Positions 1-58,182 of a stretch of 58,182 bases of DNA are shown here, piece by piece (position 1 is the stretch's first letter; the number at the start of each line of letters is the position of its first letter). A program made the position numbers and the translations under genes. A model generated the notes under the pieces. The model saw only the letters and a list, made by a program, of their open reading frames with translations, had not been told where the DNA came from and searched no databases. Source of the stretch: Puia dinghuensis (GTDB lineage: Bacteria; Bacteroidota; Bacteroidia; Chitinophagales; Chitinophagaceae); the NCBI GenBank assembly GCA_026225275.1, contig JAMFSL010000150.1:1-58182 (forward strand). Direction: 5' to 3'.

Positions 1-1088
1 AGGTAGTTGAACGAAAAATAATAGGTCGATTTGCCGCTGCCGCCGCCGACGGATATGTTATGGCTCTGCATGGAAGCCGGTTTAAAGATGTCTTTGAACC
101 AGTTGTTGCCGTTTCGATCGGCCAGCGTAATATGATTGGTATACAGGTTATAGTCCGCGAGGCTGGTATTCGGGGCGCCCTGTGGTGCGCCCGCCGGCGT
201 GATATAATAAGGCAGGACGGGAGTTGCACCGTTGCCGTATTGGGGATCATTCGGGGAAAGGCCATCATTAAAGGCCATGGCCCATTTGACATTTCCCGTC
301 TGCGTCGGCGTGGCCAGGTCCCAGCTATGGCTGAGCGGCCGCTGCGTCCCATAATACGCATCGTAGTTGACCTTGACATTACCATTCCCTTTTTTGGTCG
401 TAATGACGATGACCCCGTTGGCTCCGCGGACGCCATAAATAGCCGTCGCGCCGGCGTCCTTCAGGACCTGGAGGGATTGGATATCATTCGGGTTGATATC
501 ATGCATGAGCTCGGGCACCCCATCGACGAGGATCAGCGGATTCGAGTTGTTCGGAGAGGTAATCCCGCGGACCAGGATCGTGGCGTTCCCGCCGGGCTGA
601 CCGGTCGAGAAAACGGTTACACCGGCAGCCTGGCCTTGCAACAAAGCTTCCGTGCTTCCAGTAGGAGTCGCCTTCATGTCAGTGACATTGACGACGGCGA
701 CCGAACCTACGATGTCTTTTTTCCGCTGGCTGGTATAACCTGTAACCACTACATCATTAAGAGTGGAGGTGGTCGTCGCCAGGCTGATATCACCAGTGGG
801 CGTACCGGCCGTGACCGGTACTTCAAGTGTCCCCAGGCCGACTGCAGAAATAACGAGTGTTCCTTTAGATCCCGGAACGTTGATAGAGAAAGTACCGTCT
901 GTTTTTGTCTGGGTAATAACGCTAGAACCTTTTAGCTGGACTGTGGCGCCCGGAACCGGTGAATTGTCAGTCTTATTGATGACCCTTCCGGTGACTGCAT
1001 TGTTCTGAGCATACGCTGAGGCAGTGGACAGAAGGAACAACAAGACGATGGAACCGATCTGATGCAGCCATTTTGTTTTCTTTGGCAT
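1..1088 (-). CDS. SusC/RagA-type TonB-linked outer-membrane transporter, N-terminal part
   Basis: This is the first 362 codons of a SusC-like TonB-dependent transporter; the rest lies beyond the left edge. The ATG at 1088 opens a signal peptide (MPKKTKWLHQ, hydrophobic stretch, then AYAQ). A carboxypeptidase-regulatory-like beta-sandwich follows (about residues 30-105), then the plug domain with family hallmarks: DVVVTGY, LLQGQAAGV, ILVDGVP and LKDAGATAIYGVRGANGV. Proteins of this family import oligosaccharides or other large nutrients across the outer membrane, normally with a SusD lipoprotein encoded just downstream, here out of view. The gene has its own promoter and operator pair upstream, so it belongs to the same regulon as the GH2 operon. 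The substrate cannot be told from this fragment. Confidence 0.93.
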   Translation of the reverse strand, partial: MPKKTKWLHQIGSIVLLFLLSTASAYAQNNAVTGRVINKTDNSPVPGATVQLKGSSVITQTKTDGTFSINVPGSKGTLVISAVGLGTLEVPVTAGTPTGDISLATTTSTLNDVVVTGYTSQRKKDIVGSVAVVNVTDMKATPTGSTEALLQGQAAGVTVFSTGQPGGNATILVRGITSPNNSNPLILVDGVPELMHDINPNDIQSLQVLKDAGATAIYGVRGANGVIVITTKKGNGNVKVNYDAYYGTQRPLSHSWDLATPTQTGNVKWAMAFNDGLSPNDPQYGNGATPVLPYYITPAGAPQGAPNTSLADYNLYTNHITLADRNGNNWFKDIFKPASMQSHNISVGGGSGKSTYYFSFNY

Positions 1089-1138
1089 AAGCAATCGTTT
1101 GTTTAAATTTTCAGATAATTTAGAAAGTATGGTCATCG

Positions 1139-1166
1139 CAAATCTAATTTTGAATTACTCCAACAA
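1139..1166 (-). promoter_or_regulatory. Bacteroidetes-type promoter of the SusC gene
   Basis: On the minus strand the sequence TAGATTTG (1146-1139) matches the Bacteroidetes -7 consensus TAnnTTTG exactly. TTG triplets at 1166-1164 and 1163-1161 are possible -33 elements. The leader to the ATG would be about 45 nt. The upstream edge of the -7 box is 32 bp from the first operator repeat, the same distance as at the other two promoters of this locus. Assignment is by motif and geometry; no transcript data are available. Confidence 0.7.
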
Positions 1167-1177
1167 CTATTTTTCTA

Positions 1178-1249
1178 CCACATCATCACTACATCACACG
1201 CTCAGGATGTGCGGAAAATCAATGTTTTCGCCACATCTTTACTACATCT
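1178..1249 (-). promoter_or_regulatory. Operator array A: two pairs of ACATC direct repeats
   Basis: On the plus strand the pairs are CCACATCATCACTACATCA (1178-1196) and CCACATCTTTACTACATCT (1231-1249). The ACATC cores start at 1180, 1191, 1233 and 1244, so spacings are 11, 42 and 11 bp. Read in the direction of SusC transcription each pair is GATGTAG, four bases, GATGTGG. The same array lies upstream of two other minus-strand genes at the same distance from the -7 box, which points to activator binding. The likely partner, by inference only, is the LuxR-HTH regulator encoded at 8478-11393. Confidence 0.75.
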
Positions 1250-1255
1250 ATTTGA

Positions 1256-2812
1256 CTATTGCCCCTTCGGCACTGAATTGCTGACAAAGGCGATGTGTTT
1301 ACCATCGGGCGACCAGGAGGGCGCATTCAACGTTCCTTGTCCGCCATACAGATAAGCAATCACCCGCGGACCGCCCCCGGTAGTCAAAGGCATTACGCGC
1401 AACATCACATTTTTATAGGAAGGATGCTCATCGGGATTGATATCCTCCGGGAAAGAGATGAATACCATCCATTTTCCATCGGGTGAGATGTGGGGAAACC
1501 AGCTATGATATTGGTCGAAAGTCAACTGTTCCTTATCAGAGCCATCGGGTTTCATCCGCCAGATCTGCATGGTGCCTGTAACATTCGCATTGTAATAGAT
1601 GTATTTGCCATCGGGTGAATATTCCGATCCGTCTACGTGGGTATGGTTGCCCTCTGTGAGGAGTGTTTCCTTATTATCTTTTAAAGAGACCTTATAGAGG
1701 TTATAGTTCGGAGAGCCATTGCGTTTGGCGACGATGGCCACTTCTTTACCGTTGGGCGCCCAACCATGCAGGAAGGAGGGCGTGTTTTCGGTGACCTGTT
1801 TGGGGTCGCCGCCAGCCAACGGCAGAGTATAGACAAATGACCCGGGCGCATCAGGCTTGCCACTGCTGATGCCCAACATTTTACCGTCGAAGGAGATCAT
1901 GTGGTCGTTGTTGATCTTCGCGACAGCGCCCGTGTTGAGCTTTTCGGGTGTGCCGCCTTCGATGGGGATCGTCCAGAGGGAGCCGTCCTGGTTGAACAAT
2001 AATTTCTTCCCATCAGGCATGTAGTTAGGCGCTTCGAAACGGCCCGGCGCCTCGAGGATCACCTTGCGTGCCCCGTCGGCTACATCGACGATCTCGAGAC
2101 GGCTGCCCATCACTTCTTTCGTCGTAGCCTGCACCAGGTGCGGGTTACCAATATAGGGGACGATCACCGGTACGTCGATGCGGACGTTCCAGACTTTGGC
2201 AGTGGCGGCCTTCGCCGAATCATGTGAGCAGATATAGATCCCGACCAGTACGTCCTTGTCCAGGGCGTCGGTTTCGCAGGTACCTACCAGCTGCAGCGGT
2301 TCGCCGGGGTGAGCGATACTCATGGTGATTGTCTTGCCGATCCTTTCGAGCTGGATCGTCTGTCCGCCTTTTTTGGAAAGGAATCTTTCTTCTTCCGGAT
2401 CGCGCATGAACATCCCTTTATAAGGGCGCCACTGAAGGACGACCAGCCCATCGATATGTTTGCAGGCGTTGGCGCTGGCTGCGCCGGCATCCGTGGATTC
2501 ACGGATCATCCAGCCGATCTTGCGGTGACCGGTTGCATTTGACGTGTCGCCGGTGAAGGCGAAATCGGCGGTAAGGATGAAGTCCCCCTTCATCTTTTTA
2601 TAGACGAATTGATATTCGTCATGATTGAACCAGATGTTGTCACCCGCGCCTTTGATATTATAGGTCTGGGAGGCTTCGTCATAAGAAGCGTCTCCTGCCA
2701 GCTTCGGGTTACCGATGTCCATGTGGTCTTCGAAGATCCCTACCGGGTGCTGGGCCAGCAGTGATGTGGCTGTCAGGACGCCTGCAATAAAAAAGAAAAA
2801 TGTCAATTTCAT
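1256..2812 (-). CDS. Secreted concanavalin-like/PD40 (TolB-like) propeller protein, copy 1
   Basis: The 518-residue product has a Sec signal peptide (MKLTFFFFIAG to LLAQ). Residues 22-215 resemble a LamG/DUF1349-type concanavalin fold, and residues 225-518 form a WD40-like PD40 propeller with repeats SPDGKYIYYN, SPDGKWMVF and SPDGKHIAFVS. PD40 propellers of the TolB type bind ligands or proteins, and no catalytic motif is apparent. It is closely related to the product of 6703-8223; both share the MQIWRMKPDGS block and the ending SWSPD-K-IAF-SN. It is the last gene of a run of four minus-strand genes (isomerase-like, GH2 and the other copy upstream), so a role in sensing or breaking down a glycan or glycoside at the cell surface or in the periplasm is likely. 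Confidence 0.85.
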   Translation of the reverse strand: MKLTFFFFIAGVLTATSLLAQHPVGIFEDHMDIGNPKLAGDASYDEASQTYNIKGAGDNIWFNHDEYQFVYKKMKGDFILTADFAFTGDTSNATGHRKIGWMIRESTDAGAASANACKHIDGLVVLQWRPYKGMFMRDPEEERFLSKKGGQTIQLERIGKTITMSIAHPGEPLQLVGTCETDALDKDVLVGIYICSHDSAKAATAKVWNVRIDVPVIVPYIGNPHLVQATTKEVMGSRLEIVDVADGARKVILEAPGRFEAPNYMPDGKKLLFNQDGSLWTIPIEGGTPEKLNTGAVAKINNDHMISFDGKMLGISSGKPDAPGSFVYTLPLAGGDPKQVTENTPSFLHGWAPNGKEVAIVAKRNGSPNYNLYKVSLKDNKETLLTEGNHTHVDGSEYSPDGKYIYYNANVTGTMQIWRMKPDGSDKEQLTFDQYHSWFPHISPDGKWMVFISFPEDINPDEHPSYKNVMLRVMPLTTGGGPRVIAYLYGGQGTLNAPSWSPDGKHIAFVSNSVPKGQ

Positions 2813-2840
2813 ATGTTGAGCGTTTTTTTACAGGCAACAA

Positions 2841-2878
2841 GGTCCCGTTCGCGTCCCGGAGAATTTTTTTCCGGGACC
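2841..2878 (-). other. Intercistronic hairpin between the GH2 and PD40 genes
   Basis: GTCCCGG (2853-2859) and CCGGGAC (2871-2877) can form a 7-bp stem with an A/T-rich loop. A second GGTCCCG copy at 2841-2847 could pair with the same right arm. No T tract follows in the direction of transcription, so a processing or mRNA-stability hairpin inside the operon is more likely than a terminator. Confidence 0.4.
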
Positions 2879-2908
2879 CGTCAAAAGCGGGCCATAGGTT
2901 GAAGGTCG

Positions 2909-5707
2909 TTAAGGGTTAAGGCGTTGTGTCGCCATTGCGATGTTCCAACCCTCGAGTCTCAGCTGTGGTACAACACCCTTCAGCTCTTCCGTCGGACAGC
3001 TAACCTTTACAGTTATAGATTTGCCGGCGGGAATGGAAAAATAATTATCGGACCAATAGCTGGGCAATACTTCCTCTCCGTCCCTGATGATCTGGGGGTT
3101 GAGGAAAAAAGCCAGCTGTGAAGAGACATTGGTAAATACAAGTGTCCAGTCATTGTAACCATCCCGTCGACCCTCAGTCAGGACTTTAATCTGTACGCTC
3201 GCAGAGGACATTTTCCGGAGGCTGGTGAAGTCATGGCCAGGAGACATCCAATAGACATTCTGTGACAGGACCTTGCCATCGCGGTCCTTCAGTTTGAGCA
3301 GGACAAAGGAGATGCCCTGCGTCTGGCGGAGGATGTCCCTGACAGGTAACACTTCTTTGGCATCGGCCGTGTCTACGTCTGCCTGCCCCTGCTTTTTGAA
3401 AATAGAGGCGCCGTCGATGCCGACTATTTCGGCTTCATATTGCAAACCGGATCTTTTAATATAGGTGCGGTTAACCACGGCTACCGAGGAGTCATCCAGG
3501 TTGAGCTGAATATGTACCGGCTCGCAGGCTCTTTGCATGAAGTAGTAGCCCGCGTTAGGTTCGAGGTACCAATCATATACCTGCCAGATGACGCTGGGGA
3601 AGGCGGCATTCAGTTTCCAGAGCATGACGCCGCCCGTCTCTCTGATCTTATGTTCGGCCGCTTCGAAAGTGCCACGATAACCGCCGGCATTCAAGAGCTG
3701 CATTTTTTCGGAGAAATCGCGGATGCTGACGGGTGCGCCGAAGCGGGCGGCCATCGCTTTATAATACGTTTCATAGTGGCCATTTCCGGTACAAGCATCA
3801 TGGTAGCCCCATGAGTTGTTCAGCGGATAGGGCAGATTAGCATCCGGCACGAGGTCGGGGATGATCTTCGCCAGGGTATTATACGGTGGCTGGGAAGGGA
3901 TACCTGTCTCATCTTTGAAGAGCCAGTCCTTTCCGGCATCCACCAACCGGTAATATTGTGCGTCGTCCTGCCAGGAGTAGGGTCCCCCGCTGTAAACACC
4001 GGCGGGTTTGTTGTCGGGCCAGGAGCCGGGCCAGTCTTTCGGCGCCTTGGAAAATCCGGAAGAGCAGGGGATAAAGGGGCGGGTGCCGTCGAGGTTGGCC
4101 ACGTTATCGCGCATGGCGTCATAGAGTTCCTTTCGGGCATGGCCTTCATTGCCACCCGTCCAGACCAGCAGGCTGGGATGATTGCGGATGCGGTAGATCG
4201 TGCTGATCACGTTATCGACAAAGACAGAAGTCTGCAGCGGCCAGTCCGCCGAGCCTTTGAAGCCGCCGTTCGTATCGCCGGTGATCCAGAAATCCTGCCA
4301 GACCAGCATGCCATACCTATCAGCCATTTCATAAAAATCGTCCGTTTCGCCAAGACCGCCGCCCCAGATGCGGACCATGTCCACATTGGCATTGCGGCAA
4401 AGACGCATTTCATATTCATACCGCTGACGGGTTCTGTTGAGCATCATATCCGGTACCCAGGCACCGCCCAGCAGCTGTACCTTTTTTCCGTTGACATAGA
4501 AGTCGCGCCGCACCCATCCGTTAACGGTAACAGCCGCGGAGCTGACCGTGCGGATACCGAAGACGATGGTGGTGTCGTCGGAAATGCCGCTGGCATCCGT
4601 ATACCGAAGGCGAAGGCGATACAAGTTCGGATCTCCATAGCCGTTAGGCCACCAGAGTTTCGGCCGATGGATCAGCAGGGACGGGAAGTCGGCGGCGGAC
4701 AGGTGGATGTCTGCGGAGCCCGATGCGTCTATCGTCGCGGGTTTAATGAACCGGATTGTCGCGGAGCCTGTTCCTGCAAAATTTTCGGGGCTGATCGAGA
4801 CCTCGATATTTCCTTTTCGCGCCGAAGTGCTGTTATTGGACAGGGTGACATCTATAGACAATTTTGCCAATCCAGTATCAGGCAGGTTCGGCAGATCGGT
4901 GACAATACGTGGTTTGCTGATAACGACCTGACCCGTGGTACGCAAGTATACCGGCTGCCAGATACCCATATTGCGATCATGCACTTCGGGTATCCAGTCC
5001 CAGCCTACTGAGCTCAGCATGGTCACATTTTTCCCGATGTCGCCGGTGGGACCGCCATTGTCACCGAAATCATCCAGCGCCTCTACTTGCGGCGGTGCGG
5101 GCAGACCCGGGTAATCCAGCGGATATATTTTTACGGCCAGGGCATTCTCTTCTCCGGGACGAATGGCGGCGCTGGCATCGAGGTCGAACTCTTCGAACAT
5201 CCCTACCATGCGAGCGGAATCGGCGAGCATTAGGCCATTCAGCCAGACTTCCGCCCGGTAGTTGATCCCTTTGAAGATGAGTTGAAAATGTTTGCCCTTA
5301 TCGGCAGCCGGGACGGCGAACGTAGTTCTGTACCAGTATGGCTTCTTCCAGGGATTGGGCTCGTTAGGCATGTGACTGTACTGTTCCAGGTGCCAGGTCT
5401 TGTTAAATGAATCGTTGGCATCCGGGATCAGCATGTTGTTCATCCCGATATAGGGATCGGGATAGACCTTATTGGCCACCAGACCGGTTAGCACGGTGCA
5501 GGGAACGGTGACAGGGAACCAATAATTTTTTGGTGTATAGTGTACGGAAGACAGTGAATCACCACCCGAGGAAACGATGGCGGATGACTGTAAAGTGAAA
5601 CGTGAAAGCCTGACCTGGCTGACGGTGGATTGAGCCGACAACATACCAGGCCAACAAAGCAGGGCACAGGAAGCCGCGAAAATGATATTAGAAATGCCTT
5701 TCTTCAT
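2909..5707 (-). CDS. Glycoside hydrolase family 2, exo-beta-D-glucosaminidase (CsxA)-like
   Basis: This encodes a secreted enzyme of about 932 residues with signal peptide (MKKGISNIIF to MLSAQ). The order is a GH2 sugar-binding jelly roll (about 40-225), an immunoglobulin-like domain (about 260-385), the TIM barrel (about 395-690) and C-terminal beta domains. The acid/base Glu is in VWTGGNEG (about residue 521) and the nucleophile Glu in FKDETG (about 600). The latter replaces the usual SEFG and resembles the NSET motif of exo-beta-D-glucosaminidases. The segment GVMLWKLNAAFPSVIWQVYDW also fits CsxA-like GH2 enzymes better than beta-galactosidases or mannosidases. ATG at 5707 was chosen; a TTG nine bases upstream is also in frame. 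It lies in the operator-controlled operon. True substrate uncertain. Confidence 0.88.
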   Translation of the reverse strand: MKKGISNIIFAASCALLCWPGMLSAQSTVSQVRLSRFTLQSSAIVSSGGDSLSSVHYTPKNYWFPVTVPCTVLTGLVANKVYPDPYIGMNNMLIPDANDSFNKTWHLEQYSHMPNEPNPWKKPYWYRTTFAVPAADKGKHFQLIFKGINYRAEVWLNGLMLADSARMVGMFEEFDLDASAAIRPGEENALAVKIYPLDYPGLPAPPQVEALDDFGDNGGPTGDIGKNVTMLSSVGWDWIPEVHDRNMGIWQPVYLRTTGQVVISKPRIVTDLPNLPDTGLAKLSIDVTLSNNSTSARKGNIEVSISPENFAGTGSATIRFIKPATIDASGSADIHLSAADFPSLLIHRPKLWWPNGYGDPNLYRLRLRYTDASGISDDTTIVFGIRTVSSAAVTVNGWVRRDFYVNGKKVQLLGGAWVPDMMLNRTRQRYEYEMRLCRNANVDMVRIWGGGLGETDDFYEMADRYGMLVWQDFWITGDTNGGFKGSADWPLQTSVFVDNVISTIYRIRNHPSLLVWTGGNEGHARKELYDAMRDNVANLDGTRPFIPCSSGFSKAPKDWPGSWPDNKPAGVYSGGPYSWQDDAQYYRLVDAGKDWLFKDETGIPSQPPYNTLAKIIPDLVPDANLPYPLNNSWGYHDACTGNGHYETYYKAMAARFGAPVSIRDFSEKMQLLNAGGYRGTFEAAEHKIRETGGVMLWKLNAAFPSVIWQVYDWYLEPNAGYYFMQRACEPVHIQLNLDDSSVAVVNRTYIKRSGLQYEAEIVGIDGASIFKKQGQADVDTADAKEVLPVRDILRQTQGISFVLLKLKDRDGKVLSQNVYWMSPGHDFTSLRKMSSASVQIKVLTEGRRDGYNDWTLVFTNVSSQLAFFLNPQIIRDGEEVLPSYWSDNYFSIPAGKSITVKVSCPTEELKGVVPQLRLEGWNIAMATQRLNP

Positions 5708-5738
5708 GACAAACAATTTACTTACAGCGACAATGCTG

Positions 5739-6614
5739 CTAGTAATCCAATTTTGCTAAATAATCATAATCTATTTGAATACTCTCGAAGGCTGAATGAG
5801 CGTATTCCTCCTGTTCGAGGAAAAAGTGCTTCATCCCAGCCTGTTTGGCGTGCTGCAACAAGCCTTTGATATTTACATTACCCAGACCGAATTCAACGCT
5901 GTGGTGCTTGACCTTATCCATGTCTTTCAGGTGCCAGAGCGGGAAACGGCCGGGATACTGATTGAAATATTGAAAGGGATCATGACCTGCGGCCACTACC
6001 CAGCCCAGGTCCATTTCCATGGTGACGAGACTTGGGTCGGTGTTTTTGAGGAGAACGTCGTAGAGAACCGTTCCGTTATCTGTAGCAAATTCCGAGTCGT
6101 GATTGTGATAGCCGAAGTGAAGGCCGGCTTTTTTACATTGTTCGCCCAGTTTGTTAAAGGCCTCGGCAGACTCCTTGTAGTGATCTGCCGTCTGACCCTG
6201 GGAAGGCAGCACGGCAGAAATGATATAGCTCTGACCGGTTTCCGTTGCTTCTTCTAGTGATTTTTGCCAGTCATTGTCTACGTGGATATGGCCACTGCGC
6301 AATTTCATGCCGAGGTCATCGCAGATCTTGCGGATCTCTTTGGGTTTGAGTCCATAGTAATTGCCTTTATCACTGCGGGCCGATTCGATCTCTTTGAATC
6401 CGATCGCCGCTATCTTTTTAAGGGTGCCGGCGGGATCTGCCAGCATTTCGGTCCGCACTGTATACAGCTGGATACCGATGTCCTTTACCCTTGTGGCCGG
6501 AAAAGCCGAACGGCCGAGTTTCGGTAGAAAGAGGGCGCCTGCGGCCAAAAAGGCTGAGTTTTTCAGGAAATTTAGTCGCCCGGACGGAAGAGAAAAACGG
6601 TTTTGTTTCTGCAT
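5739..6614 (-). CDS. Exported sugar phosphate isomerase/epimerase-like TIM barrel, copy 1
   Basis: The ATG at 6614 gives a protein of 291 residues starting MQKQNRFSLP; upstream in-frame codons reach into the intercistronic hairpin and do not look like protein. The N-terminus has a hydrophobic signal segment (NSAFLAAGALFLP). The rest is an AP-endonuclease-2/xylose-isomerase-like TIM barrel with the usual metal-site blocks: IGIQLYTVR, FGYHNHDSEF, MEMDLGWVVAAGHDP, LWHLKDMDK and FFLEQEEY. Members isomerise, epimerise or cleave sugars and keto-sugars; an exported form beside SusC and GH2 genes suggests action on a released sugar in the periplasm. It is a paralogue of the product of 11476-12393. 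The exact reaction is not predictable. Confidence 0.85.
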   Translation of the reverse strand: MQKQNRFSLPSGRLNFLKNSAFLAAGALFLPKLGRSAFPATRVKDIGIQLYTVRTEMLADPAGTLKKIAAIGFKEIESARSDKGNYYGLKPKEIRKICDDLGMKLRSGHIHVDNDWQKSLEEATETGQSYIISAVLPSQGQTADHYKESAEAFNKLGEQCKKAGLHFGYHNHDSEFATDNGTVLYDVLLKNTDPSLVTMEMDLGWVVAAGHDPFQYFNQYPGRFPLWHLKDMDKVKHHSVEFGLGNVNIKGLLQHAKQAGMKHFFLEQEEYAHSAFESIQIDYDYLAKLDY

Positions 6615-6641
6615 GAGCAATCGTTTTAACGTTGAAGAAAG

Positions 6642-6689
6642 GTTACAAGCTCCGGCAAGTGGCCATTCACACTCGCCAGGAGCCGTAAC
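6642..6689 (-). other. Intercistronic hairpin between the isomerase-like and second PD40 genes
   Basis: GTTAC (6642-6646) pairs with GTAAC (6685-6689), GCTCC (6649-6653) with GGAGC (6679-6683), and GGC with GCC further in. The result is a long interrupted stem within the 88-nt gap between two genes of the same operon. There is no U-run in the minus-strand direction. It may set the relative mRNA level of the upstream PD40 gene against the downstream genes. Confidence 0.45.
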
Positions 6690-6702
6690 AGAAAGGAGGC
6701 AG

Positions 6703-8223
6703 CTAATTACCTCCCATATCGGTATTGCTGATAAAAGCAATCTTTTTACTATCCGGTGACCAGGACGGGGTATTCATCGATCCCTGTCCGCCGTATATAT
6801 AAGCCAGGACTTTCGGGGTGCCTTTGCCGTCGAGCGGCAGGACACGGATATAGCAATGTTTGTAGGGCGGATGGATACCGGCAGGCGTTTCTTCCGGAAG
6901 GAAAGTGATGTAAGCGATCCATTTCCCGTCCGGGGAGATATGGGCGAACCAGTTATCGTAATTGTCGTTCGTGATCTGTTCCTGCTGGCTACCGTCAGGC
7001 TTCATGCGCCAGATCTGCATCAGGCCTGAGCGAACGGAGTTGAAATAAATATACTGGCCGTCGGGCGTATATTCGGGACCATCATCGAGGCCCTTGGCAT
7101 CCGTGAGGCGAATTTCCTTGCCGCCTGTGGCAGGGATCTTATACACATCGAATTCGCCGTTGCGTTCCCCGCAGAAGACGAGGTCTTTGCCATCTGGTGA
7201 CCAGCCATGCGTATAGGAAGGGCCTTTCGGAGTGATCTGCGTAGGTTGTCCACCGCCGATGGGTATCGTATAGCTGATCGAGCCGCCGAGTTCTTTTACG
7301 AAGCTGCTCAATCCCAGCATCTTGCCGTCGAAGGAAATGACATGGTCATTATTGTTATGGTCTGCGATGCCGGTGTGGATGGCCATTGGTGAACGGGTAG
7401 CGATGTCGAAATTATAAAGAGTTCCCTTTGCGTCATTAAAAATGAAGCTTTTGCCGTCAGGCGTCCAGTTTGGCGCCTGGATGGAATAGGGCACTTTATA
7501 AACCGTCTCGAGGTGGCCGGAGGCTACGTCGACGATCTGGAGATTGCTACCCAGAGTCATCTGGGTTTGCTGGTTGGATTCGCCTTTATATGGGCTAGTG
7601 ATGCTGACGTTGCTGAAAACACCGGTTTCGAGCACATCTGCATTATGAGAACCTACGAAAAGGCCTACATATACTTCATCTCCCAGGTCGAGGGTAGCGG
7701 TATCGGTGACGAAGGTATCGCCATAGATGGCCGCACGCATAATGTACTGGTTACCCTTTCTTTCGAGCTGGAGTATGTTGGCGTGAGTCATTTTAAGTTT
7801 GTGTTCCTGCGTCTGTGCTCCGGCCGTCGGGCGAAACTGGAGGGAAGTAAGGCCATCTCCATGCTCAACGGCATTGATATGCGGAGAGTTTCCATCCAGG
7901 CTTTGCCGGACCATCCAACCCACTTTGCGGTGATAGTTGACCCAGGTGCCAAGAAATTCCGCACGTGTATAGAGGATGAAGTCACCCTTTATCTTCTTAT
8001 ATACATATTGAAATTCGTCGTGGTCGGCCCAGACATTGTACCCGGCTCCGGTGATCACATATTGACCGGCTTCAGGAATAAAAGTGGCCGATCCGGGTTT
8101 AACGTTTGTTCCGACGTCACTATGACCGTCAAAAATACCTATAGACTGTGAAAATGCGGGCGATGTAAAAAAGAGGGCGGCGACGGTAAGTAGTTGCAGG
8201 GCATTAGTCGGTTTCATTTTCAT
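6703..8223 (-). CDS. Secreted concanavalin-like/PD40 (TolB-like) propeller protein, copy 2
   Basis: About 506 residues from the ATG at 8223 (a second ATG at 8217 is equally possible; a TTG at 8232 less so). Signal peptide ends near SPAFSQ. Residues 25-215 are concanavalin-like, with KKIKGDFILYT and HRKVGWMVRQS matching copy 1. The C-terminal half is a PD40 propeller with TPDGKSFIFND, SPDGKDLVFCG, TPDGQYIYFNS, SPDGKWIAYIT and SPDSKKIAFIS. It is the first gene of the operon that continues through the isomerase-like, GH2 and copy 1 genes, and it sits directly behind promoter and operator array B. No catalytic residues recognised; likely a binding or sensing role, or an uncharacterised enzyme. 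Confidence 0.86.
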   Translation of the reverse strand: MKMKPTNALQLLTVAALFFTSPAFSQSIGIFDGHSDVGTNVKPGSATFIPEAGQYVITGAGYNVWADHDEFQYVYKKIKGDFILYTRAEFLGTWVNYHRKVGWMVRQSLDGNSPHINAVEHGDGLTSLQFRPTAGAQTQEHKLKMTHANILQLERKGNQYIMRAAIYGDTFVTDTATLDLGDEVYVGLFVGSHNADVLETGVFSNVSITSPYKGESNQQTQMTLGSNLQIVDVASGHLETVYKVPYSIQAPNWTPDGKSFIFNDAKGTLYNFDIATRSPMAIHTGIADHNNNDHVISFDGKMLGLSSFVKELGGSISYTIPIGGGQPTQITPKGPSYTHGWSPDGKDLVFCGERNGEFDVYKIPATGGKEIRLTDAKGLDDGPEYTPDGQYIYFNSVRSGLMQIWRMKPDGSQQEQITNDNYDNWFAHISPDGKWIAYITFLPEETPAGIHPPYKHCYIRVLPLDGKGTPKVLAYIYGGQGSMNTPSWSPDSKKIAFISNTDMGGN

Positions 8224-8271
8224 CTCAAGCAATTAAAAAAATTTTAATAAGATCGTGTGCGTTAGTAGGAA

Positions 8272-8279
8272 CAAATATA
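8272..8279 (-). promoter_or_regulatory. -7 box of the PD40/isomerase/GH2 operon
   Basis: TATATTTG on the minus strand (8279-8272) is a perfect TAnnTTTG. It is 49 bases upstream of the ATG at 8223 and 32 bp from the first operator repeat at 8311, exactly as in the SusC promoter. CAAA at 8293-8296 (TTTG on the coding strand) is a poorly spaced -33 candidate, which would fit an activator-dependent promoter. Confidence 0.7.
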
Positions 8280-8310
8280 GATCGGGTTTTCACAAACCGC
8301 CAGTTTTTGA

Positions 8311-8382
8311 CTACATCTATACTACATCATACCTCAAAAAACCCTTGATTACAGTGGATTATTCCACATCAACACTACATCA
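8311..8382 (-). promoter_or_regulatory. Operator array B: two pairs of ACATC direct repeats
   Basis: Plus-strand pairs are CTACATCTATACTACATCA (8311-8329) and CCACATCAACACTACATCA (8364-8382). Cores start at 8313, 8324, 8366 and 8377, so spacings are 11, 42 and 11 bp, identical to array A. The array lies between the minus-strand operon and the plus-strand regulator gene. It is placed like arrays A and C relative to the minus-strand promoter, so the operon is the main target. An effect on the regulator's own promoter about 60 bp away is also possible. Confidence 0.75.
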
Positions 8383-8440
8383 TTTCTTTTTCAGACCGAT
8401 TTCAGGTACTTCTTTTTAGGTCTGATGAATCAAATTATTT

Positions 8441-8448
8441 TATCTTTA
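8441..8448 (+). promoter_or_regulatory. Possible -7 box of the regulator gene
   Basis: TATCTTTA matches TAnnTTTG at seven of eight positions. It would start transcription near 8455 and so favours the ATG at 8478 over the in-frame TTG at 8451 as the start codon of the regulator. No clear -33 element is visible. Confidence 0.35.
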
Positions 8449-8477
8449 GGTTGAAGGACGTATTAAAAGTATTTGGA

Positions 8478-11393
8478 ATGAGATTGAGTCTAACTGCCTG
8501 CCTGTTTTGCTTCACCCTGGTCTGCCATAGCCAGAATACCATAGGAATCCCGGATATCATTAATTATTCGCGGGATCTCTATAATGCCGGTACCCAGAAC
8601 AGGGGTATCGTGCAGGATAAGAATGGGGTGATGTACTTTGCCAACTATGAGGGGCTCCTCACTTTTGACGGCAATTACTGGAAAAACTACCCTCTCCCTA
8701 ACAAGACAGTAGTCCGAAGCATTGCGCTGGGTAAAGACAACCGGATCTATGCCGGCGGACAAGACGATTTTGGCTATTTTTCCCCCGACAGCCATGGTAA
8801 GCTGGTCTATACCTCCCTGAAAAGCCTGTTGACGGAGAAAAATTACTCGTTCTCGGATGTCTGGAATATCGTTCCCTACGGAAATGACGTCTTTTTCTTG
8901 TGCCGGGAGAAAATCTTTCAGTTGAACAACAAGTCGATTACCGTGTATCCCGCGGTTTCCGATTGGCTATACCTGGGAGAAAGCAACGGCCAGCTGATCG
9001 CCCAGGACCAGCGGAACGGACTCCTGGAATTCAAAGATGGGTTATGGGCGCCATTTGTGCAGGAGAGCGCCCTTCCTGCCACCTGCCTGGTCACGAGCAT
9101 CTTCCCTTTCGGCAAGGACAGCTCCTTTATGTGCACAGTGAATACCGGCTTTTATATTCTTGCGGGGAAAAAGATCACTCCATTTCATTTCAACGGGCCG
9201 AATCCCTTTACTAATGAGCGCGTTTTAACGGCTATTTCGGTCAGCAATGACTGGCTGGCCATCGGGACCAACCTGGATGGCACTTATATCGTGAACAAAA
9301 AGGGGGAGATTATCCAAAATCTTTCCCGTAAGGAGGGGCTGCAGAACAACAATATCCTGGATCTTTTCCTGGACAAAAACAAGAATCTCTGGCTGGGACT
9401 TGACAACGGTATCGATTTTATCGCCTATAATAATGCCATCAAGCATATTTACCCTGAAAAGCTGAATGAAGGATTGGGTTATATTGCCTACATCTATAAC
9501 AAAGAGCTGTTTGTGGGGACTTCCAACGGGCTGTACAGTTTGCCGACAGAAGAAAAGCAAGACCTCAGTTTTTTGCGGGGTGAATTTAAATCCATTCCCG
9601 GAACCAAGGGTTCGACCTGGGGGTTATCGGAGGTAAACGGTAGTCTCCTGTTGGGTCATCATGATGGCGCGTTCCGGATCAAAAACGACCGGCTGATCAC
9701 TATCGATACGGGAACTTCCTATTGGGGATTCATTCCTTTTTCCAATGTGCTGCCCTCCTCGTTGATCCTGGGAGGCGACGATAAGGGGGTCGATTTAATC
9801 AGATATGAAAACGATCGTTTTACGTCAATGGGCAATATTCCCGGGTTTGAAGCCAGCGCCCAGTTCATGGCCATGGACAACAACAATATGGCTTGGATAG
9901 CCCATCCCTATCGCGGGGTCTACAAACTGGATCTGAATGATACGGCGCATATCAAGTTTAAATTATATACCGGAAAGAATGGTCTGCCATCCTACCTGAA
10001 GAATCACCTTTTTAAAATAAAGAACCATATCGTGGTGGCGACAGAAAAGGGCGTCTACGAATACAACGCGCAGGCGGACTCTTTCGAATTATCCGCCTAT
10101 TTCAAGCCTTTCTTTGGAGAAAAGAATATCCGATACCTGAGAGAGGATGGGGCGGGCAACATCTGGTTCATAGAGGATAATAGCCTGGGCATCGTTGACC
10201 TGTCGGGACCACAGCCGGAGACTATCTATTTCCCGGAGCTGAGCGGCAAGCTGGTAGCCGATTATGAGCTCATTTATCCCTATGATAAATACAACGTATT
10301 CGTTGGCGCTGAAAAGGGATTCTATCATATCAATTATGAAGAATACAAGCAGAACCGGTACCCGATACAGGCAGGGATCCGGGCCGTCAGGGTATTTGGC
10401 AAAACGGACAGTCTTTTGTACAGCGGTTATTTCGGTGAAGTGGGGGACAGTTTGGATCAACCACCTGCAGCGGTGTACAGCATCCCGTTCAAATGGAATT
10501 CCCTGCATTTTGAATATACTTCCCCTATGTACGCGGCGCAGAGCAGTATCTTGTACAGTTATAATTTGAAAGGATTCGACAAGGACTGGTCGGCATGGTC
10601 GAAGAAAACGGAGAAGGAATATACCAATTTGCCGGCCGGTACTTATACTTTCCAGATCAAAGCCAAAAGCAATCTTGGCAACGAATCGGCAGTCACCGAA
10701 TATTCCTTTACCATTCTGCCGCCGTGGTATCAAACCGGCTGGGCTTATCTATTGTATACCTTGTTATTTTCCGGCCTTGTCTACCTGCTATATTACTGGC
10801 AGCGGCGGATATTCGTCCAGCAGCAGAAGCGGCACGAGGATGAACAGAAGCGGCTGCAATACCTGCATCAGCTGGAGATGGAAAAGTCAGAGAAAGAGAT
10901 TGTCAGTCTGAAGAATGAGAAGCTGGAGGCGGAGATCGAGCATAAGAATACCGAGCTGGCTTCGGCCGCCATGCACCTGGTCCAGAAGGGCGAATTGCTG
11001 AGTAATATCCGGGAAGAACTCATCCGGATGAAAAAGGGGGTGAATGGGGACGGTTCGTCGGACGAATTCAAAAAAATGCTCCGGATATTAGGCGAGGAGA
11101 ACAAGATGGACAAGGACTGGGAGCAGTTTGCTGTTCACTTCGACAAAGTACACAGCGATTTCCTGCAGATCCTGAAGGCAACTTATCCAGTGCTCAGCTC
11201 TCATGAGCTGAAGCTATGCGCCTATCTGCGGATGAATCTTTCCAGTAAGGAAATTGCGCAGTTGGAGAATATCTCTGTACGAGGGGTGGAGATCAGCCGC
11301 TATCGGTTGAGGAAGAAGCTGAAGATCCCGACGGAGATCAACTTATTCGACTTCCTGATGGAGCTGCATTCGAGAGGAAAAAATGGCGCGTAA
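8478..11393 (+). CDS. Membrane-spanning propeller/Y_Y_Y/LuxR-HTH transcriptional regulator
   Basis: The predicted product (about 971 residues) has a signal peptide (MRLSLTACLFCFTLVCHS), a two-domain beta-propeller region of the 'two-component regulator propeller' type (about 25-630; repeats such as DKNKNLWLGLDNG and DGAGNIWFIEDNS), a Y_Y_Y domain (about 670-755, ending YTFQIKAKSNLGNES), one transmembrane helix (about 765-785), a coiled coil (about 790-850) and a C-terminal LuxR-like HTH (LSSHELKLCAYLRMNLSSKEIAQLENIS). No histidine kinase or receiver domain is present, so a periplasmic ligand signal would pass straight to the DNA-binding domain in one protein. Its position inside the locus makes it the likely reader of operator arrays A-C; that link is inference. 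Confidence 0.9.
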   Translation: MRLSLTACLFCFTLVCHSQNTIGIPDIINYSRDLYNAGTQNRGIVQDKNGVMYFANYEGLLTFDGNYWKNYPLPNKTVVRSIALGKDNRIYAGGQDDFGYFSPDSHGKLVYTSLKSLLTEKNYSFSDVWNIVPYGNDVFFLCREKIFQLNNKSITVYPAVSDWLYLGESNGQLIAQDQRNGLLEFKDGLWAPFVQESALPATCLVTSIFPFGKDSSFMCTVNTGFYILAGKKITPFHFNGPNPFTNERVLTAISVSNDWLAIGTNLDGTYIVNKKGEIIQNLSRKEGLQNNNILDLFLDKNKNLWLGLDNGIDFIAYNNAIKHIYPEKLNEGLGYIAYIYNKELFVGTSNGLYSLPTEEKQDLSFLRGEFKSIPGTKGSTWGLSEVNGSLLLGHHDGAFRIKNDRLITIDTGTSYWGFIPFSNVLPSSLILGGDDKGVDLIRYENDRFTSMGNIPGFEASAQFMAMDNNNMAWIAHPYRGVYKLDLNDTAHIKFKLYTGKNGLPSYLKNHLFKIKNHIVVATEKGVYEYNAQADSFELSAYFKPFFGEKNIRYLREDGAGNIWFIEDNSLGIVDLSGPQPETIYFPELSGKLVADYELIYPYDKYNVFVGAEKGFYHINYEEYKQNRYPIQAGIRAVRVFGKTDSLLYSGYFGEVGDSLDQPPAAVYSIPFKWNSLHFEYTSPMYAAQSSILYSYNLKGFDKDWSAWSKKTEKEYTNLPAGTYTFQIKAKSNLGNESAVTEYSFTILPPWYQTGWAYLLYTLLFSGLVYLLYYWQRRIFVQQQKRHEDEQKRLQYLHQLEMEKSEKEIVSLKNEKLEAEIEHKNTELASAAMHLVQKGELLSNIREELIRMKKGVNGDGSSDEFKKMLRILGEENKMDKDWEQFAVHFDKVHSDFLQILKATYPVLSSHELKLCAYLRMNLSSKEIAQLENISVRGVEISRYRLRKKLKIPTEINLFDFLMELHSRGKNGA

Positions 11394-11420
11394 AAAAAGG
11401 CGCCCCTTTTCGGGGGCGCC
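11392..11420 (-). terminator. Intrinsic terminator of the second isomerase-like gene, overlapping the regulator stop
   Basis: GGCGCCCC (11399-11406) and GGGGCGCC (11413-11420) form an 8-bp GC stem. On the minus strand it is followed by a run of seven T (11398-11392), which lies in the stop codon of the convergent regulator gene. It should stop transcripts from 11476-12393. On the plus strand the hairpin directly follows the regulator stop codon but lacks a strong T tract. Confidence 0.75.
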
Positions 11421-11475
11421 CGGCGGAAAATATTATCGGGATTCGTTGCGATGCTGCGGACCCGATCTCGTCCTG

Positions 11476-12393
11476 CTATACCAAATTTGACTTGATATAC
11501 GTGATACTGTCGGTAATCGCATCGAATGGGGAACCGGGGGTTCTGTCCTGTTCGACAAACCAATATTGCAAACCGGCCGTTTTGGCCTGCGTGAAAATCT
11601 TTTTGAAGTCGATAGTGCCTGTACCAACGGCAGCGGTATCGTAAGGGGCCGTTTTCGCCACGTCTTTCAGATGCCAGAGCGGGAACCGTCCCGGATGTTC
11701 CTGGAAGATCTTGATCGGATCGTGACCCGCCTTCGTAACCCAGAAAAGATCCAGTTCGAATTTCACGAGTTTAGGATCGGTATTCTGAAGCAGCACCTGG
11801 TAAGGGAGGGTGGCGCCATATTGCGGATCGAATTCAAAGTCGTGGTTATGGTAGCAGAATTGGATACCGGCCGCTTTACATTTTTCACCGGCGACATTGA
11901 AGTCGGCGGCCATCTTCTTATAATGGTCGAGACCTACGCGTTCTTTTGGCGAGAGCCACGCGCATACCATATATTTAATCCCCAGCGTGTGGGCATCGGC
12001 TACGGTTTTGTCCCAGTCGTGCAGGATAGTGCCGTTGAAAACGCCGTCGGTGAGCGCAGGGGCCCCGGAAGGATCTTCGCCGAAACGGTAATGGCAGCTA
12101 CGCATGATCAGGCCATTGTTTTTCAATACCCCGGCAAAAGTTTGCGGGTCCATGCCGTAGAATTTTTCCGTTCCGGTATAAGTGGCCCCTTCCATAGAAT
12201 TATACCCGATCTGGGCGACCTTTGCCAGTGTCCCGGTGGGGTCTTTGGCCATAGCGTCCCGGACGGTATACAATTGCAGGCCGAGGGCCTTCGTATCTCT
12301 GTCGGGTCTTACAAAAGAGGAGAGACCCGGAACTGCCAGGACTCCGGCAGAATAAAAAGAGGCGCTTTTGAGAAAAGATCTTCTGGTATGCAT
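11476..12393 (-). CDS. Tat-exported sugar isomerase/epimerase-like TIM barrel, copy 2
   Basis: The 305-residue protein begins MHTRRSFLKSASF, a twin-arginine signal, followed by GVLAVPGLSSF. The mature part is an AP-endonuclease-2/xylose-isomerase-like barrel with LGLQLYTVRDA, FCYHNHDFEF, FELDLFWVTKAGHDP, LWHLKDVAK and YWFVEQD. It is a clear paralogue of the product of 5739-6614, which has a different N-terminal signal. Tat export implies folding, probably with metal, in the cytoplasm. It is monocistronic, with its own promoter, operator array C and terminator. Relatives act on sugars, inositols or 3-keto-glycosides; the actual substrate is unknown. Confidence 0.87.
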   Translation of the reverse strand: MHTRRSFLKSASFYSAGVLAVPGLSSFVRPDRDTKALGLQLYTVRDAMAKDPTGTLAKVAQIGYNSMEGATYTGTEKFYGMDPQTFAGVLKNNGLIMRSCHYRFGEDPSGAPALTDGVFNGTILHDWDKTVADAHTLGIKYMVCAWLSPKERVGLDHYKKMAADFNVAGEKCKAAGIQFCYHNHDFEFDPQYGATLPYQVLLQNTDPKLVKFELDLFWVTKAGHDPIKIFQEHPGRFPLWHLKDVAKTAPYDTAAVGTGTIDFKKIFTQAKTAGLQYWFVEQDRTPGSPFDAITDSITYIKSNLV

Positions 12394-12437
12394 ATCGTTT
12401 TTTTTGAGCCCTTCGGCCCGGTGATGAGTTACAATAC

Positions 12438-12445
12438 CGAATTTA
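12438..12445 (-). promoter_or_regulatory. Probable -7 box of the second isomerase-like gene
   Basis: TAAATTCG on the minus strand differs from TAnnTTTG at one position. It was found by looking at the spacing seen at the other two promoters: it lies 45 bases from the ATG and 32 bp from the first operator repeat. The shared spacing is stronger evidence than the motif alone. Confidence 0.55.
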
Positions 12446-12476
12446 CATTGCCGGCGTCCACGGCCCTATTCCGGCA

Positions 12477-12537
12477 CTACATCAAGACTACATCATGCTA
12501 TGATGAAGCAGTATTTCACCACATCATCCTTACATCA
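12477..12537 (-). promoter_or_regulatory. Operator array C: two pairs of ACATC direct repeats, shorter gap
   Basis: Plus-strand pairs are CTACATCAAGACTACATCA (12477-12495) and CCACATCATCCTTACATCA (12519-12537). Cores start at 12479, 12490, 12521 and 12532: spacings 11, 31 and 11 bp. The central gap is 11 bp shorter than in arrays A and B, about one helical turn, so all half-sites stay on the same face of the DNA. The array lies between the divergent isomerase-like and thioredoxin-like genes; its spacing to the -7 box ties it to the isomerase-like gene. Confidence 0.72.
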
Positions 12538-12606
12538 ATACCCTGAAAGTAGCGATTCAGCGGGAATTTAAGGCTGCAAAATTGTAACTTCCATAAAATA
12601 TGCCAT

Positions 12607-13755
12607 ATGAAATTGCATTCTATCCTCCCTGCATTCTTTGTGCTGTTGTTGTGTTGCGCCGGGTTTATCCGGCCTACAGTTAACCTGCCTGCTCTTGGCG
12701 GTGATCATCCTACTTTAGCTATCGGGGCGTCCGCGCCGGATTTTTCGTTGATGGGCACCGATGGAAAGACCTATAGTCTGGCCTCCTTCAAGAATGCCAA
12801 AGTGCTGGTCGTTGTGTTTACGTGTAATCATTGCCCTACCGCTCAGGCATATGAGGACAGAATCATTCAGTTGACAAAAGATTACAAAGATAAGGGGGTG
12901 GCGGTGCTGGCTATTATGCCCAATGACCCTACATCCATCCAGCTGAGTGAGTTGGGCTATACGGATATGGGTGATAGCTTCGACGAGATGAAGCGCCGGG
13001 CGGCCGAAAAACATTATAATTTTCCCTATCTGTTTGACGGAAAGACCGAGACTGCCGCCCATGCCTACGGACCGATAGCGACGCCGCATGTCTTCATTTT
13101 CGACCAGGCCCGCAAGCTGCGGTATAGCGGCCGGATAGACGACGTAGAGAAACCGACGAAAACGCCGCATACGCAGGATACCCGCAATGCGCTCGATCAA
13201 CTGCTGGCAGGGCAGCCTGTGGCAGAGCCGACGACCAAAGTATTCGGTTGCAGCATCAAATGGGCTGAAAAGAGCGACTGGATCGAGAGGGCCAAGGAAG
13301 AATGGGCCAAGGAACCCGTTACGCTTGATACCATTACGGCCGACGGTATTAAGGAGCTGATCAAGAATAATACCGACAAACTGGTGCTGATCGATGTCTG
13401 GGCCACCTGGTGCGGCCCATGCGTGGTCGAGTTTCCCGATTTCGTCGACATGAACCGGATGTACCGGCGCAGGGACTTCAAGTTCATTAGCATCAGCGCC
13501 GATGAGCCTGCCAAAAAGGATAAAGCGTTAAAGTTCCTGCAGCAGTCCGAGGCATCTAATACCAATTACATCTTCAACATCGACGACAAGTATAAGCTGA
13601 TCGAGGCTATCGATCCCAACTGGCAGGGCGCCCTGCCGTATACCATGATCATCGAACCGGGCGGGAAGATTATTTATGCCAAGGAAGGGCCTGTCGATCC
13701 GGCTGCGATGAAGACGCTGATCGTGGATGATCCCACGATCGGGCGATATTATTGA
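12607..13755 (+). CDS. Secreted protein with two thioredoxin-fold domains
   Basis: The 382-residue protein has a signal peptide (MKLHSILPAFFVLLLCC). Residues 35-195 are an AhpC/TSA-like redoxin domain with the motif FTCNHCPTAQAYEDR, which carries a CxxC pair. Residues 235-380 are a TlpA/ResA-like thioredoxin domain with WATWCGPCVVEFPDF. A linker containing KWAEKSDWIERAKEEW joins them. Such proteins act as periplasmic thiol-disulfide reductases or peroxide-handling enzymes. Both active sites are intact, so electron transfer between the two domains is conceivable. The gene is divergent from the isomerase-like gene and convergent with the AsmA-like gene (12 nt apart). It may or may not belong to the glycan regulon. 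Confidence 0.85.
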   Translation: MKLHSILPAFFVLLLCCAGFIRPTVNLPALGGDHPTLAIGASAPDFSLMGTDGKTYSLASFKNAKVLVVVFTCNHCPTAQAYEDRIIQLTKDYKDKGVAVLAIMPNDPTSIQLSELGYTDMGDSFDEMKRRAAEKHYNFPYLFDGKTETAAHAYGPIATPHVFIFDQARKLRYSGRIDDVEKPTKTPHTQDTRNALDQLLAGQPVAEPTTKVFGCSIKWAEKSDWIERAKEEWAKEPVTLDTITADGIKELIKNNTDKLVLIDVWATWCGPCVVEFPDFVDMNRMYRRRDFKFISISADEPAKKDKALKFLQQSEASNTNYIFNIDDKYKLIEAIDPNWQGALPYTMIIEPGGKIIYAKEGPVDPAAMKTLIVDDPTIGRYY

Positions 13756-13767
13756 TGCCGGGCAGTA

Positions 13768-16700
13768 CTATTGATGCGCCGGTTTGGCGGCTTGGTTGGC
13801 GTCTGCCTTCGTAGCCTGGTCGCCATCTGCTTCCGAGTCGTCGGTTTCTGTGAGGATATCGCCTGTTTTGCTGCGGCGGATCTTGACTTCCGGTTTGTCT
13901 TCGGTGCCGATGACCGTGACAGGAATGCCGATGATGCCGAATGGCGGTAGCCCAACGCGAACATGAAGATTCAACCGGCCATCGAAACTGGTCTGGCCTT
14001 CCATCCGGAGGTGAAAGAGTGAGACTTTCATTCGGGTGCGCTGAATGTTGATGATATTATTGTTGATCGTCGATTTGACCTGAACCCCAGCAAGATCGGG
14101 GTCATTGACATCCTTATTGGTTTGTTTGCTGACTTCACCGAACATTTTCATGCCTTTCACCTTCACTTTACTGAGGGTAATCGTTCCGCCGCCTTTGAGG
14201 GAAGGGTAGACGGGATGCATATTGCCATCCAGCCGGCCTGAGAGTTTATAGTCAAGGGAAATGATGCCTTGCGCGTTGGCGGCGGAGCTGGCCAGGTCGC
14301 GGAAGAGCTTAACCTCTGTATAGGCACGGTGGACGTCGAAGTTTTTGGCATTGAGATGATAATCGAATGTTGCGCTGTGCGGAGATTCACTAGCATAAGT
14401 TGCGTTCATTTCAATTGGTGCGCCGACGAGGACGAATGTCGTGGTGTCGAGGTGCATGACGCCGCTGTCGAGGCTTACTCCGCCCCGGAAGCTGTCGATC
14501 TCGAGTCCATCATACCTGAGCCTGCCGATGTGAGCATGGAAGCCCACGGCGAGGTTATCGGGAACGATGATGACGCCGGTCGAGTCGTGACCCGACTGGG
14601 GTTTCGTGATAGAGGTGCCGTGCGGGTCTGCTGCCATTGCCGAATCACTTTTTCCGGAGGTCGTGGCGGAGTTCTGGCCGGTGGCTGAGTTTGTGGCGTT
14701 TGCCGGTGCACTGGCGGTTTTGCCGGCAAAGGCCATGAGCTGATCGACCGCCATGTCATTGCTGTAAAGGTTAAAATTCCCATGAAGGAGTTCTCCTTTT
14801 TTCGTCATATAACCGATGACATCTGTCAGCCAGCCATCGAGCGTGAAATTAGTTTTCCCGTAGGTGGCGTTGAATTTGTCGAACCACATCTTATCCTGGT
14901 TAAACCTGAATAGCCCGGTGTGGATGTGGAATGGCAGCGGGAAGAGCTCGGACGATACCTTCAATTCTTCCATTTTCATAGTTCCTTCATTGAAGAGCCG
15001 GTCATAATGTCCGGTTGTCGCATCGCTTTCCCGGCCACGAAGCGAGAAGTCGGTGGCGATCAGGCCTGTGACCTGATAGTCTTTCAGGCCAAACACGCGG
15101 CTGATCTTGCCGATATCGAGCGTTCCGCGTGACTGAATATTATACAGCAGGTTGTCAAAATCTTTCAAATCCGCCTTTACCATGAATGGCTGTCCTTCGA
15201 ACATAAATGAAAAGGGTGTCAGCGCTACATCGAGATCCTTGATGGAGCCGTCCGTATTGGTGACTGTGGCGCTGACCTGAATGTCCTGCAGGGGATGCGG
15301 ATAGTATTTTGTTTTGACGCGACCGTTACTGAGTTTCAACTCGGCGCGAGTAACCGGAAAGCGGTGAGCGGAGGGCGAATAGTTGCCTTTGGTCCGGATG
15401 TGGACCGCCAGGTCGCCCGCCACTTCCATGCTGTCCTTCTCCAGTGGATACACTTTATCGATATCCGAAAGATGAAAGACTGTTTCCAGACTGGCATCGA
15501 TCGGAAGAGGACGCGCGAGGGCGCGGCCGATATCAGAAGCGGGAGCAACGTGCGAGGGCGTGGCAGGAATGGCGGCATCGGCCAGGTGAAAATACCCGTG
15601 GATGTAGCTGCTGAGGACGTTGGCGTTGAGGGTATCAAGCGAAACTTTCAGATGACGATAATCCTGGTCAGCACAGGATGCATTGAAAACAAAGCTGATA
15701 TTCCTGACGGCTTCGGGCTTCGAAGCGTATTTCAAATACCCTTCTTTGAGTGAGCTGGTGAAAACAAAATGCGGAATGCTCGAGATGACCGTGTCGATCG
15801 TTGTCTTCCGGAGGGTTTTCTTGCGGACCACACTGGTAGCATACTGACCTTCGGCATCCAGCTGACAGTCGAAGCGTCCTTTGAGATCTATGGGAGCAAT
15901 GCCGAAAGCATTGTGCAGTGCTGCGAGGTCCAGTGAGCTACGGACCTTTGCCGATACCCATGGAGACTTCAGGCCTTTGGTGTTGACGATAGCGCTGAAA
16001 TAGCCTTTGTCGAGATTGAAAAAGACCGAATCGACGTTGACCTTCAGGCTGTCTGTATTCAGGCCGGGCAGCCGTGACTGGAAGTTGAGGAATAGGTTGG
16101 TCACCGGGGCAGGCGCATTTTTATAGGAAATATAGCCGTTACGGATCTTCATGTTGAAGATCACATCAGGCATCGTGTTGGTGGAAGCAATATACTTACC
16201 CGTCAGAGAGGCATCGATGTCGCCATATCCTCTGACCTCCGTTTGACTTAGCCAGTCGACCATATTGGGCGGCAGGGCGGTGAACATATCGTGGAGATCC
16301 GAGTCGGTAGACTTCAGCTTGAAGTCCATATCATAACCATCCTTCATAAAAGCCAGCCTGCCTGTAAACGCCACGGGGAGGGTATTGATCACCAGATCGT
16401 TCTTTTGGAAAATGAAGGCGAGTGAATTAGTATTGATGCTGGTAACCAGGTCGGCCCGGAGTTTTTTGGAGACGAAGTAGGGTACACTGTCATAATTAAA
16501 ATTAATGGTATCGATCTGCATGTGAGTGTTGAGGTCGAAGACATCTTTGCTAAGGTCACCGCTGCCCTGGTAGTTGAAGTTCCGGGCGTCGATCAGCATG
16601 GGGATAGACCTGTCGTCGTAGATAACCTTACTATTTTCGATGATGATCTTCTGAATCTTTAATGAAGCGCCGGCCGAGTCGGCGGGCTGGGCAGGCGCCT

Positions 16701-17124
16701 TGCTGGGTTTGCTGTTATAAATATTGTAATTGGCATGCCCGGCGGCATCCGCCTGGATATTGATAAATGCATTCTCGAGATAGATCTTGTCGATATCCAC
16801 TTCTGAAAAAATACTGCTGAGGTCCACTCCCAGCGAGATCTCACTGGCATCGATCAGCTCTTCATCAGCGTAAGGTGCAGATCCTTTCAGCTTTACGTCA
16901 TACAACGTCAGGGTTAGGGAAGGAAAATGTTTGAAAAAAGAGAGCCGGGCGGTCGAAAAGGTCAGTTCGGTCCGGATACTATGCCGGGCCCATTGCCTGA
17001 TTTTCGAGGACACAAAACCAGGGAACAGATATGGCAGAAGGAACAGCAACAGGATCAGGCTGCCGACAGTAATGCCGGTGATTTTGAGGATTCGAAAGAG
17101 TATTCGTGGTATGCCCCGTCTCAT
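13768..17124 (-). CDS. Large AsmA-like envelope protein
   Basis: The 1118-residue product has one N-terminal transmembrane anchor (IPRILFRILKITGITVGSLILLLFLLPYLFP) followed by an AsmA family domain (LTFSTARLSFFKHFPSLTLTLYDVKLKG). The long body is repetitive beta-strand rich sequence, and an AsmA_2-type C-terminal region follows (about 900-1080: KLFRDLASSAANAQGIISLDYKLSGRL). AsmA-like proteins are thought to form long hydrophobic grooves between inner and outer membrane and carry phospholipids. An Ala/Ser/Thr-rich low-complexity insert (about 785-835) and a charged tail (TDDSEADGDQATKADANQ) are lineage decorations. The 67-nt divergent gap to the MATE gene must hold both promoters. Confidence 0.88.
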   Translation of the reverse strand: MRRGIPRILFRILKITGITVGSLILLLFLLPYLFPGFVSSKIRQWARHSIRTELTFSTARLSFFKHFPSLTLTLYDVKLKGSAPYADEELIDASEISLGVDLSSIFSEVDIDKIYLENAFINIQADAAGHANYNIYNSKPSKAPAQPADSAGASLKIQKIIIENSKVIYDDRSIPMLIDARNFNYQGSGDLSKDVFDLNTHMQIDTINFNYDSVPYFVSKKLRADLVTSINTNSLAFIFQKNDLVINTLPVAFTGRLAFMKDGYDMDFKLKSTDSDLHDMFTALPPNMVDWLSQTEVRGYGDIDASLTGKYIASTNTMPDVIFNMKIRNGYISYKNAPAPVTNLFLNFQSRLPGLNTDSLKVNVDSVFFNLDKGYFSAIVNTKGLKSPWVSAKVRSSLDLAALHNAFGIAPIDLKGRFDCQLDAEGQYATSVVRKKTLRKTTIDTVISSIPHFVFTSSLKEGYLKYASKPEAVRNISFVFNASCADQDYRHLKVSLDTLNANVLSSYIHGYFHLADAAIPATPSHVAPASDIGRALARPLPIDASLETVFHLSDIDKVYPLEKDSMEVAGDLAVHIRTKGNYSPSAHRFPVTRAELKLSNGRVKTKYYPHPLQDIQVSATVTNTDGSIKDLDVALTPFSFMFEGQPFMVKADLKDFDNLLYNIQSRGTLDIGKISRVFGLKDYQVTGLIATDFSLRGRESDATTGHYDRLFNEGTMKMEELKVSSELFPLPFHIHTGLFRFNQDKMWFDKFNATYGKTNFTLDGWLTDVIGYMTKKGELLHGNFNLYSNDMAVDQLMAFAGKTASAPANATNSATGQNSATTSGKSDSAMAADPHGTSITKPQSGHDSTGVIIVPDNLAVGFHAHIGRLRYDGLEIDSFRGGVSLDSGVMHLDTTTFVLVGAPIEMNATYASESPHSATFDYHLNAKNFDVHRAYTEVKLFRDLASSAANAQGIISLDYKLSGRLDGNMHPVYPSLKGGGTITLSKVKVKGMKMFGEVSKQTNKDVNDPDLAGVQVKSTINNNIINIQRTRMKVSLFHLRMEGQTSFDGRLNLHVRVGLPPFGIIGIPVTVIGTEDKPEVKIRRSKTGDILTETDDSEADGDQATKADANQAAKPAHQ

Positions 17125-17191
17125 ATACTATGTCTTTGAAGATGATAAGAGTAAGTATGTAGATCAAAAATAAGGCCCCGATCATGGGGAA

Positions 17192-18586
17192 ATGATATAT
17201 TTAAACTGTCAAATGAGACCAGCCGCGATCATACAATTATTCCGCGACTCCCTGTCAGGCGAAAATCGTGACTATACTACAGGCAGCATCCGCCGAGCGG
17301 TATTTTTGCTATCGATCCCTATGATCCTGGAAATGTGCATGGAATCGGTCTTTGCCATCGTCGACATTTTTTTCGTCGGTCGCATCGGTAAGGAGGCGGT
17401 AGCTACAGTAGGTCTGACCGAATCGGTCATTACGCTGGTTTATTCTGTGGCTATTGGGCTGAGCATGGCTGCCACGGCCATGGTGGCGCGCCGGATTGGC
17501 GAGAAAGAACCGGCGGCTGCGGCCCATGCGGCCGTTCAAGCCATTATTATCGCTGCCGTGCTGGCCATCGGGATGAGCCTGGCGGGAGGCCTGCTGGCAC
17601 CGTTTATTTTGAGCGGAATGGGAGCCTCTCCCCAAACAGTGGCCATTGGGGCTGTTTATACCCGCATTCTCTTTGGCGGAAGCATTGTCATCGTGCTCCT
17701 GTTCCTGATCAATGGTATTTTCCGTGGGGCGGGAAACGCTGCCATGGCTATGTGGTCGTTGTGGATCGCCAACGGGTGCAATATTATTCTATGTCCGGTC
17801 CTGATACATTTCTACGGGCTGCGCGGAGCGGCGATTGCCACGACCGTCGGCCGTGGAATAGGCGTTTGCTTCCAGTTGTATCATTTATTCCGGGGCAGCG
17901 GCTTGTTGCGCTTTCTCCGCAGCTATTTCAAACCCGACTGGACGGTCATTAAGGCGCTGTTGAAGATTGCCGGGACGGGTACAACGCAATTCCTGATCAA
18001 TTCTGCCAGCTGGATCATTTTAGCCCGACTGGTGGCCCGGTTTGGGGATACTGCGATTGCCGGCTACCAGGTATCGCTCCGCATCCTGATATTCTTTCTG
18101 CTGCCCGCCTGGGGAATGAGCAATGCCGCGGCCACGTTGGTGGGTCAGAACTTAGGTGCCTCGCTCCCGGAAAGGGCTGTTCAATCCGTCCGGACGGTTG
18201 CATTTTATAATGCCTTGTTCATGGCGATGGTTACGCTGATCTTTTTATTGGGCGCGGGGCCGGTCGTGGTACTTCTCAATAGAGACCCTGCAGTGGTAGC
18301 AGTCGCCACGCATGCATTGCGTATCATTACCCTTGGATACGTATTTTATGGCGTGGGAATGGTGCTGACAAGCGCCTTTAATGGGGCCGGAGATACCCGA
18401 ACCCCTACAATCGTCAACCTTTTTCTCTTTTGGGTGTTTCAGACACCGTTGGCCTGGTTGCTGGCTATTTACTTCGGATGGGGGCCTTCCGGGGTATTTT
18501 GGGCCATAGTGATCACAGAATCGGCTCTAACTGTCGTCACTTGGGTGATTTTCAGGCAAGGGCGATGGAAAAAGGTCAAAATTTAG
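17192..18586 (+). CDS. MATE family multidrug/sodium antiporter
   Basis: The 464-residue polytopic protein has the 12-helix MATE arrangement: RRAVFLLSIPMILEMCMESVFAIVDIFFVGRIG at the start of the N-lobe and a homologous C-lobe beginning near ALLKIAGTGTTQFLINSASWIILARLVARFG. GMSNAAATLVGQNLGA matches the family motif. MATE transporters use a sodium or proton gradient to export cationic drugs or metabolites. The start may be the ATG at 17192 or the one at 17213 (MRPAAII). It stands alone; nothing nearby indicates the substrate. Confidence 0.92.
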   Translation: MIYLNCQMRPAAIIQLFRDSLSGENRDYTTGSIRRAVFLLSIPMILEMCMESVFAIVDIFFVGRIGKEAVATVGLTESVITLVYSVAIGLSMAATAMVARRIGEKEPAAAAHAAVQAIIIAAVLAIGMSLAGGLLAPFILSGMGASPQTVAIGAVYTRILFGGSIVIVLLFLINGIFRGAGNAAMAMWSLWIANGCNIILCPVLIHFYGLRGAAIATTVGRGIGVCFQLYHLFRGSGLLRFLRSYFKPDWTVIKALLKIAGTGTTQFLINSASWIILARLVARFGDTAIAGYQVSLRILIFFLLPAWGMSNAAATLVGQNLGASLPERAVQSVRTVAFYNALFMAMVTLIFLLGAGPVVVLLNRDPAVVAVATHALRIITLGYVFYGVGMVLTSAFNGAGDTRTPTIVNLFLFWVFQTPLAWLLAIYFGWGPSGVFWAIVITESALTVVTWVIFRQGRWKKVKI

Positions 18587-18809
18587 GACGAAACCCCTCC
18601 AGAGATTGTTAAAACCCCATTAAAGGCTAGTAGTTTTCATAAAGATTCTTGCACAACTAGAAAATAGATAATATTTTAGCCTCCCTTCCGTTTAATACCT
18701 AGCCGAAGGGCTGATAAATAATAACCCTTACCGGTCTGACTATTAATAAATTGGCCCGAAAATGGAGTGCAGGCTCCCGGAAGGCAACTGATTAAAAAAC
18801 CTTTGAAAC
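18587..18809 (+). other. Intergenic region without a recognisable gene
   Basis: This 223-nt AT-rich stretch between the MATE and L,D-transpeptidase-like genes has no convincing ORF. AAGGG/CCCTT arms (near 18705-18740) could form a weak hairpin. The promoter of the downstream gene must lie here, but no exact TAnnTTTG with a matching -33 element is visible. Confidence 0.5.
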
Positions 18810-19535
18810 ATGCGTCGTTGGTATTTGAATCCGCTGGTCTGGTGTGTCTGGATCGCATTATTTCTTCCGGTAAAAGCGCTTAAAGCAGGGGGTCCCGTCA
18901 AGACTCACTCGTCGTCGGCTAAAGCCGCTGCTTTCGCTGTGCAGGCATCTAATCTGTACGATCAGTTCGATCTACAGGAAATGGGCCTGACCAAGAAAGC
19001 CTTTCAGTATGCTCTTAAAGGATATAATTACTTATTGGAGCATCATTGGTTGAACAATCCTAATATATTATCGATCTGTGATCTGAGCCAGTCATCCCGC
19101 AACAAGCGGCTGTATATACTGGACATGGAAGAAAAAAAGGTGCTTCTCAATACTTATGTGGCACATGGGCGTAATTCGGGCGGCGAGTTTGCCCGGACAT
19201 TCTCGAACAACCCTTCTTCACATAAGAGCAGCCTCGGTTTTTACGTCACGCAGGACACTTATTTCGGCGGTAATGGGCTGTCGCTGAAGATCAGGGGAAT
19301 GGAAAGAGGTTTTAATGACAGGGCCAATGGCCGGAATATAGTAGTGCATGGGTCGGAGTATGTCGGACCCGATTTCCTGCAAATGAATCAGTTCTGTGGA
19401 AGAAGTTATGGTTGTCCTGCTGTTCCGGCGGATGAATCCGAGACGATCATCGACATGATCAAGGAAGGAACCTGTTTGTTCATTTATCACCCAACTGTAA
19501 AATACATAAGCCGATCGAAGATACTTAATGACTAG
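18810..19535 (+). CDS. Murein L,D-transpeptidase catalytic domain family protein (YkuD_2-like)
   Basis: The 241-residue protein has an N-terminal signal (MRRWYLNPLVWCVWIALFLPVKA). From about residue 95 a domain of the L,D-transpeptidase-like family PF13645 follows: LYILDMEEKKVLLNTYVAHGRNSGG, then HGSEYVG (His about 180) and GRSYGCPAVP (Cys about 202), the catalytic pair. Classical L,D-transpeptidases cross-link peptidoglycan or attach lipoproteins to it; this subfamily is common in Bacteroidetes and little studied. Monocistronic, with a terminator just downstream. Confidence 0.87.
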   Translation: MRRWYLNPLVWCVWIALFLPVKALKAGGPVKTHSSSAKAAAFAVQASNLYDQFDLQEMGLTKKAFQYALKGYNYLLEHHWLNNPNILSICDLSQSSRNKRLYILDMEEKKVLLNTYVAHGRNSGGEFARTFSNNPSSHKSSLGFYVTQDTYFGGNGLSLKIRGMERGFNDRANGRNIVVHGSEYVGPDFLQMNQFCGRSYGCPAVPADESETIIDMIKEGTCLFIYHPTVKYISRSKILND

Positions 19536-19566
19536 CATGGACTGACACTTCAGATGGTTTGAAGGT

Positions 19567-19613
19567 GAAAAAGCTCAATTTAGGTTCGTACCCTATGATT
19601 GGGCTTTTCTTTT
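19567..19613 (+). terminator. Bidirectional intrinsic terminator
   Basis: An 11-bp stem (19569-19579 with 19598-19608, one G-T pair) is extended by TAGG/CCTA inside and is followed by a T-rich run on the plus strand; the A-run on its left gives T residues for the opposite strand. It separates the convergent L,D-transpeptidase-like and membrane protein genes. Confidence 0.75.
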
Positions 19614-19649
19614 GTTATTCGAGCTTGCTTTTATGAATCTTGCCTATGA

Positions 19650-20270
19650 TCAAAATTGCCACGCGACCAACTGGGACAGCAGACCGATAAAGAGGCCGAA
19701 CCAGATTTGGAAAGCGGAATGGTCGGAGACGACGAGACGTGCTGTACACACCAACCCCGTCACGAGCAGAGCAATAGAGAGGTAGAGACCGGAAGCATAG
19801 GTGTCTGAAAAGGTGAATAGGAAAAAGAACATGAGTGCGCTGCCCATAGCGATAGCATGCATACTGATCTTAAACCAGATATTGCAAAACCAGGCGCCGC
19901 AGATCGCCAGAAAAGACCCCAGCAAGAAATGAATGGCCATATCCGGGATGTCGGCCAGGTTCTTGAAGACATCCCAGGTCCACCAGTAAAAGATCATGGC
20001 GATCAGGTAGGGAATGATCCTTTCCTTTTCTGTGCGGAGAAAAATAGATTGAATGAATTTCAATCGCCACAGAAGAAAGACGGCAAAAGCCGGTAAGAAA
20101 ACATTACAGAGTACAATATTGAGAAACCGGAAAAGTTTCAAGTGTCCGTCGAAATCGGCAAAGGCGACCGGATGCACGAAGATCAGGAAGGCCATCACAT
20201 AACTGCTGATAAAGAGCGGATGAAATATATAGGATACAAAGTTCGCCCAAAAACGTGAAATGGCGGTCAT
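19650..20270 (-). CDS. Integral membrane protein, possibly PAP2-like
   Basis: The 206-residue protein has about six hydrophobic helices, starting with SYIFHPLFISSYVMAFLIF and ending with FGLFIGLLSQLVAWQF. The motif KISMHAIAMGSALMF is reminiscent of the SxxxH segment of PAP2-type lipid phosphatases, but the full KxxxxxxRP and RxxxxxHxxxD motifs are not clear. It is co-directional with rpoN, 36 nt downstream of it. I regard it as a conserved Bacteroidetes membrane protein of unknown function. Confidence 0.7.
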   Translation of the reverse strand: MTAISRFWANFVSYIFHPLFISSYVMAFLIFVHPVAFADFDGHLKLFRFLNIVLCNVFLPAFAVFLLWRLKFIQSIFLRTEKERIIPYLIAMIFYWWTWDVFKNLADIPDMAIHFLLGSFLAICGAWFCNIWFKISMHAIAMGSALMFFFLFTFSDTYASGLYLSIALLVTGLVCTARLVVSDHSAFQIWFGLFIGLLSQLVAWQF

Positions 20271-20306
20271 ACCTGAATTTTTTAAGCGTTAACGACTGCG
20301 CGGGCC

Positions 20307-21791
20307 TTATAATTCCTTTCGAAGCCGGGCGACGGGAATGTTCAATTGTTCGCGGTACTTGGCTACAGTCCGTCTGGCGATATTATATCCTTTCTCCTGC
20401 AGCAGCTCCGTTAGCTTCTCGTCACTGAGCGGCTTTTTCTTGCTTTCGCCTTCGATGAGGTCACTGAGGATCTTTTTTACTTCCCGGGTGGACACTTCCT
20501 CGCCGCTGTCGGTGCTGAGCGATTCGCTGAAGAAGAACTTGAGCCGGTAAGTCCCGAATTCCGTCTGGACGAATTTACTGTTGGCGACCCTGCTGACGGT
20601 GGAAATATCCAGGGCAGTCCTTTCAGCAATATCCTTGAGGATCATGGGGCGCAATGTTGTTTCATCCCCCGTAAGGAAGAAGTCATGCTGGTAATCCATG
20701 ATCGTATGCATCGTATTGTACAGGGTCTGCTGACGCTGCTTGATCGCATCGATGAACCATTTGGCCGCATCTATTTTTTGCTTGATGAAAAGTACAGCCT
20801 CTTTCTGACGTTTGTCTTTCTTGCTGCCCCGGTCATATTCCTTCAGCATCTCCTTATAGCCTTCACTGATCCGCAGGTCGGGGGCATTCTTGGAATTCAG
20901 CGACAGATCCAGCTTGCCGCCAGTATTGGAAATGAAAAAATCGGGAATGACATAGCTCTCCGCCTTATTAACCTCGCTGACATCACCACCGGGTTTGGGG
21001 TTCAGCTTGATGATCTGGTTGATCACATCTTTCAGCTGCTCGTCAGTGAGGTTCAGTCCCCGCTGGATCTTATCGTAATGCTTCTTGGTGAATTCGTCGA
21101 AGTATTTAGAGAGTACATCGATCGCACATTCTACATCTTTGCTGCCGTTCTTCTTGCGATTAAGCTGGATGAGCAGGCATTCCTGCAGTTCCCGGGCCGC
21201 AACGCCGGGAGGGTCGAACTGCTGGATCTTCTTGATCAGCATTTCTATTTCTTCTTCGGAAGTCTCGATGTTTTGACGGAAGGCGAGGTCATCGGCGATG
21301 GAAGCGGTCTCCCGTCTCAGGTAGCCGTCATCATCGATACTGCCGATAATCTGTTCGGCGATCCGGCGGGTGCGGTCGTCTATCACCAGCATTCCCAACT
21401 GATCGAGGAGCACTTCGTGAAAAGAAGTCTCCACTTTATGTGGCACAACCCTGTCCTCATCCGCATCGGGATAGTTGTCATCCCGTAGCTTGTAATCAGC
21501 GACGTCATCGTCATACTCGTTGACATATTCGCTGATGTCGATATTTTCATATTCCTCCTCACTGCCGTCCTTCTCTTCGTATTCATCCGCGTTTTCAAAT
21601 TCGTCTTTCACTTCCTCACCCGATCCGTCTTCATGATCCTCCGTCACTTCCAGCGCCGGATTCTCCTCTAACTCCTCCTTGATCCTCTCTTCCAGATTAG
21701 CCGTCGGCACCTGCAGCAGTTTCATAAGCTGAATCTGCTGCGGGGACAGTTTTTGGAGTAGTTTTTGCTGTAATGATTGACTTAACGACAT
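20307..21791 (-). CDS. rpoN: RNA polymerase sigma-54 factor
   Basis: The 494-residue product begins with the glutamine-rich activator-interacting region I (MSLSQSLQQKLLQKLSPQQIQLMKLLQ). A very acidic linker follows (about 45-115; EDHEDGSGEEVKDEFENADEYEEKDGSEEEY), then the core-binding domain and a C-terminal DNA-binding domain with the RpoN box ARRTVAKYRE (about 475-484). Sigma-54 needs an AAA+ enhancer-binding protein to open promoters; none is encoded in this window. The N-terminal segment ELEENPALE is the family signature. It probably forms an operon with the membrane protein gene downstream. Confidence 0.97.
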   Translation of the reverse strand: MSLSQSLQQKLLQKLSPQQIQLMKLLQVPTANLEERIKEELEENPALEVTEDHEDGSGEEVKDEFENADEYEEKDGSEEEYENIDISEYVNEYDDDVADYKLRDDNYPDADEDRVVPHKVETSFHEVLLDQLGMLVIDDRTRRIAEQIIGSIDDDGYLRRETASIADDLAFRQNIETSEEEIEMLIKKIQQFDPPGVAARELQECLLIQLNRKKNGSKDVECAIDVLSKYFDEFTKKHYDKIQRGLNLTDEQLKDVINQIIKLNPKPGGDVSEVNKAESYVIPDFFISNTGGKLDLSLNSKNAPDLRISEGYKEMLKEYDRGSKKDKRQKEAVLFIKQKIDAAKWFIDAIKQRQQTLYNTMHTIMDYQHDFFLTGDETTLRPMILKDIAERTALDISTVSRVANSKFVQTEFGTYRLKFFFSESLSTDSGEEVSTREVKKILSDLIEGESKKKPLSDEKLTELLQEKGYNIARRTVAKYREQLNIPVARLRKEL

Positions 21792-21895
21792 GTATATCAG
21801 GGGTTTTATTCGGCTACTTTTTCATGCTTTTCAAAAAAGCGGCCGCAACCACAAAAATCAGGCCGTAAATCTACACAAAAAAGAAAGGATACTGC

Positions 21896-22240
21896 GTGCA
21901 ACGAAAAAAAACTTTTCTTGTTGTTTGTATTTCGATAATTACCAGTCATTTGTGGGCCCAGGTGTCCACCGATGGATTGTGGAAAAAGACAGGCCTGATA
22001 GTTCCGTCTTATGCTGCTGACATAAGGCTAAACGGGCTGCATTCGGGTCTTCCGGGAGCCGACTTACGGCCGGCGAAAACACCACTCCCGCCCTTCAGGA
22101 TCGGCGCTGGTGGCGACGATTATGTCAGCCATCTTGGCTTCTTTTGCAAACGAGAGCTGGAATTCGAAAAAACCACCCGCATTCCCCTACGGTTCAGGCT
22201 TGGCTCCCTGGAGGAGTGTAACCGGCTCGAAGGAAAATAG
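21896..22240 (+). CDS. Small secreted protein with conserved FRLGSLEECNRLEGK tail
   Basis: The gene encodes 114 residues from a GTG codon; no in-frame ATG exists between the upstream stop at 21866 and this codon. An N-terminal signal peptide (KKTFLVVCISIITSHLWAQ) is clear. The C-terminus, LGFFCKRELEFEKTTRIPLRFRLGSLEECNRLEGK in two contiguous blocks, resembles small conserved Bacteroidetes proteins as I remember them, and supports this as a real gene rather than a chance frame. Function unknown. It is divergent from rpoN and convergent with the aminotransferase gene, 40 nt away. Confidence 0.72.
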   Translation: MQRKKTFLVVCISIITSHLWAQVSTDGLWKKTGLIVPSYAADIRLNGLHSGLPGADLRPAKTPLPPFRIGAGGDDYVSHLGFFCKRELEFEKTTRIPLRFRLGSLEECNRLEGK

Positions 22241-22280
22241 GGCCACGCGGCGAAGCGGACGGCAAGAGAGCCGGTTCCGG

Positions 22281-23504
22281 TTAAGAATGAGCCGGTACAG
22301 CCTGGGCGTTAAGCACCTTCTTAATGGCAGCGACGATCTTCTCCCCTTTCTCCCGCGTCTGTTCTTCAGTCCAAAGCAGGCCAATCGAGGTCGAGATGCA
22401 ACGGCTCATGATGCGGTCACTAGCCGAAAAATCGGCCTTTTCAAGGGACCGTAAAGCTTTTTCCTGCGCGTCGGTTAGCCTGCTGAGCGCGGTGGCCGTT
22501 TTCAGATGATCCCACTTGCGGATATAGTGCCAGTTATGTTCATACCAGTACATATTACCGGCGAGGATACCCTGTTGACGTAACTCGGCGAGAAGGGCAC
22601 GGGTTGCCTCTTCCGTGGGCAGGAACCAGTCCAGGAAGGTGCAGATATTGCCTTCCGGGTCGAGGATGGTGCGGAAGGAGACTTCCGGAAGGGAGGAAAG
22701 GATCGATTTGAGTTGTTGGTAGTTCTTTTTCTGAATCGCGAGGAACTGGTCCAGCTTCCGGACCTGCGCGAGCCCGATGGCGGAGTGCAGTTCGGAGATG
22801 CGGTAGTTATACCCGATAAAAGGATGGAGGTCGGCCCCGCGATCGACGCCTTTGTGGTCGTGACCGTGGTCGGAATAGCCGTCAAGTTTAGTATACAGGT
22901 CTTTGTTGTTGGTGACGACGGCGCCGCCTTCGGCGCAGGTGACAATCTTGACGAAGTCGAAAGAGTAGGTACCCGCATGACCTATCGTACCGAGGTATTT
23001 GCCTTTATACCGGCCACCAAAGCTCTGGCAGGCATCTTCCATGAGGACCAGGTTGTGCTCTTTGGCAATGGCCATCAAGGCGTCCAGGTCAGCCATCGCT
23101 CCACACATATGGACAGGCATAATGCATTTGGTACGGGGTGTGATGGCGCGACGGACTGCCGCGGGGTCCAGGGTCAGCGTCTCATCCACATCCACAAGGA
23201 CAGGAACGGCGCCGACGGTGAGTACGCTCTCGAAGCTGGCTACGAAGGTGAAAACGGGCATGATGACTTCATCGCCGGCCCCGACGCCCAAGGCAGCAAG
23301 GGCGGTCGTATTGGCAGCCGTTCCGCTGGACACCAGCTGGGCATACCCACAGTCCAGGCGTTTGCAAAGCTCGGCCTCGAGCTCTTTGGACTTCCAGATC
23401 CCTTTGCGGGGACCATCGAATCCATAGCGCATCAGGATGCCGGTTTCCATGACATCGTTGATTTCTTTGCGTTCTTCGGGGCCGAATAATTCAAAACCAG
23501 GCAT
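22281..23504 (-). CDS. DegT/DnrJ/EryC1/StrS aminotransferase, KdnA-like
   Basis: The 407-residue fold-type I PLP enzyme has the family pattern: SSGTAANT (phosphate site), EDACQSFGG (Asp 157), and SFDFVKIVTCAEGGA with the Schiff-base Lys at 186. The beginning MPGFELFGPEE and the block SDHGHDHKGVDRGAD resemble KdnA, which makes 8-amino-3,8-dideoxy-KDO (Kdo8N) for lipopolysaccharide in Shewanella. The partner oxidase KdnB is not seen nearby, so the substrate stays open; other nucleotide- or keto-sugars are possible. It is the last gene of the radical SAM - MarR/GHL10 - aminotransferase run (gaps 19 and 35 nt), which points to envelope carbohydrate modification. Confidence 0.85.
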   Translation of the reverse strand: MPGFELFGPEERKEINDVMETGILMRYGFDGPRKGIWKSKELEAELCKRLDCGYAQLVSSGTAANTTALAALGVGAGDEVIMPVFTFVASFESVLTVGAVPVLVDVDETLTLDPAAVRRAITPRTKCIMPVHMCGAMADLDALMAIAKEHNLVLMEDACQSFGGRYKGKYLGTIGHAGTYSFDFVKIVTCAEGGAVVTNNKDLYTKLDGYSDHGHDHKGVDRGADLHPFIGYNYRISELHSAIGLAQVRKLDQFLAIQKKNYQQLKSILSSLPEVSFRTILDPEGNICTFLDWFLPTEEATRALLAELRQQGILAGNMYWYEHNWHYIRKWDHLKTATALSRLTDAQEKALRSLEKADFSASDRIMSRCISTSIGLLWTEEQTREKGEKIVAAIKKVLNAQAVPAHS

Positions 23505-23539
23505 ATTATAAGATTTTTTTTAACAAGCTTCAAAGATAC

Positions 23540-25654
23540 TTAATTTCTACCGCCATGGCGGGCCATGGCTGCTCCGTACTTATCTGATGTCTGGCCCCCG
23601 TTGGGGGCCGACGAGGCTGCCAGCCTCGTTAGTAGTATCGGAACGGGGTCGCTCTCGACATTTGTGCGGCTGATGGCGGTCACAAAGTAAAAGTGTTGCA
23701 CGCCTTTTTGCTCGGCCTGGCTATTGTGAACGGCAAAGGAGGCGACGGGGTCGTAAGGGATGAACTGCCAGGCATCGGCGGAATCGATGTTGAGGGTTGC
23801 AGAGTCAGACTGGTAGACGGCAAATCCGCGCAGCGTATCCTGTTGATCGCCTTTGGTCAGCCACGCCGTGGTGACAAATTCCTTTTCGTTGACTTCCGTG
23901 TGAAAAAGCGGCGCATGCGGTTTGGCAGAATCGAGCCAGAGCATGGGCGGAATCAGGGCAGGGTAATTGTAATAGTTGTTTTTCAGGCTATCGCTCCAGC
24001 CGTTGGGGTTATTGTTGAAAGAACTGCTGCTGAAGTAAACTGCCCCCTGGACTTGCGGGTAGGCTCGTTCGGTCTGGATCTGCCGTGGTAGCTGGGTCGG
24101 ATCGCGCCAGGCGGCGTTGATGCCGGCCTTGTAGGGCGCCAGCCCGATATATAGCTGCCTGCCATAGGTATGCCTGGCCCACCAGTCCACCATGACGGCA
24201 TAGGGTACGTGGCTGTGACTGAATTCGAAATAGACTTGCGGCACGACATAGTCGATCCAGCCGTTCTGCAGCCATAGCCGAATATCGGCATATAAGTTAT
24301 CATAATCAGGCTGCCCCCCCAGGGTATTGCTGCCATCCGGGTCTTTGGCGATGTTGCGCCAGATGGCGAAGGGGCTGATACCAAATTTGCAGGTGGGCTT
24401 TTCTTCCTTGATCGCCTTCCCCAGCATGACGATAATAGAGTCGGTATTGCTGCGCCGCCAGTCGCCTTTCGACAGCCCATTGCCATAGCGGGCGTAGCTG
24501 GCATTGTCGGGAAAGTCCTTACCCGGACCACCGCCCTCTACAATATCATAAGGGTAGAAATAATCGTCGAAATGAATCGCGTCGATATCATAACGGCGAA
24601 CAATATCCCTGATGACCATGGTCACATATTGCTGCACTTCTTTGTTGCCCGGATCGAAATACACTGTCTTTTCGAACCGAACGAACCATTCGGGGTGCTG
24701 GCGGGTGACGTGGTTTGAAGCAATAGAGGACCTACCGATCGTATGTACCGCCCGGTAAGGATTGCACCAGGCATGAAATTCCATGCCTCGCTTATGGGTC
24801 TCTTCGATCATGAAGGCCAGCGGGTCGTAATAAGGCGATGGCGCCAGTCCCTGCGCGCCGGTCAACCATTCACTCCAGGGTTCATAAGGCGACGCATAGA
24901 ATGCGTCGGCGGCCGGCCTGATCTGGACTACAACTGCATTGAGGCCATTACGCTGATGCATGTCCAGCAGCCGGATGAATTCCAGTTTCTGGCTGTCCAC
25001 CGGCAGCCCTTTTTTCGACGGCCAGTCGATATTTTCGACGGAGGCTACCCAAGCGGCACGAAATTCATATTTCGGCCGCAGATTACGCTGAGAAGGCGGC
25101 GGATGAAGTTGGACGCTGGAGTCGACGACGGCAGACCGGATGGGGGCGATAGAGTCGGTCTGAGCAAATGTTACTGCAGAAATGATCAGCATCAGCACGA
25201 CCATCGACACATTTCTTACCTTATCCAGTAAGGAATTCAGGGTTTTTGCCTCGTCAGGCGACAAGGCGGTTATCATTTTATCCATCTCGTCTTCGAGGGG
25301 GTCGATCTTTTCCAGCAATTTTTTCCCCCGGGAGGTGATCACTACATCGACGAGACGTCTGTCTTCGCTGTTCGGGGTCTTTCTCACCATGCCCTTTTTG
25401 ACGAGCCGGTCTACGATCCTGCTGGTATCGCTCATCTTATCCAGCATACGCTGCCGGATCTGTAAGGTGGAGAGCGGCTTACCTTCACCCCTGAGGATCC
25501 GCAGGATATTGAACTGGCGGGGGGTGATGTCCCATTCATCAAAAATGATCGTGATCTTTTCGGAGAGCCAGTTATTCGTGTAGAGTATGTTGAGTCTCGC
25601 CTTTTGATATTCGTTCCGGAACCTTCGCTGATTTATCTCGTTTTCAAGTGCCAT
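23540..25654 (-). CDS. MarR-type HTH domain fused in frame to a GHL10 glycosidase domain
   Basis: One uninterrupted 704-codon frame encodes two normally separate proteins. Residues 1-150 are a complete MarR regulator (winged helix: TPRQFNILRILRG, LSTLQIRQRMLDK, TSRIVDRLVKKG, NSEDRRLVDVVIT). Residues 151-171 (MVVLMLIISAVTFAQ) look like a signal peptide or transmembrane helix. Residues 190-570 are a GHL10 (family 10 glycosylhydrolase-like) domain with AAWVASVENIDWPS, FHAWCNPYRAV and IDAIHFDDYFYPY; the relative DigH/YddW cuts denuded peptidoglycan. A fibronectin-like tail ends near SDPVPILL. An internal ATG at 25204 could start the glycosidase alone. The last 30 residues come from palindromic repeat DNA. 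Confidence 0.8.
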   Translation of the reverse strand: MALENEINQRRFRNEYQKARLNILYTNNWLSEKITIIFDEWDITPRQFNILRILRGEGKPLSTLQIRQRMLDKMSDTSRIVDRLVKKGMVRKTPNSEDRRLVDVVITSRGKKLLEKIDPLEDEMDKMITALSPDEAKTLNSLLDKVRNVSMVVLMLIISAVTFAQTDSIAPIRSAVVDSSVQLHPPPSQRNLRPKYEFRAAWVASVENIDWPSKKGLPVDSQKLEFIRLLDMHQRNGLNAVVVQIRPAADAFYASPYEPWSEWLTGAQGLAPSPYYDPLAFMIEETHKRGMEFHAWCNPYRAVHTIGRSSIASNHVTRQHPEWFVRFEKTVYFDPGNKEVQQYVTMVIRDIVRRYDIDAIHFDDYFYPYDIVEGGGPGKDFPDNASYARYGNGLSKGDWRRSNTDSIIVMLGKAIKEEKPTCKFGISPFAIWRNIAKDPDGSNTLGGQPDYDNLYADIRLWLQNGWIDYVVPQVYFEFSHSHVPYAVMVDWWARHTYGRQLYIGLAPYKAGINAAWRDPTQLPRQIQTERAYPQVQGAVYFSSSSFNNNPNGWSDSLKNNYYNYPALIPPMLWLDSAKPHAPLFHTEVNEKEFVTTAWLTKGDQQDTLRGFAVYQSDSATLNIDSADAWQFIPYDPVASFAVHNSQAEQKGVQHFYFVTAISRTNVESDPVPILLTRLAASSAPNGGQTSDKYGAAMARHGGRN
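23552..23628. repeat. Cluster of three REP-like palindromes at a gene 3' end
   Basis: Three palindromic units lie within 77 bp: two copies of GCCATGGC (23552-23559, 23562-23569), GGCCCCC-gtt-GGGGGCC (23593-23609) and CGAGGCTGCCAGCCTCG (23612-23628). They are in the last codons of the MarR/GHL10 gene and just after the end of the recognisable domain. The core GAGGCTGCCAGCCTC recurs at 29478-29492. Clusters like this resemble REP elements, whose mobilising enzymes (RAYTs) are encoded about 6 kb away. Confidence 0.55.
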
Positions 25655-25673
25655 GTTTCAAAAATTTGTATCG

Positions 25674-26705
25674 TCAATCTTCCCAAACCCTGGTCCCCTC
25701 GCTGCAATTCGCGCAAATATCGATATTCTTGCGGCTTTGAAGGACCTGGCGGCGAAATTCCACATACTGCTCATTATGCCACACCTCTTTAAAGGGTTTG
25801 CCTTTGAGGTCGCCCAGCGGGTGTTGCGCATCTTTATCAAAACAGCAGGGCACTACCAGACCATCCCAGGTGATGACCGTTGCATGCCAAAGACGCCAGC
25901 AATGATTATCCAGGCTGTTCTTCAAAGCGAATTCACCATTGGCCTGTTTGCGATAACGGCTGTATTTTCCGTTTGTGGGGATCAGCGCGTTGGGATCATT
26001 TTGATAGTCATAGACCTGTGCGGTCTTAAATCGGACCTGGTCCACCCCGACCTCTTCAGCGAGTTGACGGATATCGTCCAGTTGATGTTCATTGGGTCTG
26101 ACCACGAGGAACTGAAAAAAAACAAATGGGGTCTTGCTTTTTAGCTCTTTTTTCCACCGGACGATATTGCGTGCGCCTTCCAGCACTTTTTCCAGTCGGC
26201 CCCCTACCCTGTATTGTTCATAGACATCCTGGGTGGTGCCGTCGATAGAGATGATGAGTCGGTCCAGCCCGCTCTCCACTGTTCGGCGGGCGTTCCGGTC
26301 GTTGAGGTAGTGAGCATTGGTGGAGGTCGCCGTATAAATGCCTTTGGCAGATGCATAGCTGACCATATCGAGAAAAGCGGGATTAAGATAAGGCTCACCC
26401 TGAAAATAAAAGACAAGGTATAGGAGTTCTTTAGATAGCTGATCGATCGTCTGGTGAAAAAAATCGGTTTGCAGCATGCCGGTAGGCCGGGTGAAAGCCC
26501 GCAGACCGCTGGGGCATTCCGGGCAGCGGAGATTGCAGGAGGTTGTAGGCTCGAAGGAAATGGAGACAGGATAACCCCATTGAACGGCTTTTTTGGTCCA
26601 TTTGCTGAGGTAATAGCTGCTCAAGACCTTGATACCGTTCCAGAGACGCCGCAGGGTCAGCTTGGAGAGAAGGTTAATTGTATCGTTGCGGTTAAAATCG
26701 GGCAT
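25674..26705 (-). CDS. Radical SAM protein with SPASM-like C-terminal domain
   Basis: The 343-residue protein has the radical SAM cluster motif CNLRCPEC (Cys 57, 61, 64) at the start of a partial TIM barrel. The C-terminal SPASM/twitch-like region has further cysteines (CWRLW, VVPCCFDK, ICANCSEG) for auxiliary iron-sulfur cluster(s). Such enzymes use S-adenosylmethionine to make a 5'-deoxyadenosyl radical and modify peptides, sugars or other substrates. No small precursor peptide gene is adjacent. Being first in the run with a GHL10 domain and a KdnA-like aminotransferase, carbohydrate modification is one possibility. The start codon is 22 nt from the divergent lysozyme gene. Confidence 0.9.
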   Translation of the reverse strand: MPDFNRNDTINLLSKLTLRRLWNGIKVLSSYYLSKWTKKAVQWGYPVSISFEPTTSCNLRCPECPSGLRAFTRPTGMLQTDFFHQTIDQLSKELLYLVFYFQGEPYLNPAFLDMVSYASAKGIYTATSTNAHYLNDRNARRTVESGLDRLIISIDGTTQDVYEQYRVGGRLEKVLEGARNIVRWKKELKSKTPFVFFQFLVVRPNEHQLDDIRQLAEEVGVDQVRFKTAQVYDYQNDPNALIPTNGKYSRYRKQANGEFALKNSLDNHCWRLWHATVITWDGLVVPCCFDKDAQHPLGDLKGKPFKEVWHNEQYVEFRRQVLQSRKNIDICANCSEGTRVWED

Positions 26706-26727
26706 CGAAGTATAAAAATAGTGAATT

Positions 26728-27516
26728 ATGTTTGTAAGCGGGATGGCGAAACAATCACGGAAAAATACGACCTGGAAAATCCTATTATTCTCTCTGACCG
26801 GCGCGGTGGTCGTGGTGCTGGGGTATATGGCCTATCTATGGATCATGGAGAAAAGGACCCATTTCATGAATTATACGGCCTTTGGCATCGAGATCCCTGT
26901 CGCCTACAGCATTCACGGTATCGACGTCTCCAAATACCAGGATCAGATCGACTGGGGGGCCGTCAAGGATATGAAGGTCGGCGATATACAGATGAGCTTT
27001 GCTTTTATCAAGGCGACGGAGGGCCTTGGCAATGAGGACGCTTATTTCCGGCGCAACTGGAAAAAGTCGAGGGATGCCGGTCTGGCGAGGGGCGCCTATC
27101 ACTATTTCCTGGCCACCAAGAGCGGAAAGGCGCAGGCGCAAAACTTCATCAATTCCGTAGAGCTGTTACCGGGAGATTTGCCGCCGGTGCTGGACATCGA
27201 GCAGACCTATGGCGTTTCGCCGGATAAGTTGCGGGAAAGGGCCAAAGAATGGCTGCAGACTGTGCAGGATTTCTACCACGTTATTCCGCTGATCTATACC
27301 AATGTGGATTTTTACAAACAATACCTGAAGGACGAATTTGACGGCTATCCTTTATGGGTAGCGCATTACCTGCAAAAGGAGCGGCCCAGTATTTACCGGG
27401 ACTGGGCCTTCTGGCAACATAGCGAGGGGGGCAGGATGAGCGGGATAGATACCCATGTGGATTTCGATGTCTTTAATGGCGATTCGACCGAATTCAGGAA
27501 ATTGCTGATCAATTGA
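26728..27516 (+). CDS. Membrane-anchored GH25 lysozyme
   Basis: The 262-residue protein has a cytoplasmic basic N-terminus, one transmembrane helix (WKILLFSLTGAVVVVLGYMAYLW) and a GH25 (Chalaropsis-type) muramidase domain from about residue 60. Family landmarks are HGIDVSKYQ, SFAFIKATEG, PPVLDIEQ (the catalytic Asp/Glu pair) and FWQHSEGGRMSGID. GH25 enzymes cut the beta-1,4 bond between N-acetylmuramate and N-acetylglucosamine. ATG at 26728 or 26743. With the divergent GHL10 protein and the L,D-transpeptidase-like gene it suggests a peptidoglycan-remodelling neighbourhood. It is followed 16 nt later by a small membrane protein gene. Confidence 0.92.
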   Translation: MFVSGMAKQSRKNTTWKILLFSLTGAVVVVLGYMAYLWIMEKRTHFMNYTAFGIEIPVAYSIHGIDVSKYQDQIDWGAVKDMKVGDIQMSFAFIKATEGLGNEDAYFRRNWKKSRDAGLARGAYHYFLATKSGKAQAQNFINSVELLPGDLPPVLDIEQTYGVSPDKLRERAKEWLQTVQDFYHVIPLIYTNVDFYKQYLKDEFDGYPLWVAHYLQKERPSIYRDWAFWQHSEGGRMSGIDTHVDFDVFNGDSTEFRKLLIN

Positions 27517-27532
27517 TTATTTTTTTATACGC

Positions 27533-27760
27533 ATGGAATCGGATATAAAGGATTTCCTGAGAAGGATCGTGCTCTCCCTGGTTTTGGGGCTTAGCTGGTT
27601 GTTTATCAACATGACACTTGGGATCTACTTCGATCTGCTGCCGATTTACCGCCGGCCGGATCTGGGTAATATCCTCTTTTATGTCTTTTTGGTGGGCAGC
27701 GGGGCTTTTTACATCCGGTTTCTGCTAAGGACGTGGCGGAAGAAATTTCCGCATGGGTGA
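27533..27760 (+). CDS. Small membrane protein with two helices
   Basis: The 75-residue protein has two hydrophobic segments (VLSLVLGLSWLFINMTLGIYF and ILFYVFLVGSGAFYIRFLL), with a short loop (DLLPIYRRPDLG) between and a basic C-terminus (RTWRKKFPHG). It is probably co-transcribed with the lysozyme gene. I do not recognise a family; the clean amphipathic layout and tight spacing support it as real. Confidence 0.72.
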   Translation: MESDIKDFLRRIVLSLVLGLSWLFINMTLGIYFDLLPIYRRPDLGNILFYVFLVGSGAFYIRFLLRTWRKKFPHG

Positions 27761-27770
27761 GGGGGTGAGA

Positions 27771-27790
27771 GGACGCGCGAGGGGCGCGCC
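27771..27790. other. GC-rich hairpin between convergent genes
   Basis: GGaCGCGC and GCGCGCC arms form a 7-bp stem with one bulge in the 30-nt gap between the small membrane protein and NTF2-like genes. No T tract follows on either strand, so terminator function is uncertain. Confidence 0.4.
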
Positions 27791-28270
27791 TTAACTCGTA
27801 TGGTCACACACGATCCGCCACTGACCATCGATCTTCCGAAACAGGAGGGTATAGATCCCGCCAATATCGCCGGCCTTTCTTTTCAACAACCATTTTCCGA
27901 TGACGAAGTAATAATCCGGGGAAAGTGGCTTGACTTGCAGCAGGGTGAAGAACAACTGCCCCATTAGGTCTGTATTGCTGTAGTCCTTCTTATAGTGATC
28001 GAGGGTTTGCTTGTAACCATAGGTGATCCCGGAATGACCGACGAACATCAGGGAGTCGTTATTCCAGTATCCTTTCATGAATTCATCGATGTTGCCCTTA
28101 TTCCATGCGGCGGCCTGGTCGGCCATCAATTGCCGGATGGCAGTCTCTGCGGGGGATGAGGCGGAGTCGGGCGATGATGAGGCGGTGGCAGACGATGATG
28201 GAACAGCTGACTGAGTAAAGCCAAATTGGGCGAGTAGCAGCAGGCAGGCGCCGATCAATGTTATTTTCAT
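27791..28270 (-). CDS. Secreted NTF2-like (SnoaL/DUF4440-type) protein
   Basis: The 159-residue protein has a signal peptide (MKITLIGACLLLLAQFGFTQS), a Ser/Ala-rich linker (PSSSATASSSPDSASSP) and an NTF2-like cone domain: AIRQLMADQAAAWNKGNIDEFM, then LMFVGHSGITYGY, HYKKDY and LLFRKIDGQWRIVCDHTS. The fold binds small hydrophobic ligands or has enzyme activity; no catalytic set is identifiable. It follows the ECF sigma/membrane protein pair on the same strand after 24 nt, so it may be part of that operon. Confidence 0.8.
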   Translation of the reverse strand: MKITLIGACLLLLAQFGFTQSAVPSSSATASSSPDSASSPAETAIRQLMADQAAAWNKGNIDEFMKGYWNNDSLMFVGHSGITYGYKQTLDHYKKDYSNTDLMGQLFFTLLQVKPLSPDYYFVIGKWLLKRKAGDIGGIYTLLFRKIDGQWRIVCDHTS

Positions 28271-28294
28271 GACGTTGTTTTGCCGGTAATTTAC

Positions 28295-28960
28295 TCACTC
28301 TGTATCCATTTCCCGCAGCAGTTCCTGCAATTTTTTGATGTGCCGCCCATAGAGCCGGTTGAGGTAACAGGCATTGACATAATAAATCCCTATGGTCAGT
28401 GGGACCATCAGAATCCCCCAGGCTATCGGGTTTTCCCACCAAGGCATAGGGTGCAATCGAAGGTAGAGGCTTTCGGCTGCCGGAGCCAGGTTGTGGCCGG
28501 GGTTGACGAAGGCCGCCGATTTTTTCCACCAGAGGATGGCATAGCAGAGCAGGAACATAGCGGGCACCGTGGCTGCGCCGCCGAGAAGATAAAAGCGGAT
28601 GTATCTTTTTAGCATGGTGATCTGGCGGGCCAGGTTGGCTCTTACTTCGCCTGTCATGCACTGCATCTGCCTGAGCAAGCGGTAAGTACGATAATAGCCT
28701 ACGAGGAAAACGACAGCCAGCAGCAGGAACAGCCAGCCAACGACGGCCAGGCGGCCTTCGAAGGCCAGCCAGTAGATACCAATGGAGGGAATATAGGCGA
28801 TGGCCAGCACTACGCTTTCGATAATGAGGTTGCGCCGCATTCGGGCGATGGGTCCACTGGACTTTCTTTCGAGCAGGGACAGCAGTTCCTGCCGGTCCAT
28901 CGGCTGTGCCGGCAGAGTCTCGAGTGTCCGCCAGATATATTTAAGGCTTTCCAATTCCAT
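28295..28960 (-). CDS. Membrane protein co-encoded with an ECF sigma factor, possible anti-sigma factor
   Basis: The 221-residue protein starts with a short cytoplasmic helix-rich region (MELESLKYIWRTLETLPAQPMDRQELLSLL in two segments), followed by four transmembrane helices in two pairs (IIESVVLAIAYIPSIGIYWL, VVGWLFLLLAVVFLVGYY, FYLLGGAATVPAMFLLCYAIL, AWGILMVPLTIGIYYVNACY). Its start overlaps the end of the sigma factor gene by 20 nt. Such coupling is typical for anti-sigma factors, but there is no zinc-finger or FecR domain, so this is inference from context. Confidence 0.75.
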   Translation of the reverse strand: MELESLKYIWRTLETLPAQPMDRQELLSLLERKSSGPIARMRRNLIIESVVLAIAYIPSIGIYWLAFEGRLAVVGWLFLLLAVVFLVGYYRTYRLLRQMQCMTGEVRANLARQITMLKRYIRFYLLGGAATVPAMFLLCYAILWWKKSAAFVNPGHNLAPAAESLYLRLHPMPWWENPIAWGILMVPLTIGIYYVNACYLNRLYGRHIKKLQELLREMDTE

Positions 28961-29462
28961 GGGCGACTGCTTTAGTGATTTTACGCAATTTGTCTTTAAT
29001 GCGGTTCATTTTTACCCGCAGGTTGTTCTGAGAGAGGCCGAGGATCTCTTCCATTTCCTGATAGCTTTTGTCTTCGAGGTATAGCATGGTCAGGGCTTTT
29101 TCTACTTCCGTCAGCTGGTCGATGGCCGCATAAAGCAGCTGCAGCTGTTCTTCCTTGTCTGCGACATACTGAATATCCTGTAATTCCGTCGGCAATTGTT
29201 CAGGATCGGTCGGGGTGATGAGGCGGCGTTGTCTGCGCAGGCCTGAAATAGCGGTATTCAGGGCGATACGGTACAGCCACGTGCTGAATTTTGCCTCCCG
29301 GCGGAAAGCGGGCCAGGATCGCCAGAGCTGGATGACGATCTCCTGGAAAAGGTCCTGGCGGTCGGCCTCGGTAAAACAATACATTCTGCATACTTTATAA
29401 AGCATGCCTCGGTGTTCATCCACCAATCGGATAAATTCCTCCTGTATAGCGGGATCCTGCAA
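28941..29462 (-). CDS. ECF-type RNA polymerase sigma factor
   Basis: The 173-residue protein has sigma region 2 (EFIRLVDEHRGMLYKVCRMYCFTEADRQDLFQEI in two parts; FSTWLYRIALNTA) and region 4 (LTEVEKALTMLYLEDKSYQEMEEILGLSQNNLRVKMNRIKDKL). The reading frame begins at a TTG codon; an internal Met at codon 20 would remove part of region 2.1, so the TTG start is preferred. The downstream membrane protein overlaps it by 20 nt and is the obvious candidate for control of its activity. Target promoters are unknown. Confidence 0.92.
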   Translation of the reverse strand: MQDPAIQEEFIRLVDEHRGMLYKVCRMYCFTEADRQDLFQEIVIQLWRSWPAFRREAKFSTWLYRIALNTAISGLRRQRRLITPTDPEQLPTELQDIQYVADKEEQLQLLYAAIDQLTEVEKALTMLYLEDKSYQEMEEILGLSQNNLRVKMNRIKDKLRKITKAVAHGIGKP

Positions 29463-29477
29463 TGAAAAGGTTTTGAG

Positions 29478-29492
29478 GAGGCTGCCAGCCTC
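29478..29492. repeat. Second copy of the GAGGCTGCCAGCCTC palindrome
   Basis: This 15-bp perfect palindrome is identical to the core of 23613-23627 and is followed by TTTTAGT here and GTTAGTAG there. It lies just upstream of the ECF sigma start codon. The trailing T run makes it look like a terminator on the plus strand, but no plus-strand gene precedes it, so a REP-like unit is the better reading. Confidence 0.5.
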
Positions 29493-29555
29493 TTTTAGTT
29501 TTGTCGGGGGTAAGGCGAAAATATTACATTCGCAACGGGTTTCAAACTATAAAGA

Positions 29556-29909
29556 ATGAAAAAGATCTATCATCTTTCCTCCTGCAGCACCTGTCAGCGG
29601 ATCCTGGAGGAAGTGCAAGCCGAAAAAAAGGGATTTATCCTGCAGGACATCAAGACTTCGGCCATCACGCCGGCACAGCTGGACGAGATGAAGCAAGGAG
29701 CCGGCTCATATGAAGCCTTGTTCAGCAGGCGGGCGATCAAGTATAAACAAATGGGCCTGAAAGACCAGGTACTGACCGAAAAGGATTACCGGAGACTGAT
29801 CCTGGAAGAGTATACATTCCTGAAGAGGCCGGTGGCCATGGTCGGCAAGCTGGTGTTTGCAGGCAGTGAAAAGAAGACGGTGGAAGCGTTGAAAGAGGTC
29901 AAAGGCTAA
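29556..29909 (+). CDS. ArsC/Spx-family thioredoxin-fold protein
   Basis: The 117-residue protein is a single ArsC-like domain: IYHLSSCSTCQRIL with Cys 10 and Cys 13, then a helical insert, and LKRPVAMVGKLVFAG, matching the conserved Arg-Pro strand of the family. Members are arsenate reductases, Spx-like RNA polymerase regulators or unassigned thiol proteins. There is no arsenic operon here, and the CxxC form occurs in both groups, so the role is open. Its stop codon overlaps that of the convergent RAYT gene in the sequence CTAA. Confidence 0.85.
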   Translation: MKKIYHLSSCSTCQRILEEVQAEKKGFILQDIKTSAITPAQLDEMKQGAGSYEALFSRRAIKYKQMGLKDQVLTEKDYRRLILEEYTFLKRPVAMVGKLVFAGSEKKTVEALKEVKG

Positions 29910-30505
29910 TTGGCCGATACCATTTTCACTCCGAACAGCCCCTGTTGACGAACGACCTTGACGGTGACGAGGCCAGGCATGCCGGCATAATCACGGGCCG
30001 AGCTAAAGATGTAAGCCTCAGGATGTTCGACGATCTTTTCGCGAACGGGATTTTCGTGAATATGGCTGATCCTGTCGAGTAAGAGACGGGGCTGTTGGCA
30101 GTCGATCCTCATCGGGCTGCTACAATTTTGCCACAGGTGGAATTTTTCTATCCGCTTCAGCGGCCTGCTATAGTCTTCGAAGCGTTGCATCATCCATTCC
30201 CGGCGAAAATCGATCTCCATCTCGATGGCTTTCAGGATGGCTGGTGTCGTATATTTCTTGAAGTCCCTTTCAAAATAGGCAGGAGGCATGCTCTCTTTGG
30301 GCCTGATCGCCAGGTGAAGATGACTGCTCATGAGACACCATGAGTAAATGACCAGGCCCTGGGATTGAACAAAGTAATTCAAGGCATCGGCAATCACCTG
30401 CTTATAAGCAGGACGAACGAATACATCTATCTTATCTACAGTATTGAAGGTTAAAAAGTAACAGGCGTCGAGGGGCAGAATAGGCTCATCCTTTTCATTC
30501 AGCAT
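29906..30505 (-). CDS. REP-associated tyrosine transposase (RAYT), intact active site
   Basis: The 199-residue protein is a Y1/HUH-type transposase of the IS200/IS605-like RAYT group. The HUH motif is in MSSHLHLAI (His 62, His 64) and the nucleophilic Tyr in RDFKKYTTPAI (Tyr 85). The end contains the usual RISHIHENPVREKIV block. RAYTs are single-copy chromosomal genes that process REP hairpins by single-strand cleavage rather than moving as an IS. A long inverted repeat lies immediately upstream, and REP-like palindromes are found within 7 kb. Confidence 0.88.
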   Translation of the reverse strand: MLNEKDEPILPLDACYFLTFNTVDKIDVFVRPAYKQVIADALNYFVQSQGLVIYSWCLMSSHLHLAIRPKESMPPAYFERDFKKYTTPAILKAIEMEIDFRREWMMQRFEDYSRPLKRIEKFHLWQNCSSPMRIDCQQPRLLLDRISHIHENPVREKIVEHPEAYIFSSARDYAGMPGLVTVKVVRQQGLFGVKMVSAN

Positions 30506-30538
30506 AACACTCGTTTTAATGAACGAAATAAAACAGGA

Positions 30539-30598
30539 GCAGGGTTGGAAAGGGGATTGAATTAAAGTTACAAAAATCCGGCCCCTTTTGAGCCCTGC
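30539..30598. repeat. Long interrupted inverted repeat next to the RAYT gene
   Basis: GCAGGG-TTGG-AAAGGGG (30539-30555) is mirrored by CCCCTTT-TGAG-CCCTGC (30582-30598): 13 paired bases around an internal 4x4 loop, with a 26-nt AT-rich centre. It fills the 112-nt gap between the two RAYT-like genes. The position fits a REP/BIME-like substrate of the transposase; a terminator for the upstream RAYT-like gene is an alternative, though no T tract follows. Confidence 0.5.
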
Positions 30599-30617
30599 CG
30601 TTGCTTTTATTTGTTAA

Positions 30618-31181
30618 TTACTCCGAAAGGCCCGGGAGCTGACTGTCTTTTGAGGATAATTTAACCCTTTGAGCGGGCCAGGAGCTGCAATAGATGTAAT
30701 GCTGAGGGTCGTCGACCCATTTTGCCTGAAGGAGCTTGTCGATCGGGGAAGGTACAGGCTTATCCTTTTTAACAACTTTTTCTATATCTATGGGTTGATT
30801 GCCGAATTGCCAGAAATGATGTTCAGCATCGTGCTGATAACGGTTGGCGAAAAACTGGAACAATCTCATCAACCATTCTTTCCGGCTCTCTTCGGGGTGT
30901 TCCGAGATGGCACGCAGGAGCAGTTTCGCAGAATAGCTTTTGAGGTCCCGCAGTACTTTAGGCAAATTCCCTTTGCCTGGTTCTACGTCCGCAATCATAT
31001 ACAATTGACTAGGCAGGATAGCGTATTCGTATACCCGTAGCCGCTTGTTATCAATGCAGTAGTTCAGCGTGTCTACCAACAGATCGCAATATTCGTGGCG
31101 GGTAAAAACATCGATTCCGCCAACTACGGTTAGGGTTACAAAATACAATCCCTTAGGTTGCATCTTGTACATTTCGGTCAT
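30618..31181 (-). CDS. RAYT-like protein lacking the HUH histidines
   Basis: The 187-residue protein (ATG 31181; a TTG 33 nt upstream is less likely) has the RAYT fold pattern: GLYFVTLTVVGGIDVFTRHEY, the strand LRVYEYAILPSQLYMIAD, and RDLKSYSAKLLLRA. At the place of HxH it has Gln 59 and Tyr 61 (SQLYMI), so metal binding for DNA nicking should be lost, while Tyr 83 remains. The frame is intact over the whole length and ends normally, so it may be a domesticated DNA-binding protein rather than a decaying pseudogene. It lies in tandem with the intact RAYT. Confidence 0.8.
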   Translation of the reverse strand: MTEMYKMQPKGLYFVTLTVVGGIDVFTRHEYCDLLVDTLNYCIDNKRLRVYEYAILPSQLYMIADVEPGKGNLPKVLRDLKSYSAKLLLRAISEHPEESRKEWLMRLFQFFANRYQHDAEHHFWQFGNQPIDIEKVVKKDKPVPSPIDKLLQAKWVDDPQHYIYCSSWPAQRVKLSSKDSQLPGLSE

Positions 31182-31380
31182 GCGTAAAAGGTAGCAAAAT
31201 TTTGTTAAAACCAATAGCTACAGCAAGTTTCCGGCACCCTAAAGCAAACATTTTTTTGCTTTACTGCAGTGAAAGCGCTTGTTTTTTCCCAGCAGGAGAA
31301 AAATTCCACGGGCGAGAGGGCTTTTCGATCATAAGGCTGCAGAAGGAATACGCCACTGCAGGATTAGTGCATGAGAAAGT

Positions 31381-33735
31381 TTAACTGATGATCCGGAGCT
31401 TGGCATAATTCAGCATGATTTTCTTCTCGCCATTGTACTGGAATTTAACGGTGGCGACCGGATTGTGTTCAGATCCTTCCATGCCGGTGATTTCGCCGAA
31501 GCCGAACTTTTGATGTTCGACTTTTTGACCCACCTGCAGAGTAGAAGTGTCACTTGCTACGAAGTCCGGGCTCGGATTGTGCTCGATGGTCTTCATGTAT
31601 GGCTTGGGCGGAACATAGGACGGCTTGGCGTCTTTTTTGGCTCCCGGTGGAGGTCCGTATTTTTTTTCTGCCTGGGCTGCGCTGCCGAAACCACCGCCAT
31701 GCATCCGATCGTAGGCAGAGCCGGAAGAACCTGCGAAACCCTGGCCCTGGTTGCGAACGCCGCCGCCGGCAAAGCTCCTGTCCATGTAGTCTGAAGGGAT
31801 CTCATCGATAAAGCGGCTCGGCTCGTTCTGGACCAGGTTGCCGAAGCGATAGCGGGTATTGGCATAAGTGATCCACAATTTCTCTTTGGCCCGGGTGATG
31901 ACGACATAGAACAGTCTCCTTTCTTCTTCGAGCTCTTCACGGGTATTGATGGACATCGCATTGGGGAAGAGCATTTCTTCGAGTCCTGCGGCGAAGACGC
32001 AAACGAACTCCAGTCCTTTTGCGGCATGAATACTCATCAGCTTGACTGTATCCGCATTGGGATCTTTTTCGTCGGCGTCGGTCTGCAGGGTGATCCGCTG
32101 CAGGTAATTTCCAAGGTCCTTGGCATCCACATCCAGTACCCCATCTTCGTCGGGGGTTTCGGTGAATTCCTTGATGGAGTTCAGCAACTCCTGCAGGTTT
32201 TCATAATGGGCCAGGCCTTCGGTGGTTTTATCACTGAAGAGCTCCTTGACAATGTTAGTTTGTTTGCCGACATGCTGGGCCACTTCATAAGCATTCTTAT
32301 GGGTCAGCATGCTGGCAAAGCTGCGAATCATCAGCACAAAGTTTTCGATCGCTTCAAGGGTACCTGCTTTGTAGCCGAATTCACGGGCTCGTTCCAGCAC
32401 TTCCCACAGTGTAATATTGTTTTCATTGGCTGCCAGCACGGCCCGATCAATAGAGGTCTTTCCTATCCCACGGGTCGGATAATTGATGATCCGTTTTAGA
32501 GCCTCTTCATCACGAGGGTTGACTATTATGCGCAGATAGCCAACAAAGTCCTTGATCTCCTTACGCGCATAGAAGCTGACGCCCCCATACATGGTATAGG
32601 GAATCGCCATCCTGCGCAGGCTTTCTTCAAAAGCCCGGCTTTGCGCATTGGTCCGGTAGAGGATGGCAAAGTCACGGTTATTATAATGATTGCGGAGCCG
32701 CTGTTCCTGTATGGTATCGGCCACAAATTTGCCTTCTTCGTTATCAGTCAAAAGGCGAACCAGACGAATCTTTTCGCCGGGTGCATTGTCAGTCCAGAGA
32801 TTCTTGGGTATTTGCCCTTTGTTATTCCTGATGACCTCGTTGGCGACGTTGATAATGCTTTGCGTGCTGCGGTAATTTTGTTCCAGCTTGACCACCTTCA
32901 CATCGTCATAATCCTTCTGGAACTGGAGGATATTCTCGATAGTGGCGCCGCGGAAGCTATAGATACTCTGAGCGTCATCGCCAACGACACAGACATTCTC
33001 ATGCGCAGCGCCCAGCAGTTTAATGATCTCATACTGCGCAGAGTTGGTATCCTGATACTCATCGATCATAATGTATTTGAACTTATGCTGGAATTTCACC
33101 AGGCTCGCCGGAAAGTTCTTCAGCAGCTTGTACATATTGACGAGAAGGTCATCGAAGTCCATCGCCCCGTTCTTCATGCAACGGGCGGCATAGGCGGTAT
33201 AGATCTGGGCGATGGCGGGACGGTTGCTCCGCAGGTCTTCCTGTTGGATGGCATAATCCTGTGCGTATTGTTCCGGGCCTACCAGGTTGTTCTTGGCCGA
33301 CGAGATCCGGTTGTATACCACATTGGGCTTGTAAAGTTTGTCGTCCAGGTTCAATTCATTGATGACCGTCTTGACTACGCTTTTGGCGTCATCCGTATCA
33401 TAAATGGTAAAATCCCTTGTATACCCCAATTGATGGGCTTCCCCTCGCAAAATACGTGCGAAAACGCTATGAAAAGTGCCGATATAGAGGTTCCGGGCTT
33501 CTCCGCTGCCAAGGATCTTTTCGACCCGCTCTTTCATTTCTTTCGCCGCCTTATTGGTAAAGGTCAATGCCAGTATATTGAATGCGTCGACTCCCTGAGC
33601 CAGCAGATGGGCGATCCGGGTGGTCAAAACCTTCGTTTTTCCACTGCCGGCGCCGGCTACGATCATGATAGGACCGTCTTTGTGTAATACCGCCTCTCTT
33701 TGCTGTTCATTCAATTCACTGATATAGTCTCGCAT
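31381..33735 (-). CDS. pcrA: ATP-dependent DNA helicase PcrA/UvrD
   Basis: The 784-residue SF1A helicase has all motifs in order: NEQQREAVLHKDGP (Q motif), VAGAGSGKT (Walker A), DEYQDTN (motif II), VGDDAQSIYSFRGA (motif III), LEQNYRS (motif IV), LMSIHAAKGLEF (motif V) and EERRLFYVVITRAKEKL (motif VI). The C-terminal Tudor-like tail (VGQKVEHQKFGFGEI) binds RNA polymerase in PcrA. It unwinds DNA 3' to 5' in nucleotide-excision and mismatch repair and at stalled forks. A Gly/Ser-rich linker (FAGGGVRNQGQGFAGSS) precedes the tail. It is divergent from the M48/helicase unit. Confidence 0.96.
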   Translation of the reverse strand: MRDYISELNEQQREAVLHKDGPIMIVAGAGSGKTKVLTTRIAHLLAQGVDAFNILALTFTNKAAKEMKERVEKILGSGEARNLYIGTFHSVFARILRGEAHQLGYTRDFTIYDTDDAKSVVKTVINELNLDDKLYKPNVVYNRISSAKNNLVGPEQYAQDYAIQQEDLRSNRPAIAQIYTAYAARCMKNGAMDFDDLLVNMYKLLKNFPASLVKFQHKFKYIMIDEYQDTNSAQYEIIKLLGAAHENVCVVGDDAQSIYSFRGATIENILQFQKDYDDVKVVKLEQNYRSTQSIINVANEVIRNNKGQIPKNLWTDNAPGEKIRLVRLLTDNEEGKFVADTIQEQRLRNHYNNRDFAILYRTNAQSRAFEESLRRMAIPYTMYGGVSFYARKEIKDFVGYLRIIVNPRDEEALKRIINYPTRGIGKTSIDRAVLAANENNITLWEVLERAREFGYKAGTLEAIENFVLMIRSFASMLTHKNAYEVAQHVGKQTNIVKELFSDKTTEGLAHYENLQELLNSIKEFTETPDEDGVLDVDAKDLGNYLQRITLQTDADEKDPNADTVKLMSIHAAKGLEFVCVFAAGLEEMLFPNAMSINTREELEEERRLFYVVITRAKEKLWITYANTRYRFGNLVQNEPSRFIDEIPSDYMDRSFAGGGVRNQGQGFAGSSGSAYDRMHGGGFGSAAQAEKKYGPPPGAKKDAKPSYVPPKPYMKTIEHNPSPDFVASDTSTLQVGQKVEHQKFGFGEITGMEGSEHNPVATVKFQYNGEKKIMLNYAKLRIIS

Positions 33736-33817
33736 GCCGCGAAGTTAGTCAAATCACCCAATTTTAACGTTGAAAGACTCCCCCGAATGGGATAAGTTTT
33801 TTAGATTTACCGTCTCT

Positions 33818-35122
33818 ATGTTACCTGAGGCTCTCCCTTACCATCTGAAAGTCCGCGACTTCTTCCGCAGGCAAACTTCTACCTGGGAGTTTTTCGCCGC
33901 TGCCCGCACCCGCGAAGCGCAATTGATCGCTTTTCAGACGGAACTATTGAAGAATACGTACCAGTTCAACCGGGACAATGAGCCCGCCCTATTCGAAAAA
34001 ATCGATCGGGTCCGGGAACAACTGGAGCTCGGTACACTGCCGGTTATGGCTTACCAGGCGCAGTACACCCATTCCGGAAATGAACTGAATGCCAGCGTCA
34101 TTTATCTCGACCAGCAGGCACATTTGGTTTTCAGCGGACCGATCCTGGAAAAGCTGAATGAGGAAGAATTGCTGGCGGTGATCGCCCACGAGTTGACGCA
34201 TGTCCGATTATATACTGTATTGAACGGTGACCTGGAAGTGGCTGATCGGATCATTACGTCTATCGCCAATCATCGGGATGGCGACATGCCACGTTCTGCG
34301 GGAAAGGAGTATTCTGGGAATATGCCTCCTTTCCCGCAATCATCTTATGATTGGCCTTCGGCCGGGGCGTCCATGACGCCCTATGTTGAAACAGCGCGGT
34401 TATTTAAATTATATACCGAGATCTATTGCGACCGGGGCGCATATGCGGTACTGGGAGATCCTGTGCCTGTCATCACCATGCTGCTGAAACTGGCCACAGG
34501 CCTGACCAACGTGAATGCGGAGAGTTATAGCCAGCAAGCCGAGGCCATCTTTTCGGCTAAGCCGGGGACGAAGTCGGACACACCGACCCATCCGGAGAAT
34601 TTTATCCGTACACGGGCGCTCCGGTTATGGCATGAGCAGAGAGAGGCTGCTACCGCCGCTATTACACGGATGATAGAAGGTCTTCCCGGTCTCGACCAGC
34701 TGGATCTTTTCACCCGGCAGCAGCTGAGTGATCTCACACGGGAATTCCTGCAGGAATATCTTCGCCCGGAATGGATCCGGTCAACCCTTGTAATCGCATT
34801 GGAGCGGCAGTATTTTCCGGATAAGGCAGGGAGTCCGGGCCGCGAGTCTGGCACGCGGGAGCCGGTACAACTTCAGGAGACGATCGCCAGTCTGCACCCT
34901 GATATCCGGACCTATTTCGGCTATGTGCTGCTGGATTTTGCTCTCGTCGACCCCTCCCTGGAAGACATGCCGGCCGGTCGCGCTTTTGAATTTGCCGGCG
35001 AGATGCAGCTGTCGGACGTCTATGATACGATCTGTAAAAAAGAGTTGCAACTGAATGATAAAAAATGGCTGCAGCACAAACAAAAGGTGCAGAAAGCCTA
35101 TGCTGAATTACCGAAAGATTAA
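33818..35122 (+). CDS. Soluble M48-type metallopeptidase coupled to a DUF4011 helicase
   Basis: The 434-residue protein carries the zinc motif AHELTH (His 124, Glu 125, His 128 from this start) and a second-helix motif TEIYCDRGAY (Glu 201, Asp 205), the M48 arrangement. Unlike HtpX or Oma1 it shows no transmembrane helices and no signal peptide, so it is cytoplasmic. The ATG at 33818 leaves 82 nt for the divergent promoters; a TTG at 33770 in the same frame is possible but leaves only 34 nt. Its stop codon overlaps the start of the helicase gene (TAATG), so the two proteins are probably made in fixed ratio and work together. Substrate unknown. Confidence 0.85.
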   Translation: MLPEALPYHLKVRDFFRRQTSTWEFFAAARTREAQLIAFQTELLKNTYQFNRDNEPALFEKIDRVREQLELGTLPVMAYQAQYTHSGNELNASVIYLDQQAHLVFSGPILEKLNEEELLAVIAHELTHVRLYTVLNGDLEVADRIITSIANHRDGDMPRSAGKEYSGNMPPFPQSSYDWPSAGASMTPYVETARLFKLYTEIYCDRGAYAVLGDPVPVITMLLKLATGLTNVNAESYSQQAEAIFSAKPGTKSDTPTHPENFIRTRALRLWHEQREAATAAITRMIEGLPGLDQLDLFTRQQLSDLTREFLQEYLRPEWIRSTLVIALERQYFPDKAGSPGRESGTREPVQLQETIASLHPDIRTYFGYVLLDFALVDPSLEDMPAGRAFEFAGEMQLSDVYDTICKKELQLNDKKWLQHKQKVQKAYAELPKD

Positions 35123-38100
35123 TGCACCACATGGAGACAGGCCTTACCAGTTTCGAAGCTTTTTTGCTGACCGCTTTCGACCAGGGAGACTATTCCACCG
35201 ATGACGTCATAGCCTTCGTCCTGCCTTTATTCAGGAAAGTGCTGGGCTTTCATGAAGCAGGATTGGTAGCTCCGTTCGAAAGAGCCGATGCGCTATTCCT
35301 TAAAGGACGCATCCTGGATATGGACGAAGCACTCGCCCATGCCCCGGCTGTCGCGCTCTACCGGGTGGAGGCCCTGTTTCCGCAGTCGCGGCCTTTTGAG
35401 ATAGTCGATACCATCAAGCTAAGGACGGATGCCGGCGAAGGCACGACGCAGACGGAAAATACCCAGGTGCAGTTGAACGAGCAGGAGCCCCTGCAACATC
35501 CGGCCTATCTGCCCGGTTACCGCAGCTTTGAATTGTCCCTGGGGCATCATGACCCGTTAACGGATATCCTTTGCCTGGGCCTTATCCTGGGCAGCATGGC
35601 CCTGGGACAGGATCTCTACGATGCCGATGAGCTGCAACATTTTGCAAGGATCCGCATCCATCCATCCTTTCATCATCCCAGGATCCATCCTACTGTAGGC
35701 CGGCTCATTACTGAAATGACGGAGCTGGACAGGAACCGGCGTTCGCAGGACCTTTATGAGGTGATCCGGCGACTGGAGCATTACCGGGACTACGATCCGG
35801 AAAAACAGACGGATCTCAGCCAGATCGCGGGTTGGGTACACAAGAATCTGAAGGAACGGGATGCCTTGATCTTAAACAGGCTGCGTAACCGCCTTTTTGA
35901 TACGAGCCGGCGCAACCGCCTGCTGTATTATAAGCCGAACATGCGGCTGGTCAACCTGACTGTCAGCAGCGTGCCGGTCGTCCTTCACTACCAGAGCATC
36001 CGTCCCGACCTGCTATTCACCTGGAACGGAGAACTGGCAGAAAAGATCACCGGCATGAAGGAGATCGTGCTGAACAAATACCTGCGCTTCGAAGATCATG
36101 GCTACCTGCCTTCCTCCCTCGACAGGGTAAGGGTAGAGTCGCAACGTAATATCCAGGAATATGGTTTTAGCCAGCTGAAGCTCGTGATCGCCTTTCTGAA
36201 CTGGCATAATCTGAAGGAGGATCCAAAGGAAAGGATCCAGACGCCGCTGCTGTTGTTGCCGGTATCGCTGAAAAAGAATAAAAAAGTAAAGGAAGACCAT
36301 TATGTGCTGAAAGTACTGGACAATGCCGCCGAGGTTAATCCCGTATTGGCCGGACAGTTGTCAACCCTCTATGGCATCCGGCTGCCGGACTTTATCGACC
36401 TTGACGAGATGAGTCCCGAACAATTCTACCATCATGTAAAAGCGCAGATCGAAGAAGCCAATCAGGGTATCGTCCTGCATTATATTGACAAGCCCCGGAT
36501 CCGGCTGATTCATAGCGAAGCCCGTCAAACGGTCAGCAATTACCGCAAAAAGCTGCGCCGCATGCCCGGGCGGGGGAACCCTTTCTCTTCCACTCCCTAC
36601 AGCTATGATCCGGAAAATTACCAACCGTTGGGGCTGGCGCTCTACCGGCAAAGGATCGAACAAAAGCCCAGCCAGCTGGAATTTCTGGTGAACCCGGATA
36701 TTTCTTATGGGCAAAATCGATTGGCGGAGACCGAAGAAGCGGGACGAGGCGCGGCCGATGCTAGAAGCGACAGCAGTGCAGGGGAGGATGCTGGCGTGCG
36801 CGAAAGGGAACTGTATTCACTGGCGGAAAGCGAAAACAACCCTTATTCCTGGGACTTCGACGTCTGTCACATGGTGCTGGGCAATTTCCATTATAAGAAA
36901 ATGAGCCTGGTAAGAGATTACAACACGGTGATCGACCAGCAGATGCAGCACTATGTCTTTGATGCCCTGTTTAATAACCAGCCCCGGACTTTTCCCGGGC
37001 ACATCTTCAACCTGAACAGGCCGGATGACTGGTATCACGTCATCACGGCAGATCCTACCCAGACCAGGGCCATCCTGCAAAGCCGGGCAGGATACAGCTA
37101 TATCATCCAGGGTCCCCCCGGCACCGGCAAAAGTCAGACGATCACCAACCTGATCGCGGATTTCGTGGCCCGGGGCAAAAGCATTTTGTTTGTCTGCGAA
37201 AAAAGGGCGGCACTCGATGTCGTATATCATCGGCTGAAGCAGGTCGGACTGGAGGAGCTATGTTGTTATATTCATGACAGCCAGGGAGACAAGCGGGATT
37301 TTATCCGAAACCTCAGGACCACTTATGAGGAGTTCACGAAAAATAAAACGGATCTGGCACAGATGAAGTCCAGGCGACAGACATTGCTGGACCAGATGAA
37401 CAGCCAACTGGACCTGATCCGGGAGTTCCATGAGACCAGCCTGATAGTGGGGAATGATACCGGCAAAGGGGCGCGGGCGCTGATCGAACGGCTGATCACG
37501 CTGCGGGAGGAACTGGTCGCCTTACGACCGGAGGAAGAAGAGTTGTTACCCTCCTACCTTGAATGGAAGGAAGCTGGACCCGGGCTGGCGGAACTGGAAG
37601 CCCAGCTGGCAGAAACGGGCGCCGACCCCGTCTTTTCCGCACATCCCTTCAGCCGGCTGCGGGAAGCTATCTTTTCTTCGCCTACCCCACACCGGGACCT
37701 GGGCGAAGCACTCCAACAGGCACTGGCCGTATTGGAAGAGGTCGACAGACTGCTGCTGGCCTGCGGGCTGGAACCTGCACAGGTACAAGACCCCGTGCGA
37801 GTCAGGAACCTCGTGCAGTTTTCCGTGCTTCTTTATCCTCTGGCCCGTACAGGTCATCTCGCGCTGGCCGATCCGGACCGCAAAGAAGCAATAGAGCTGG
37901 GCCGCCAACTGCTGCACTACCGGCAATTACAGGAGGCCTGGCAGGAGGCAATAGAGAAAAATGCCTGTTGGACGGACAAATTGGGCGAGCAGGATGTTGA
38001 ATTAGCGCTGGCACTTGCGCTGAAGCACGACGACTCTTTCCTTGGTATGTTGAACGGGTCCTGGCGGAAACTGAAACAGCAATTGCAACAACGGTATGAT

Positions 38101-40611
38101 TTCTCCCGGCATTCCGTCAAACCTTCTTATACTACTGTGCTGGAATTGTTGAAAGCAGAATACGTGGCGGCCCGACAGGTGGAAAATACCCGGCGTCAGC
38201 TGGAAGCCGCGTACCAGTTAGAAAATATCGATACGGCATGGCGTAGCATCGATCTGCTGCAAAGCAAAAAAGGACATCCCGAGTTGGATCATCTGTTGCA
38301 GCATCCGGATGGTTCTGCGCTGGTCGCTTCACTACAGGCCCTGCACCAACCGCTCAACCGCCTGGAAACACTTTTGCAACGATGTCTGCAGGAGACTCCT
38401 GCCGGCAGTCTTTCCGCTATCCGGGACGAACTGCTGACCTTGCAGCTCAATGCTGACGGACTCGGGGAATGGCTGCCGGTTTTGCGGACCTTCAGCGGTT
38501 TGCCTCCTGCAGTGAAAAGTACTCTGCGTCATTTGCCCCTGCGCGTTCTGCAGGCGGAGGCGGCCATTGTCCGCAAGGCTTTACAGGAGATTTACCTGAA
38601 CAACCGGCTTTTTTCGGGCATTGACCAGGCCGCATTGGAAAAAGCAGTGCAACAGCTGGGAGAAGGATATAAAGCCCTGCTGGGTGTCAATGCAGATACG
38701 ATCAGGGCCTTTGTCAGGCACCGGTTCCTTCAGCAATTGGATCTATCCAACAAGCCGGCCAGCCAGTTGAATGAGGAACAAAAAAAGTTTAAGAAAACGT
38801 ATACCGAAGGCAGGAAGATCCTGGAGAATGAATTTGGAAAGAGCATGCGTTATAAGAGTATCCGGGAGCTCTCTGCCAGGGAAAGCGGGACGGTCCTGAA
38901 GGATCTCAAGCCGGTCTGGCTGATGAGTCCCTTTAGTGTCAGCGACAGTCTTCCGTTGGATTTCGACAGCTTCGACGTGGTGATCTACGACGAAGCCAGC
39001 CAGATCACGCTGGAGGAAGGCGTGCCGGCCCTGTACCGCTCGCGTCAGACGATCATCGTCGGCGATGAAAAGCAGATGCCGCCAACCGACTTTTTCAGCT
39101 CGGCTTCCAGGGACAATGATCCCGACGACCTCGACAAAACCGATGATGAAACGGGCGATGAATGGCTGAGCGACGATGCAGACAGCCTGTTGGCACAGGG
39201 AGCGCGTAAACTCGAAAGCACGCTGCTGAGCTGGCATTACCGAAGCCACTATGAAACATTGATCAGTTATAGCAATCACGCTTTCTACGAAGGCGAGCTG
39301 TTGACGATTCCCGACAAGACTATCCATCACCAGGAAAAAGCGCCGATCCGCGCGAGCCGGCCTGAAGATGCGGTGGCTAATGCAGACTTCCTCTTCGACC
39401 GCAGTATCAGCTATCACCTGCTGACCGACGGTGTATACGACAAGCGGAGCAACAGTGCAGAGGCCGGCTATATTGCCCGGCTGGTGAAGGAGTTACTGAA
39501 TCGCGGGGCCAGAGAAAGTATCGGCATCGTCGCCTTCAGCCAGGAGCAGCAGCATGCGATCGAAGATGCGCTGGAAGAGATAGCAACGGCGGATGCCGAT
39601 TTTGCCCAAAAGCTGGAAGAGGCTTACAACCGCACGGAGAACGATCAGTTCACTGGTCTTATCGTCAAGAACCTGGAAAACATCCAGGGTGACGAGAGGG
39701 ATATCATCATCATGAGCGTGTGCTATGGATTCGACAGCCAGCGCCGGATGCTGATGAACTTCGGGCCGGTGAATAAAAGGGGTGGTGAAAAAAGGTTGAA
39801 CGTGTTATTCAGCCGCGCCAGGATGCACATAGCTGTGGTAGCCAGCATCCGGTACGAGAACATCACGAATGAATACAATGACGGCGCCAATTATCTCCGC
39901 CGCTGGCTGCAATATGCGGAGCTTATCAGCGAAGGCCGGATGGCAGCAGCACGGGTCATCCTGGACGGACTGACGCCGCGTAAACCCGGGGGGACCACTA
40001 TAGCTTCGACCGTCATGCGCGAAGAGATCAGGGAGCAGTTGATTGCCCGGGGTTATGAGGTGGCGGAGCAAGTAGGACAATCGGGCTTTAAGTGCTCACT
40101 GGCCGTCAGACGCACGCCGGAAGACGAGGCGTATGCCCTTGCCATCCTGATAGACGACGACCAGCATTACCGCAATGACAATCTGATCGAGCAGTATTAC
40201 CAGCGGCCTGCCATTCTCAAAAGTTTCGGCTGGAAGGTATTGCCGGTGTACGCCAAAGACTGGCTGCATCAGCCGCAGAAAGTGATGGAGCAAATATTGA
40301 AGACGCTGGGCGATCATACGCAGCAGCCTGTAGCCAGCGCCCCGTCAAAGCCGGCAGGCCCATACGATCACCTGGCATTTCGCCGGTGGGTGCTGCAGGA
40401 CGGAGCAGGCGAAAAATTCTGGGAAGCCGCGACCGACGGCAACAAGCTGATCATCCGCCAGGGCAAAACGGGCAGCCGGGGGCAGGCTTCATTGAAAACC
40501 TTTGCCGATGACGAGGCTGCCAGGGATGAAATGGTCCGAATGGAAGAGGAGCAGAAACGAAAGGGCTACAAGCCATCAGGCGATAGCACGGACTCAGGAA
40601 CCACGTTGTGA
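35122..40611 (+). CDS. Giant DUF4011/SF1 helicase-endonuclease-WGR protein
   Basis: The 1829-residue protein has: an N-terminal region without assignment (1-240), a DUF4011-type segment (about 250-480; RNRLFDTSRRNRLLYY), and a split SF1 helicase of the Upf1-like group. Walker A is GPPGTGKSQT at 664; a long coiled-coil insert follows (about 740-1250). YDEASQI is at about 1289, WHYRSHYE at 1370 and NLENIQGDERDIIIMS at 1511. Next is a Vsr/MTES_1575-like nuclease domain (about 1633-1733; ALAILIDDDQHYRND, FGWKVLPVYAKDW) and a WGR domain (about 1747-1813; LIIRQGKTGSRGQASLKTFAD). WGR domains sense DNA breaks in PARP proteins. DUF4011-helicase-nuclease proteins recur in antiphage systems (Hhe is a reported example). 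Translationally coupled to the M48 peptidase. Confidence 0.88.
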   Translation: MHHMETGLTSFEAFLLTAFDQGDYSTDDVIAFVLPLFRKVLGFHEAGLVAPFERADALFLKGRILDMDEALAHAPAVALYRVEALFPQSRPFEIVDTIKLRTDAGEGTTQTENTQVQLNEQEPLQHPAYLPGYRSFELSLGHHDPLTDILCLGLILGSMALGQDLYDADELQHFARIRIHPSFHHPRIHPTVGRLITEMTELDRNRRSQDLYEVIRRLEHYRDYDPEKQTDLSQIAGWVHKNLKERDALILNRLRNRLFDTSRRNRLLYYKPNMRLVNLTVSSVPVVLHYQSIRPDLLFTWNGELAEKITGMKEIVLNKYLRFEDHGYLPSSLDRVRVESQRNIQEYGFSQLKLVIAFLNWHNLKEDPKERIQTPLLLLPVSLKKNKKVKEDHYVLKVLDNAAEVNPVLAGQLSTLYGIRLPDFIDLDEMSPEQFYHHVKAQIEEANQGIVLHYIDKPRIRLIHSEARQTVSNYRKKLRRMPGRGNPFSSTPYSYDPENYQPLGLALYRQRIEQKPSQLEFLVNPDISYGQNRLAETEEAGRGAADARSDSSAGEDAGVRERELYSLAESENNPYSWDFDVCHMVLGNFHYKKMSLVRDYNTVIDQQMQHYVFDALFNNQPRTFPGHIFNLNRPDDWYHVITADPTQTRAILQSRAGYSYIIQGPPGTGKSQTITNLIADFVARGKSILFVCEKRAALDVVYHRLKQVGLEELCCYIHDSQGDKRDFIRNLRTTYEEFTKNKTDLAQMKSRRQTLLDQMNSQLDLIREFHETSLIVGNDTGKGARALIERLITLREELVALRPEEEELLPSYLEWKEAGPGLAELEAQLAETGADPVFSAHPFSRLREAIFSSPTPHRDLGEALQQALAVLEEVDRLLLACGLEPAQVQDPVRVRNLVQFSVLLYPLARTGHLALADPDRKEAIELGRQLLHYRQLQEAWQEAIEKNACWTDKLGEQDVELALALALKHDDSFLGMLNGSWRKLKQQLQQRYDFSRHSVKPSYTTVLELLKAEYVAARQVENTRRQLEAAYQLENIDTAWRSIDLLQSKKGHPELDHLLQHPDGSALVASLQALHQPLNRLETLLQRCLQETPAGSLSAIRDELLTLQLNADGLGEWLPVLRTFSGLPPAVKSTLRHLPLRVLQAEAAIVRKALQEIYLNNRLFSGIDQAALEKAVQQLGEGYKALLGVNADTIRAFVRHRFLQQLDLSNKPASQLNEEQKKFKKTYTEGRKILENEFGKSMRYKSIRELSARESGTVLKDLKPVWLMSPFSVSDSLPLDFDSFDVVIYDEASQITLEEGVPALYRSRQTIIVGDEKQMPPTDFFSSASRDNDPDDLDKTDDETGDEWLSDDADSLLAQGARKLESTLLSWHYRSHYETLISYSNHAFYEGELLTIPDKTIHHQEKAPIRASRPEDAVANADFLFDRSISYHLLTDGVYDKRSNSAEAGYIARLVKELLNRGARESIGIVAFSQEQQHAIEDALEEIATADADFAQKLEEAYNRTENDQFTGLIVKNLENIQGDERDIIIMSVCYGFDSQRRMLMNFGPVNKRGGEKRLNVLFSRARMHIAVVASIRYENITNEYNDGANYLRRWLQYAELISEGRMAAARVILDGLTPRKPGGTTIASTVMREEIREQLIARGYEVAEQVGQSGFKCSLAVRRTPEDEAYALAILIDDDQHYRNDNLIEQYYQRPAILKSFGWKVLPVYAKDWLHQPQKVMEQILKTLGDHTQQPVASAPSKPAGPYDHLAFRRWVLQDGAGEKFWEAATDGNKLIIRQGKTGSRGQASLKTFADDEAARDEMVRMEEEQKRKGYKPSGDSTDSGTTL

Positions 40612-40752
40612 GCCGCCGGTCAGCCGGGTATTCTTGGGTACACCCTTCGTGTTAGCCTTACCTTTGCCGGCGGGAAAACCGGGGATGTTGCTTTTGGGAC
40701 CGGCCAGTGGTTTACCGTCTTTTTTCTTCTTGTTATTGGGAATGAGAGCCAT
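40594..40752 (-). CDS. 52-residue basic, glycine/lysine-rich protein
   Basis: A short ATG-to-TGA frame encodes a protein beginning MALIPNNKKKKDGKPLAGP and ending NTRLTGGSQRGS, with repeated Gly-Lys/Pro between. Net charge is strongly positive and composition disordered. It resembles small conserved basic proteins I have seen in Bacteroidetes, but I cannot verify that here. The 3' end overlaps the helicase gene antisense by 18 nt. It fills an otherwise unexplained 220-nt gap. Possible roles (nucleic-acid or ribosome binding) are guesses. Confidence 0.6.
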   Translation of the reverse strand: MALIPNNKKKKDGKPLAGPKSNIPGFPAGKGKANTKGVPKNTRLTGGSQRGS

Positions 40753-40831
40753 ATAGATACTTTTTTATAAGATAATAGAAATATACAACCGGATTCCATC
40801 CGGTTTGTCGAAATTACAAAAAAACCTCCAT

Positions 40832-41209
40832 ATGCCTAAGGAACTCTATTTTGATATCAGCTCAGAAAACACCGGCGGAGGTCTCTTCCGGGTACCGGAG
40901 AGTAATGGAGAGATCTCCTTTCTATATAACTATAGTGTTACCGATGCGAAGACAGGCGAGGTTGAGGTATTCGACACCTGGTATACCAGCTTTGAAGCGT
41001 TCTGGAAAGCATTGACGAAAGAAAAGGACTGGTACTATCGACATCCTTTATTTGTGCATCCGGAGCAGCGGGCCTTTGTGAGAGAACAACTGAAGGCGGT
41101 GAACTGGAGCATTCACCCGGACAAAAAGTGGCAGGAAAGCCACCAGCGCCAGTGGAAGAAGGTGCTGGAAGATCCCGGCAGCTATTACCGGGGTCCTCAG
41201 GCGTTGTAG
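40832..41209 (+). CDS. Hypothetical cytoplasmic protein
   Basis: The 125-residue protein (ATG 40832, preferred over a TTG at 40805) has no signal peptide or transmembrane helix. It is rich in aromatic residues (FDTWYTSFEAFWKALTKEKDWYYRHP; WSIHPDKKWQESHQRQWKKVL, each read as two parts) and ends SYYRGPQAL. It has alternating strand and helix character. I do not recognise a family. It follows the helicase gene on the same strand after 220 nt and precedes the DUF1080 gene. Confidence 0.75.
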   Translation: MPKELYFDISSENTGGGLFRVPESNGEISFLYNYSVTDAKTGEVEVFDTWYTSFEAFWKALTKEKDWYYRHPLFVHPEQRAFVREQLKAVNWSIHPDKKWQESHQRQWKKVLEDPGSYYRGPQAL

Positions 41210-41265
41210 AATTCTTGCTCGTACACGTCGATCAGCGGGTGGCCCATATCCCCTATCTTTATCGC

Positions 41266-41958
41266 ATGCAAATCATCAAAATAACCTGTTTTTTATTGTT
41301 CTCGGCCCTGGCCTTGCGATCCGCCGCTCAGGACCCCGAATATCTTCATCCAAATACCGCGGGAAAAGGATGGCACCCCCTTTTCAACAAGAGCTTGTCC
41401 AATGCCCTTTTCCCCGACAGCGTCTGGAGTGTGACGGATGGGGTGCTGACGGCCACAAAGGACGAATCGATCTGGAGCGCCAAAGAATATGACGATTTCG
41501 TTTTAGACCTTGACTTCATGAATGCGTCCGGCACCAATAGCGGGGTGTTGGTCCATGCGACCGATACCGCGGACTGGATTCCGCATTCCGTAGAGATCCA
41601 GATTGCCGATGATTACGCGGCCGAATGGGCGAAGGCTGATCCGGACTGGCAGTGTGCTGCCATCTTCGGCCATCAGCCCGCCACCAAACATATTGTCAAA
41701 AAACCAGGGGAATGGAATCACTATACTATCACCTGCAAGGGCAGAATGATCTGGGTAGTGCTGAACGGCGAGCTCGTGAATACCTGTGACATGAGTAAAT
41801 ATACCTCTGCGAGCAAGAATATCGACGGAACTACCGCGCCTGGCTGGCTGAGCAACCCTATGGCAACGTTGCCGCTGCATGGGCATGTCGGTTTACAGGG
41901 TAAGCATGCAGGCGCTCCCATCTATTTCCGAAATATCATGATCAAGGAATTGAAGTAA
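41266..41958 (+). CDS. Secreted DUF1080 (3-keto-disaccharide hydrolase family) protein
   Basis: The 230-residue protein starts at the ATG at 41266, which opens a signal peptide (MQIIKITCFLLFSALALRSAAQ); longer frames run back into the preceding gene. The mature part is a DUF1080 (PF06439) concanavalin-like domain: WHPLFNKSLSN, SVWSVTDGVLTATKDE, DFVLDLDFMNASGTNSGVLVH, SVEIQIADDYA, EWNHYTITCKGRMIWVVLNG and GHVGLQGKHAGAPIYFRNIMI. Family members cleave 3-keto-glycosides or related sugars. It ends 1 nt before the antiporter start codon, so it may be co-transcribed with it. A link to the isomerase-like enzymes of region 1 is possible but unproven. Confidence 0.88.
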   Translation: MQIIKITCFLLFSALALRSAAQDPEYLHPNTAGKGWHPLFNKSLSNALFPDSVWSVTDGVLTATKDESIWSAKEYDDFVLDLDFMNASGTNSGVLVHATDTADWIPHSVEIQIADDYAAEWAKADPDWQCAAIFGHQPATKHIVKKPGEWNHYTITCKGRMIWVVLNGELVNTCDMSKYTSASKNIDGTTAPGWLSNPMATLPLHGHVGLQGKHAGAPIYFRNIMIKELK

Positions 41959-41959
41959 G

Positions 41960-43555
41960 ATGCTGAAGGATAGCCTTTTATTAGTCATCTCTCTGCTTTT
42001 CGTCGTCTCGATGCTGGCGATGCTGAGTAACAAGCTGCGCATCTCTTATCCTATCTTCCTCGTGATAGCCGGGCTTGGCATCAGTACGATACCCGGTATT
42101 CCGCAGATCCGGCTGGACCCCAATTTTGTATTTATCATCTTTTTGCCGCCGCTGCTGTATTCCGCGGCCTGGTATACGTCCTGGCGTGAATTCTGGCGGA
42201 TGCGCCGTCCGATCAACCTGCTGGCCTTCGGGCTCGTACTACTGACAGCGACGGCGGTAGCCTATGTCGCGCATTATTTGATACCCAATTTCCCTCTTGC
42301 CCTGGGTTTCCTGCTGGGCGGGATCGTTTCGCCGCCGGATGCGATAGCCGCCACGAGCGTGCTGGAGAATCTGAAAGTACCTAAAAGAATTGTGACGATA
42401 TTGGAAGGGGAAAGCCTGGTCAATGATGCATCCAGTCTTATCATTTTTCGGTTTGCACTGGCAGCCTTAGTCACCGGGAAATTCGTTGCCTGGAAAGCGG
42501 GATGGGATTTCCTGATGGTCGTCTTTATGGGGATACTGATCGGGTTGGTCATTGCCCATATCGTATATGCCATTCATCGCTGGTTGCCAACGACTGCCAC
42601 TATCAATACGGCCATCACGCTGATCTCTCCTTACCTAATGTATATCGCGGCTGAGCATTTCCATTATTCCGGTGTGCTGGCAGTGGTCAGCGGTGGACTC
42701 TTTCTGAGCTTTCGGTCGCATGATGTCTTCGACTACAACAGCCGGCTGCAGTCCGTAAGTGTATGGAATGTGGTGGTGTTCCTGCTGAATGGCGTCGTAT
42801 TTATCCTGATCGGATTGCAGCTGCCGGGCATTGTACGTGGCCTCGGCGAATATTCCTTACGAGCCGCCATCGGCTATGGTGTCCTGATCAGCCTTGTGGC
42901 GATCCTCGTTCGTCTGGCCTGGGTATACCCCGGCGCTTATCTGCCGCGGTTGTTGAGTAAGAGGATCCGCACGACGGAAATCCGGCCCGGAAAGAGGCAG
43001 GTCTTCATTATCGGCTGGAGCGGGATGCGCGGTGTCGTCTCTCTGGCGTCGGCGCTGGCTATACCCATCACGCTTGCTGGCGGAGATGCTTTCCCTCACC
43101 GCAATTTGATCCTTTGCATCACTTTCATCGTCATACTCGTCACCCTGGTATTCCAGGGACTGACGCTACCATGGATCATCCGGTGGTTACGCATTGAAGC
43201 CGATGAAAACGAAGAGGAACAACAGCTATCGTTGCGGCTTCGGTTGACCAGGACCGTATTGCAGCATATAGACACTCAATATGACCATGAGTCCACCTCG
43301 ATAGAAGCTTTCCGGCAATTAAAAGCACGCTATCAGCGAATGGCAGATATGGCCGGGCAGAAACTCAACAGCGAAGACCAGCAGGAGAAAACGCCCGATT
43401 ATTTACCTGCCTACAAAAAATTGTTACTGGAGCTTGTCCAAATTCAACGACAGGAATTGTCGCAATTGCGGAATGGCGATGAATTTTCCGATGAGCTGCT
43501 GCGGAGTAAGGAATTCGAACTGGACCTGGAAGAGGCGCAGTACAACCGCCGCTAG
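41960..43555 (+). CDS. CPA1 family sodium/proton antiporter (NhaP-like)
   Basis: The 531-residue protein has about 12 transmembrane helices and the CPA1 hallmarks: LPPLLYSAAWYTSWREF, GGIVSPPDAIAATSVLENLKVP (ND/SPPD ion site), EGESLVNDASSLIIFRFALAA and GWSGMRGVVSLASALAIP. The cytoplasmic tail (about 415-531) is helical and charged. It exchanges Na+ or K+ for protons to control pH and salt. Stop codons of this gene and the convergent hybrid kinase gene overlap within the palindrome CTAG. Confidence 0.93.
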   Translation: MLKDSLLLVISLLFVVSMLAMLSNKLRISYPIFLVIAGLGISTIPGIPQIRLDPNFVFIIFLPPLLYSAAWYTSWREFWRMRRPINLLAFGLVLLTATAVAYVAHYLIPNFPLALGFLLGGIVSPPDAIAATSVLENLKVPKRIVTILEGESLVNDASSLIIFRFALAALVTGKFVAWKAGWDFLMVVFMGILIGLVIAHIVYAIHRWLPTTATINTAITLISPYLMYIAAEHFHYSGVLAVVSGGLFLSFRSHDVFDYNSRLQSVSVWNVVVFLLNGVVFILIGLQLPGIVRGLGEYSLRAAIGYGVLISLVAILVRLAWVYPGAYLPRLLSKRIRTTEIRPGKRQVFIIGWSGMRGVVSLASALAIPITLAGGDAFPHRNLILCITFIVILVTLVFQGLTLPWIIRWLRIEADENEEEQQLSLRLRLTRTVLQHIDTQYDHESTSIEAFRQLKARYQRMADMAGQKLNSEDQQEKTPDYLPAYKKLLLELVQIQRQELSQLRNGDEFSDELLRSKEFELDLEEAQYNRR

Positions 43556-45924
43556 TGCGGCACTTTGTGTACATACTTAAGAATGAGGCGGTATAGCTCG
43601 TCGGGATTGAAGGGTTTGACCACTACATCATTAAGACCGGCCGCAAAAGCGCCGCTTTCTACTTCTTTAGGGGTGCTGGCCGTCAGTGCGATGATTGGAA
43701 GCGTTTCACCCCGCTGGCGGAGAAGAACAGTGGCCTCATATCCATCCATGACAGGCATGTGGAGGTCCATGAGGACCAGGTGGTGGTAGTCGGAATCGAT
43801 GCGTTCCAGGGCTTCAACTCCGTTGGTGGCTACATGTACGACCGCTCCTTTACGCTCCAGCATGGTTTGGGCCACAAGTACATTGAGCGGGTTGTCTTCC
43901 ACCAGAAGGATATGAATCCCGCAGAGCAGTTGTTCGCCTTCCGCCCCGGAAATATGGCCGGAGTTTTCTTCGATAGTTTCGTTGGTAAAAGGAAATGTCT
44001 GGGTAAAATAAAAGCATGATCCCTGGCCGGATTCGCTCGTCAGCTGAAGCGTGACTCCCTGTAATTCGAGGATTTTTTTTGTGATAGCCAATCCCAATCC
44101 GGTCCCGCCGTAGCTGCGGGAAGTAGAAGAATCGGCCTGGGTAAACCGGTCGAAAATGATCCCTTGCTTTTCCGGGGGGATGCCGATGCCGGTGTCTTGC
44201 ACTTTGACGGTGAGGTTGACGGACTCCGGTCCTATAGAGTCAACGCTAAGGGATAATCGCACGAACCCTTCCCTGGTGAATTTAATCGCGTTATGCACGA
44301 GATTGTTGATGACCTGGCTCATCCGGGTAGGGTCGCCCAGCACTTTTTTATCGAGTTTTGCGTCGATGTCGGCGAGGACCTGAATGCCTTTTTCATCTGC
44401 GGTGTTCTTCATACCGGCCACTATATTTCGGGCAATGGCCGCCAAATCCATGGGAATATGTTCGAATCCGATCTTGCCTTCCTCAATCTTATTATAGTCG
44501 AGTATATTATTGACGATGGACAGCAGGTTATTGGCCGAGAAGAGGAGTACCCCGAGGTCTTCTTTCTGATCCTTTCGCGGATCATTGCCCAGCAGCAGGT
44601 GTGTCATACCGATGACTGCATTCAGGGGAGTCCGGATCTCGTGGGACATGGTGGAGAGGAATTCAGACTTGCTGCGTAGACCCTGCTGGGCCTGTTCCGC
44701 AGCCAGGCGAAGGGACTGTGAGAAGCGATGGGATAAGGCGAGGGATTGCAAAAAAAAGAAAGTGATATAACAGGCGAACAGGACTATGCGCCAGTCGGAG
44801 ATCAATCCGAAATAATGCAGGTTCATCAGTAAGCCGATGAACAGCATGACCGCCGTACTGAGGAGGGCAAATACGGACCCGCTGCGACGATGTTGGGCAG
44901 CCCGCAGGAATACATACATCGAATAAGCGATGCAAAAGAACATCATGCCCAGGAAGATGATCAATAGCCGGGTAAAGATCAGCGTGGGCGTGAGCAGGAC
45001 GATCGCGCTGTAGCCGAGACAGAACCAAAGGAGGCCTTTTGTAATGGCGGGGACGATATCCAGGGGGTACAGCCGCCGGGTATATGCACAGAATAAGCCC
45101 ATGGACAGGTAAAGGGAGAGATATTCCAGCCGGATAGTGATAAACCAGTTCACATCCGGAAACAGGGAATGAAGCACATAAAGGTTAGTGCCTATCATCC
45201 TGTAGCTGAAAACGATGCAAAACAGGGCGAAATAAAGGATTGTTCTATCGTGCCTGCCGAACATAAAAAGGCCCAGAAAAAAGAGCCCGCCCATAAACAT
45301 GCATCCGGCGAGGATGAAATCATAGGCCGCGTCCCGATTCTTTTTCAGGAAAAGTTCGTCCTTATCTCCGATCAGGATATGTTTGTAGGGACCGCCTCGA
45401 GCATGCCAGAAATTAGCTATCTGGAAAACCAGCGTCAGGGTATCACGTTCGCCGTTCGGAAGAGCGATAGTCCGGGTCACCCAAAACGGAGTGGCTTTAT
45501 CTTTAGTGGTGGCGGGCTTGCCGTTCTCTATCTGCACTACGCCGTTGACATACAATTTGAAAGCGCAATATGCGTCCGGAATTTCCATGGCAATACGGGG
45601 CCTTTGGGCAGGCAGCAGGATCTTCAGGGTATAGGTAGCATAGCCCTGAGAGGGGATCTTTTGGCCGTTGACGACCAGATTTTGCCATAATACGGGAAAG
45701 GGAACGTAGTCGGGCGGCGCTGAGGGCAGGCTGTCGGGGGGCAGGAGGCGGTTCCAGAAAAAGCCCCAATCGCCGTCAAGGGCAAAAGACCGGCCGAAAA
45801 GATCCTGATTGCGAAGATCAATGACGCCGTTGCGGGCAATAGGGGGCTGCCCGTCGGCAAAACAGGATAAACAGAGCGTTACCAGCAGAACTATACTGGC
45901 TATTTTAGACAAATTCCTTCGCAT
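43552..45924 (-). CDS. Hybrid histidine kinase with 7TM-DISM sensor module
   Basis: The 790-residue protein starts at the ATG at 45924 (MRRNLSKIASIVLL), with a signal peptide; longer frames have no plausible N-terminus. A periplasmic jelly-roll sensor (about 25-195; DGDWGFFWNRLLPP, FKLYVNGVVQIENGK) is followed by seven transmembrane helices (about 210-395), the 7TMR-DISM layout. Then come HisKA (MSHEIRTPLNAVIGM, His 428), HATPase_c (NNLVHNAIKFT, DTGIGIPPEKQG, GGTGLGLAITKK) and a C-terminal receiver domain (LLVEDNPLN, VLMDLHMPVMDG with Asp 720). A phosphorelay to an unlinked output is expected. The sensor fold resembles carbohydrate-binding domains. Confidence 0.92.
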   Translation of the reverse strand: MRRNLSKIASIVLLVTLCLSCFADGQPPIARNGVIDLRNQDLFGRSFALDGDWGFFWNRLLPPDSLPSAPPDYVPFPVLWQNLVVNGQKIPSQGYATYTLKILLPAQRPRIAMEIPDAYCAFKLYVNGVVQIENGKPATTKDKATPFWVTRTIALPNGERDTLTLVFQIANFWHARGGPYKHILIGDKDELFLKKNRDAAYDFILAGCMFMGGLFFLGLFMFGRHDRTILYFALFCIVFSYRMIGTNLYVLHSLFPDVNWFITIRLEYLSLYLSMGLFCAYTRRLYPLDIVPAITKGLLWFCLGYSAIVLLTPTLIFTRLLIIFLGMMFFCIAYSMYVFLRAAQHRRSGSVFALLSTAVMLFIGLLMNLHYFGLISDWRIVLFACYITFFFLQSLALSHRFSQSLRLAAEQAQQGLRSKSEFLSTMSHEIRTPLNAVIGMTHLLLGNDPRKDQKEDLGVLLFSANNLLSIVNNILDYNKIEEGKIGFEHIPMDLAAIARNIVAGMKNTADEKGIQVLADIDAKLDKKVLGDPTRMSQVINNLVHNAIKFTREGFVRLSLSVDSIGPESVNLTVKVQDTGIGIPPEKQGIIFDRFTQADSSTSRSYGGTGLGLAITKKILELQGVTLQLTSESGQGSCFYFTQTFPFTNETIEENSGHISGAEGEQLLCGIHILLVEDNPLNVLVAQTMLERKGAVVHVATNGVEALERIDSDYHHLVLMDLHMPVMDGYEATVLLRQRGETLPIIALTASTPKEVESGAFAAGLNDVVVKPFNPDELYRLILKYVHKVPH

Positions 45925-46005
45925 AAGGCGGATAACAGACTCAACATCATTGAATCTGGGTAGTTTAATAACGCGCAATTTTGTATAAAATGATGATAAT
46001 GAACA

Positions 46006-46033
46006 AAAAAACCCGCCAGCTGGCGGGTTTTTT
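46006..46033 (-). terminator. Intrinsic terminator of the OmpA-like gene
   Basis: A perfect palindrome, AAAAAACCCGCCAG with its complement, forms a 14-bp stem. The GC core CCCGCCAGCTGGCGGG is flanked by T runs on either strand. It begins 21 nt after the stop codon of the OmpA-like gene in its direction of transcription. Confidence 0.85.
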
Positions 46034-46054
46034 CCTTTTATCTTAAAAGAGTAC

Positions 46055-46921
46055 TTATTTCTTCTCAAGGAGCTTGAAGAACTGATCCAGCTGCGGCAGG
46101 ATAACGATCCGGGTGCGGCGGTTAGCGGCACGGCCTTCTTCGGTATCGTTGGCTGCTGCGGGTACATACTCGCCACGGCCGGCTGCGGTAATATGTGCAG
46201 GGTCGAGACCATATTGCGTCTGCAGGATGCGGACGACGGAAGTAGCGCGTTTAACGCTGAGATCCCAGTTGTCCTTCAGCTGGCCAGGATGGACGTACGG
46301 CTTGTTATCCGTATTGCCTTCCACCATGAATTCGATATCGGGCTGCGCTTTCAGCACTGTAGCTACTTTACCCAGCACGACTTTCGCCGGTTCCGTTACA
46401 TCCCATTTGCCGCTGGCGAACAGCAGCTTGTCGGAGATATCAATATAGACGACGCCTTTGTCGACCTTGATATTGATGTCCTTGTCATTTACGTCTGCGA
46501 GGGCGCCCTTGAGGTTCATGACCAGTGCCATGTTGAGGGAATCCTTGTGAGCGAGCTCATTCTGGAGGTTCTGGATGTAGTTGTCCTTAGCTCCGAGGTT
46601 GTCCAAAGATTTTTTGATGCTTTCTGCCTGGGAGCCGGAGATCACAGAAAGATCCTGCAGTTGCTTAAGGGTTGCATCGTGATTTTGTTTCAGGAAGTCG
46701 ATTTGCTTGTTCAGCGCGTCAATCTGAGCCTGAAGAGCGGCCGCCTTGGATGCATCCGAGGAAGTGAGGTCGTTACAATTCTTGAGGTCACCAGCAAGCT
46801 TGGCGTTAGCAGCGGTCAGGGAATCGATCTTTGCCTGCGCAGCTTTGAATTTTTTTGAACTTACGCATGAAAATAGGAAAATAGAAAAAGCAGCGAAAAG
46901 CAATGATTGTTTAAGCTTCAT
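46055..46921 (-). CDS. OmpA-family lipoprotein with coiled coil
   Basis: The 288-residue protein has a lipoprotein signal with lipobox LFSC (Cys 19), a long coiled coil (about 25-130; AAALQAQIDALNKQIDFLKQNHD in two parts) and an OmpA C-terminal peptidoglycan-binding domain (about 155-280; LLFASGKWDV, MVEGNTDNKPY, WDLSVKRATSVVRIL, ITAAGRGEYVPAAANDTEEGRAANRRTRIV in parts). The Asp and Arg of the domain that hold diaminopimelate are present. It probably anchors the outer membrane to the cell wall. Strong terminator downstream. Confidence 0.93.
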   Translation of the reverse strand: MKLKQSLLFAAFSIFLFSCVSSKKFKAAQAKIDSLTAANAKLAGDLKNCNDLTSSDASKAAALQAQIDALNKQIDFLKQNHDATLKQLQDLSVISGSQAESIKKSLDNLGAKDNYIQNLQNELAHKDSLNMALVMNLKGALADVNDKDINIKVDKGVVYIDISDKLLFASGKWDVTEPAKVVLGKVATVLKAQPDIEFMVEGNTDNKPYVHPGQLKDNWDLSVKRATSVVRILQTQYGLDPAHITAAGRGEYVPAAANDTEEGRAANRRTRIVILPQLDQFFKLLEKK

Positions 46922-46992
46922 AGTAATATCATTTTTTTTAAAAAAATCATTCTACTCCGCCCAGTGCGACATACGGTTAGAGAAGAATGGGT

Positions 46993-47000
46993 CAAAGATA
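46993..47000 (-). promoter_or_regulatory. Possible -7 box of the OmpA-like gene
   Basis: TATCTTTG on the minus strand fits TAnnTTTG exactly and would give a leader of about 65 nt. No clear -33 element. Confidence 0.35.
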
Positions 47001-47216
47001 TAGCAACAAACCTAATAAGATCGTTTGCCGCGGTAAAAATAGGCATATTTGATGCCAAACTGTTTTATGCTGTGCGTTTTACGTATAATTTGACGCAGCA
47101 TCCGAAAGGAGACAACCCTATTTTCCTTCAAATGAGGCAATCCCAAACAAATTAGCGAGAAAATACTAAAATTATTAGGTGTGAATAAATTAATTATCCT
47201 ACCTTTATTGAATCAA

Positions 47217-47224
47217 TAAATTTG
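47217..47224 (+). promoter_or_regulatory. Possible -7 box of recA
   Basis: TAAATTTG fits TAnnTTTG exactly, placing the start of transcription about 15 nt before the ATG at 47246. Upstream spacing to a TTG is not canonical. Confidence 0.3.
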
Positions 47225-47245
47225 GGTGAACTAAAAAATACGATT

Positions 47246-48247
47246 ATGTCAAACGCAGAAAAATTGAAGGCTTTAAAGCTGACAATGGACAAAATAGATA
47301 AAGATTTCGGAAAAGGAAGCGTGATGATGATGAATGAAAGAAGCCAGGAGCCTATGGAGGTCATTTCCACCGGTTCAATCGGATTGGATATGGCGCTGGG
47401 TGTCGGGGGTTTACCCAAAGGCAGGGTCGTTGAAATATATGGCCCCGAATCTTCCGGTAAGACGACCCTGGCCACGCATATTATCGCAGAAGCCCAGAAA
47501 AAAGGCGGAATGTGTGCCATCATCGATGCCGAGCATGCTTTCGACAGCGCCTACGCTCAGAAACTGGGCGTGGATATCGACAACCTGCTGATTTCGCAGC
47601 CCGATTATGGCGAACAGGGGCTGGAAATAGCGGACCGGCTGATCCTCTCCGGTGCCCTGGATATCGTCGTCATCGACTCAGTCGCTGCATTGGTACCCAA
47701 AGGTGAACTGGAAGGCGAAATGGGAGACAGCAAGATGGGGCTGCAGGCACGTCTGATGTCACAGGCTTTGCGCAAGCTCACCGCTACGATCAGTAAGACC
47801 AACACCATTTGTATCTTCATCAACCAGCTGCGTGAAAAGATCGGCGTCATGTTCGGTAATCCCGAGACGACAACGGGCGGCAACGCATTGAAGTTCTATG
47901 CCTCTGTCCGGCTGGATATCCGGCGCATGGCACAGATCAAGGATGGGGAAGAGGCAGTGGGTAACAGAGTAAAGGTAAAAGTGGTGAAGAATAAAGTCGC
48001 TCCCCCCTTCCGGGCAGCAGAATTCGACATCGTGTTCGGGGAAGGAATTTCCAAAAACGGCGAGATCATCGACATGGGCGTAGAACTGGGCATTGTGCAG
48101 AAAAGCGGTAGCTGGTTCAGCTATGGTACGGATCGGCTGGGGCAAGGCAGGGATACGGTGAAACAACTGTTGCACGACAATCCTGAACTGGCTACGGATA
48201 TTGAAAAAAAGATCCGCGAGAAAGTGAAAGAAATGCAAAACGCGTAA
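47246..48247 (+). CDS. recA: Recombinase RecA
   Basis: The 333-residue product has the full RecA core: [22 protein letters not shown] (Walker A), [20 protein letters not shown] (Walker B), the L1/L2 loop segments [24 protein letters not shown] and [19 protein letters not shown] (each given as contiguous family blocks), and a short C-terminus ending KEMQNA. It forms filaments on single-stranded DNA for homologous recombination. The ATG at 47246 ([10 protein letters not shown]) was chosen over an in-frame TTG 24 nt upstream. Confidence 0.98.
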
Positions 48248-48284
48248 CGTCAAGTATTTTTATTTAATTGGGTTAGTATGTACC

Positions 48285-48314
48285 GGCTGTCTATTTTTAG
48301 ACGGCCTTTTTTTT
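48285..48314 (+). terminator. recA terminator
   Basis: GGCTGTCT and AGACGGCC (48285-48292, 48299-48306; one G-T pair) form an 8-bp stem with a T-rich loop, followed by eight T residues. It starts 38 nt after the recA stop codon. Confidence 0.85.
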
Positions 48315-48391
48315 GTACGAAATCTTGAAGAGAGTATTTGTGCTGAGTATAAGTACGGGGCTACGTGCGTTCGGTTGGAAGGCTCTAAAAT

Positions 48392-48423
48392 AAAAAAAGG
48401 GGTCTGAATAGAAATTCAACCCC
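48392..48423 (-). terminator. Terminator of the type IX cargo gene
   Basis: GGGGT-ct-GAAT and ATTC-a-ACCCC (48399-48423) form an imperfect stem; on the minus strand it is followed by seven T residues (48398-48392). It lies about 100 nt beyond the stop codon of the sorting-domain gene. Confidence 0.65.
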
Positions 48424-48523
48424 GTTTTAAAATCCAATATCCTATGAAAAACCGAGATAAAGGTATAGGATAATAATCAAATCTGCAATACCATTTTGCG
48501 GTAATTATTTTTTTTAGGTAATT

Positions 48524-49165
48524 TTAATTCTTGACTAGCTGCTGGGAAATTGCTCTATTGCTTTCTTTATCAGTTACTCGCAAAACATACACCCCTTTTT
48601 CGAGGGTAGAAACATTAACAACCTGAATACCAGGTTGCAATCGTTTGCTAAGCCTGATCGCCCCTGCGGCATCCAATACCAGCAAATCAATAATATGTTC
48701 CGTTTGCACAATAAAAAGCTTGTCGACGGGATTGGGATAAAATTTGAAATCGACTTTTCCGGAAAGACTCAATTGCATCGATTTAGAATACGTAGGTGGC
48801 CCTGTTGGCGGGCTGCATTTTATCCGGTAAAAATCAGATCCGTTCGGTGGTGCGACATCGACCAGTTCATAATGACCCACAGCTCCCGTTTCTCTCACGG
48901 CGCCGATCGTCTCATAATGCTCGCCATCAGAACTCCTTTCTACGATAAAGTAATCTCCGTTACCAGCGCTGTCGATATCCCACTGCAGCCATACTTTATT
49001 TACATCTTTGATCGTTGCGCTAAAATCGACAAACTGAGGCTGACCACCCGCATGCGGTGCAAGGGCAGGATCCGAAACGGAATCCGCCAGCGCCGGATTT
49101 TGCTGAGCCTGACAGACAAAGCATCCAACGCTCACCCATAAGATGAGACAGGACAGTTTTTTCAT
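48524..49165 (-). CDS. Secreted protein with type IX sorting domain
   Basis: The 213-residue protein has a Sec signal (MKKLSCLILWVSVGCFVCQAQ), a fibronectin-like middle (about 45-125; WLQWDIDSAGNGDYFIVERSSDGEHYETIG in parts, FYRIKCS) and a C-terminal type A sorting domain (about 140-213; FKFYPNPVDKLFIV, LLVLDAAGAIRLSKRLQ, LEKGVYVLRVTD, QQLVKN). The sorting domain directs export through the PorSS/T9SS and surface attachment. The rest is too small to suggest enzymatic activity; an adhesin-like role is likely. Confidence 0.9.
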   Translation of the reverse strand: MKKLSCLILWVSVGCFVCQAQQNPALADSVSDPALAPHAGGQPQFVDFSATIKDVNKVWLQWDIDSAGNGDYFIVERSSDGEHYETIGAVRETGAVGHYELVDVAPPNGSDFYRIKCSPPTGPPTYSKSMQLSLSGKVDFKFYPNPVDKLFIVQTEHIIDLLVLDAAGAIRLSKRLQPGIQVVNVSTLEKGVYVLRVTDKESNRAISQQLVKN

Positions 49166-49310
49166 TGTTTTAAGAGGCGATGACCATCGGCCATCATTCG
49201 GTAGAGTGGTTACAACGCAAGACAGGGGCCAAAATTTACTTTGTAGTTGTTATATTCTTCTTAAAACGCAAAACTTTCCGCGTAACTTTCGTCACTAAAC
49301 TCAACGTAAG

Positions 49311-49784
49311 ATGCAAGCGCCCGTTAGAAAAATGAGTCGCTCCAAGAGAATAGCACTCGTCGCACATGACAACAAAAAAAACGAATTGATCGAATGGGCA
49401 GTCTACAACAAAGCCGCCCTGGCCCAGCATCAGCTATTTGGCACCGGCACCACGGGTACGTTGGTGGAACAGGCGCTAGGTCAACCGGTACGCAAATTCC
49501 TGAGTGGTCCGATGGGTGGAGACCAGCAGATCGGGGCCCGCATCGCCGAAGGCAAGATCGACATGCTGATCTTTTTCTGGGATCCGATGGAAGCACAGCC
49601 GCATGACCCTGACATCAAGGCTTTACTACGCCTGGCCGTGACCTGGAATATCCCTTTTGCCTGCGACCGCGCCACCGCGGATTTCATTTTTACTTCCCCG
49701 CTCATGCTGCATGAGTATGAAATCACCCCACCCGATTATTCTGTCTACAATAACCGGCTGCAAAATCCGTCGGATCCGTTATAA
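49311..49784 (+). CDS. mgsA: Methylglyoxal synthase
   Basis: The 157-residue enzyme converts dihydroxyacetone phosphate to methylglyoxal and phosphate. Family blocks are all present: KRIALVAHDNKKNELIEWA, LFGTGTTGTLVE, LSGPMGGDQQIGARIAEGKID, FFWDPMEAQPHDPDIKALLRLA and FACDRATADFI. Catalytic Asp residues are in GGDQQ and DPMEAQPHD. The start may be 49311 or an ATG at 49332 (MSRSKR). A near-consensus -7 box (TAACTTTC, 49283-49290) lies just upstream. It stands alone. Confidence 0.95.
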   Translation: MQAPVRKMSRSKRIALVAHDNKKNELIEWAVYNKAALAQHQLFGTGTTGTLVEQALGQPVRKFLSGPMGGDQQIGARIAEGKIDMLIFFWDPMEAQPHDPDIKALLRLAVTWNIPFACDRATADFIFTSPLMLHEYEITPPDYSVYNNRLQNPSDPL

Positions 49785-49868
49785 GGCGTGACAAGGGCTT
49801 CCAGCGCTTTTGGGCGGAAATCCGTATATTCATTGCTGTAACCAAATCTTGTTTCAAACTACAGCACC

Positions 49869-52097
49869 ATGAGAAAACTTGTTATTGCCGGCAGCCTTTT
49901 GCTGGCCTCTTCACTGGGTTGGTCCCAGTCCAAATCATTATCCGGATTTAACGAAACTGCCGCCCGGAAGGAATTCGATCTCGAATCGACCTACGACAGC
50001 TATCTTGCCGCCGCAAACATCGACAGCGGCATCAGGATCATGTCTGCCCGGCCTCACCATGTCGGCTCCGCCGGCGACAAGGCCGTTGTGGATTATATCC
50101 TTAATAAATTCAAAAGCTGGGGTTACGACGCCCAGGTGGAGACTTTTTATGTCCCCTTCCCTACTCCGAAGGAACGCCTGTTGGAAATGACAGGGCCGAC
50201 GACCTTCAAGGCTACCCTGGCCGAAAAGCCGTTAAAAGAAGACGCTACATCCGGTCAGACATCGGAACAGCTGCCCACCTATAACTGCTGGTCACCCGAC
50301 GGCGACGTCACCGGGGAGCTGGTCTTTGTCAACTATGGCATCCCCGAGGACTATGATTACCTGGAAAGAATGGGTATTTCCGTGAAAGGAAAGATCGTCA
50401 TCGCCAAATATGGCCGTTCCTGGCGCGGCATCAAGCCCAAGGTGGCGCAGGAGCATGGCGCCATTGGCTGCCTGATCTATTCCGATCCCAAAGATGATGG
50501 CTATTTCGAGGGCGACGTCTACCCCAAGGGCGCCTTCAAGAATGAATATGGCGTCCAGCGCGGGTCTGTACTGGACATGCCGATCTATCCCGGCGATCCG
50601 CTGACACCGGGTATCGGCGCTACAAAAGATGCGAAAAGACTGGACCGGTCAGAGGCAACCACCTTGCTGAAAATCCCGGTACTGCCAATCAGTTATCATG
50701 ACGCTGAACCGCTGCTGCGGGCCCTTGACGGCCCTGTCGCTCCGTCCGACTGGCGGGGCGCCCTGCCTTTTACCTACCATATCGGTCCCGGCAAGGCGCA
50801 TGTCCATCTCAAACTGGCTTTTAACTGGGACATGAAGGAACTCCACGATGTGATCGCCAAACTGCCAGGCAGCGAATTTCCGGATGAATGGGTGATCAGG
50901 GGTAACCACCATGACGGCTGGGTCAACGGCGCAGGAGACCCCCTCAGCGGGCAATCCGCCATGCTCGAAGAAGCCCGGGCCGTCAGTCTGCTGGTCAAAA
51001 GTGGCTGGAAGCCCAAACGGACAATCGTCTATTGCGCATGGGATGGGGAAGAACCCGGCCTGCTGGGATCAACCGAGTGGGTAGAAGAACATGCCGCCGA
51101 ACTCCAGAAAAAAGCTGTCGTCTATATCAACTCCGACGGGAATGGCCGCGGCTTCCTCGGTGTCGAAGGTTCCCACGCCCTCGAGCCGTTCATGAACGAG
51201 GTGGCCCGCGATGTCATCGATCCCGAGACGCATATCAGCGTGGCCGAGCGCATGCATTCCCGGGAATTGGTGAATGCGGCTAACAACGGCAAGCTTAAAA
51301 AAGACCTCCTGGCCAAAAAGCCCTTTACCCTCGGTGCACTGGGTTCGGGCTCGGATTATTCGCCCTTCCTTCAGCATTTGGGTATCCCTTCTTTTAACCT
51401 GGGATTCGGGGGAGAAGATCCCGGTGGGGAATATCATTCCATCTATGACTCCTACGATGATTACCGCAGGTTTAAAGACCCCAGCTTCCAATACGGCGTC
51501 GCCCTGGCGAAAACGGCAGGCAGGACCACCTTACGGATGGCAGACGCGGCCTTGTTGCCCTTTGACTTCCGCGCCCTGTACAAGACCATTAACGGCTACG
51601 CTACGGACCTGATGACGGAGGTAGACCAATTGCGGGAGACGACTTCGCTGACCAACCTGATACTAAAAGACCACCAATACAGCTATGGCACCGATACGGC
51701 GCTCCATCTGCTGGCGCCTGCCGCCAAAGACGAAGTCCCCTACCTGAACTTTTCCAGTCTGCAAAATGCGCTTGGGAATCTTGAAAAGGTCTCCAACCGT
51801 TTGGCTGACACCCTGGCCAGGTCAAAATGGAGCGGGAGTGGCGAAGATGCTGTTAATCAAGCGCTTTATAGGGCGGAACAACAATTGCTATCTGATAATG
51901 GACTTCCCCGCCGTCCCTGGTACCGGCATTCGATTTATGCCCCCGGTTTTTATACCGGCTATGGTGTAAAGACACTGCCAGGCATCCGGGAGGCTATCGA
52001 ACAACGTAATTGGAAAGAAGCGCAGGAGCAGATCGAGATCGACGCTGCCGTGCTGAAGAAATTCTCCGATTACCTTGGCGCGATCGCCTTGCAATAG
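49869..52097 (+). CDS. Secreted M28 peptidase, glutamate carboxypeptidase II-like
   Basis: The 742-residue protein has a signal peptide (MRKLVIAGSLLLASSLGWSQ) and the three-part architecture of the transferrin receptor/PSMA group: a PA domain (about 125-270; GKIVIAKYGRSWRG), an M28 zinc peptidase domain (about 345-590; GNHHDGWVNGAGDPLSG, AWDGEEPGLLGSTEW, GSGSDYSPFLQHLG, EYHSIYDSYDDY) and a C-terminal dimerisation domain (about 620-740). Metal ligands His, Asp, Glu, Asp and His are all in place. It cuts C-terminal residues, often Glu, from peptides in the periplasm. The AsmA-like gene follows 15 nt later. Confidence 0.93.
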   Translation: MRKLVIAGSLLLASSLGWSQSKSLSGFNETAARKEFDLESTYDSYLAAANIDSGIRIMSARPHHVGSAGDKAVVDYILNKFKSWGYDAQVETFYVPFPTPKERLLEMTGPTTFKATLAEKPLKEDATSGQTSEQLPTYNCWSPDGDVTGELVFVNYGIPEDYDYLERMGISVKGKIVIAKYGRSWRGIKPKVAQEHGAIGCLIYSDPKDDGYFEGDVYPKGAFKNEYGVQRGSVLDMPIYPGDPLTPGIGATKDAKRLDRSEATTLLKIPVLPISYHDAEPLLRALDGPVAPSDWRGALPFTYHIGPGKAHVHLKLAFNWDMKELHDVIAKLPGSEFPDEWVIRGNHHDGWVNGAGDPLSGQSAMLEEARAVSLLVKSGWKPKRTIVYCAWDGEEPGLLGSTEWVEEHAAELQKKAVVYINSDGNGRGFLGVEGSHALEPFMNEVARDVIDPETHISVAERMHSRELVNAANNGKLKKDLLAKKPFTLGALGSGSDYSPFLQHLGIPSFNLGFGGEDPGGEYHSIYDSYDDYRRFKDPSFQYGVALAKTAGRTTLRMADAALLPFDFRALYKTINGYATDLMTEVDQLRETTSLTNLILKDHQYSYGTDTALHLLAPAAKDEVPYLNFSSLQNALGNLEKVSNRLADTLARSKWSGSGEDAVNQALYRAEQQLLSDNGLPRRPWYRHSIYAPGFYTGYGVKTLPGIREAIEQRNWKEAQEQIEIDAAVLKKFSDYLGAIALQ

Positions 52098-52112
52098 GGA
52101 TGCAATGCATAC

Positions 52113-54578
52113 TTGAAAAAGATTCTACGATATACGATCCGGATAGCAGGCGCTCTTTTGTGCCTGCTATTCTTATTATGGGTGGCGCTGGCCGCCTTTG
52201 TCGAATGGAAGAAAGATGACCTTTTGAAGAAAGCACAGACGGAAATCAACAGCAGGATCAGCGGCAATCTCCAAATCGGCCATGTCGACATCTCGCTCTT
52301 CAGGCACTTTCCGTCCATCACCCTTCGGTTGACAGATGTCACCCTCCGCGACAGCGCCTGGTCACAGCACCATCACGACCTGCTCCAGGCCGGCGACGTA
52401 TATGTCAGCGCTTCGCTGTTCCGGTCGCTGGTCAAAAGACAAGTCGAACTGAGCACCATTTTCCTCGAAAACGCCACGGCCTACTTCTATACCGATACCA
52501 CAGGCTACAGTAATACCTCTGCTCTAAAAGACAATAAAGCAGATACCGCTGCCACCCCCAGGTCGCAAAAGGCTCAGGCCGATCTGCCGACCGTTGTTTT
52601 GTCCAACGTACGCTTTGTGATGGACATGCAGAACAAAAATAAATTCTTCGGACTGGATATTCATGCCCTCCACGCGGACATCAACCGCGATGACCGCACC
52701 CTCTTCTTCGACGTCCGGACAGATATAAAGGTCGATAGCTTTGCCTTCAATACGGATAAGGGGAGCTTTGTCAAGGATAAGCCGCTGTCCGGCCATCTCT
52801 CGCTGTCCTATAATCTCGCCAGCGAGATCGTCCAGCTCGGGCAGGTCAACCTGAATATTGACGGCAACGCATTTACTTTCACCGGGCGGTTTTTCCCCAC
52901 AGTGAAACCCGACCCCTTCTTTCTGACGATCACCACCGATCATATTCTTTTCCGGGAGGCCGTCTCCCTGCTGACGCCTAAGCTGCGGGAAAAGCTGGAT
53001 CGTTACAATATCGACGAGCCCATTGCCGTTCGTGTCCAGCTGGATGCCGGAGCCGCCGATCAAACCGAACCGCAGATCCAGATCCACACCAGCCTGCAGC
53101 ACGGTACCGTGCACACGCCTACCGGCGACTTTAACGACGCTTCCTTCCAGGGCAGCTTCACCAACGAATGGGTACACGGTCACCCGCGCGAAGACGAAAA
53201 TTCCGGCATCAGGTTTACGGGCTTTTCCGCCTCGCTGGAAAAGATACCGCTCCATGCCGATACGGCCGACATCACCAATCTCAAGTTTCCGCAGCTGGCC
53301 TGCGACCTGCATTCTGCCTTCGACCTGTCCGTCCTGAACGAAGTGTACGGCAGCGAAAGCCTGCAATTCCAAAAAGGCAGCTGCCATATGGACCTGCGTT
53401 ATAAAGGCCCGCTTTCCGAGAACGACACGGCTGGCGCAACCGTGAACGGTCATCTCGACATCGACTCCGGCGGGATCGAATATCTTCCCTATAAATTCAC
53501 GCTCAGCCACGCCAAAGGCCGACTGCTCTTTAAAGACCAGGACCTGGTGGTACAACGACTCGAGGCCCGGGCCGGCGGCAGCACCGTCGTGATCAAAGGC
53601 GTGGCCAAAAACCTGATCGCTCTTCTCGACCATAATGCCGAAGATGTCAGTATGGATTGGAGCCTCAATGCCGCTCACCTCGACCTGGAAGACCTTGTCT
53701 CGCTGGCCGGCCCCCCTGGCAGCGGGACCACTACCAGGAGGCCCAGCTCGACCTTATTTGGTGCGACAGCCTCCCGTATCGACAACTTCCTCAAAAACGG
53801 ATTGGTCCATCTTAACCTGGATGCCGCCGATATCAGCTATGAAAACTTCGACGGCGCACATGCGAAGGCTGATATTACTTTCCAGAATGACGAGATCCGC
53901 CTGAACCGCATGACAGTCGAACAAAGTTCGGGCTCGCTGGATCTTAAAGCAACCCTTAGCAAGCGGGCAAAAGGTTACGCGAACCCGCTGACATTCGAAT
54001 CACACCTGCAGAATGTGGATATTCCCAAGCTGTTTACCTCCTTCGATAATTTCGGGCAGAAAGCCATTACCGGTCAGAACCTGAAAGGCCGGATGAATGC
54101 CGACATCCACTTCACCGGCGCTTTGAATAACAAGGCAGTAGTCGTACCCAAGAGTCTTAAGGGAACCGTTAATTTCAGCATCACCGACGGCGAGCTGGTG
54201 AACTTCGAGCCGATGGAGAAGATCCATGAGAAGATAATGAAAAAGCGTGATTTTTCCCAGATCCGATTTGCCGAGCTGCAGAACCAGCTTGACATCGATT
54301 CCACCACAGTCTCGCTGGAGCGGATGGAGATCCGGTCGAGTGTCTTTACCCTGTATGCCACCGGGACCTATGACATGAAAACAGGAACGGATATGGAGTT
54401 AGAGATTCCGCTGAGCAATCTGAAGAACAAAAATACCGATGCTCCACCGGAAAGCAAGGGCAACGACAGTAAGGCCGGCCCCAGTGTCCGGCTCCGGGCC
54501 AAGACCGGTGACGATGGCAAGCTGAAGATCAGCTGGGATCCTTTCCGGAAGGGGTTGAAAAAGGTGAAAAAAGCGTAA
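52113..54578 (+). CDS. AsmA-like envelope protein, second copy
   Basis: The 821-residue protein has an N-terminal transmembrane anchor (YTIRIAGALLCLLFLLWVALAAF) and an AsmA-type beginning (NLQIGHVDISLFRHFPSITLRLTDVTLRD), closely like the product of 13768-17124. The C-terminal AsmA_2-type part contains TFESHLQNVDIPKLFTSFDNFGQKAITGQNLKGRMNADI in parts and ends in a lysine-rich tail. The only possible start is TTG at 52113, because a stop codon lies six codons upstream with no ATG between. It is in tight succession with the M28 gene and uvrB (8 nt). Probably carries lipids between membranes. Confidence 0.87.
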   Translation: MKKILRYTIRIAGALLCLLFLLWVALAAFVEWKKDDLLKKAQTEINSRISGNLQIGHVDISLFRHFPSITLRLTDVTLRDSAWSQHHHDLLQAGDVYVSASLFRSLVKRQVELSTIFLENATAYFYTDTTGYSNTSALKDNKADTAATPRSQKAQADLPTVVLSNVRFVMDMQNKNKFFGLDIHALHADINRDDRTLFFDVRTDIKVDSFAFNTDKGSFVKDKPLSGHLSLSYNLASEIVQLGQVNLNIDGNAFTFTGRFFPTVKPDPFFLTITTDHILFREAVSLLTPKLREKLDRYNIDEPIAVRVQLDAGAADQTEPQIQIHTSLQHGTVHTPTGDFNDASFQGSFTNEWVHGHPREDENSGIRFTGFSASLEKIPLHADTADITNLKFPQLACDLHSAFDLSVLNEVYGSESLQFQKGSCHMDLRYKGPLSENDTAGATVNGHLDIDSGGIEYLPYKFTLSHAKGRLLFKDQDLVVQRLEARAGGSTVVIKGVAKNLIALLDHNAEDVSMDWSLNAAHLDLEDLVSLAGPPGSGTTTRRPSSTLFGATASRIDNFLKNGLVHLNLDAADISYENFDGAHAKADITFQNDEIRLNRMTVEQSSGSLDLKATLSKRAKGYANPLTFESHLQNVDIPKLFTSFDNFGQKAITGQNLKGRMNADIHFTGALNNKAVVVPKSLKGTVNFSITDGELVNFEPMEKIHEKIMKKRDFSQIRFAELQNQLDIDSTTVSLERMEIRSSVFTLYATGTYDMKTGTDMELEIPLSNLKNKNTDAPPESKGNDSKAGPSVRLRAKTGDDGKLKISWDPFRKGLKKVKKA

Positions 54579-54586
54579 TTTTATTC

Positions 54587-56629
54587 ATGTCATCTTTTAC
54601 CATTCACTCTCCGTATGAGCCGGCCGGTGATCAGCCGGAGGCGATCCGACAACTGACCGAGGGCATATTGTCCGGGGAGCAATACCATACATTGCTGGGG
54701 GTCACGGGCTCGGGAAAGACTTTTACCGTCGCCAATGTGATCCAGAACGTACAGCGGCCCACGCTGGTGCTCACACACAACAAGACCCTCGTGGCGCAAT
54801 TGTATGGCGAGTTCAAACAATTCTTTCCCGATAATGCCGTAGGGTATTTCGTTTCATATTACGACTACTATCAGCCGGAAGCCTATATGCCGGTCAGCAA
54901 CACCTACATCGAAAAGGATCTTTCGATCAATGAAGAGCTGGAAAAGCTGCGTCTGCAGGCAACCACTCAACTATTGAGCGGCCGCAGGGACATTATCGTC
55001 GTCGCGTCCGTGAGCTGTATCTACGGTATCGGTAATCCGGCCGAATTCGAGAACGGGATCGTAAGGCTGCAGCGCGGACAGACGATCTCGCGGCAAGGCT
55101 TTCTGCATTCGCTGGTCAATTCGCTGTACAAGCGTAGTGAGATCGAATTTGCCCGGGGAAATTTCCGGGTCAAAGGGGATACGGTGGATATCAACCTGCC
55201 CTATGTGGACTATGGATACCGGATCAGTTTTTTCGGTGATGAGATCGACTCGATCGAAAGTTTTGACATTGCCACAGGCAAACGGATCGGCCCTATGGAA
55301 GATATAGCGATCTTCCCGGCCAACCTTTACCTGGCGCCAAAAGATATATTGCATAAAGTGCTTTATGAGATCCAGGACGAGCTGGCCGCGCAGGTGACCT
55401 ATTTCAAAAATATCGGCAGGTATATCGAGGCTCAGCGGTTAAGCGAGCGCGTGAATTATGACGTCGAAATGATCCGCGAGCTAGGCTATTGCAATGGGGT
55501 TGAAAATTACTCCCGGTTTTTCGACCGTCGCGATCCGGGGACCCGGCCTTTCTGTCTGCTGGATTACTTTCCAAAGGATTTCCTGCTGGTGCTGGATGAA
55601 AGCCATCAGACGGTTCCGCAGATTAGCGGCATGTATGGCGGTGACCGCAGCCGTAAGCTGGTGCTGGTAGATTATGGTTTCCGCCTGCCCAGCGCGCTGG
55701 ATAACCGGCCGCTGAACTTCCATGAGTTTGAATCGTTGACGGGTCAAACTATTTACGTATCGGCAACGCCGGGAGACTATGAGCTGGAAAAAGTGGGTGG
55801 TGTGGTAGTGGAACAGGTGGTGCGCCCTACCGGGCTGCTGGATCCGCCGATCGAAGTTCGGCCTAGCGTCAACCAGATCGATGACCTGCTGGACGAGATC
55901 GATAAGACCGTTAAAAAAGGAGACAGGGTGCTGGTCACCACGCTTACGAAGCGTATGGCAGAGGAAATGGACAAGTACCTGCACCGCATCGATATCAAGT
56001 CCAAGTATATCCATAGCGAAGTCGATACTCTCGAAAGGGTGGAGATCCTGCGTCAACTGAGGTTGGGAGAGATCGATGTGCTCGTCGGGGTCAACCTGCT
56101 CCGTGAAGGGCTGGATCTGCCGGAAGTCTCGCTGGTGGCGATCCTCGATGCCGATAAAGAAGGATTTCTGCGCAACGAAAAATCCCTGACGCAGACGGCA
56201 GGTCGTGCGGCACGTAATGTAGACGGGCTGGTGATCTTTTATGCCGATATCATGACCGAAAGCATGCAGCGGACGATAGATGAGACGCTGCGCCGCCGGG
56301 TAAAACAAATCGCCTTTAACGAAGCGAATGGCATTACGCCACGAACGATATTGAAATCAAAGGAACAGGTATTCGCGCAAACGTCGGTGCTGGACATCAA
56401 AGGATATAATCCAGCCGATCCTTATGCAAGAGCTCCCAATGAAGAATTAGTGACCATGGCGGCAGAGGAGCAGCAGGTGTATCAGACGATCCCGCAGGTG
56501 GAGAAGGCGATTGCGCGGACCAAAAAAGAAATGGAGAAGGCGGCGAGGGATTTGGATTTTATGGAGGCTGCGCGACTGCGCGATGAAATGTTTGGGTTGC
56601 AGAAGAAGTTGAAAGAGATGAAAGATTAA
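54587..56629 (+). CDS. uvrB: UvrABC system protein B
   Basis: The 680-residue nucleotide-excision repair helicase has GVTGSGKTFT (Walker A, about 39), the beta-hairpin region YYDYYQPEAYMP, LVLDESHQTVPQI (motif II), SATPGDYE, the motif V/VI region VGVNLLREGLDLPEVSLVAILDADKEGFLRNEKSLTQTAGRAARN (in consecutive blocks) and a C-terminal UVR domain (EKAARDLDFMEAARLRDEMF). It loads onto damage with UvrA and positions UvrC. It lies between the AsmA-like gene (8 nt) and polA (13 nt) and so is probably co-transcribed with polA. Confidence 0.98.
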   Translation: MSSFTIHSPYEPAGDQPEAIRQLTEGILSGEQYHTLLGVTGSGKTFTVANVIQNVQRPTLVLTHNKTLVAQLYGEFKQFFPDNAVGYFVSYYDYYQPEAYMPVSNTYIEKDLSINEELEKLRLQATTQLLSGRRDIIVVASVSCIYGIGNPAEFENGIVRLQRGQTISRQGFLHSLVNSLYKRSEIEFARGNFRVKGDTVDINLPYVDYGYRISFFGDEIDSIESFDIATGKRIGPMEDIAIFPANLYLAPKDILHKVLYEIQDELAAQVTYFKNIGRYIEAQRLSERVNYDVEMIRELGYCNGVENYSRFFDRRDPGTRPFCLLDYFPKDFLLVLDESHQTVPQISGMYGGDRSRKLVLVDYGFRLPSALDNRPLNFHEFESLTGQTIYVSATPGDYELEKVGGVVVEQVVRPTGLLDPPIEVRPSVNQIDDLLDEIDKTVKKGDRVLVTTLTKRMAEEMDKYLHRIDIKSKYIHSEVDTLERVEILRQLRLGEIDVLVGVNLLREGLDLPEVSLVAILDADKEGFLRNEKSLTQTAGRAARNVDGLVIFYADIMTESMQRTIDETLRRRVKQIAFNEANGITPRTILKSKEQVFAQTSVLDIKGYNPADPYARAPNEELVTMAAEEQQVYQTIPQVEKAIARTKKEMEKAARDLDFMEAARLRDEMFGLQKKLKEMKD

Positions 56630-56642
56630 CTAATTTCGCCCC

Positions 56643-58182
56643 ATGGATAATACGGACAAAAGAGTCTTCCTTCTCGATGCCATGGCGCTGATCTTTCGCG
56701 CCTATTATGCGCTGATCAGCAGTCCCCGGATCACATCCAAGGGACGAAATACGAATGCGCAGTTCGGTTTTACCAATGCCGTGGTAGAGCTGATTAACAA
56801 CCGGCATCCATCCCATATGGCAGTGTGCTTTGATACGGAAGCGCCGACGGAGCGGCATACTGATTTTGCCGAATACAAGGCCAACCGCCAGGAGGCGCCG
56901 GAGGACCTTATCAGCGCTCTGCCGGATATCAAAGCGATCGTCAAAGGATTCAATATTCCCTGTATAGAACTGGACGGCTATGAAGCCGATGACGTGATCG
57001 GAACGCTGAGCCTGCAGGCTGCCAAAGCGGGGTATGAGGTCTATATGGTCACGCCGGACAAGGACTACGGTCAATTGGTATCGGATAAGATCAAAATCTA
57101 TAAGCCTGGCTACCAGGGTGGTCTTGCCGAGATCCTCGGGCCGAAGGAAGTGTGTGAAAAATGGAATATCAAGGATGTCTCGCAGGTGATCGATATCCTG
57201 GGGCTGATGGGAGATGCCGTAGATAATATCCCGGGCATCAAGGGCGTCGGGGAAAAGACCGCGGCCAAGCTGCTGGCGGAATGGGGCAACCTGGAAAATG
57301 TAGTGGCGAATGCCGATAGCATCAAGGGTGCACTGGGCGAAAAGGTGCGGGCTGGAAAAGAGCTGGCCGTGATGAGTAAGAAACTGGCGACGATTATTAC
57401 GCATGTGCCGGTAGAATTCCATGAAGAGAATTTCCGGCTGAAGGATTGGAATAAAGAGACACTCAACGAGATCTTCACCGCTTTGGAGTTCAGGAGCATG
57501 GGGAAGAGGATCCTGGGAGAAGGTTTTACCGGGGCTGGCGCTTATACGCCGCCGGAAGGAGTCCAGACGGATCTGTTCGGCAATGCTGTGAAGCCGGCGG
57601 CTAGCAAGAAAAAGGCAGGAGGCGCGGCCGGATCAGGGACAGCGGGGAACGGAAGCACGGGCGCAGCCGGAGCAGGAACGACGACGGAAACGGACCGGCT
57701 GGAAGAAGCCAGCACCCGACTGGAGGCAGCTGTAGAGCGGGGAGAAGAAGAGACCCAAGGAGAAGAGACCGACGGACCGGTACCGCATGGCAGCCGGACC
57801 ATCCACAATACACCACATTCCTATAGCGCCATTGTCGGGGATAAGGAAATTGCCGAGTTCGTCGCCCTGTTGCTGCAGCAAAAAGAGATCTGTTTTGATA
57901 CTGAAACGACGGGTATCGATCCGAATGATGTCGAACTGGTCGGAATGAGCTTTTCTTTCCAGGTAGGGGAAGCGTATTATGTCCCATGTCCTTCTGACCA
58001 AACTGCGGTGAAAAAGATACTGGATGCCTTTCAACCACTCTTTGAGTCCGGGTCGGTGACCTGGATCGGGCAGAACCTGAAATATGACTGGCTGGTGCTG
58101 AAATGGTATGGTGTCGAGCCGAAAGGACCTTTATTCGACACTATGCTGGCGCATTATGTAATAGAGCCTGAGGGTAAAAGGA
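56643..58182 (+). CDS. polA: DNA polymerase I, N-terminal part
   Basis: The frame runs from ATG 56643 off the right edge (513 complete codons). Residues 1-290 are the 5' nuclease (FLLDAMALIFRAYYAL, ELDGYEADDVIGTL, VTPDKDYGQLV, GLMGDAVDNIPGIKGVGEKTAA). Residues about 295-395 form an unusual Gly/Ala/Thr/Glu-rich linker that carries QTDLF (residues 308-312), a good match to the sliding-clamp-binding motif. The 3'-5' exonuclease starts near 400 with CFDTETTG (Asp 419, Glu 421) intact and IGQNLKYDWLVL following. So both nuclease activities are predicted active. The polymerase domain is outside the window. Confidence 0.97.
   Translation, partial: MDNTDKRVFLLDAMALIFRAYYALISSPRITSKGRNTNAQFGFTNAVVELINNRHPSHMAVCFDTEAPTERHTDFAEYKANRQEAPEDLISALPDIKAIVKGFNIPCIELDGYEADDVIGTLSLQAAKAGYEVYMVTPDKDYGQLVSDKIKIYKPGYQGGLAEILGPKEVCEKWNIKDVSQVIDILGLMGDAVDNIPGIKGVGEKTAAKLLAEWGNLENVVANADSIKGALGEKVRAGKELAVMSKKLATIITHVPVEFHEENFRLKDWNKETLNEIFTALEFRSMGKRILGEGFTGAGAYTPPEGVQTDLFGNAVKPAASKKKAGGAAGSGTAGNGSTGAAGAGTTTETDRLEEASTRLEAAVERGEEETQGEETDGPVPHGSRTIHNTPHSYSAIVGDKEIAEFVALLLQQKEICFDTETTGIDPNDVELVGMSFSFQVGEAYYVPCPSDQTAVKKILDAFQPLFESGSVTWIGQNLKYDWLVLKWYGVEPKGPLFDTMLAHYVIEPEGKR

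Follow-up and report, generated by a model that had tools for sequence, protein, structure and literature searches.

In the stretch of Puia dinghuensis DNA analysed here (58,182 nucleotides in its entirety, called the window below), three arrays of tandem CTACATC-like words are probably operators, at which the regulator encoded at 8478-11393 would bind head to tail and activate the neighbouring genes. A preliminary description of this DNA had proposed that the helix-phased tandem repeats are bound by an activator, through the C-terminal domain of the same product, and comparison of genomes lends this proposal strong support through the conservation of the arrays, their fixed orientation, the recurrent distance to the -7 box, the co-occurrence with the regulator and the residue found in its recognition helix. 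Bacteroidota possess many sugar-uptake genes, yet few DNA targets are known for their one-chain membrane regulators; the arrays, conserved in related soil bacteria, offer a readable target code for a little-studied family of membrane sugar sensors, of which this one probably binds the array.

Arrays, promoters and genes of the Puia locus

Each array consists of two tandem pairs of the CTACATC-like word, with the core ACTACATCA and the words of a pair set 11 bp apart. Scanning the whole window for YACATCN5YACATC with at most one mismatch gave seven matches where 0.74 were expected, a number reached by none of 100 shuffles. The six exact matches make up the three four-box arrays, all on the + strand and all intergenic. 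The seventh match carries one mismatch, stands alone at 21114-21130 and is probably due to chance. Array A is composed of pairs at 1178-1195 (CCACATC-ATCA-CTACATC) and 1231-1248 (CCACATC-TTTA-CTACATC), whose first boxes are 53 bp apart, and its boxes are read with exactly the spacings first reported for the susC promoter, 11, 42 and 11 bp. Recurrence of this pattern at two other promoters, also claimed, is true in full for array B (8311-8328, CTACATC-N4-CTACATC, and 8364-8381, again 53 bp apart), which has identical spacings, and in part for array C, where an exact pair at 12477-12494 is followed 42 bp further by one at 12519-12536 with TTACATC as its last box, so that the spacings are 11, 31 and 11 bp and the middle one is 31 instead of 42. 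The first-box distances of 53, 53 and 42 bp in A, B and C correspond to 5, 5 and 4 turns at 10.5 bp.

On its left side each array is separated by 31 bp from the -7 box of a leftward gene. The box of susC, at 1139-1146 of the minus strand, reads TAGATTTG (CAAATCTA on the plus strand) and is an exact TAnnTTTG, as had been described. The box of the 6703-8232 gene lies at 8272-8279 of the same strand (TATATTTG, or CAAATATA on plus), and the one of the 11476-12393 gene at 12438-12445, also on the minus strand, is degenerate, with one mismatch (TAAATTCG, or CGAATTTA on plus). The accessible text of PMC7366714 gives TAnnTTTG at -7 and TTTG near -33 as the primary-sigma elements of Bacteroides fragilis, and reports that Flavobacterium johnsoniae yielded no -33 motif.

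The predicted target of array A is the 5' part of a gene for a susC-like TonB receptor with Plug and CarbopepD_reg_2 domains (3-1088, minus strand), cut by the contig end. Its ORF as listed starts at 1136, which leaves 3 bp to the -7 box; translation more probably begins with the ATG at 1088 (MPKKTKWLHQ...), the form of start that relatives show. Array B would serve a PD40 beta-propeller protein with an N-terminal 'GIFDGHSDVG' domain (6703-8232, minus strand; the ORF is given as listed, and the ATG used in relatives falls inside it). This N-terminal domain (GIFDGHSDVG...AGYNVW...DEF) is common to the PD40 proteins 1256-2812 and 6703-8232 and to a stand-alone remote protein, L034:8899-9723, for which no Pfam or NCBIfam family match was found. 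The leftward target of array C would be a sugar-isomerase-like (AP_endonuc_2) protein at 11476-12393 on the minus strand; its right neighbour is a rightward redoxin/thioredoxin gene at 12607-13755, and the array may serve either of the two. Isomerases and GH2 are also present at the locus according to Pfam. The regulator gene (8478-11393, plus strand) sits between the PD40 and the isomerase-like genes, and between it and array B there is a degenerate extra box, GTACTTC/CTACTTC, seen at 8406-8412 of the window and in 9 of 12 close orthologues, which is possibly an autoregulatory site.

A scan of the whole genome for CYACATC-N4-CTACATC, suggested at the outset as a check, returned six sites where a uniform model expects 0.1; five are in the window, and the looser ACATCN6ACATC occurs at 18 places. 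The sixth strict site (C13:34763) likewise has a -7 box, one mismatch from perfect, at a gap of 31. It is part of an array of four boxes, the third of them degenerate, in which the two pairs are 32 bp (3 turns) apart. The gene behind this array encodes a protein that resembles, at 33 and 37% identity, the N-terminal domain shared by the two PD40 proteins of the window, and is a predicted remote target of related function. The genome encodes one further regulator of the same type, 44% identical, with CTACAATGGTACTACATG upstream in the same tandem form. Another 13 ORFs match the sensor part; by eye their C-termini are of kinase, receiver or AraC type, and an upstream 11-bp repeat of a 7-mer, of unrelated sequence, was present at one of the 13.

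The regulator and the conservation of its upstream arrays

The 980-residue ORF combines a Reg_prop and Y_Y_Y sensor with a transmembrane helix, a coiled coil and a GerE/NarL-type helix-turn-helix (HTH) at about residues 914-961. Judged by its Pfam domains and by a single hydrophobic segment recognised by eye in the translated sequence, it is a membrane-spanning one-chain sensor with a C-terminal HTH and no kinase, as SusR-like regulators are. The Pfam scan found no histidine kinase, receiver or AraC HTH of the kind that marks hybrid two-component systems (HTCS), and neither Pfam nor the structure search found the Trans_reg_C winged helix of the OmpR/PhoB/SARP class. The GerE profile scores 19.3 bits (E 8.9e-4), which is below the Pfam cut-off of 23.5, and 26.3 bits, above it, on the paralogue L033; NCBIfam gave a sub-cut-off match to the BT3442 family and nothing better. 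AlphaFold models the last 190 residues (mean pLDDT 83.7) as a 72-residue helix followed by shorter helices, with a four-helix HTH fold in blocks of pLDDT 88-96. In Foldseek this HTH resembles the DNA-binding domains of FixJ, EvgA, VraR, LiaR and ComA with probabilities up to 1.0 and TM-scores by target of 0.70-0.81 for isolated domains, at E values all above 0.1 (best 0.12; none of 212 matches below 0.001).

Within the genus, 20 of 33 genomes carry the exact pair and 23 the regulator (E 1e-100). Both are present in 19, and the sole genome with the pair and without a regulator match is 65% complete. A scan of 294 genomes from 95 genera of Chitinophagaceae found a homologue at E 1e-120 in 122 of these genomes and 53 of these genera. 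A reversed-pattern control was set aside for the genus and family scans because CTACATC reads the same backwards, which makes such a control not independent. From family genomes that bear the regulator we chose and fetched 60 regions, mostly one per genus, which together with earlier loci gave 110, and we asked, free of any motif, which spacing between copies of an exact 6-mer is commonest in the 350 bp before the homologues. Spacing 11 was on top in all three identity classes (21/25, 27/32 and 22/44 loci) and tied for the top in the remaining nine loci, which lack the helix pattern (4/9). Overall it was seen at 74 of 110 loci versus 29 of 487 control windows from the same loci, where a spacing of median frequency was seen in 30. 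A few of the 74 (e.g. L186, L212 and L221) repeat another sequence, probably by chance.

An iterated weight matrix converged on the consensus ACTACATCAnTACTACATCA, and 87 of 109 upstream regions (L150 was left out for too little upstream sequence) scored above the best shuffled region, all 87 in one orientation; the remaining 22 are without the motif. The matrix was trained on the very regions that it scored, a bias of which the 6-mer spacing scan is free. Both the window scan and the matrix give 7-bp direct repeats with a 4-bp spacer, the form of the OmpR/PhoB/SARP tandem operators, upstream of regulator homologues about 38-91% identical. Of the two outcomes named beforehand as refuting the original proposal, a genome-wide frequency upstream of genes no higher than chance and a lack of conservation in related genomes, neither was observed. 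Three places are duplicated among the 109 (L074/L133, L076/L183 and L082/L181), and strong-motif loci minus L074, L183 and L181 form the set of 85 used for promoter geometry. In this set second pairs are 51-55 bp away in 52 of 57 cases, a distance other than the 67 or 77 bp of SusR-like sites. A divergent leftward ORF is present within 450 bp at 77 of the 85 loci and a long co-directional ORF upstream at one, upstream genes being the longest ATG-started ORFs taken by script, not annotated genes.

The distance to the -7 box recurs as well. Among 58 distinct exact pairs a perfect box is found at a gap of 31-32 in 15 and of 83-85 in 12, the latter being the same box as seen from the second pair, and in 1000 shufflings of the flanks the highest count for two adjacent gaps was 3. 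Counted by leading pair, 18 of the 85 loci possess a perfect box, at gaps of 30 (n=1), 31 (n=15) and 32 (n=2). These promoters span several gene classes, at least susC, PD40 and others, and the counts are not independent because many of the promoters are related by descent. None of the 23 distinct promoters with a box at gap 30-32 has TTTG 16-24 nt upstream of it, which would fit promoters where an activator takes the place of the -33 contact. On the other side, to the right of the last pair, five TAnnTTTG boxes occur at 79-80 bp in the 85 loci (at 79 in 3 of the 58 exact pairs), perhaps as the regulator's own promoter in one clade.

The strict pair CTACATCN3ACTACATC is present in 53 of the 294 family genomes and 31 of the 95 sampled genera, and it follows the regulator: it occurs in 51 of the 122 genomes with a regulator and in 2 of the 172 without a match at 1e-120 (Fisher p 1e-20). 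One of these two (G071) has a 33%-identical homologue that runs off a contig end, and the other (G102) has just a 79-residue match, 67% identical and away from its site. Of 61 strict sites, at least 49 precede a listed regulator by no more than 1.2 kb; among the remaining 12, two stand before further regulator pieces (L261 and L268). The leftward genes at other sites encode GH16 (L265), GH3 (L264, and L267 which looks alike by eye) and, by eye, a susC-like protein (L266); further sites are two before an unassigned 649-residue ORF (L260), array C and the one before the remote Puia gene, and at L262 and L263 the leftward neighbour is not readable. Nine proteins scanned with Pfam (one of them P0002) comprise two GH5, two GH3, one GH16, one ThuA and three without an enzyme family. 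Since GH5, GH16 and GH3 genes stand behind arrays in relatives, these suggest beta-glucans as substrates for some members of the family; matters may be different at the Puia locus, where isomerases and GH2 are encoded. The arrays can in this way hint at what some of the regulators control.

In a phylum-wide sample 99 of 392 genomes have a match at 1e-60, which in some is confined to the sensor part and in at least 72 runs into the HTH. This sample gave 29 new loci, of which the 24 from outside Chitinophagaceae were examined. A pair with at least 12 of 14 matches is present upstream in 7 of these 24 and downstream in one, and 11 is not the top spacing; the operator signal is weaker outside the family. 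Just beyond the 3' end of a 27%-identical regulator (L088, 12906-12923), toward the neighbouring gene, there is an exact CTACATCATTACTACATC, and none upstream.

Recognition helix, proposed mechanism and alternative explanations

In the residue and tree set of 102 loci (without the three duplicates, without L148, and without L149, L224 and L238, which lack the helix pattern) the residue that follows GVE in the recognition helix, I939 in Puia, tracks the operator. The motif is present at 82 of 87 loci with I, V, L or M at this position, and at none with A (0/1) or with T or S (0/14). It is also missing at six further loci with D (0/6), all from one genus outside the family. The position presumably corresponds to a base-contacting valine of NarL. 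On the tree, T/S against motif yields two supported pairs (median p 1). With leucine the second half of the pair reads CC instead of CT in 10 of 11 cases, and with isoleucine CC occurs in three; this covariation of I to L with T to C comprises three independent changes (median p 0.25), and with so few it cannot reach significance. The GVET and GVES loci without an upstream CTACATC are L079, L080, L084, L142-L145, L211, L213, L217, L221, L223, L234 and L236, and the GVED loci L287, L289 and L292-L295. A search for 11-bp repeats of 7-mers in the non-coding parts of the 14 GVET/GVES loci gave three scattered, unlike matches. We tentatively suggest, as something that may well turn out otherwise, that NarL-type sugar sensors tethered to the membrane share, as an entire family, one grammar of 11-bp tandem pairs, whole-turn spacing and 31 bp to an activator-dependent -7 box, and that position 939 sets the word: CTACATC for I, V or M, a CC-rich one for L and another for T, S or D. 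If true, a class of regulators that is otherwise unassigned, and that binds DNA while still in the membrane, would gain a transferable protein-to-DNA code. The association with one residue makes specificity testable by swaps.

The mechanism that would fit these observations starts with the periplasmic propeller and Y_Y_Y part of the regulator sensing a sugar. The signal would pass through one membrane helix to the coiled coil and on to the NarL/FixJ-type HTH. Two such domains would sit on each ACTACATCA-N2-ACTACATCA pair, head to tail and one per helical turn, and with both pairs occupied two dimers, probably as a dimer of dimers, would lie along the same side of the helix. From this position, 31 bp upstream of a -7 box without a TTTG at -33, the regulator would recruit RNA polymerase, so that activation rather than repression is the predicted outcome. 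The activated gene would lie on one fixed side: susC, the PD40 protein and the isomerase in the Puia window, and susC, GH5, GH16 and GH3 in other genomes.

The same regulator might instead bind mainly as a repressor, or at an autoregulatory site, of its own rightward gene, with secondary effects on the left gene. All 87 strong arrays precede the regulator and face it in a single orientation, some beginning 24-60 bp before its start. The extra CTACTTC/GTACTTC box, which 9 of 12 close orthologues have on the regulator side of the array, and the five right-side TAnnTTTG boxes point the same way. We nevertheless regard this explanation as unlikely, since arrays in the same orientation are also found with no regulator on the right (at susC, 1178-1248, and at the GH16, GH3, susC-like and remote sites) and since the -7 box gap is recurrent on the left (31 bp, 14-15 cases) and the right-side cluster is much smaller. 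Still less probable is binding by another factor, such as an HTCS, an ECF sigma factor or an unrelated regulator, with the Y_Y_Y-LuxR gene a mere neighbour. It is true that regulator genes are often located in clusters under the control of others, but motif presence follows this regulator over 294 genomes and follows its recognition-helix residue, and two pairs 31 bp upstream of a primary-sigma -7 box are not expected of ECF promoters. An HTCS as the array-binding protein was considered and found unlikely, as the 8478-11393 product has no kinase, receiver or AraC domains and the spacing is another one: predicted HTCS operators have 21 bp in the available text of PMC3878776. That the repeats are chance, low-complexity sequence or an RNA leader element can practically be dismissed, for although the word is short and A/C-rich, the window shuffles and the conservation upstream of regulator homologues speak against chance, Rfam gave no match in window 1-14000, and the arrays, being upstream of the -7 box, are outside the left gene's transcript.

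Comparison with known systems

The proposed activation by the 8478-11393 regulator from these arrays is closest to what is predicted for SusR-like regulators of Bacteroides. Ravcheev et al. 2013 (PMC3878776), in the part of the paper accessible, predicted direct-repeat operators for them (67 or 77 bp between centres) and for HTCS (21 bp). In common with the description there, ours is a one-chain membrane regulator with a periplasmic sensor and a cytoplasmic C-terminal HTH, encoded beside susC/D-type genes, with an operator of two sites in direct repeat that lie many turns from each other on the same helix face (PMC3878776). It differs in that the SusR-like sites are 67 or 77 bp (6-7 turns) apart and the arrays here mostly 51-55 bp (5 turns), and in that each site here is an 11-bp tandem pair and the HTH is NarL/GerE-like, features that set it apart from the SusR sites as the available text describes them (PMC3878776). 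An 11-bp tandem may be hidden inside each SusR site.

HTCS often carry a related Reg_prop/Y_Y_Y sensor. They also share direct repeats upstream of susC/D genes, and differ by the 21-bp spacing, the AraC HTH and the kinase and receiver domains, as far as the accessible text of PMC3878776 goes. The available part of PMC11253607, on HTCS DNA binding, contains neither 'direct repeat' nor 'tandem'. PMC12125979, in the text at hand, deals with the regulator XylRA, which responds to xylose in Vibrio strains, and was discarded as a precedent.

The fold of the DNA-binding domain and the layout of the recognition helix are those of NarL/FixJ/LuxR-type regulators. The best-known of these bind inverted repeats as symmetric dimers, whereas here the pairs are tandem and a large membrane sensor replaces the receiver or autoinducer domain. 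It raises the question of the mechanics by which a coiled-coil dimer tethered to the membrane contacts two sites, five turns apart, that are each a direct and not an inverted repeat. The OmpR/PhoB box consists of heptamers with 4-bp spacers and an 11-bp period, bound cooperatively head to tail on one face, and both SARP and OmpR/PhoB regulators possess an OmpR-type winged HTH, unlike the NarL/FixJ-type HTH of this regulator. For Streptomyces SARP/PimR the accessible text of PMC5930380 likewise gives heptamers, 4-bp spacers, an 11-bp period and head-to-tail cooperative binding on one face.

No description of 11-bp tandem pairs, of the four-box form or of a ACTACATCA operator was found in the open-licence literature, in so far as its text was accessible. 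The preliminary assertion that no Bacteroidetes operator of this form was known has to be confined to the 11-bp tandem four-box form, and because direct-repeat operators of SusR-like regulators and HTCS were predicted before, in what is available of PMC3878776, we regard the operator as a variant and not a new kind. It can be recognised by pattern alone (CTACATCN3ACTACATC), which links regulators to their targets, remote genes included. New here, within a kind of direct-repeat operator that was already known, are the tandem 11-bp pairs, the four boxes, the NarL-type HTH and the 5-turn spacing.
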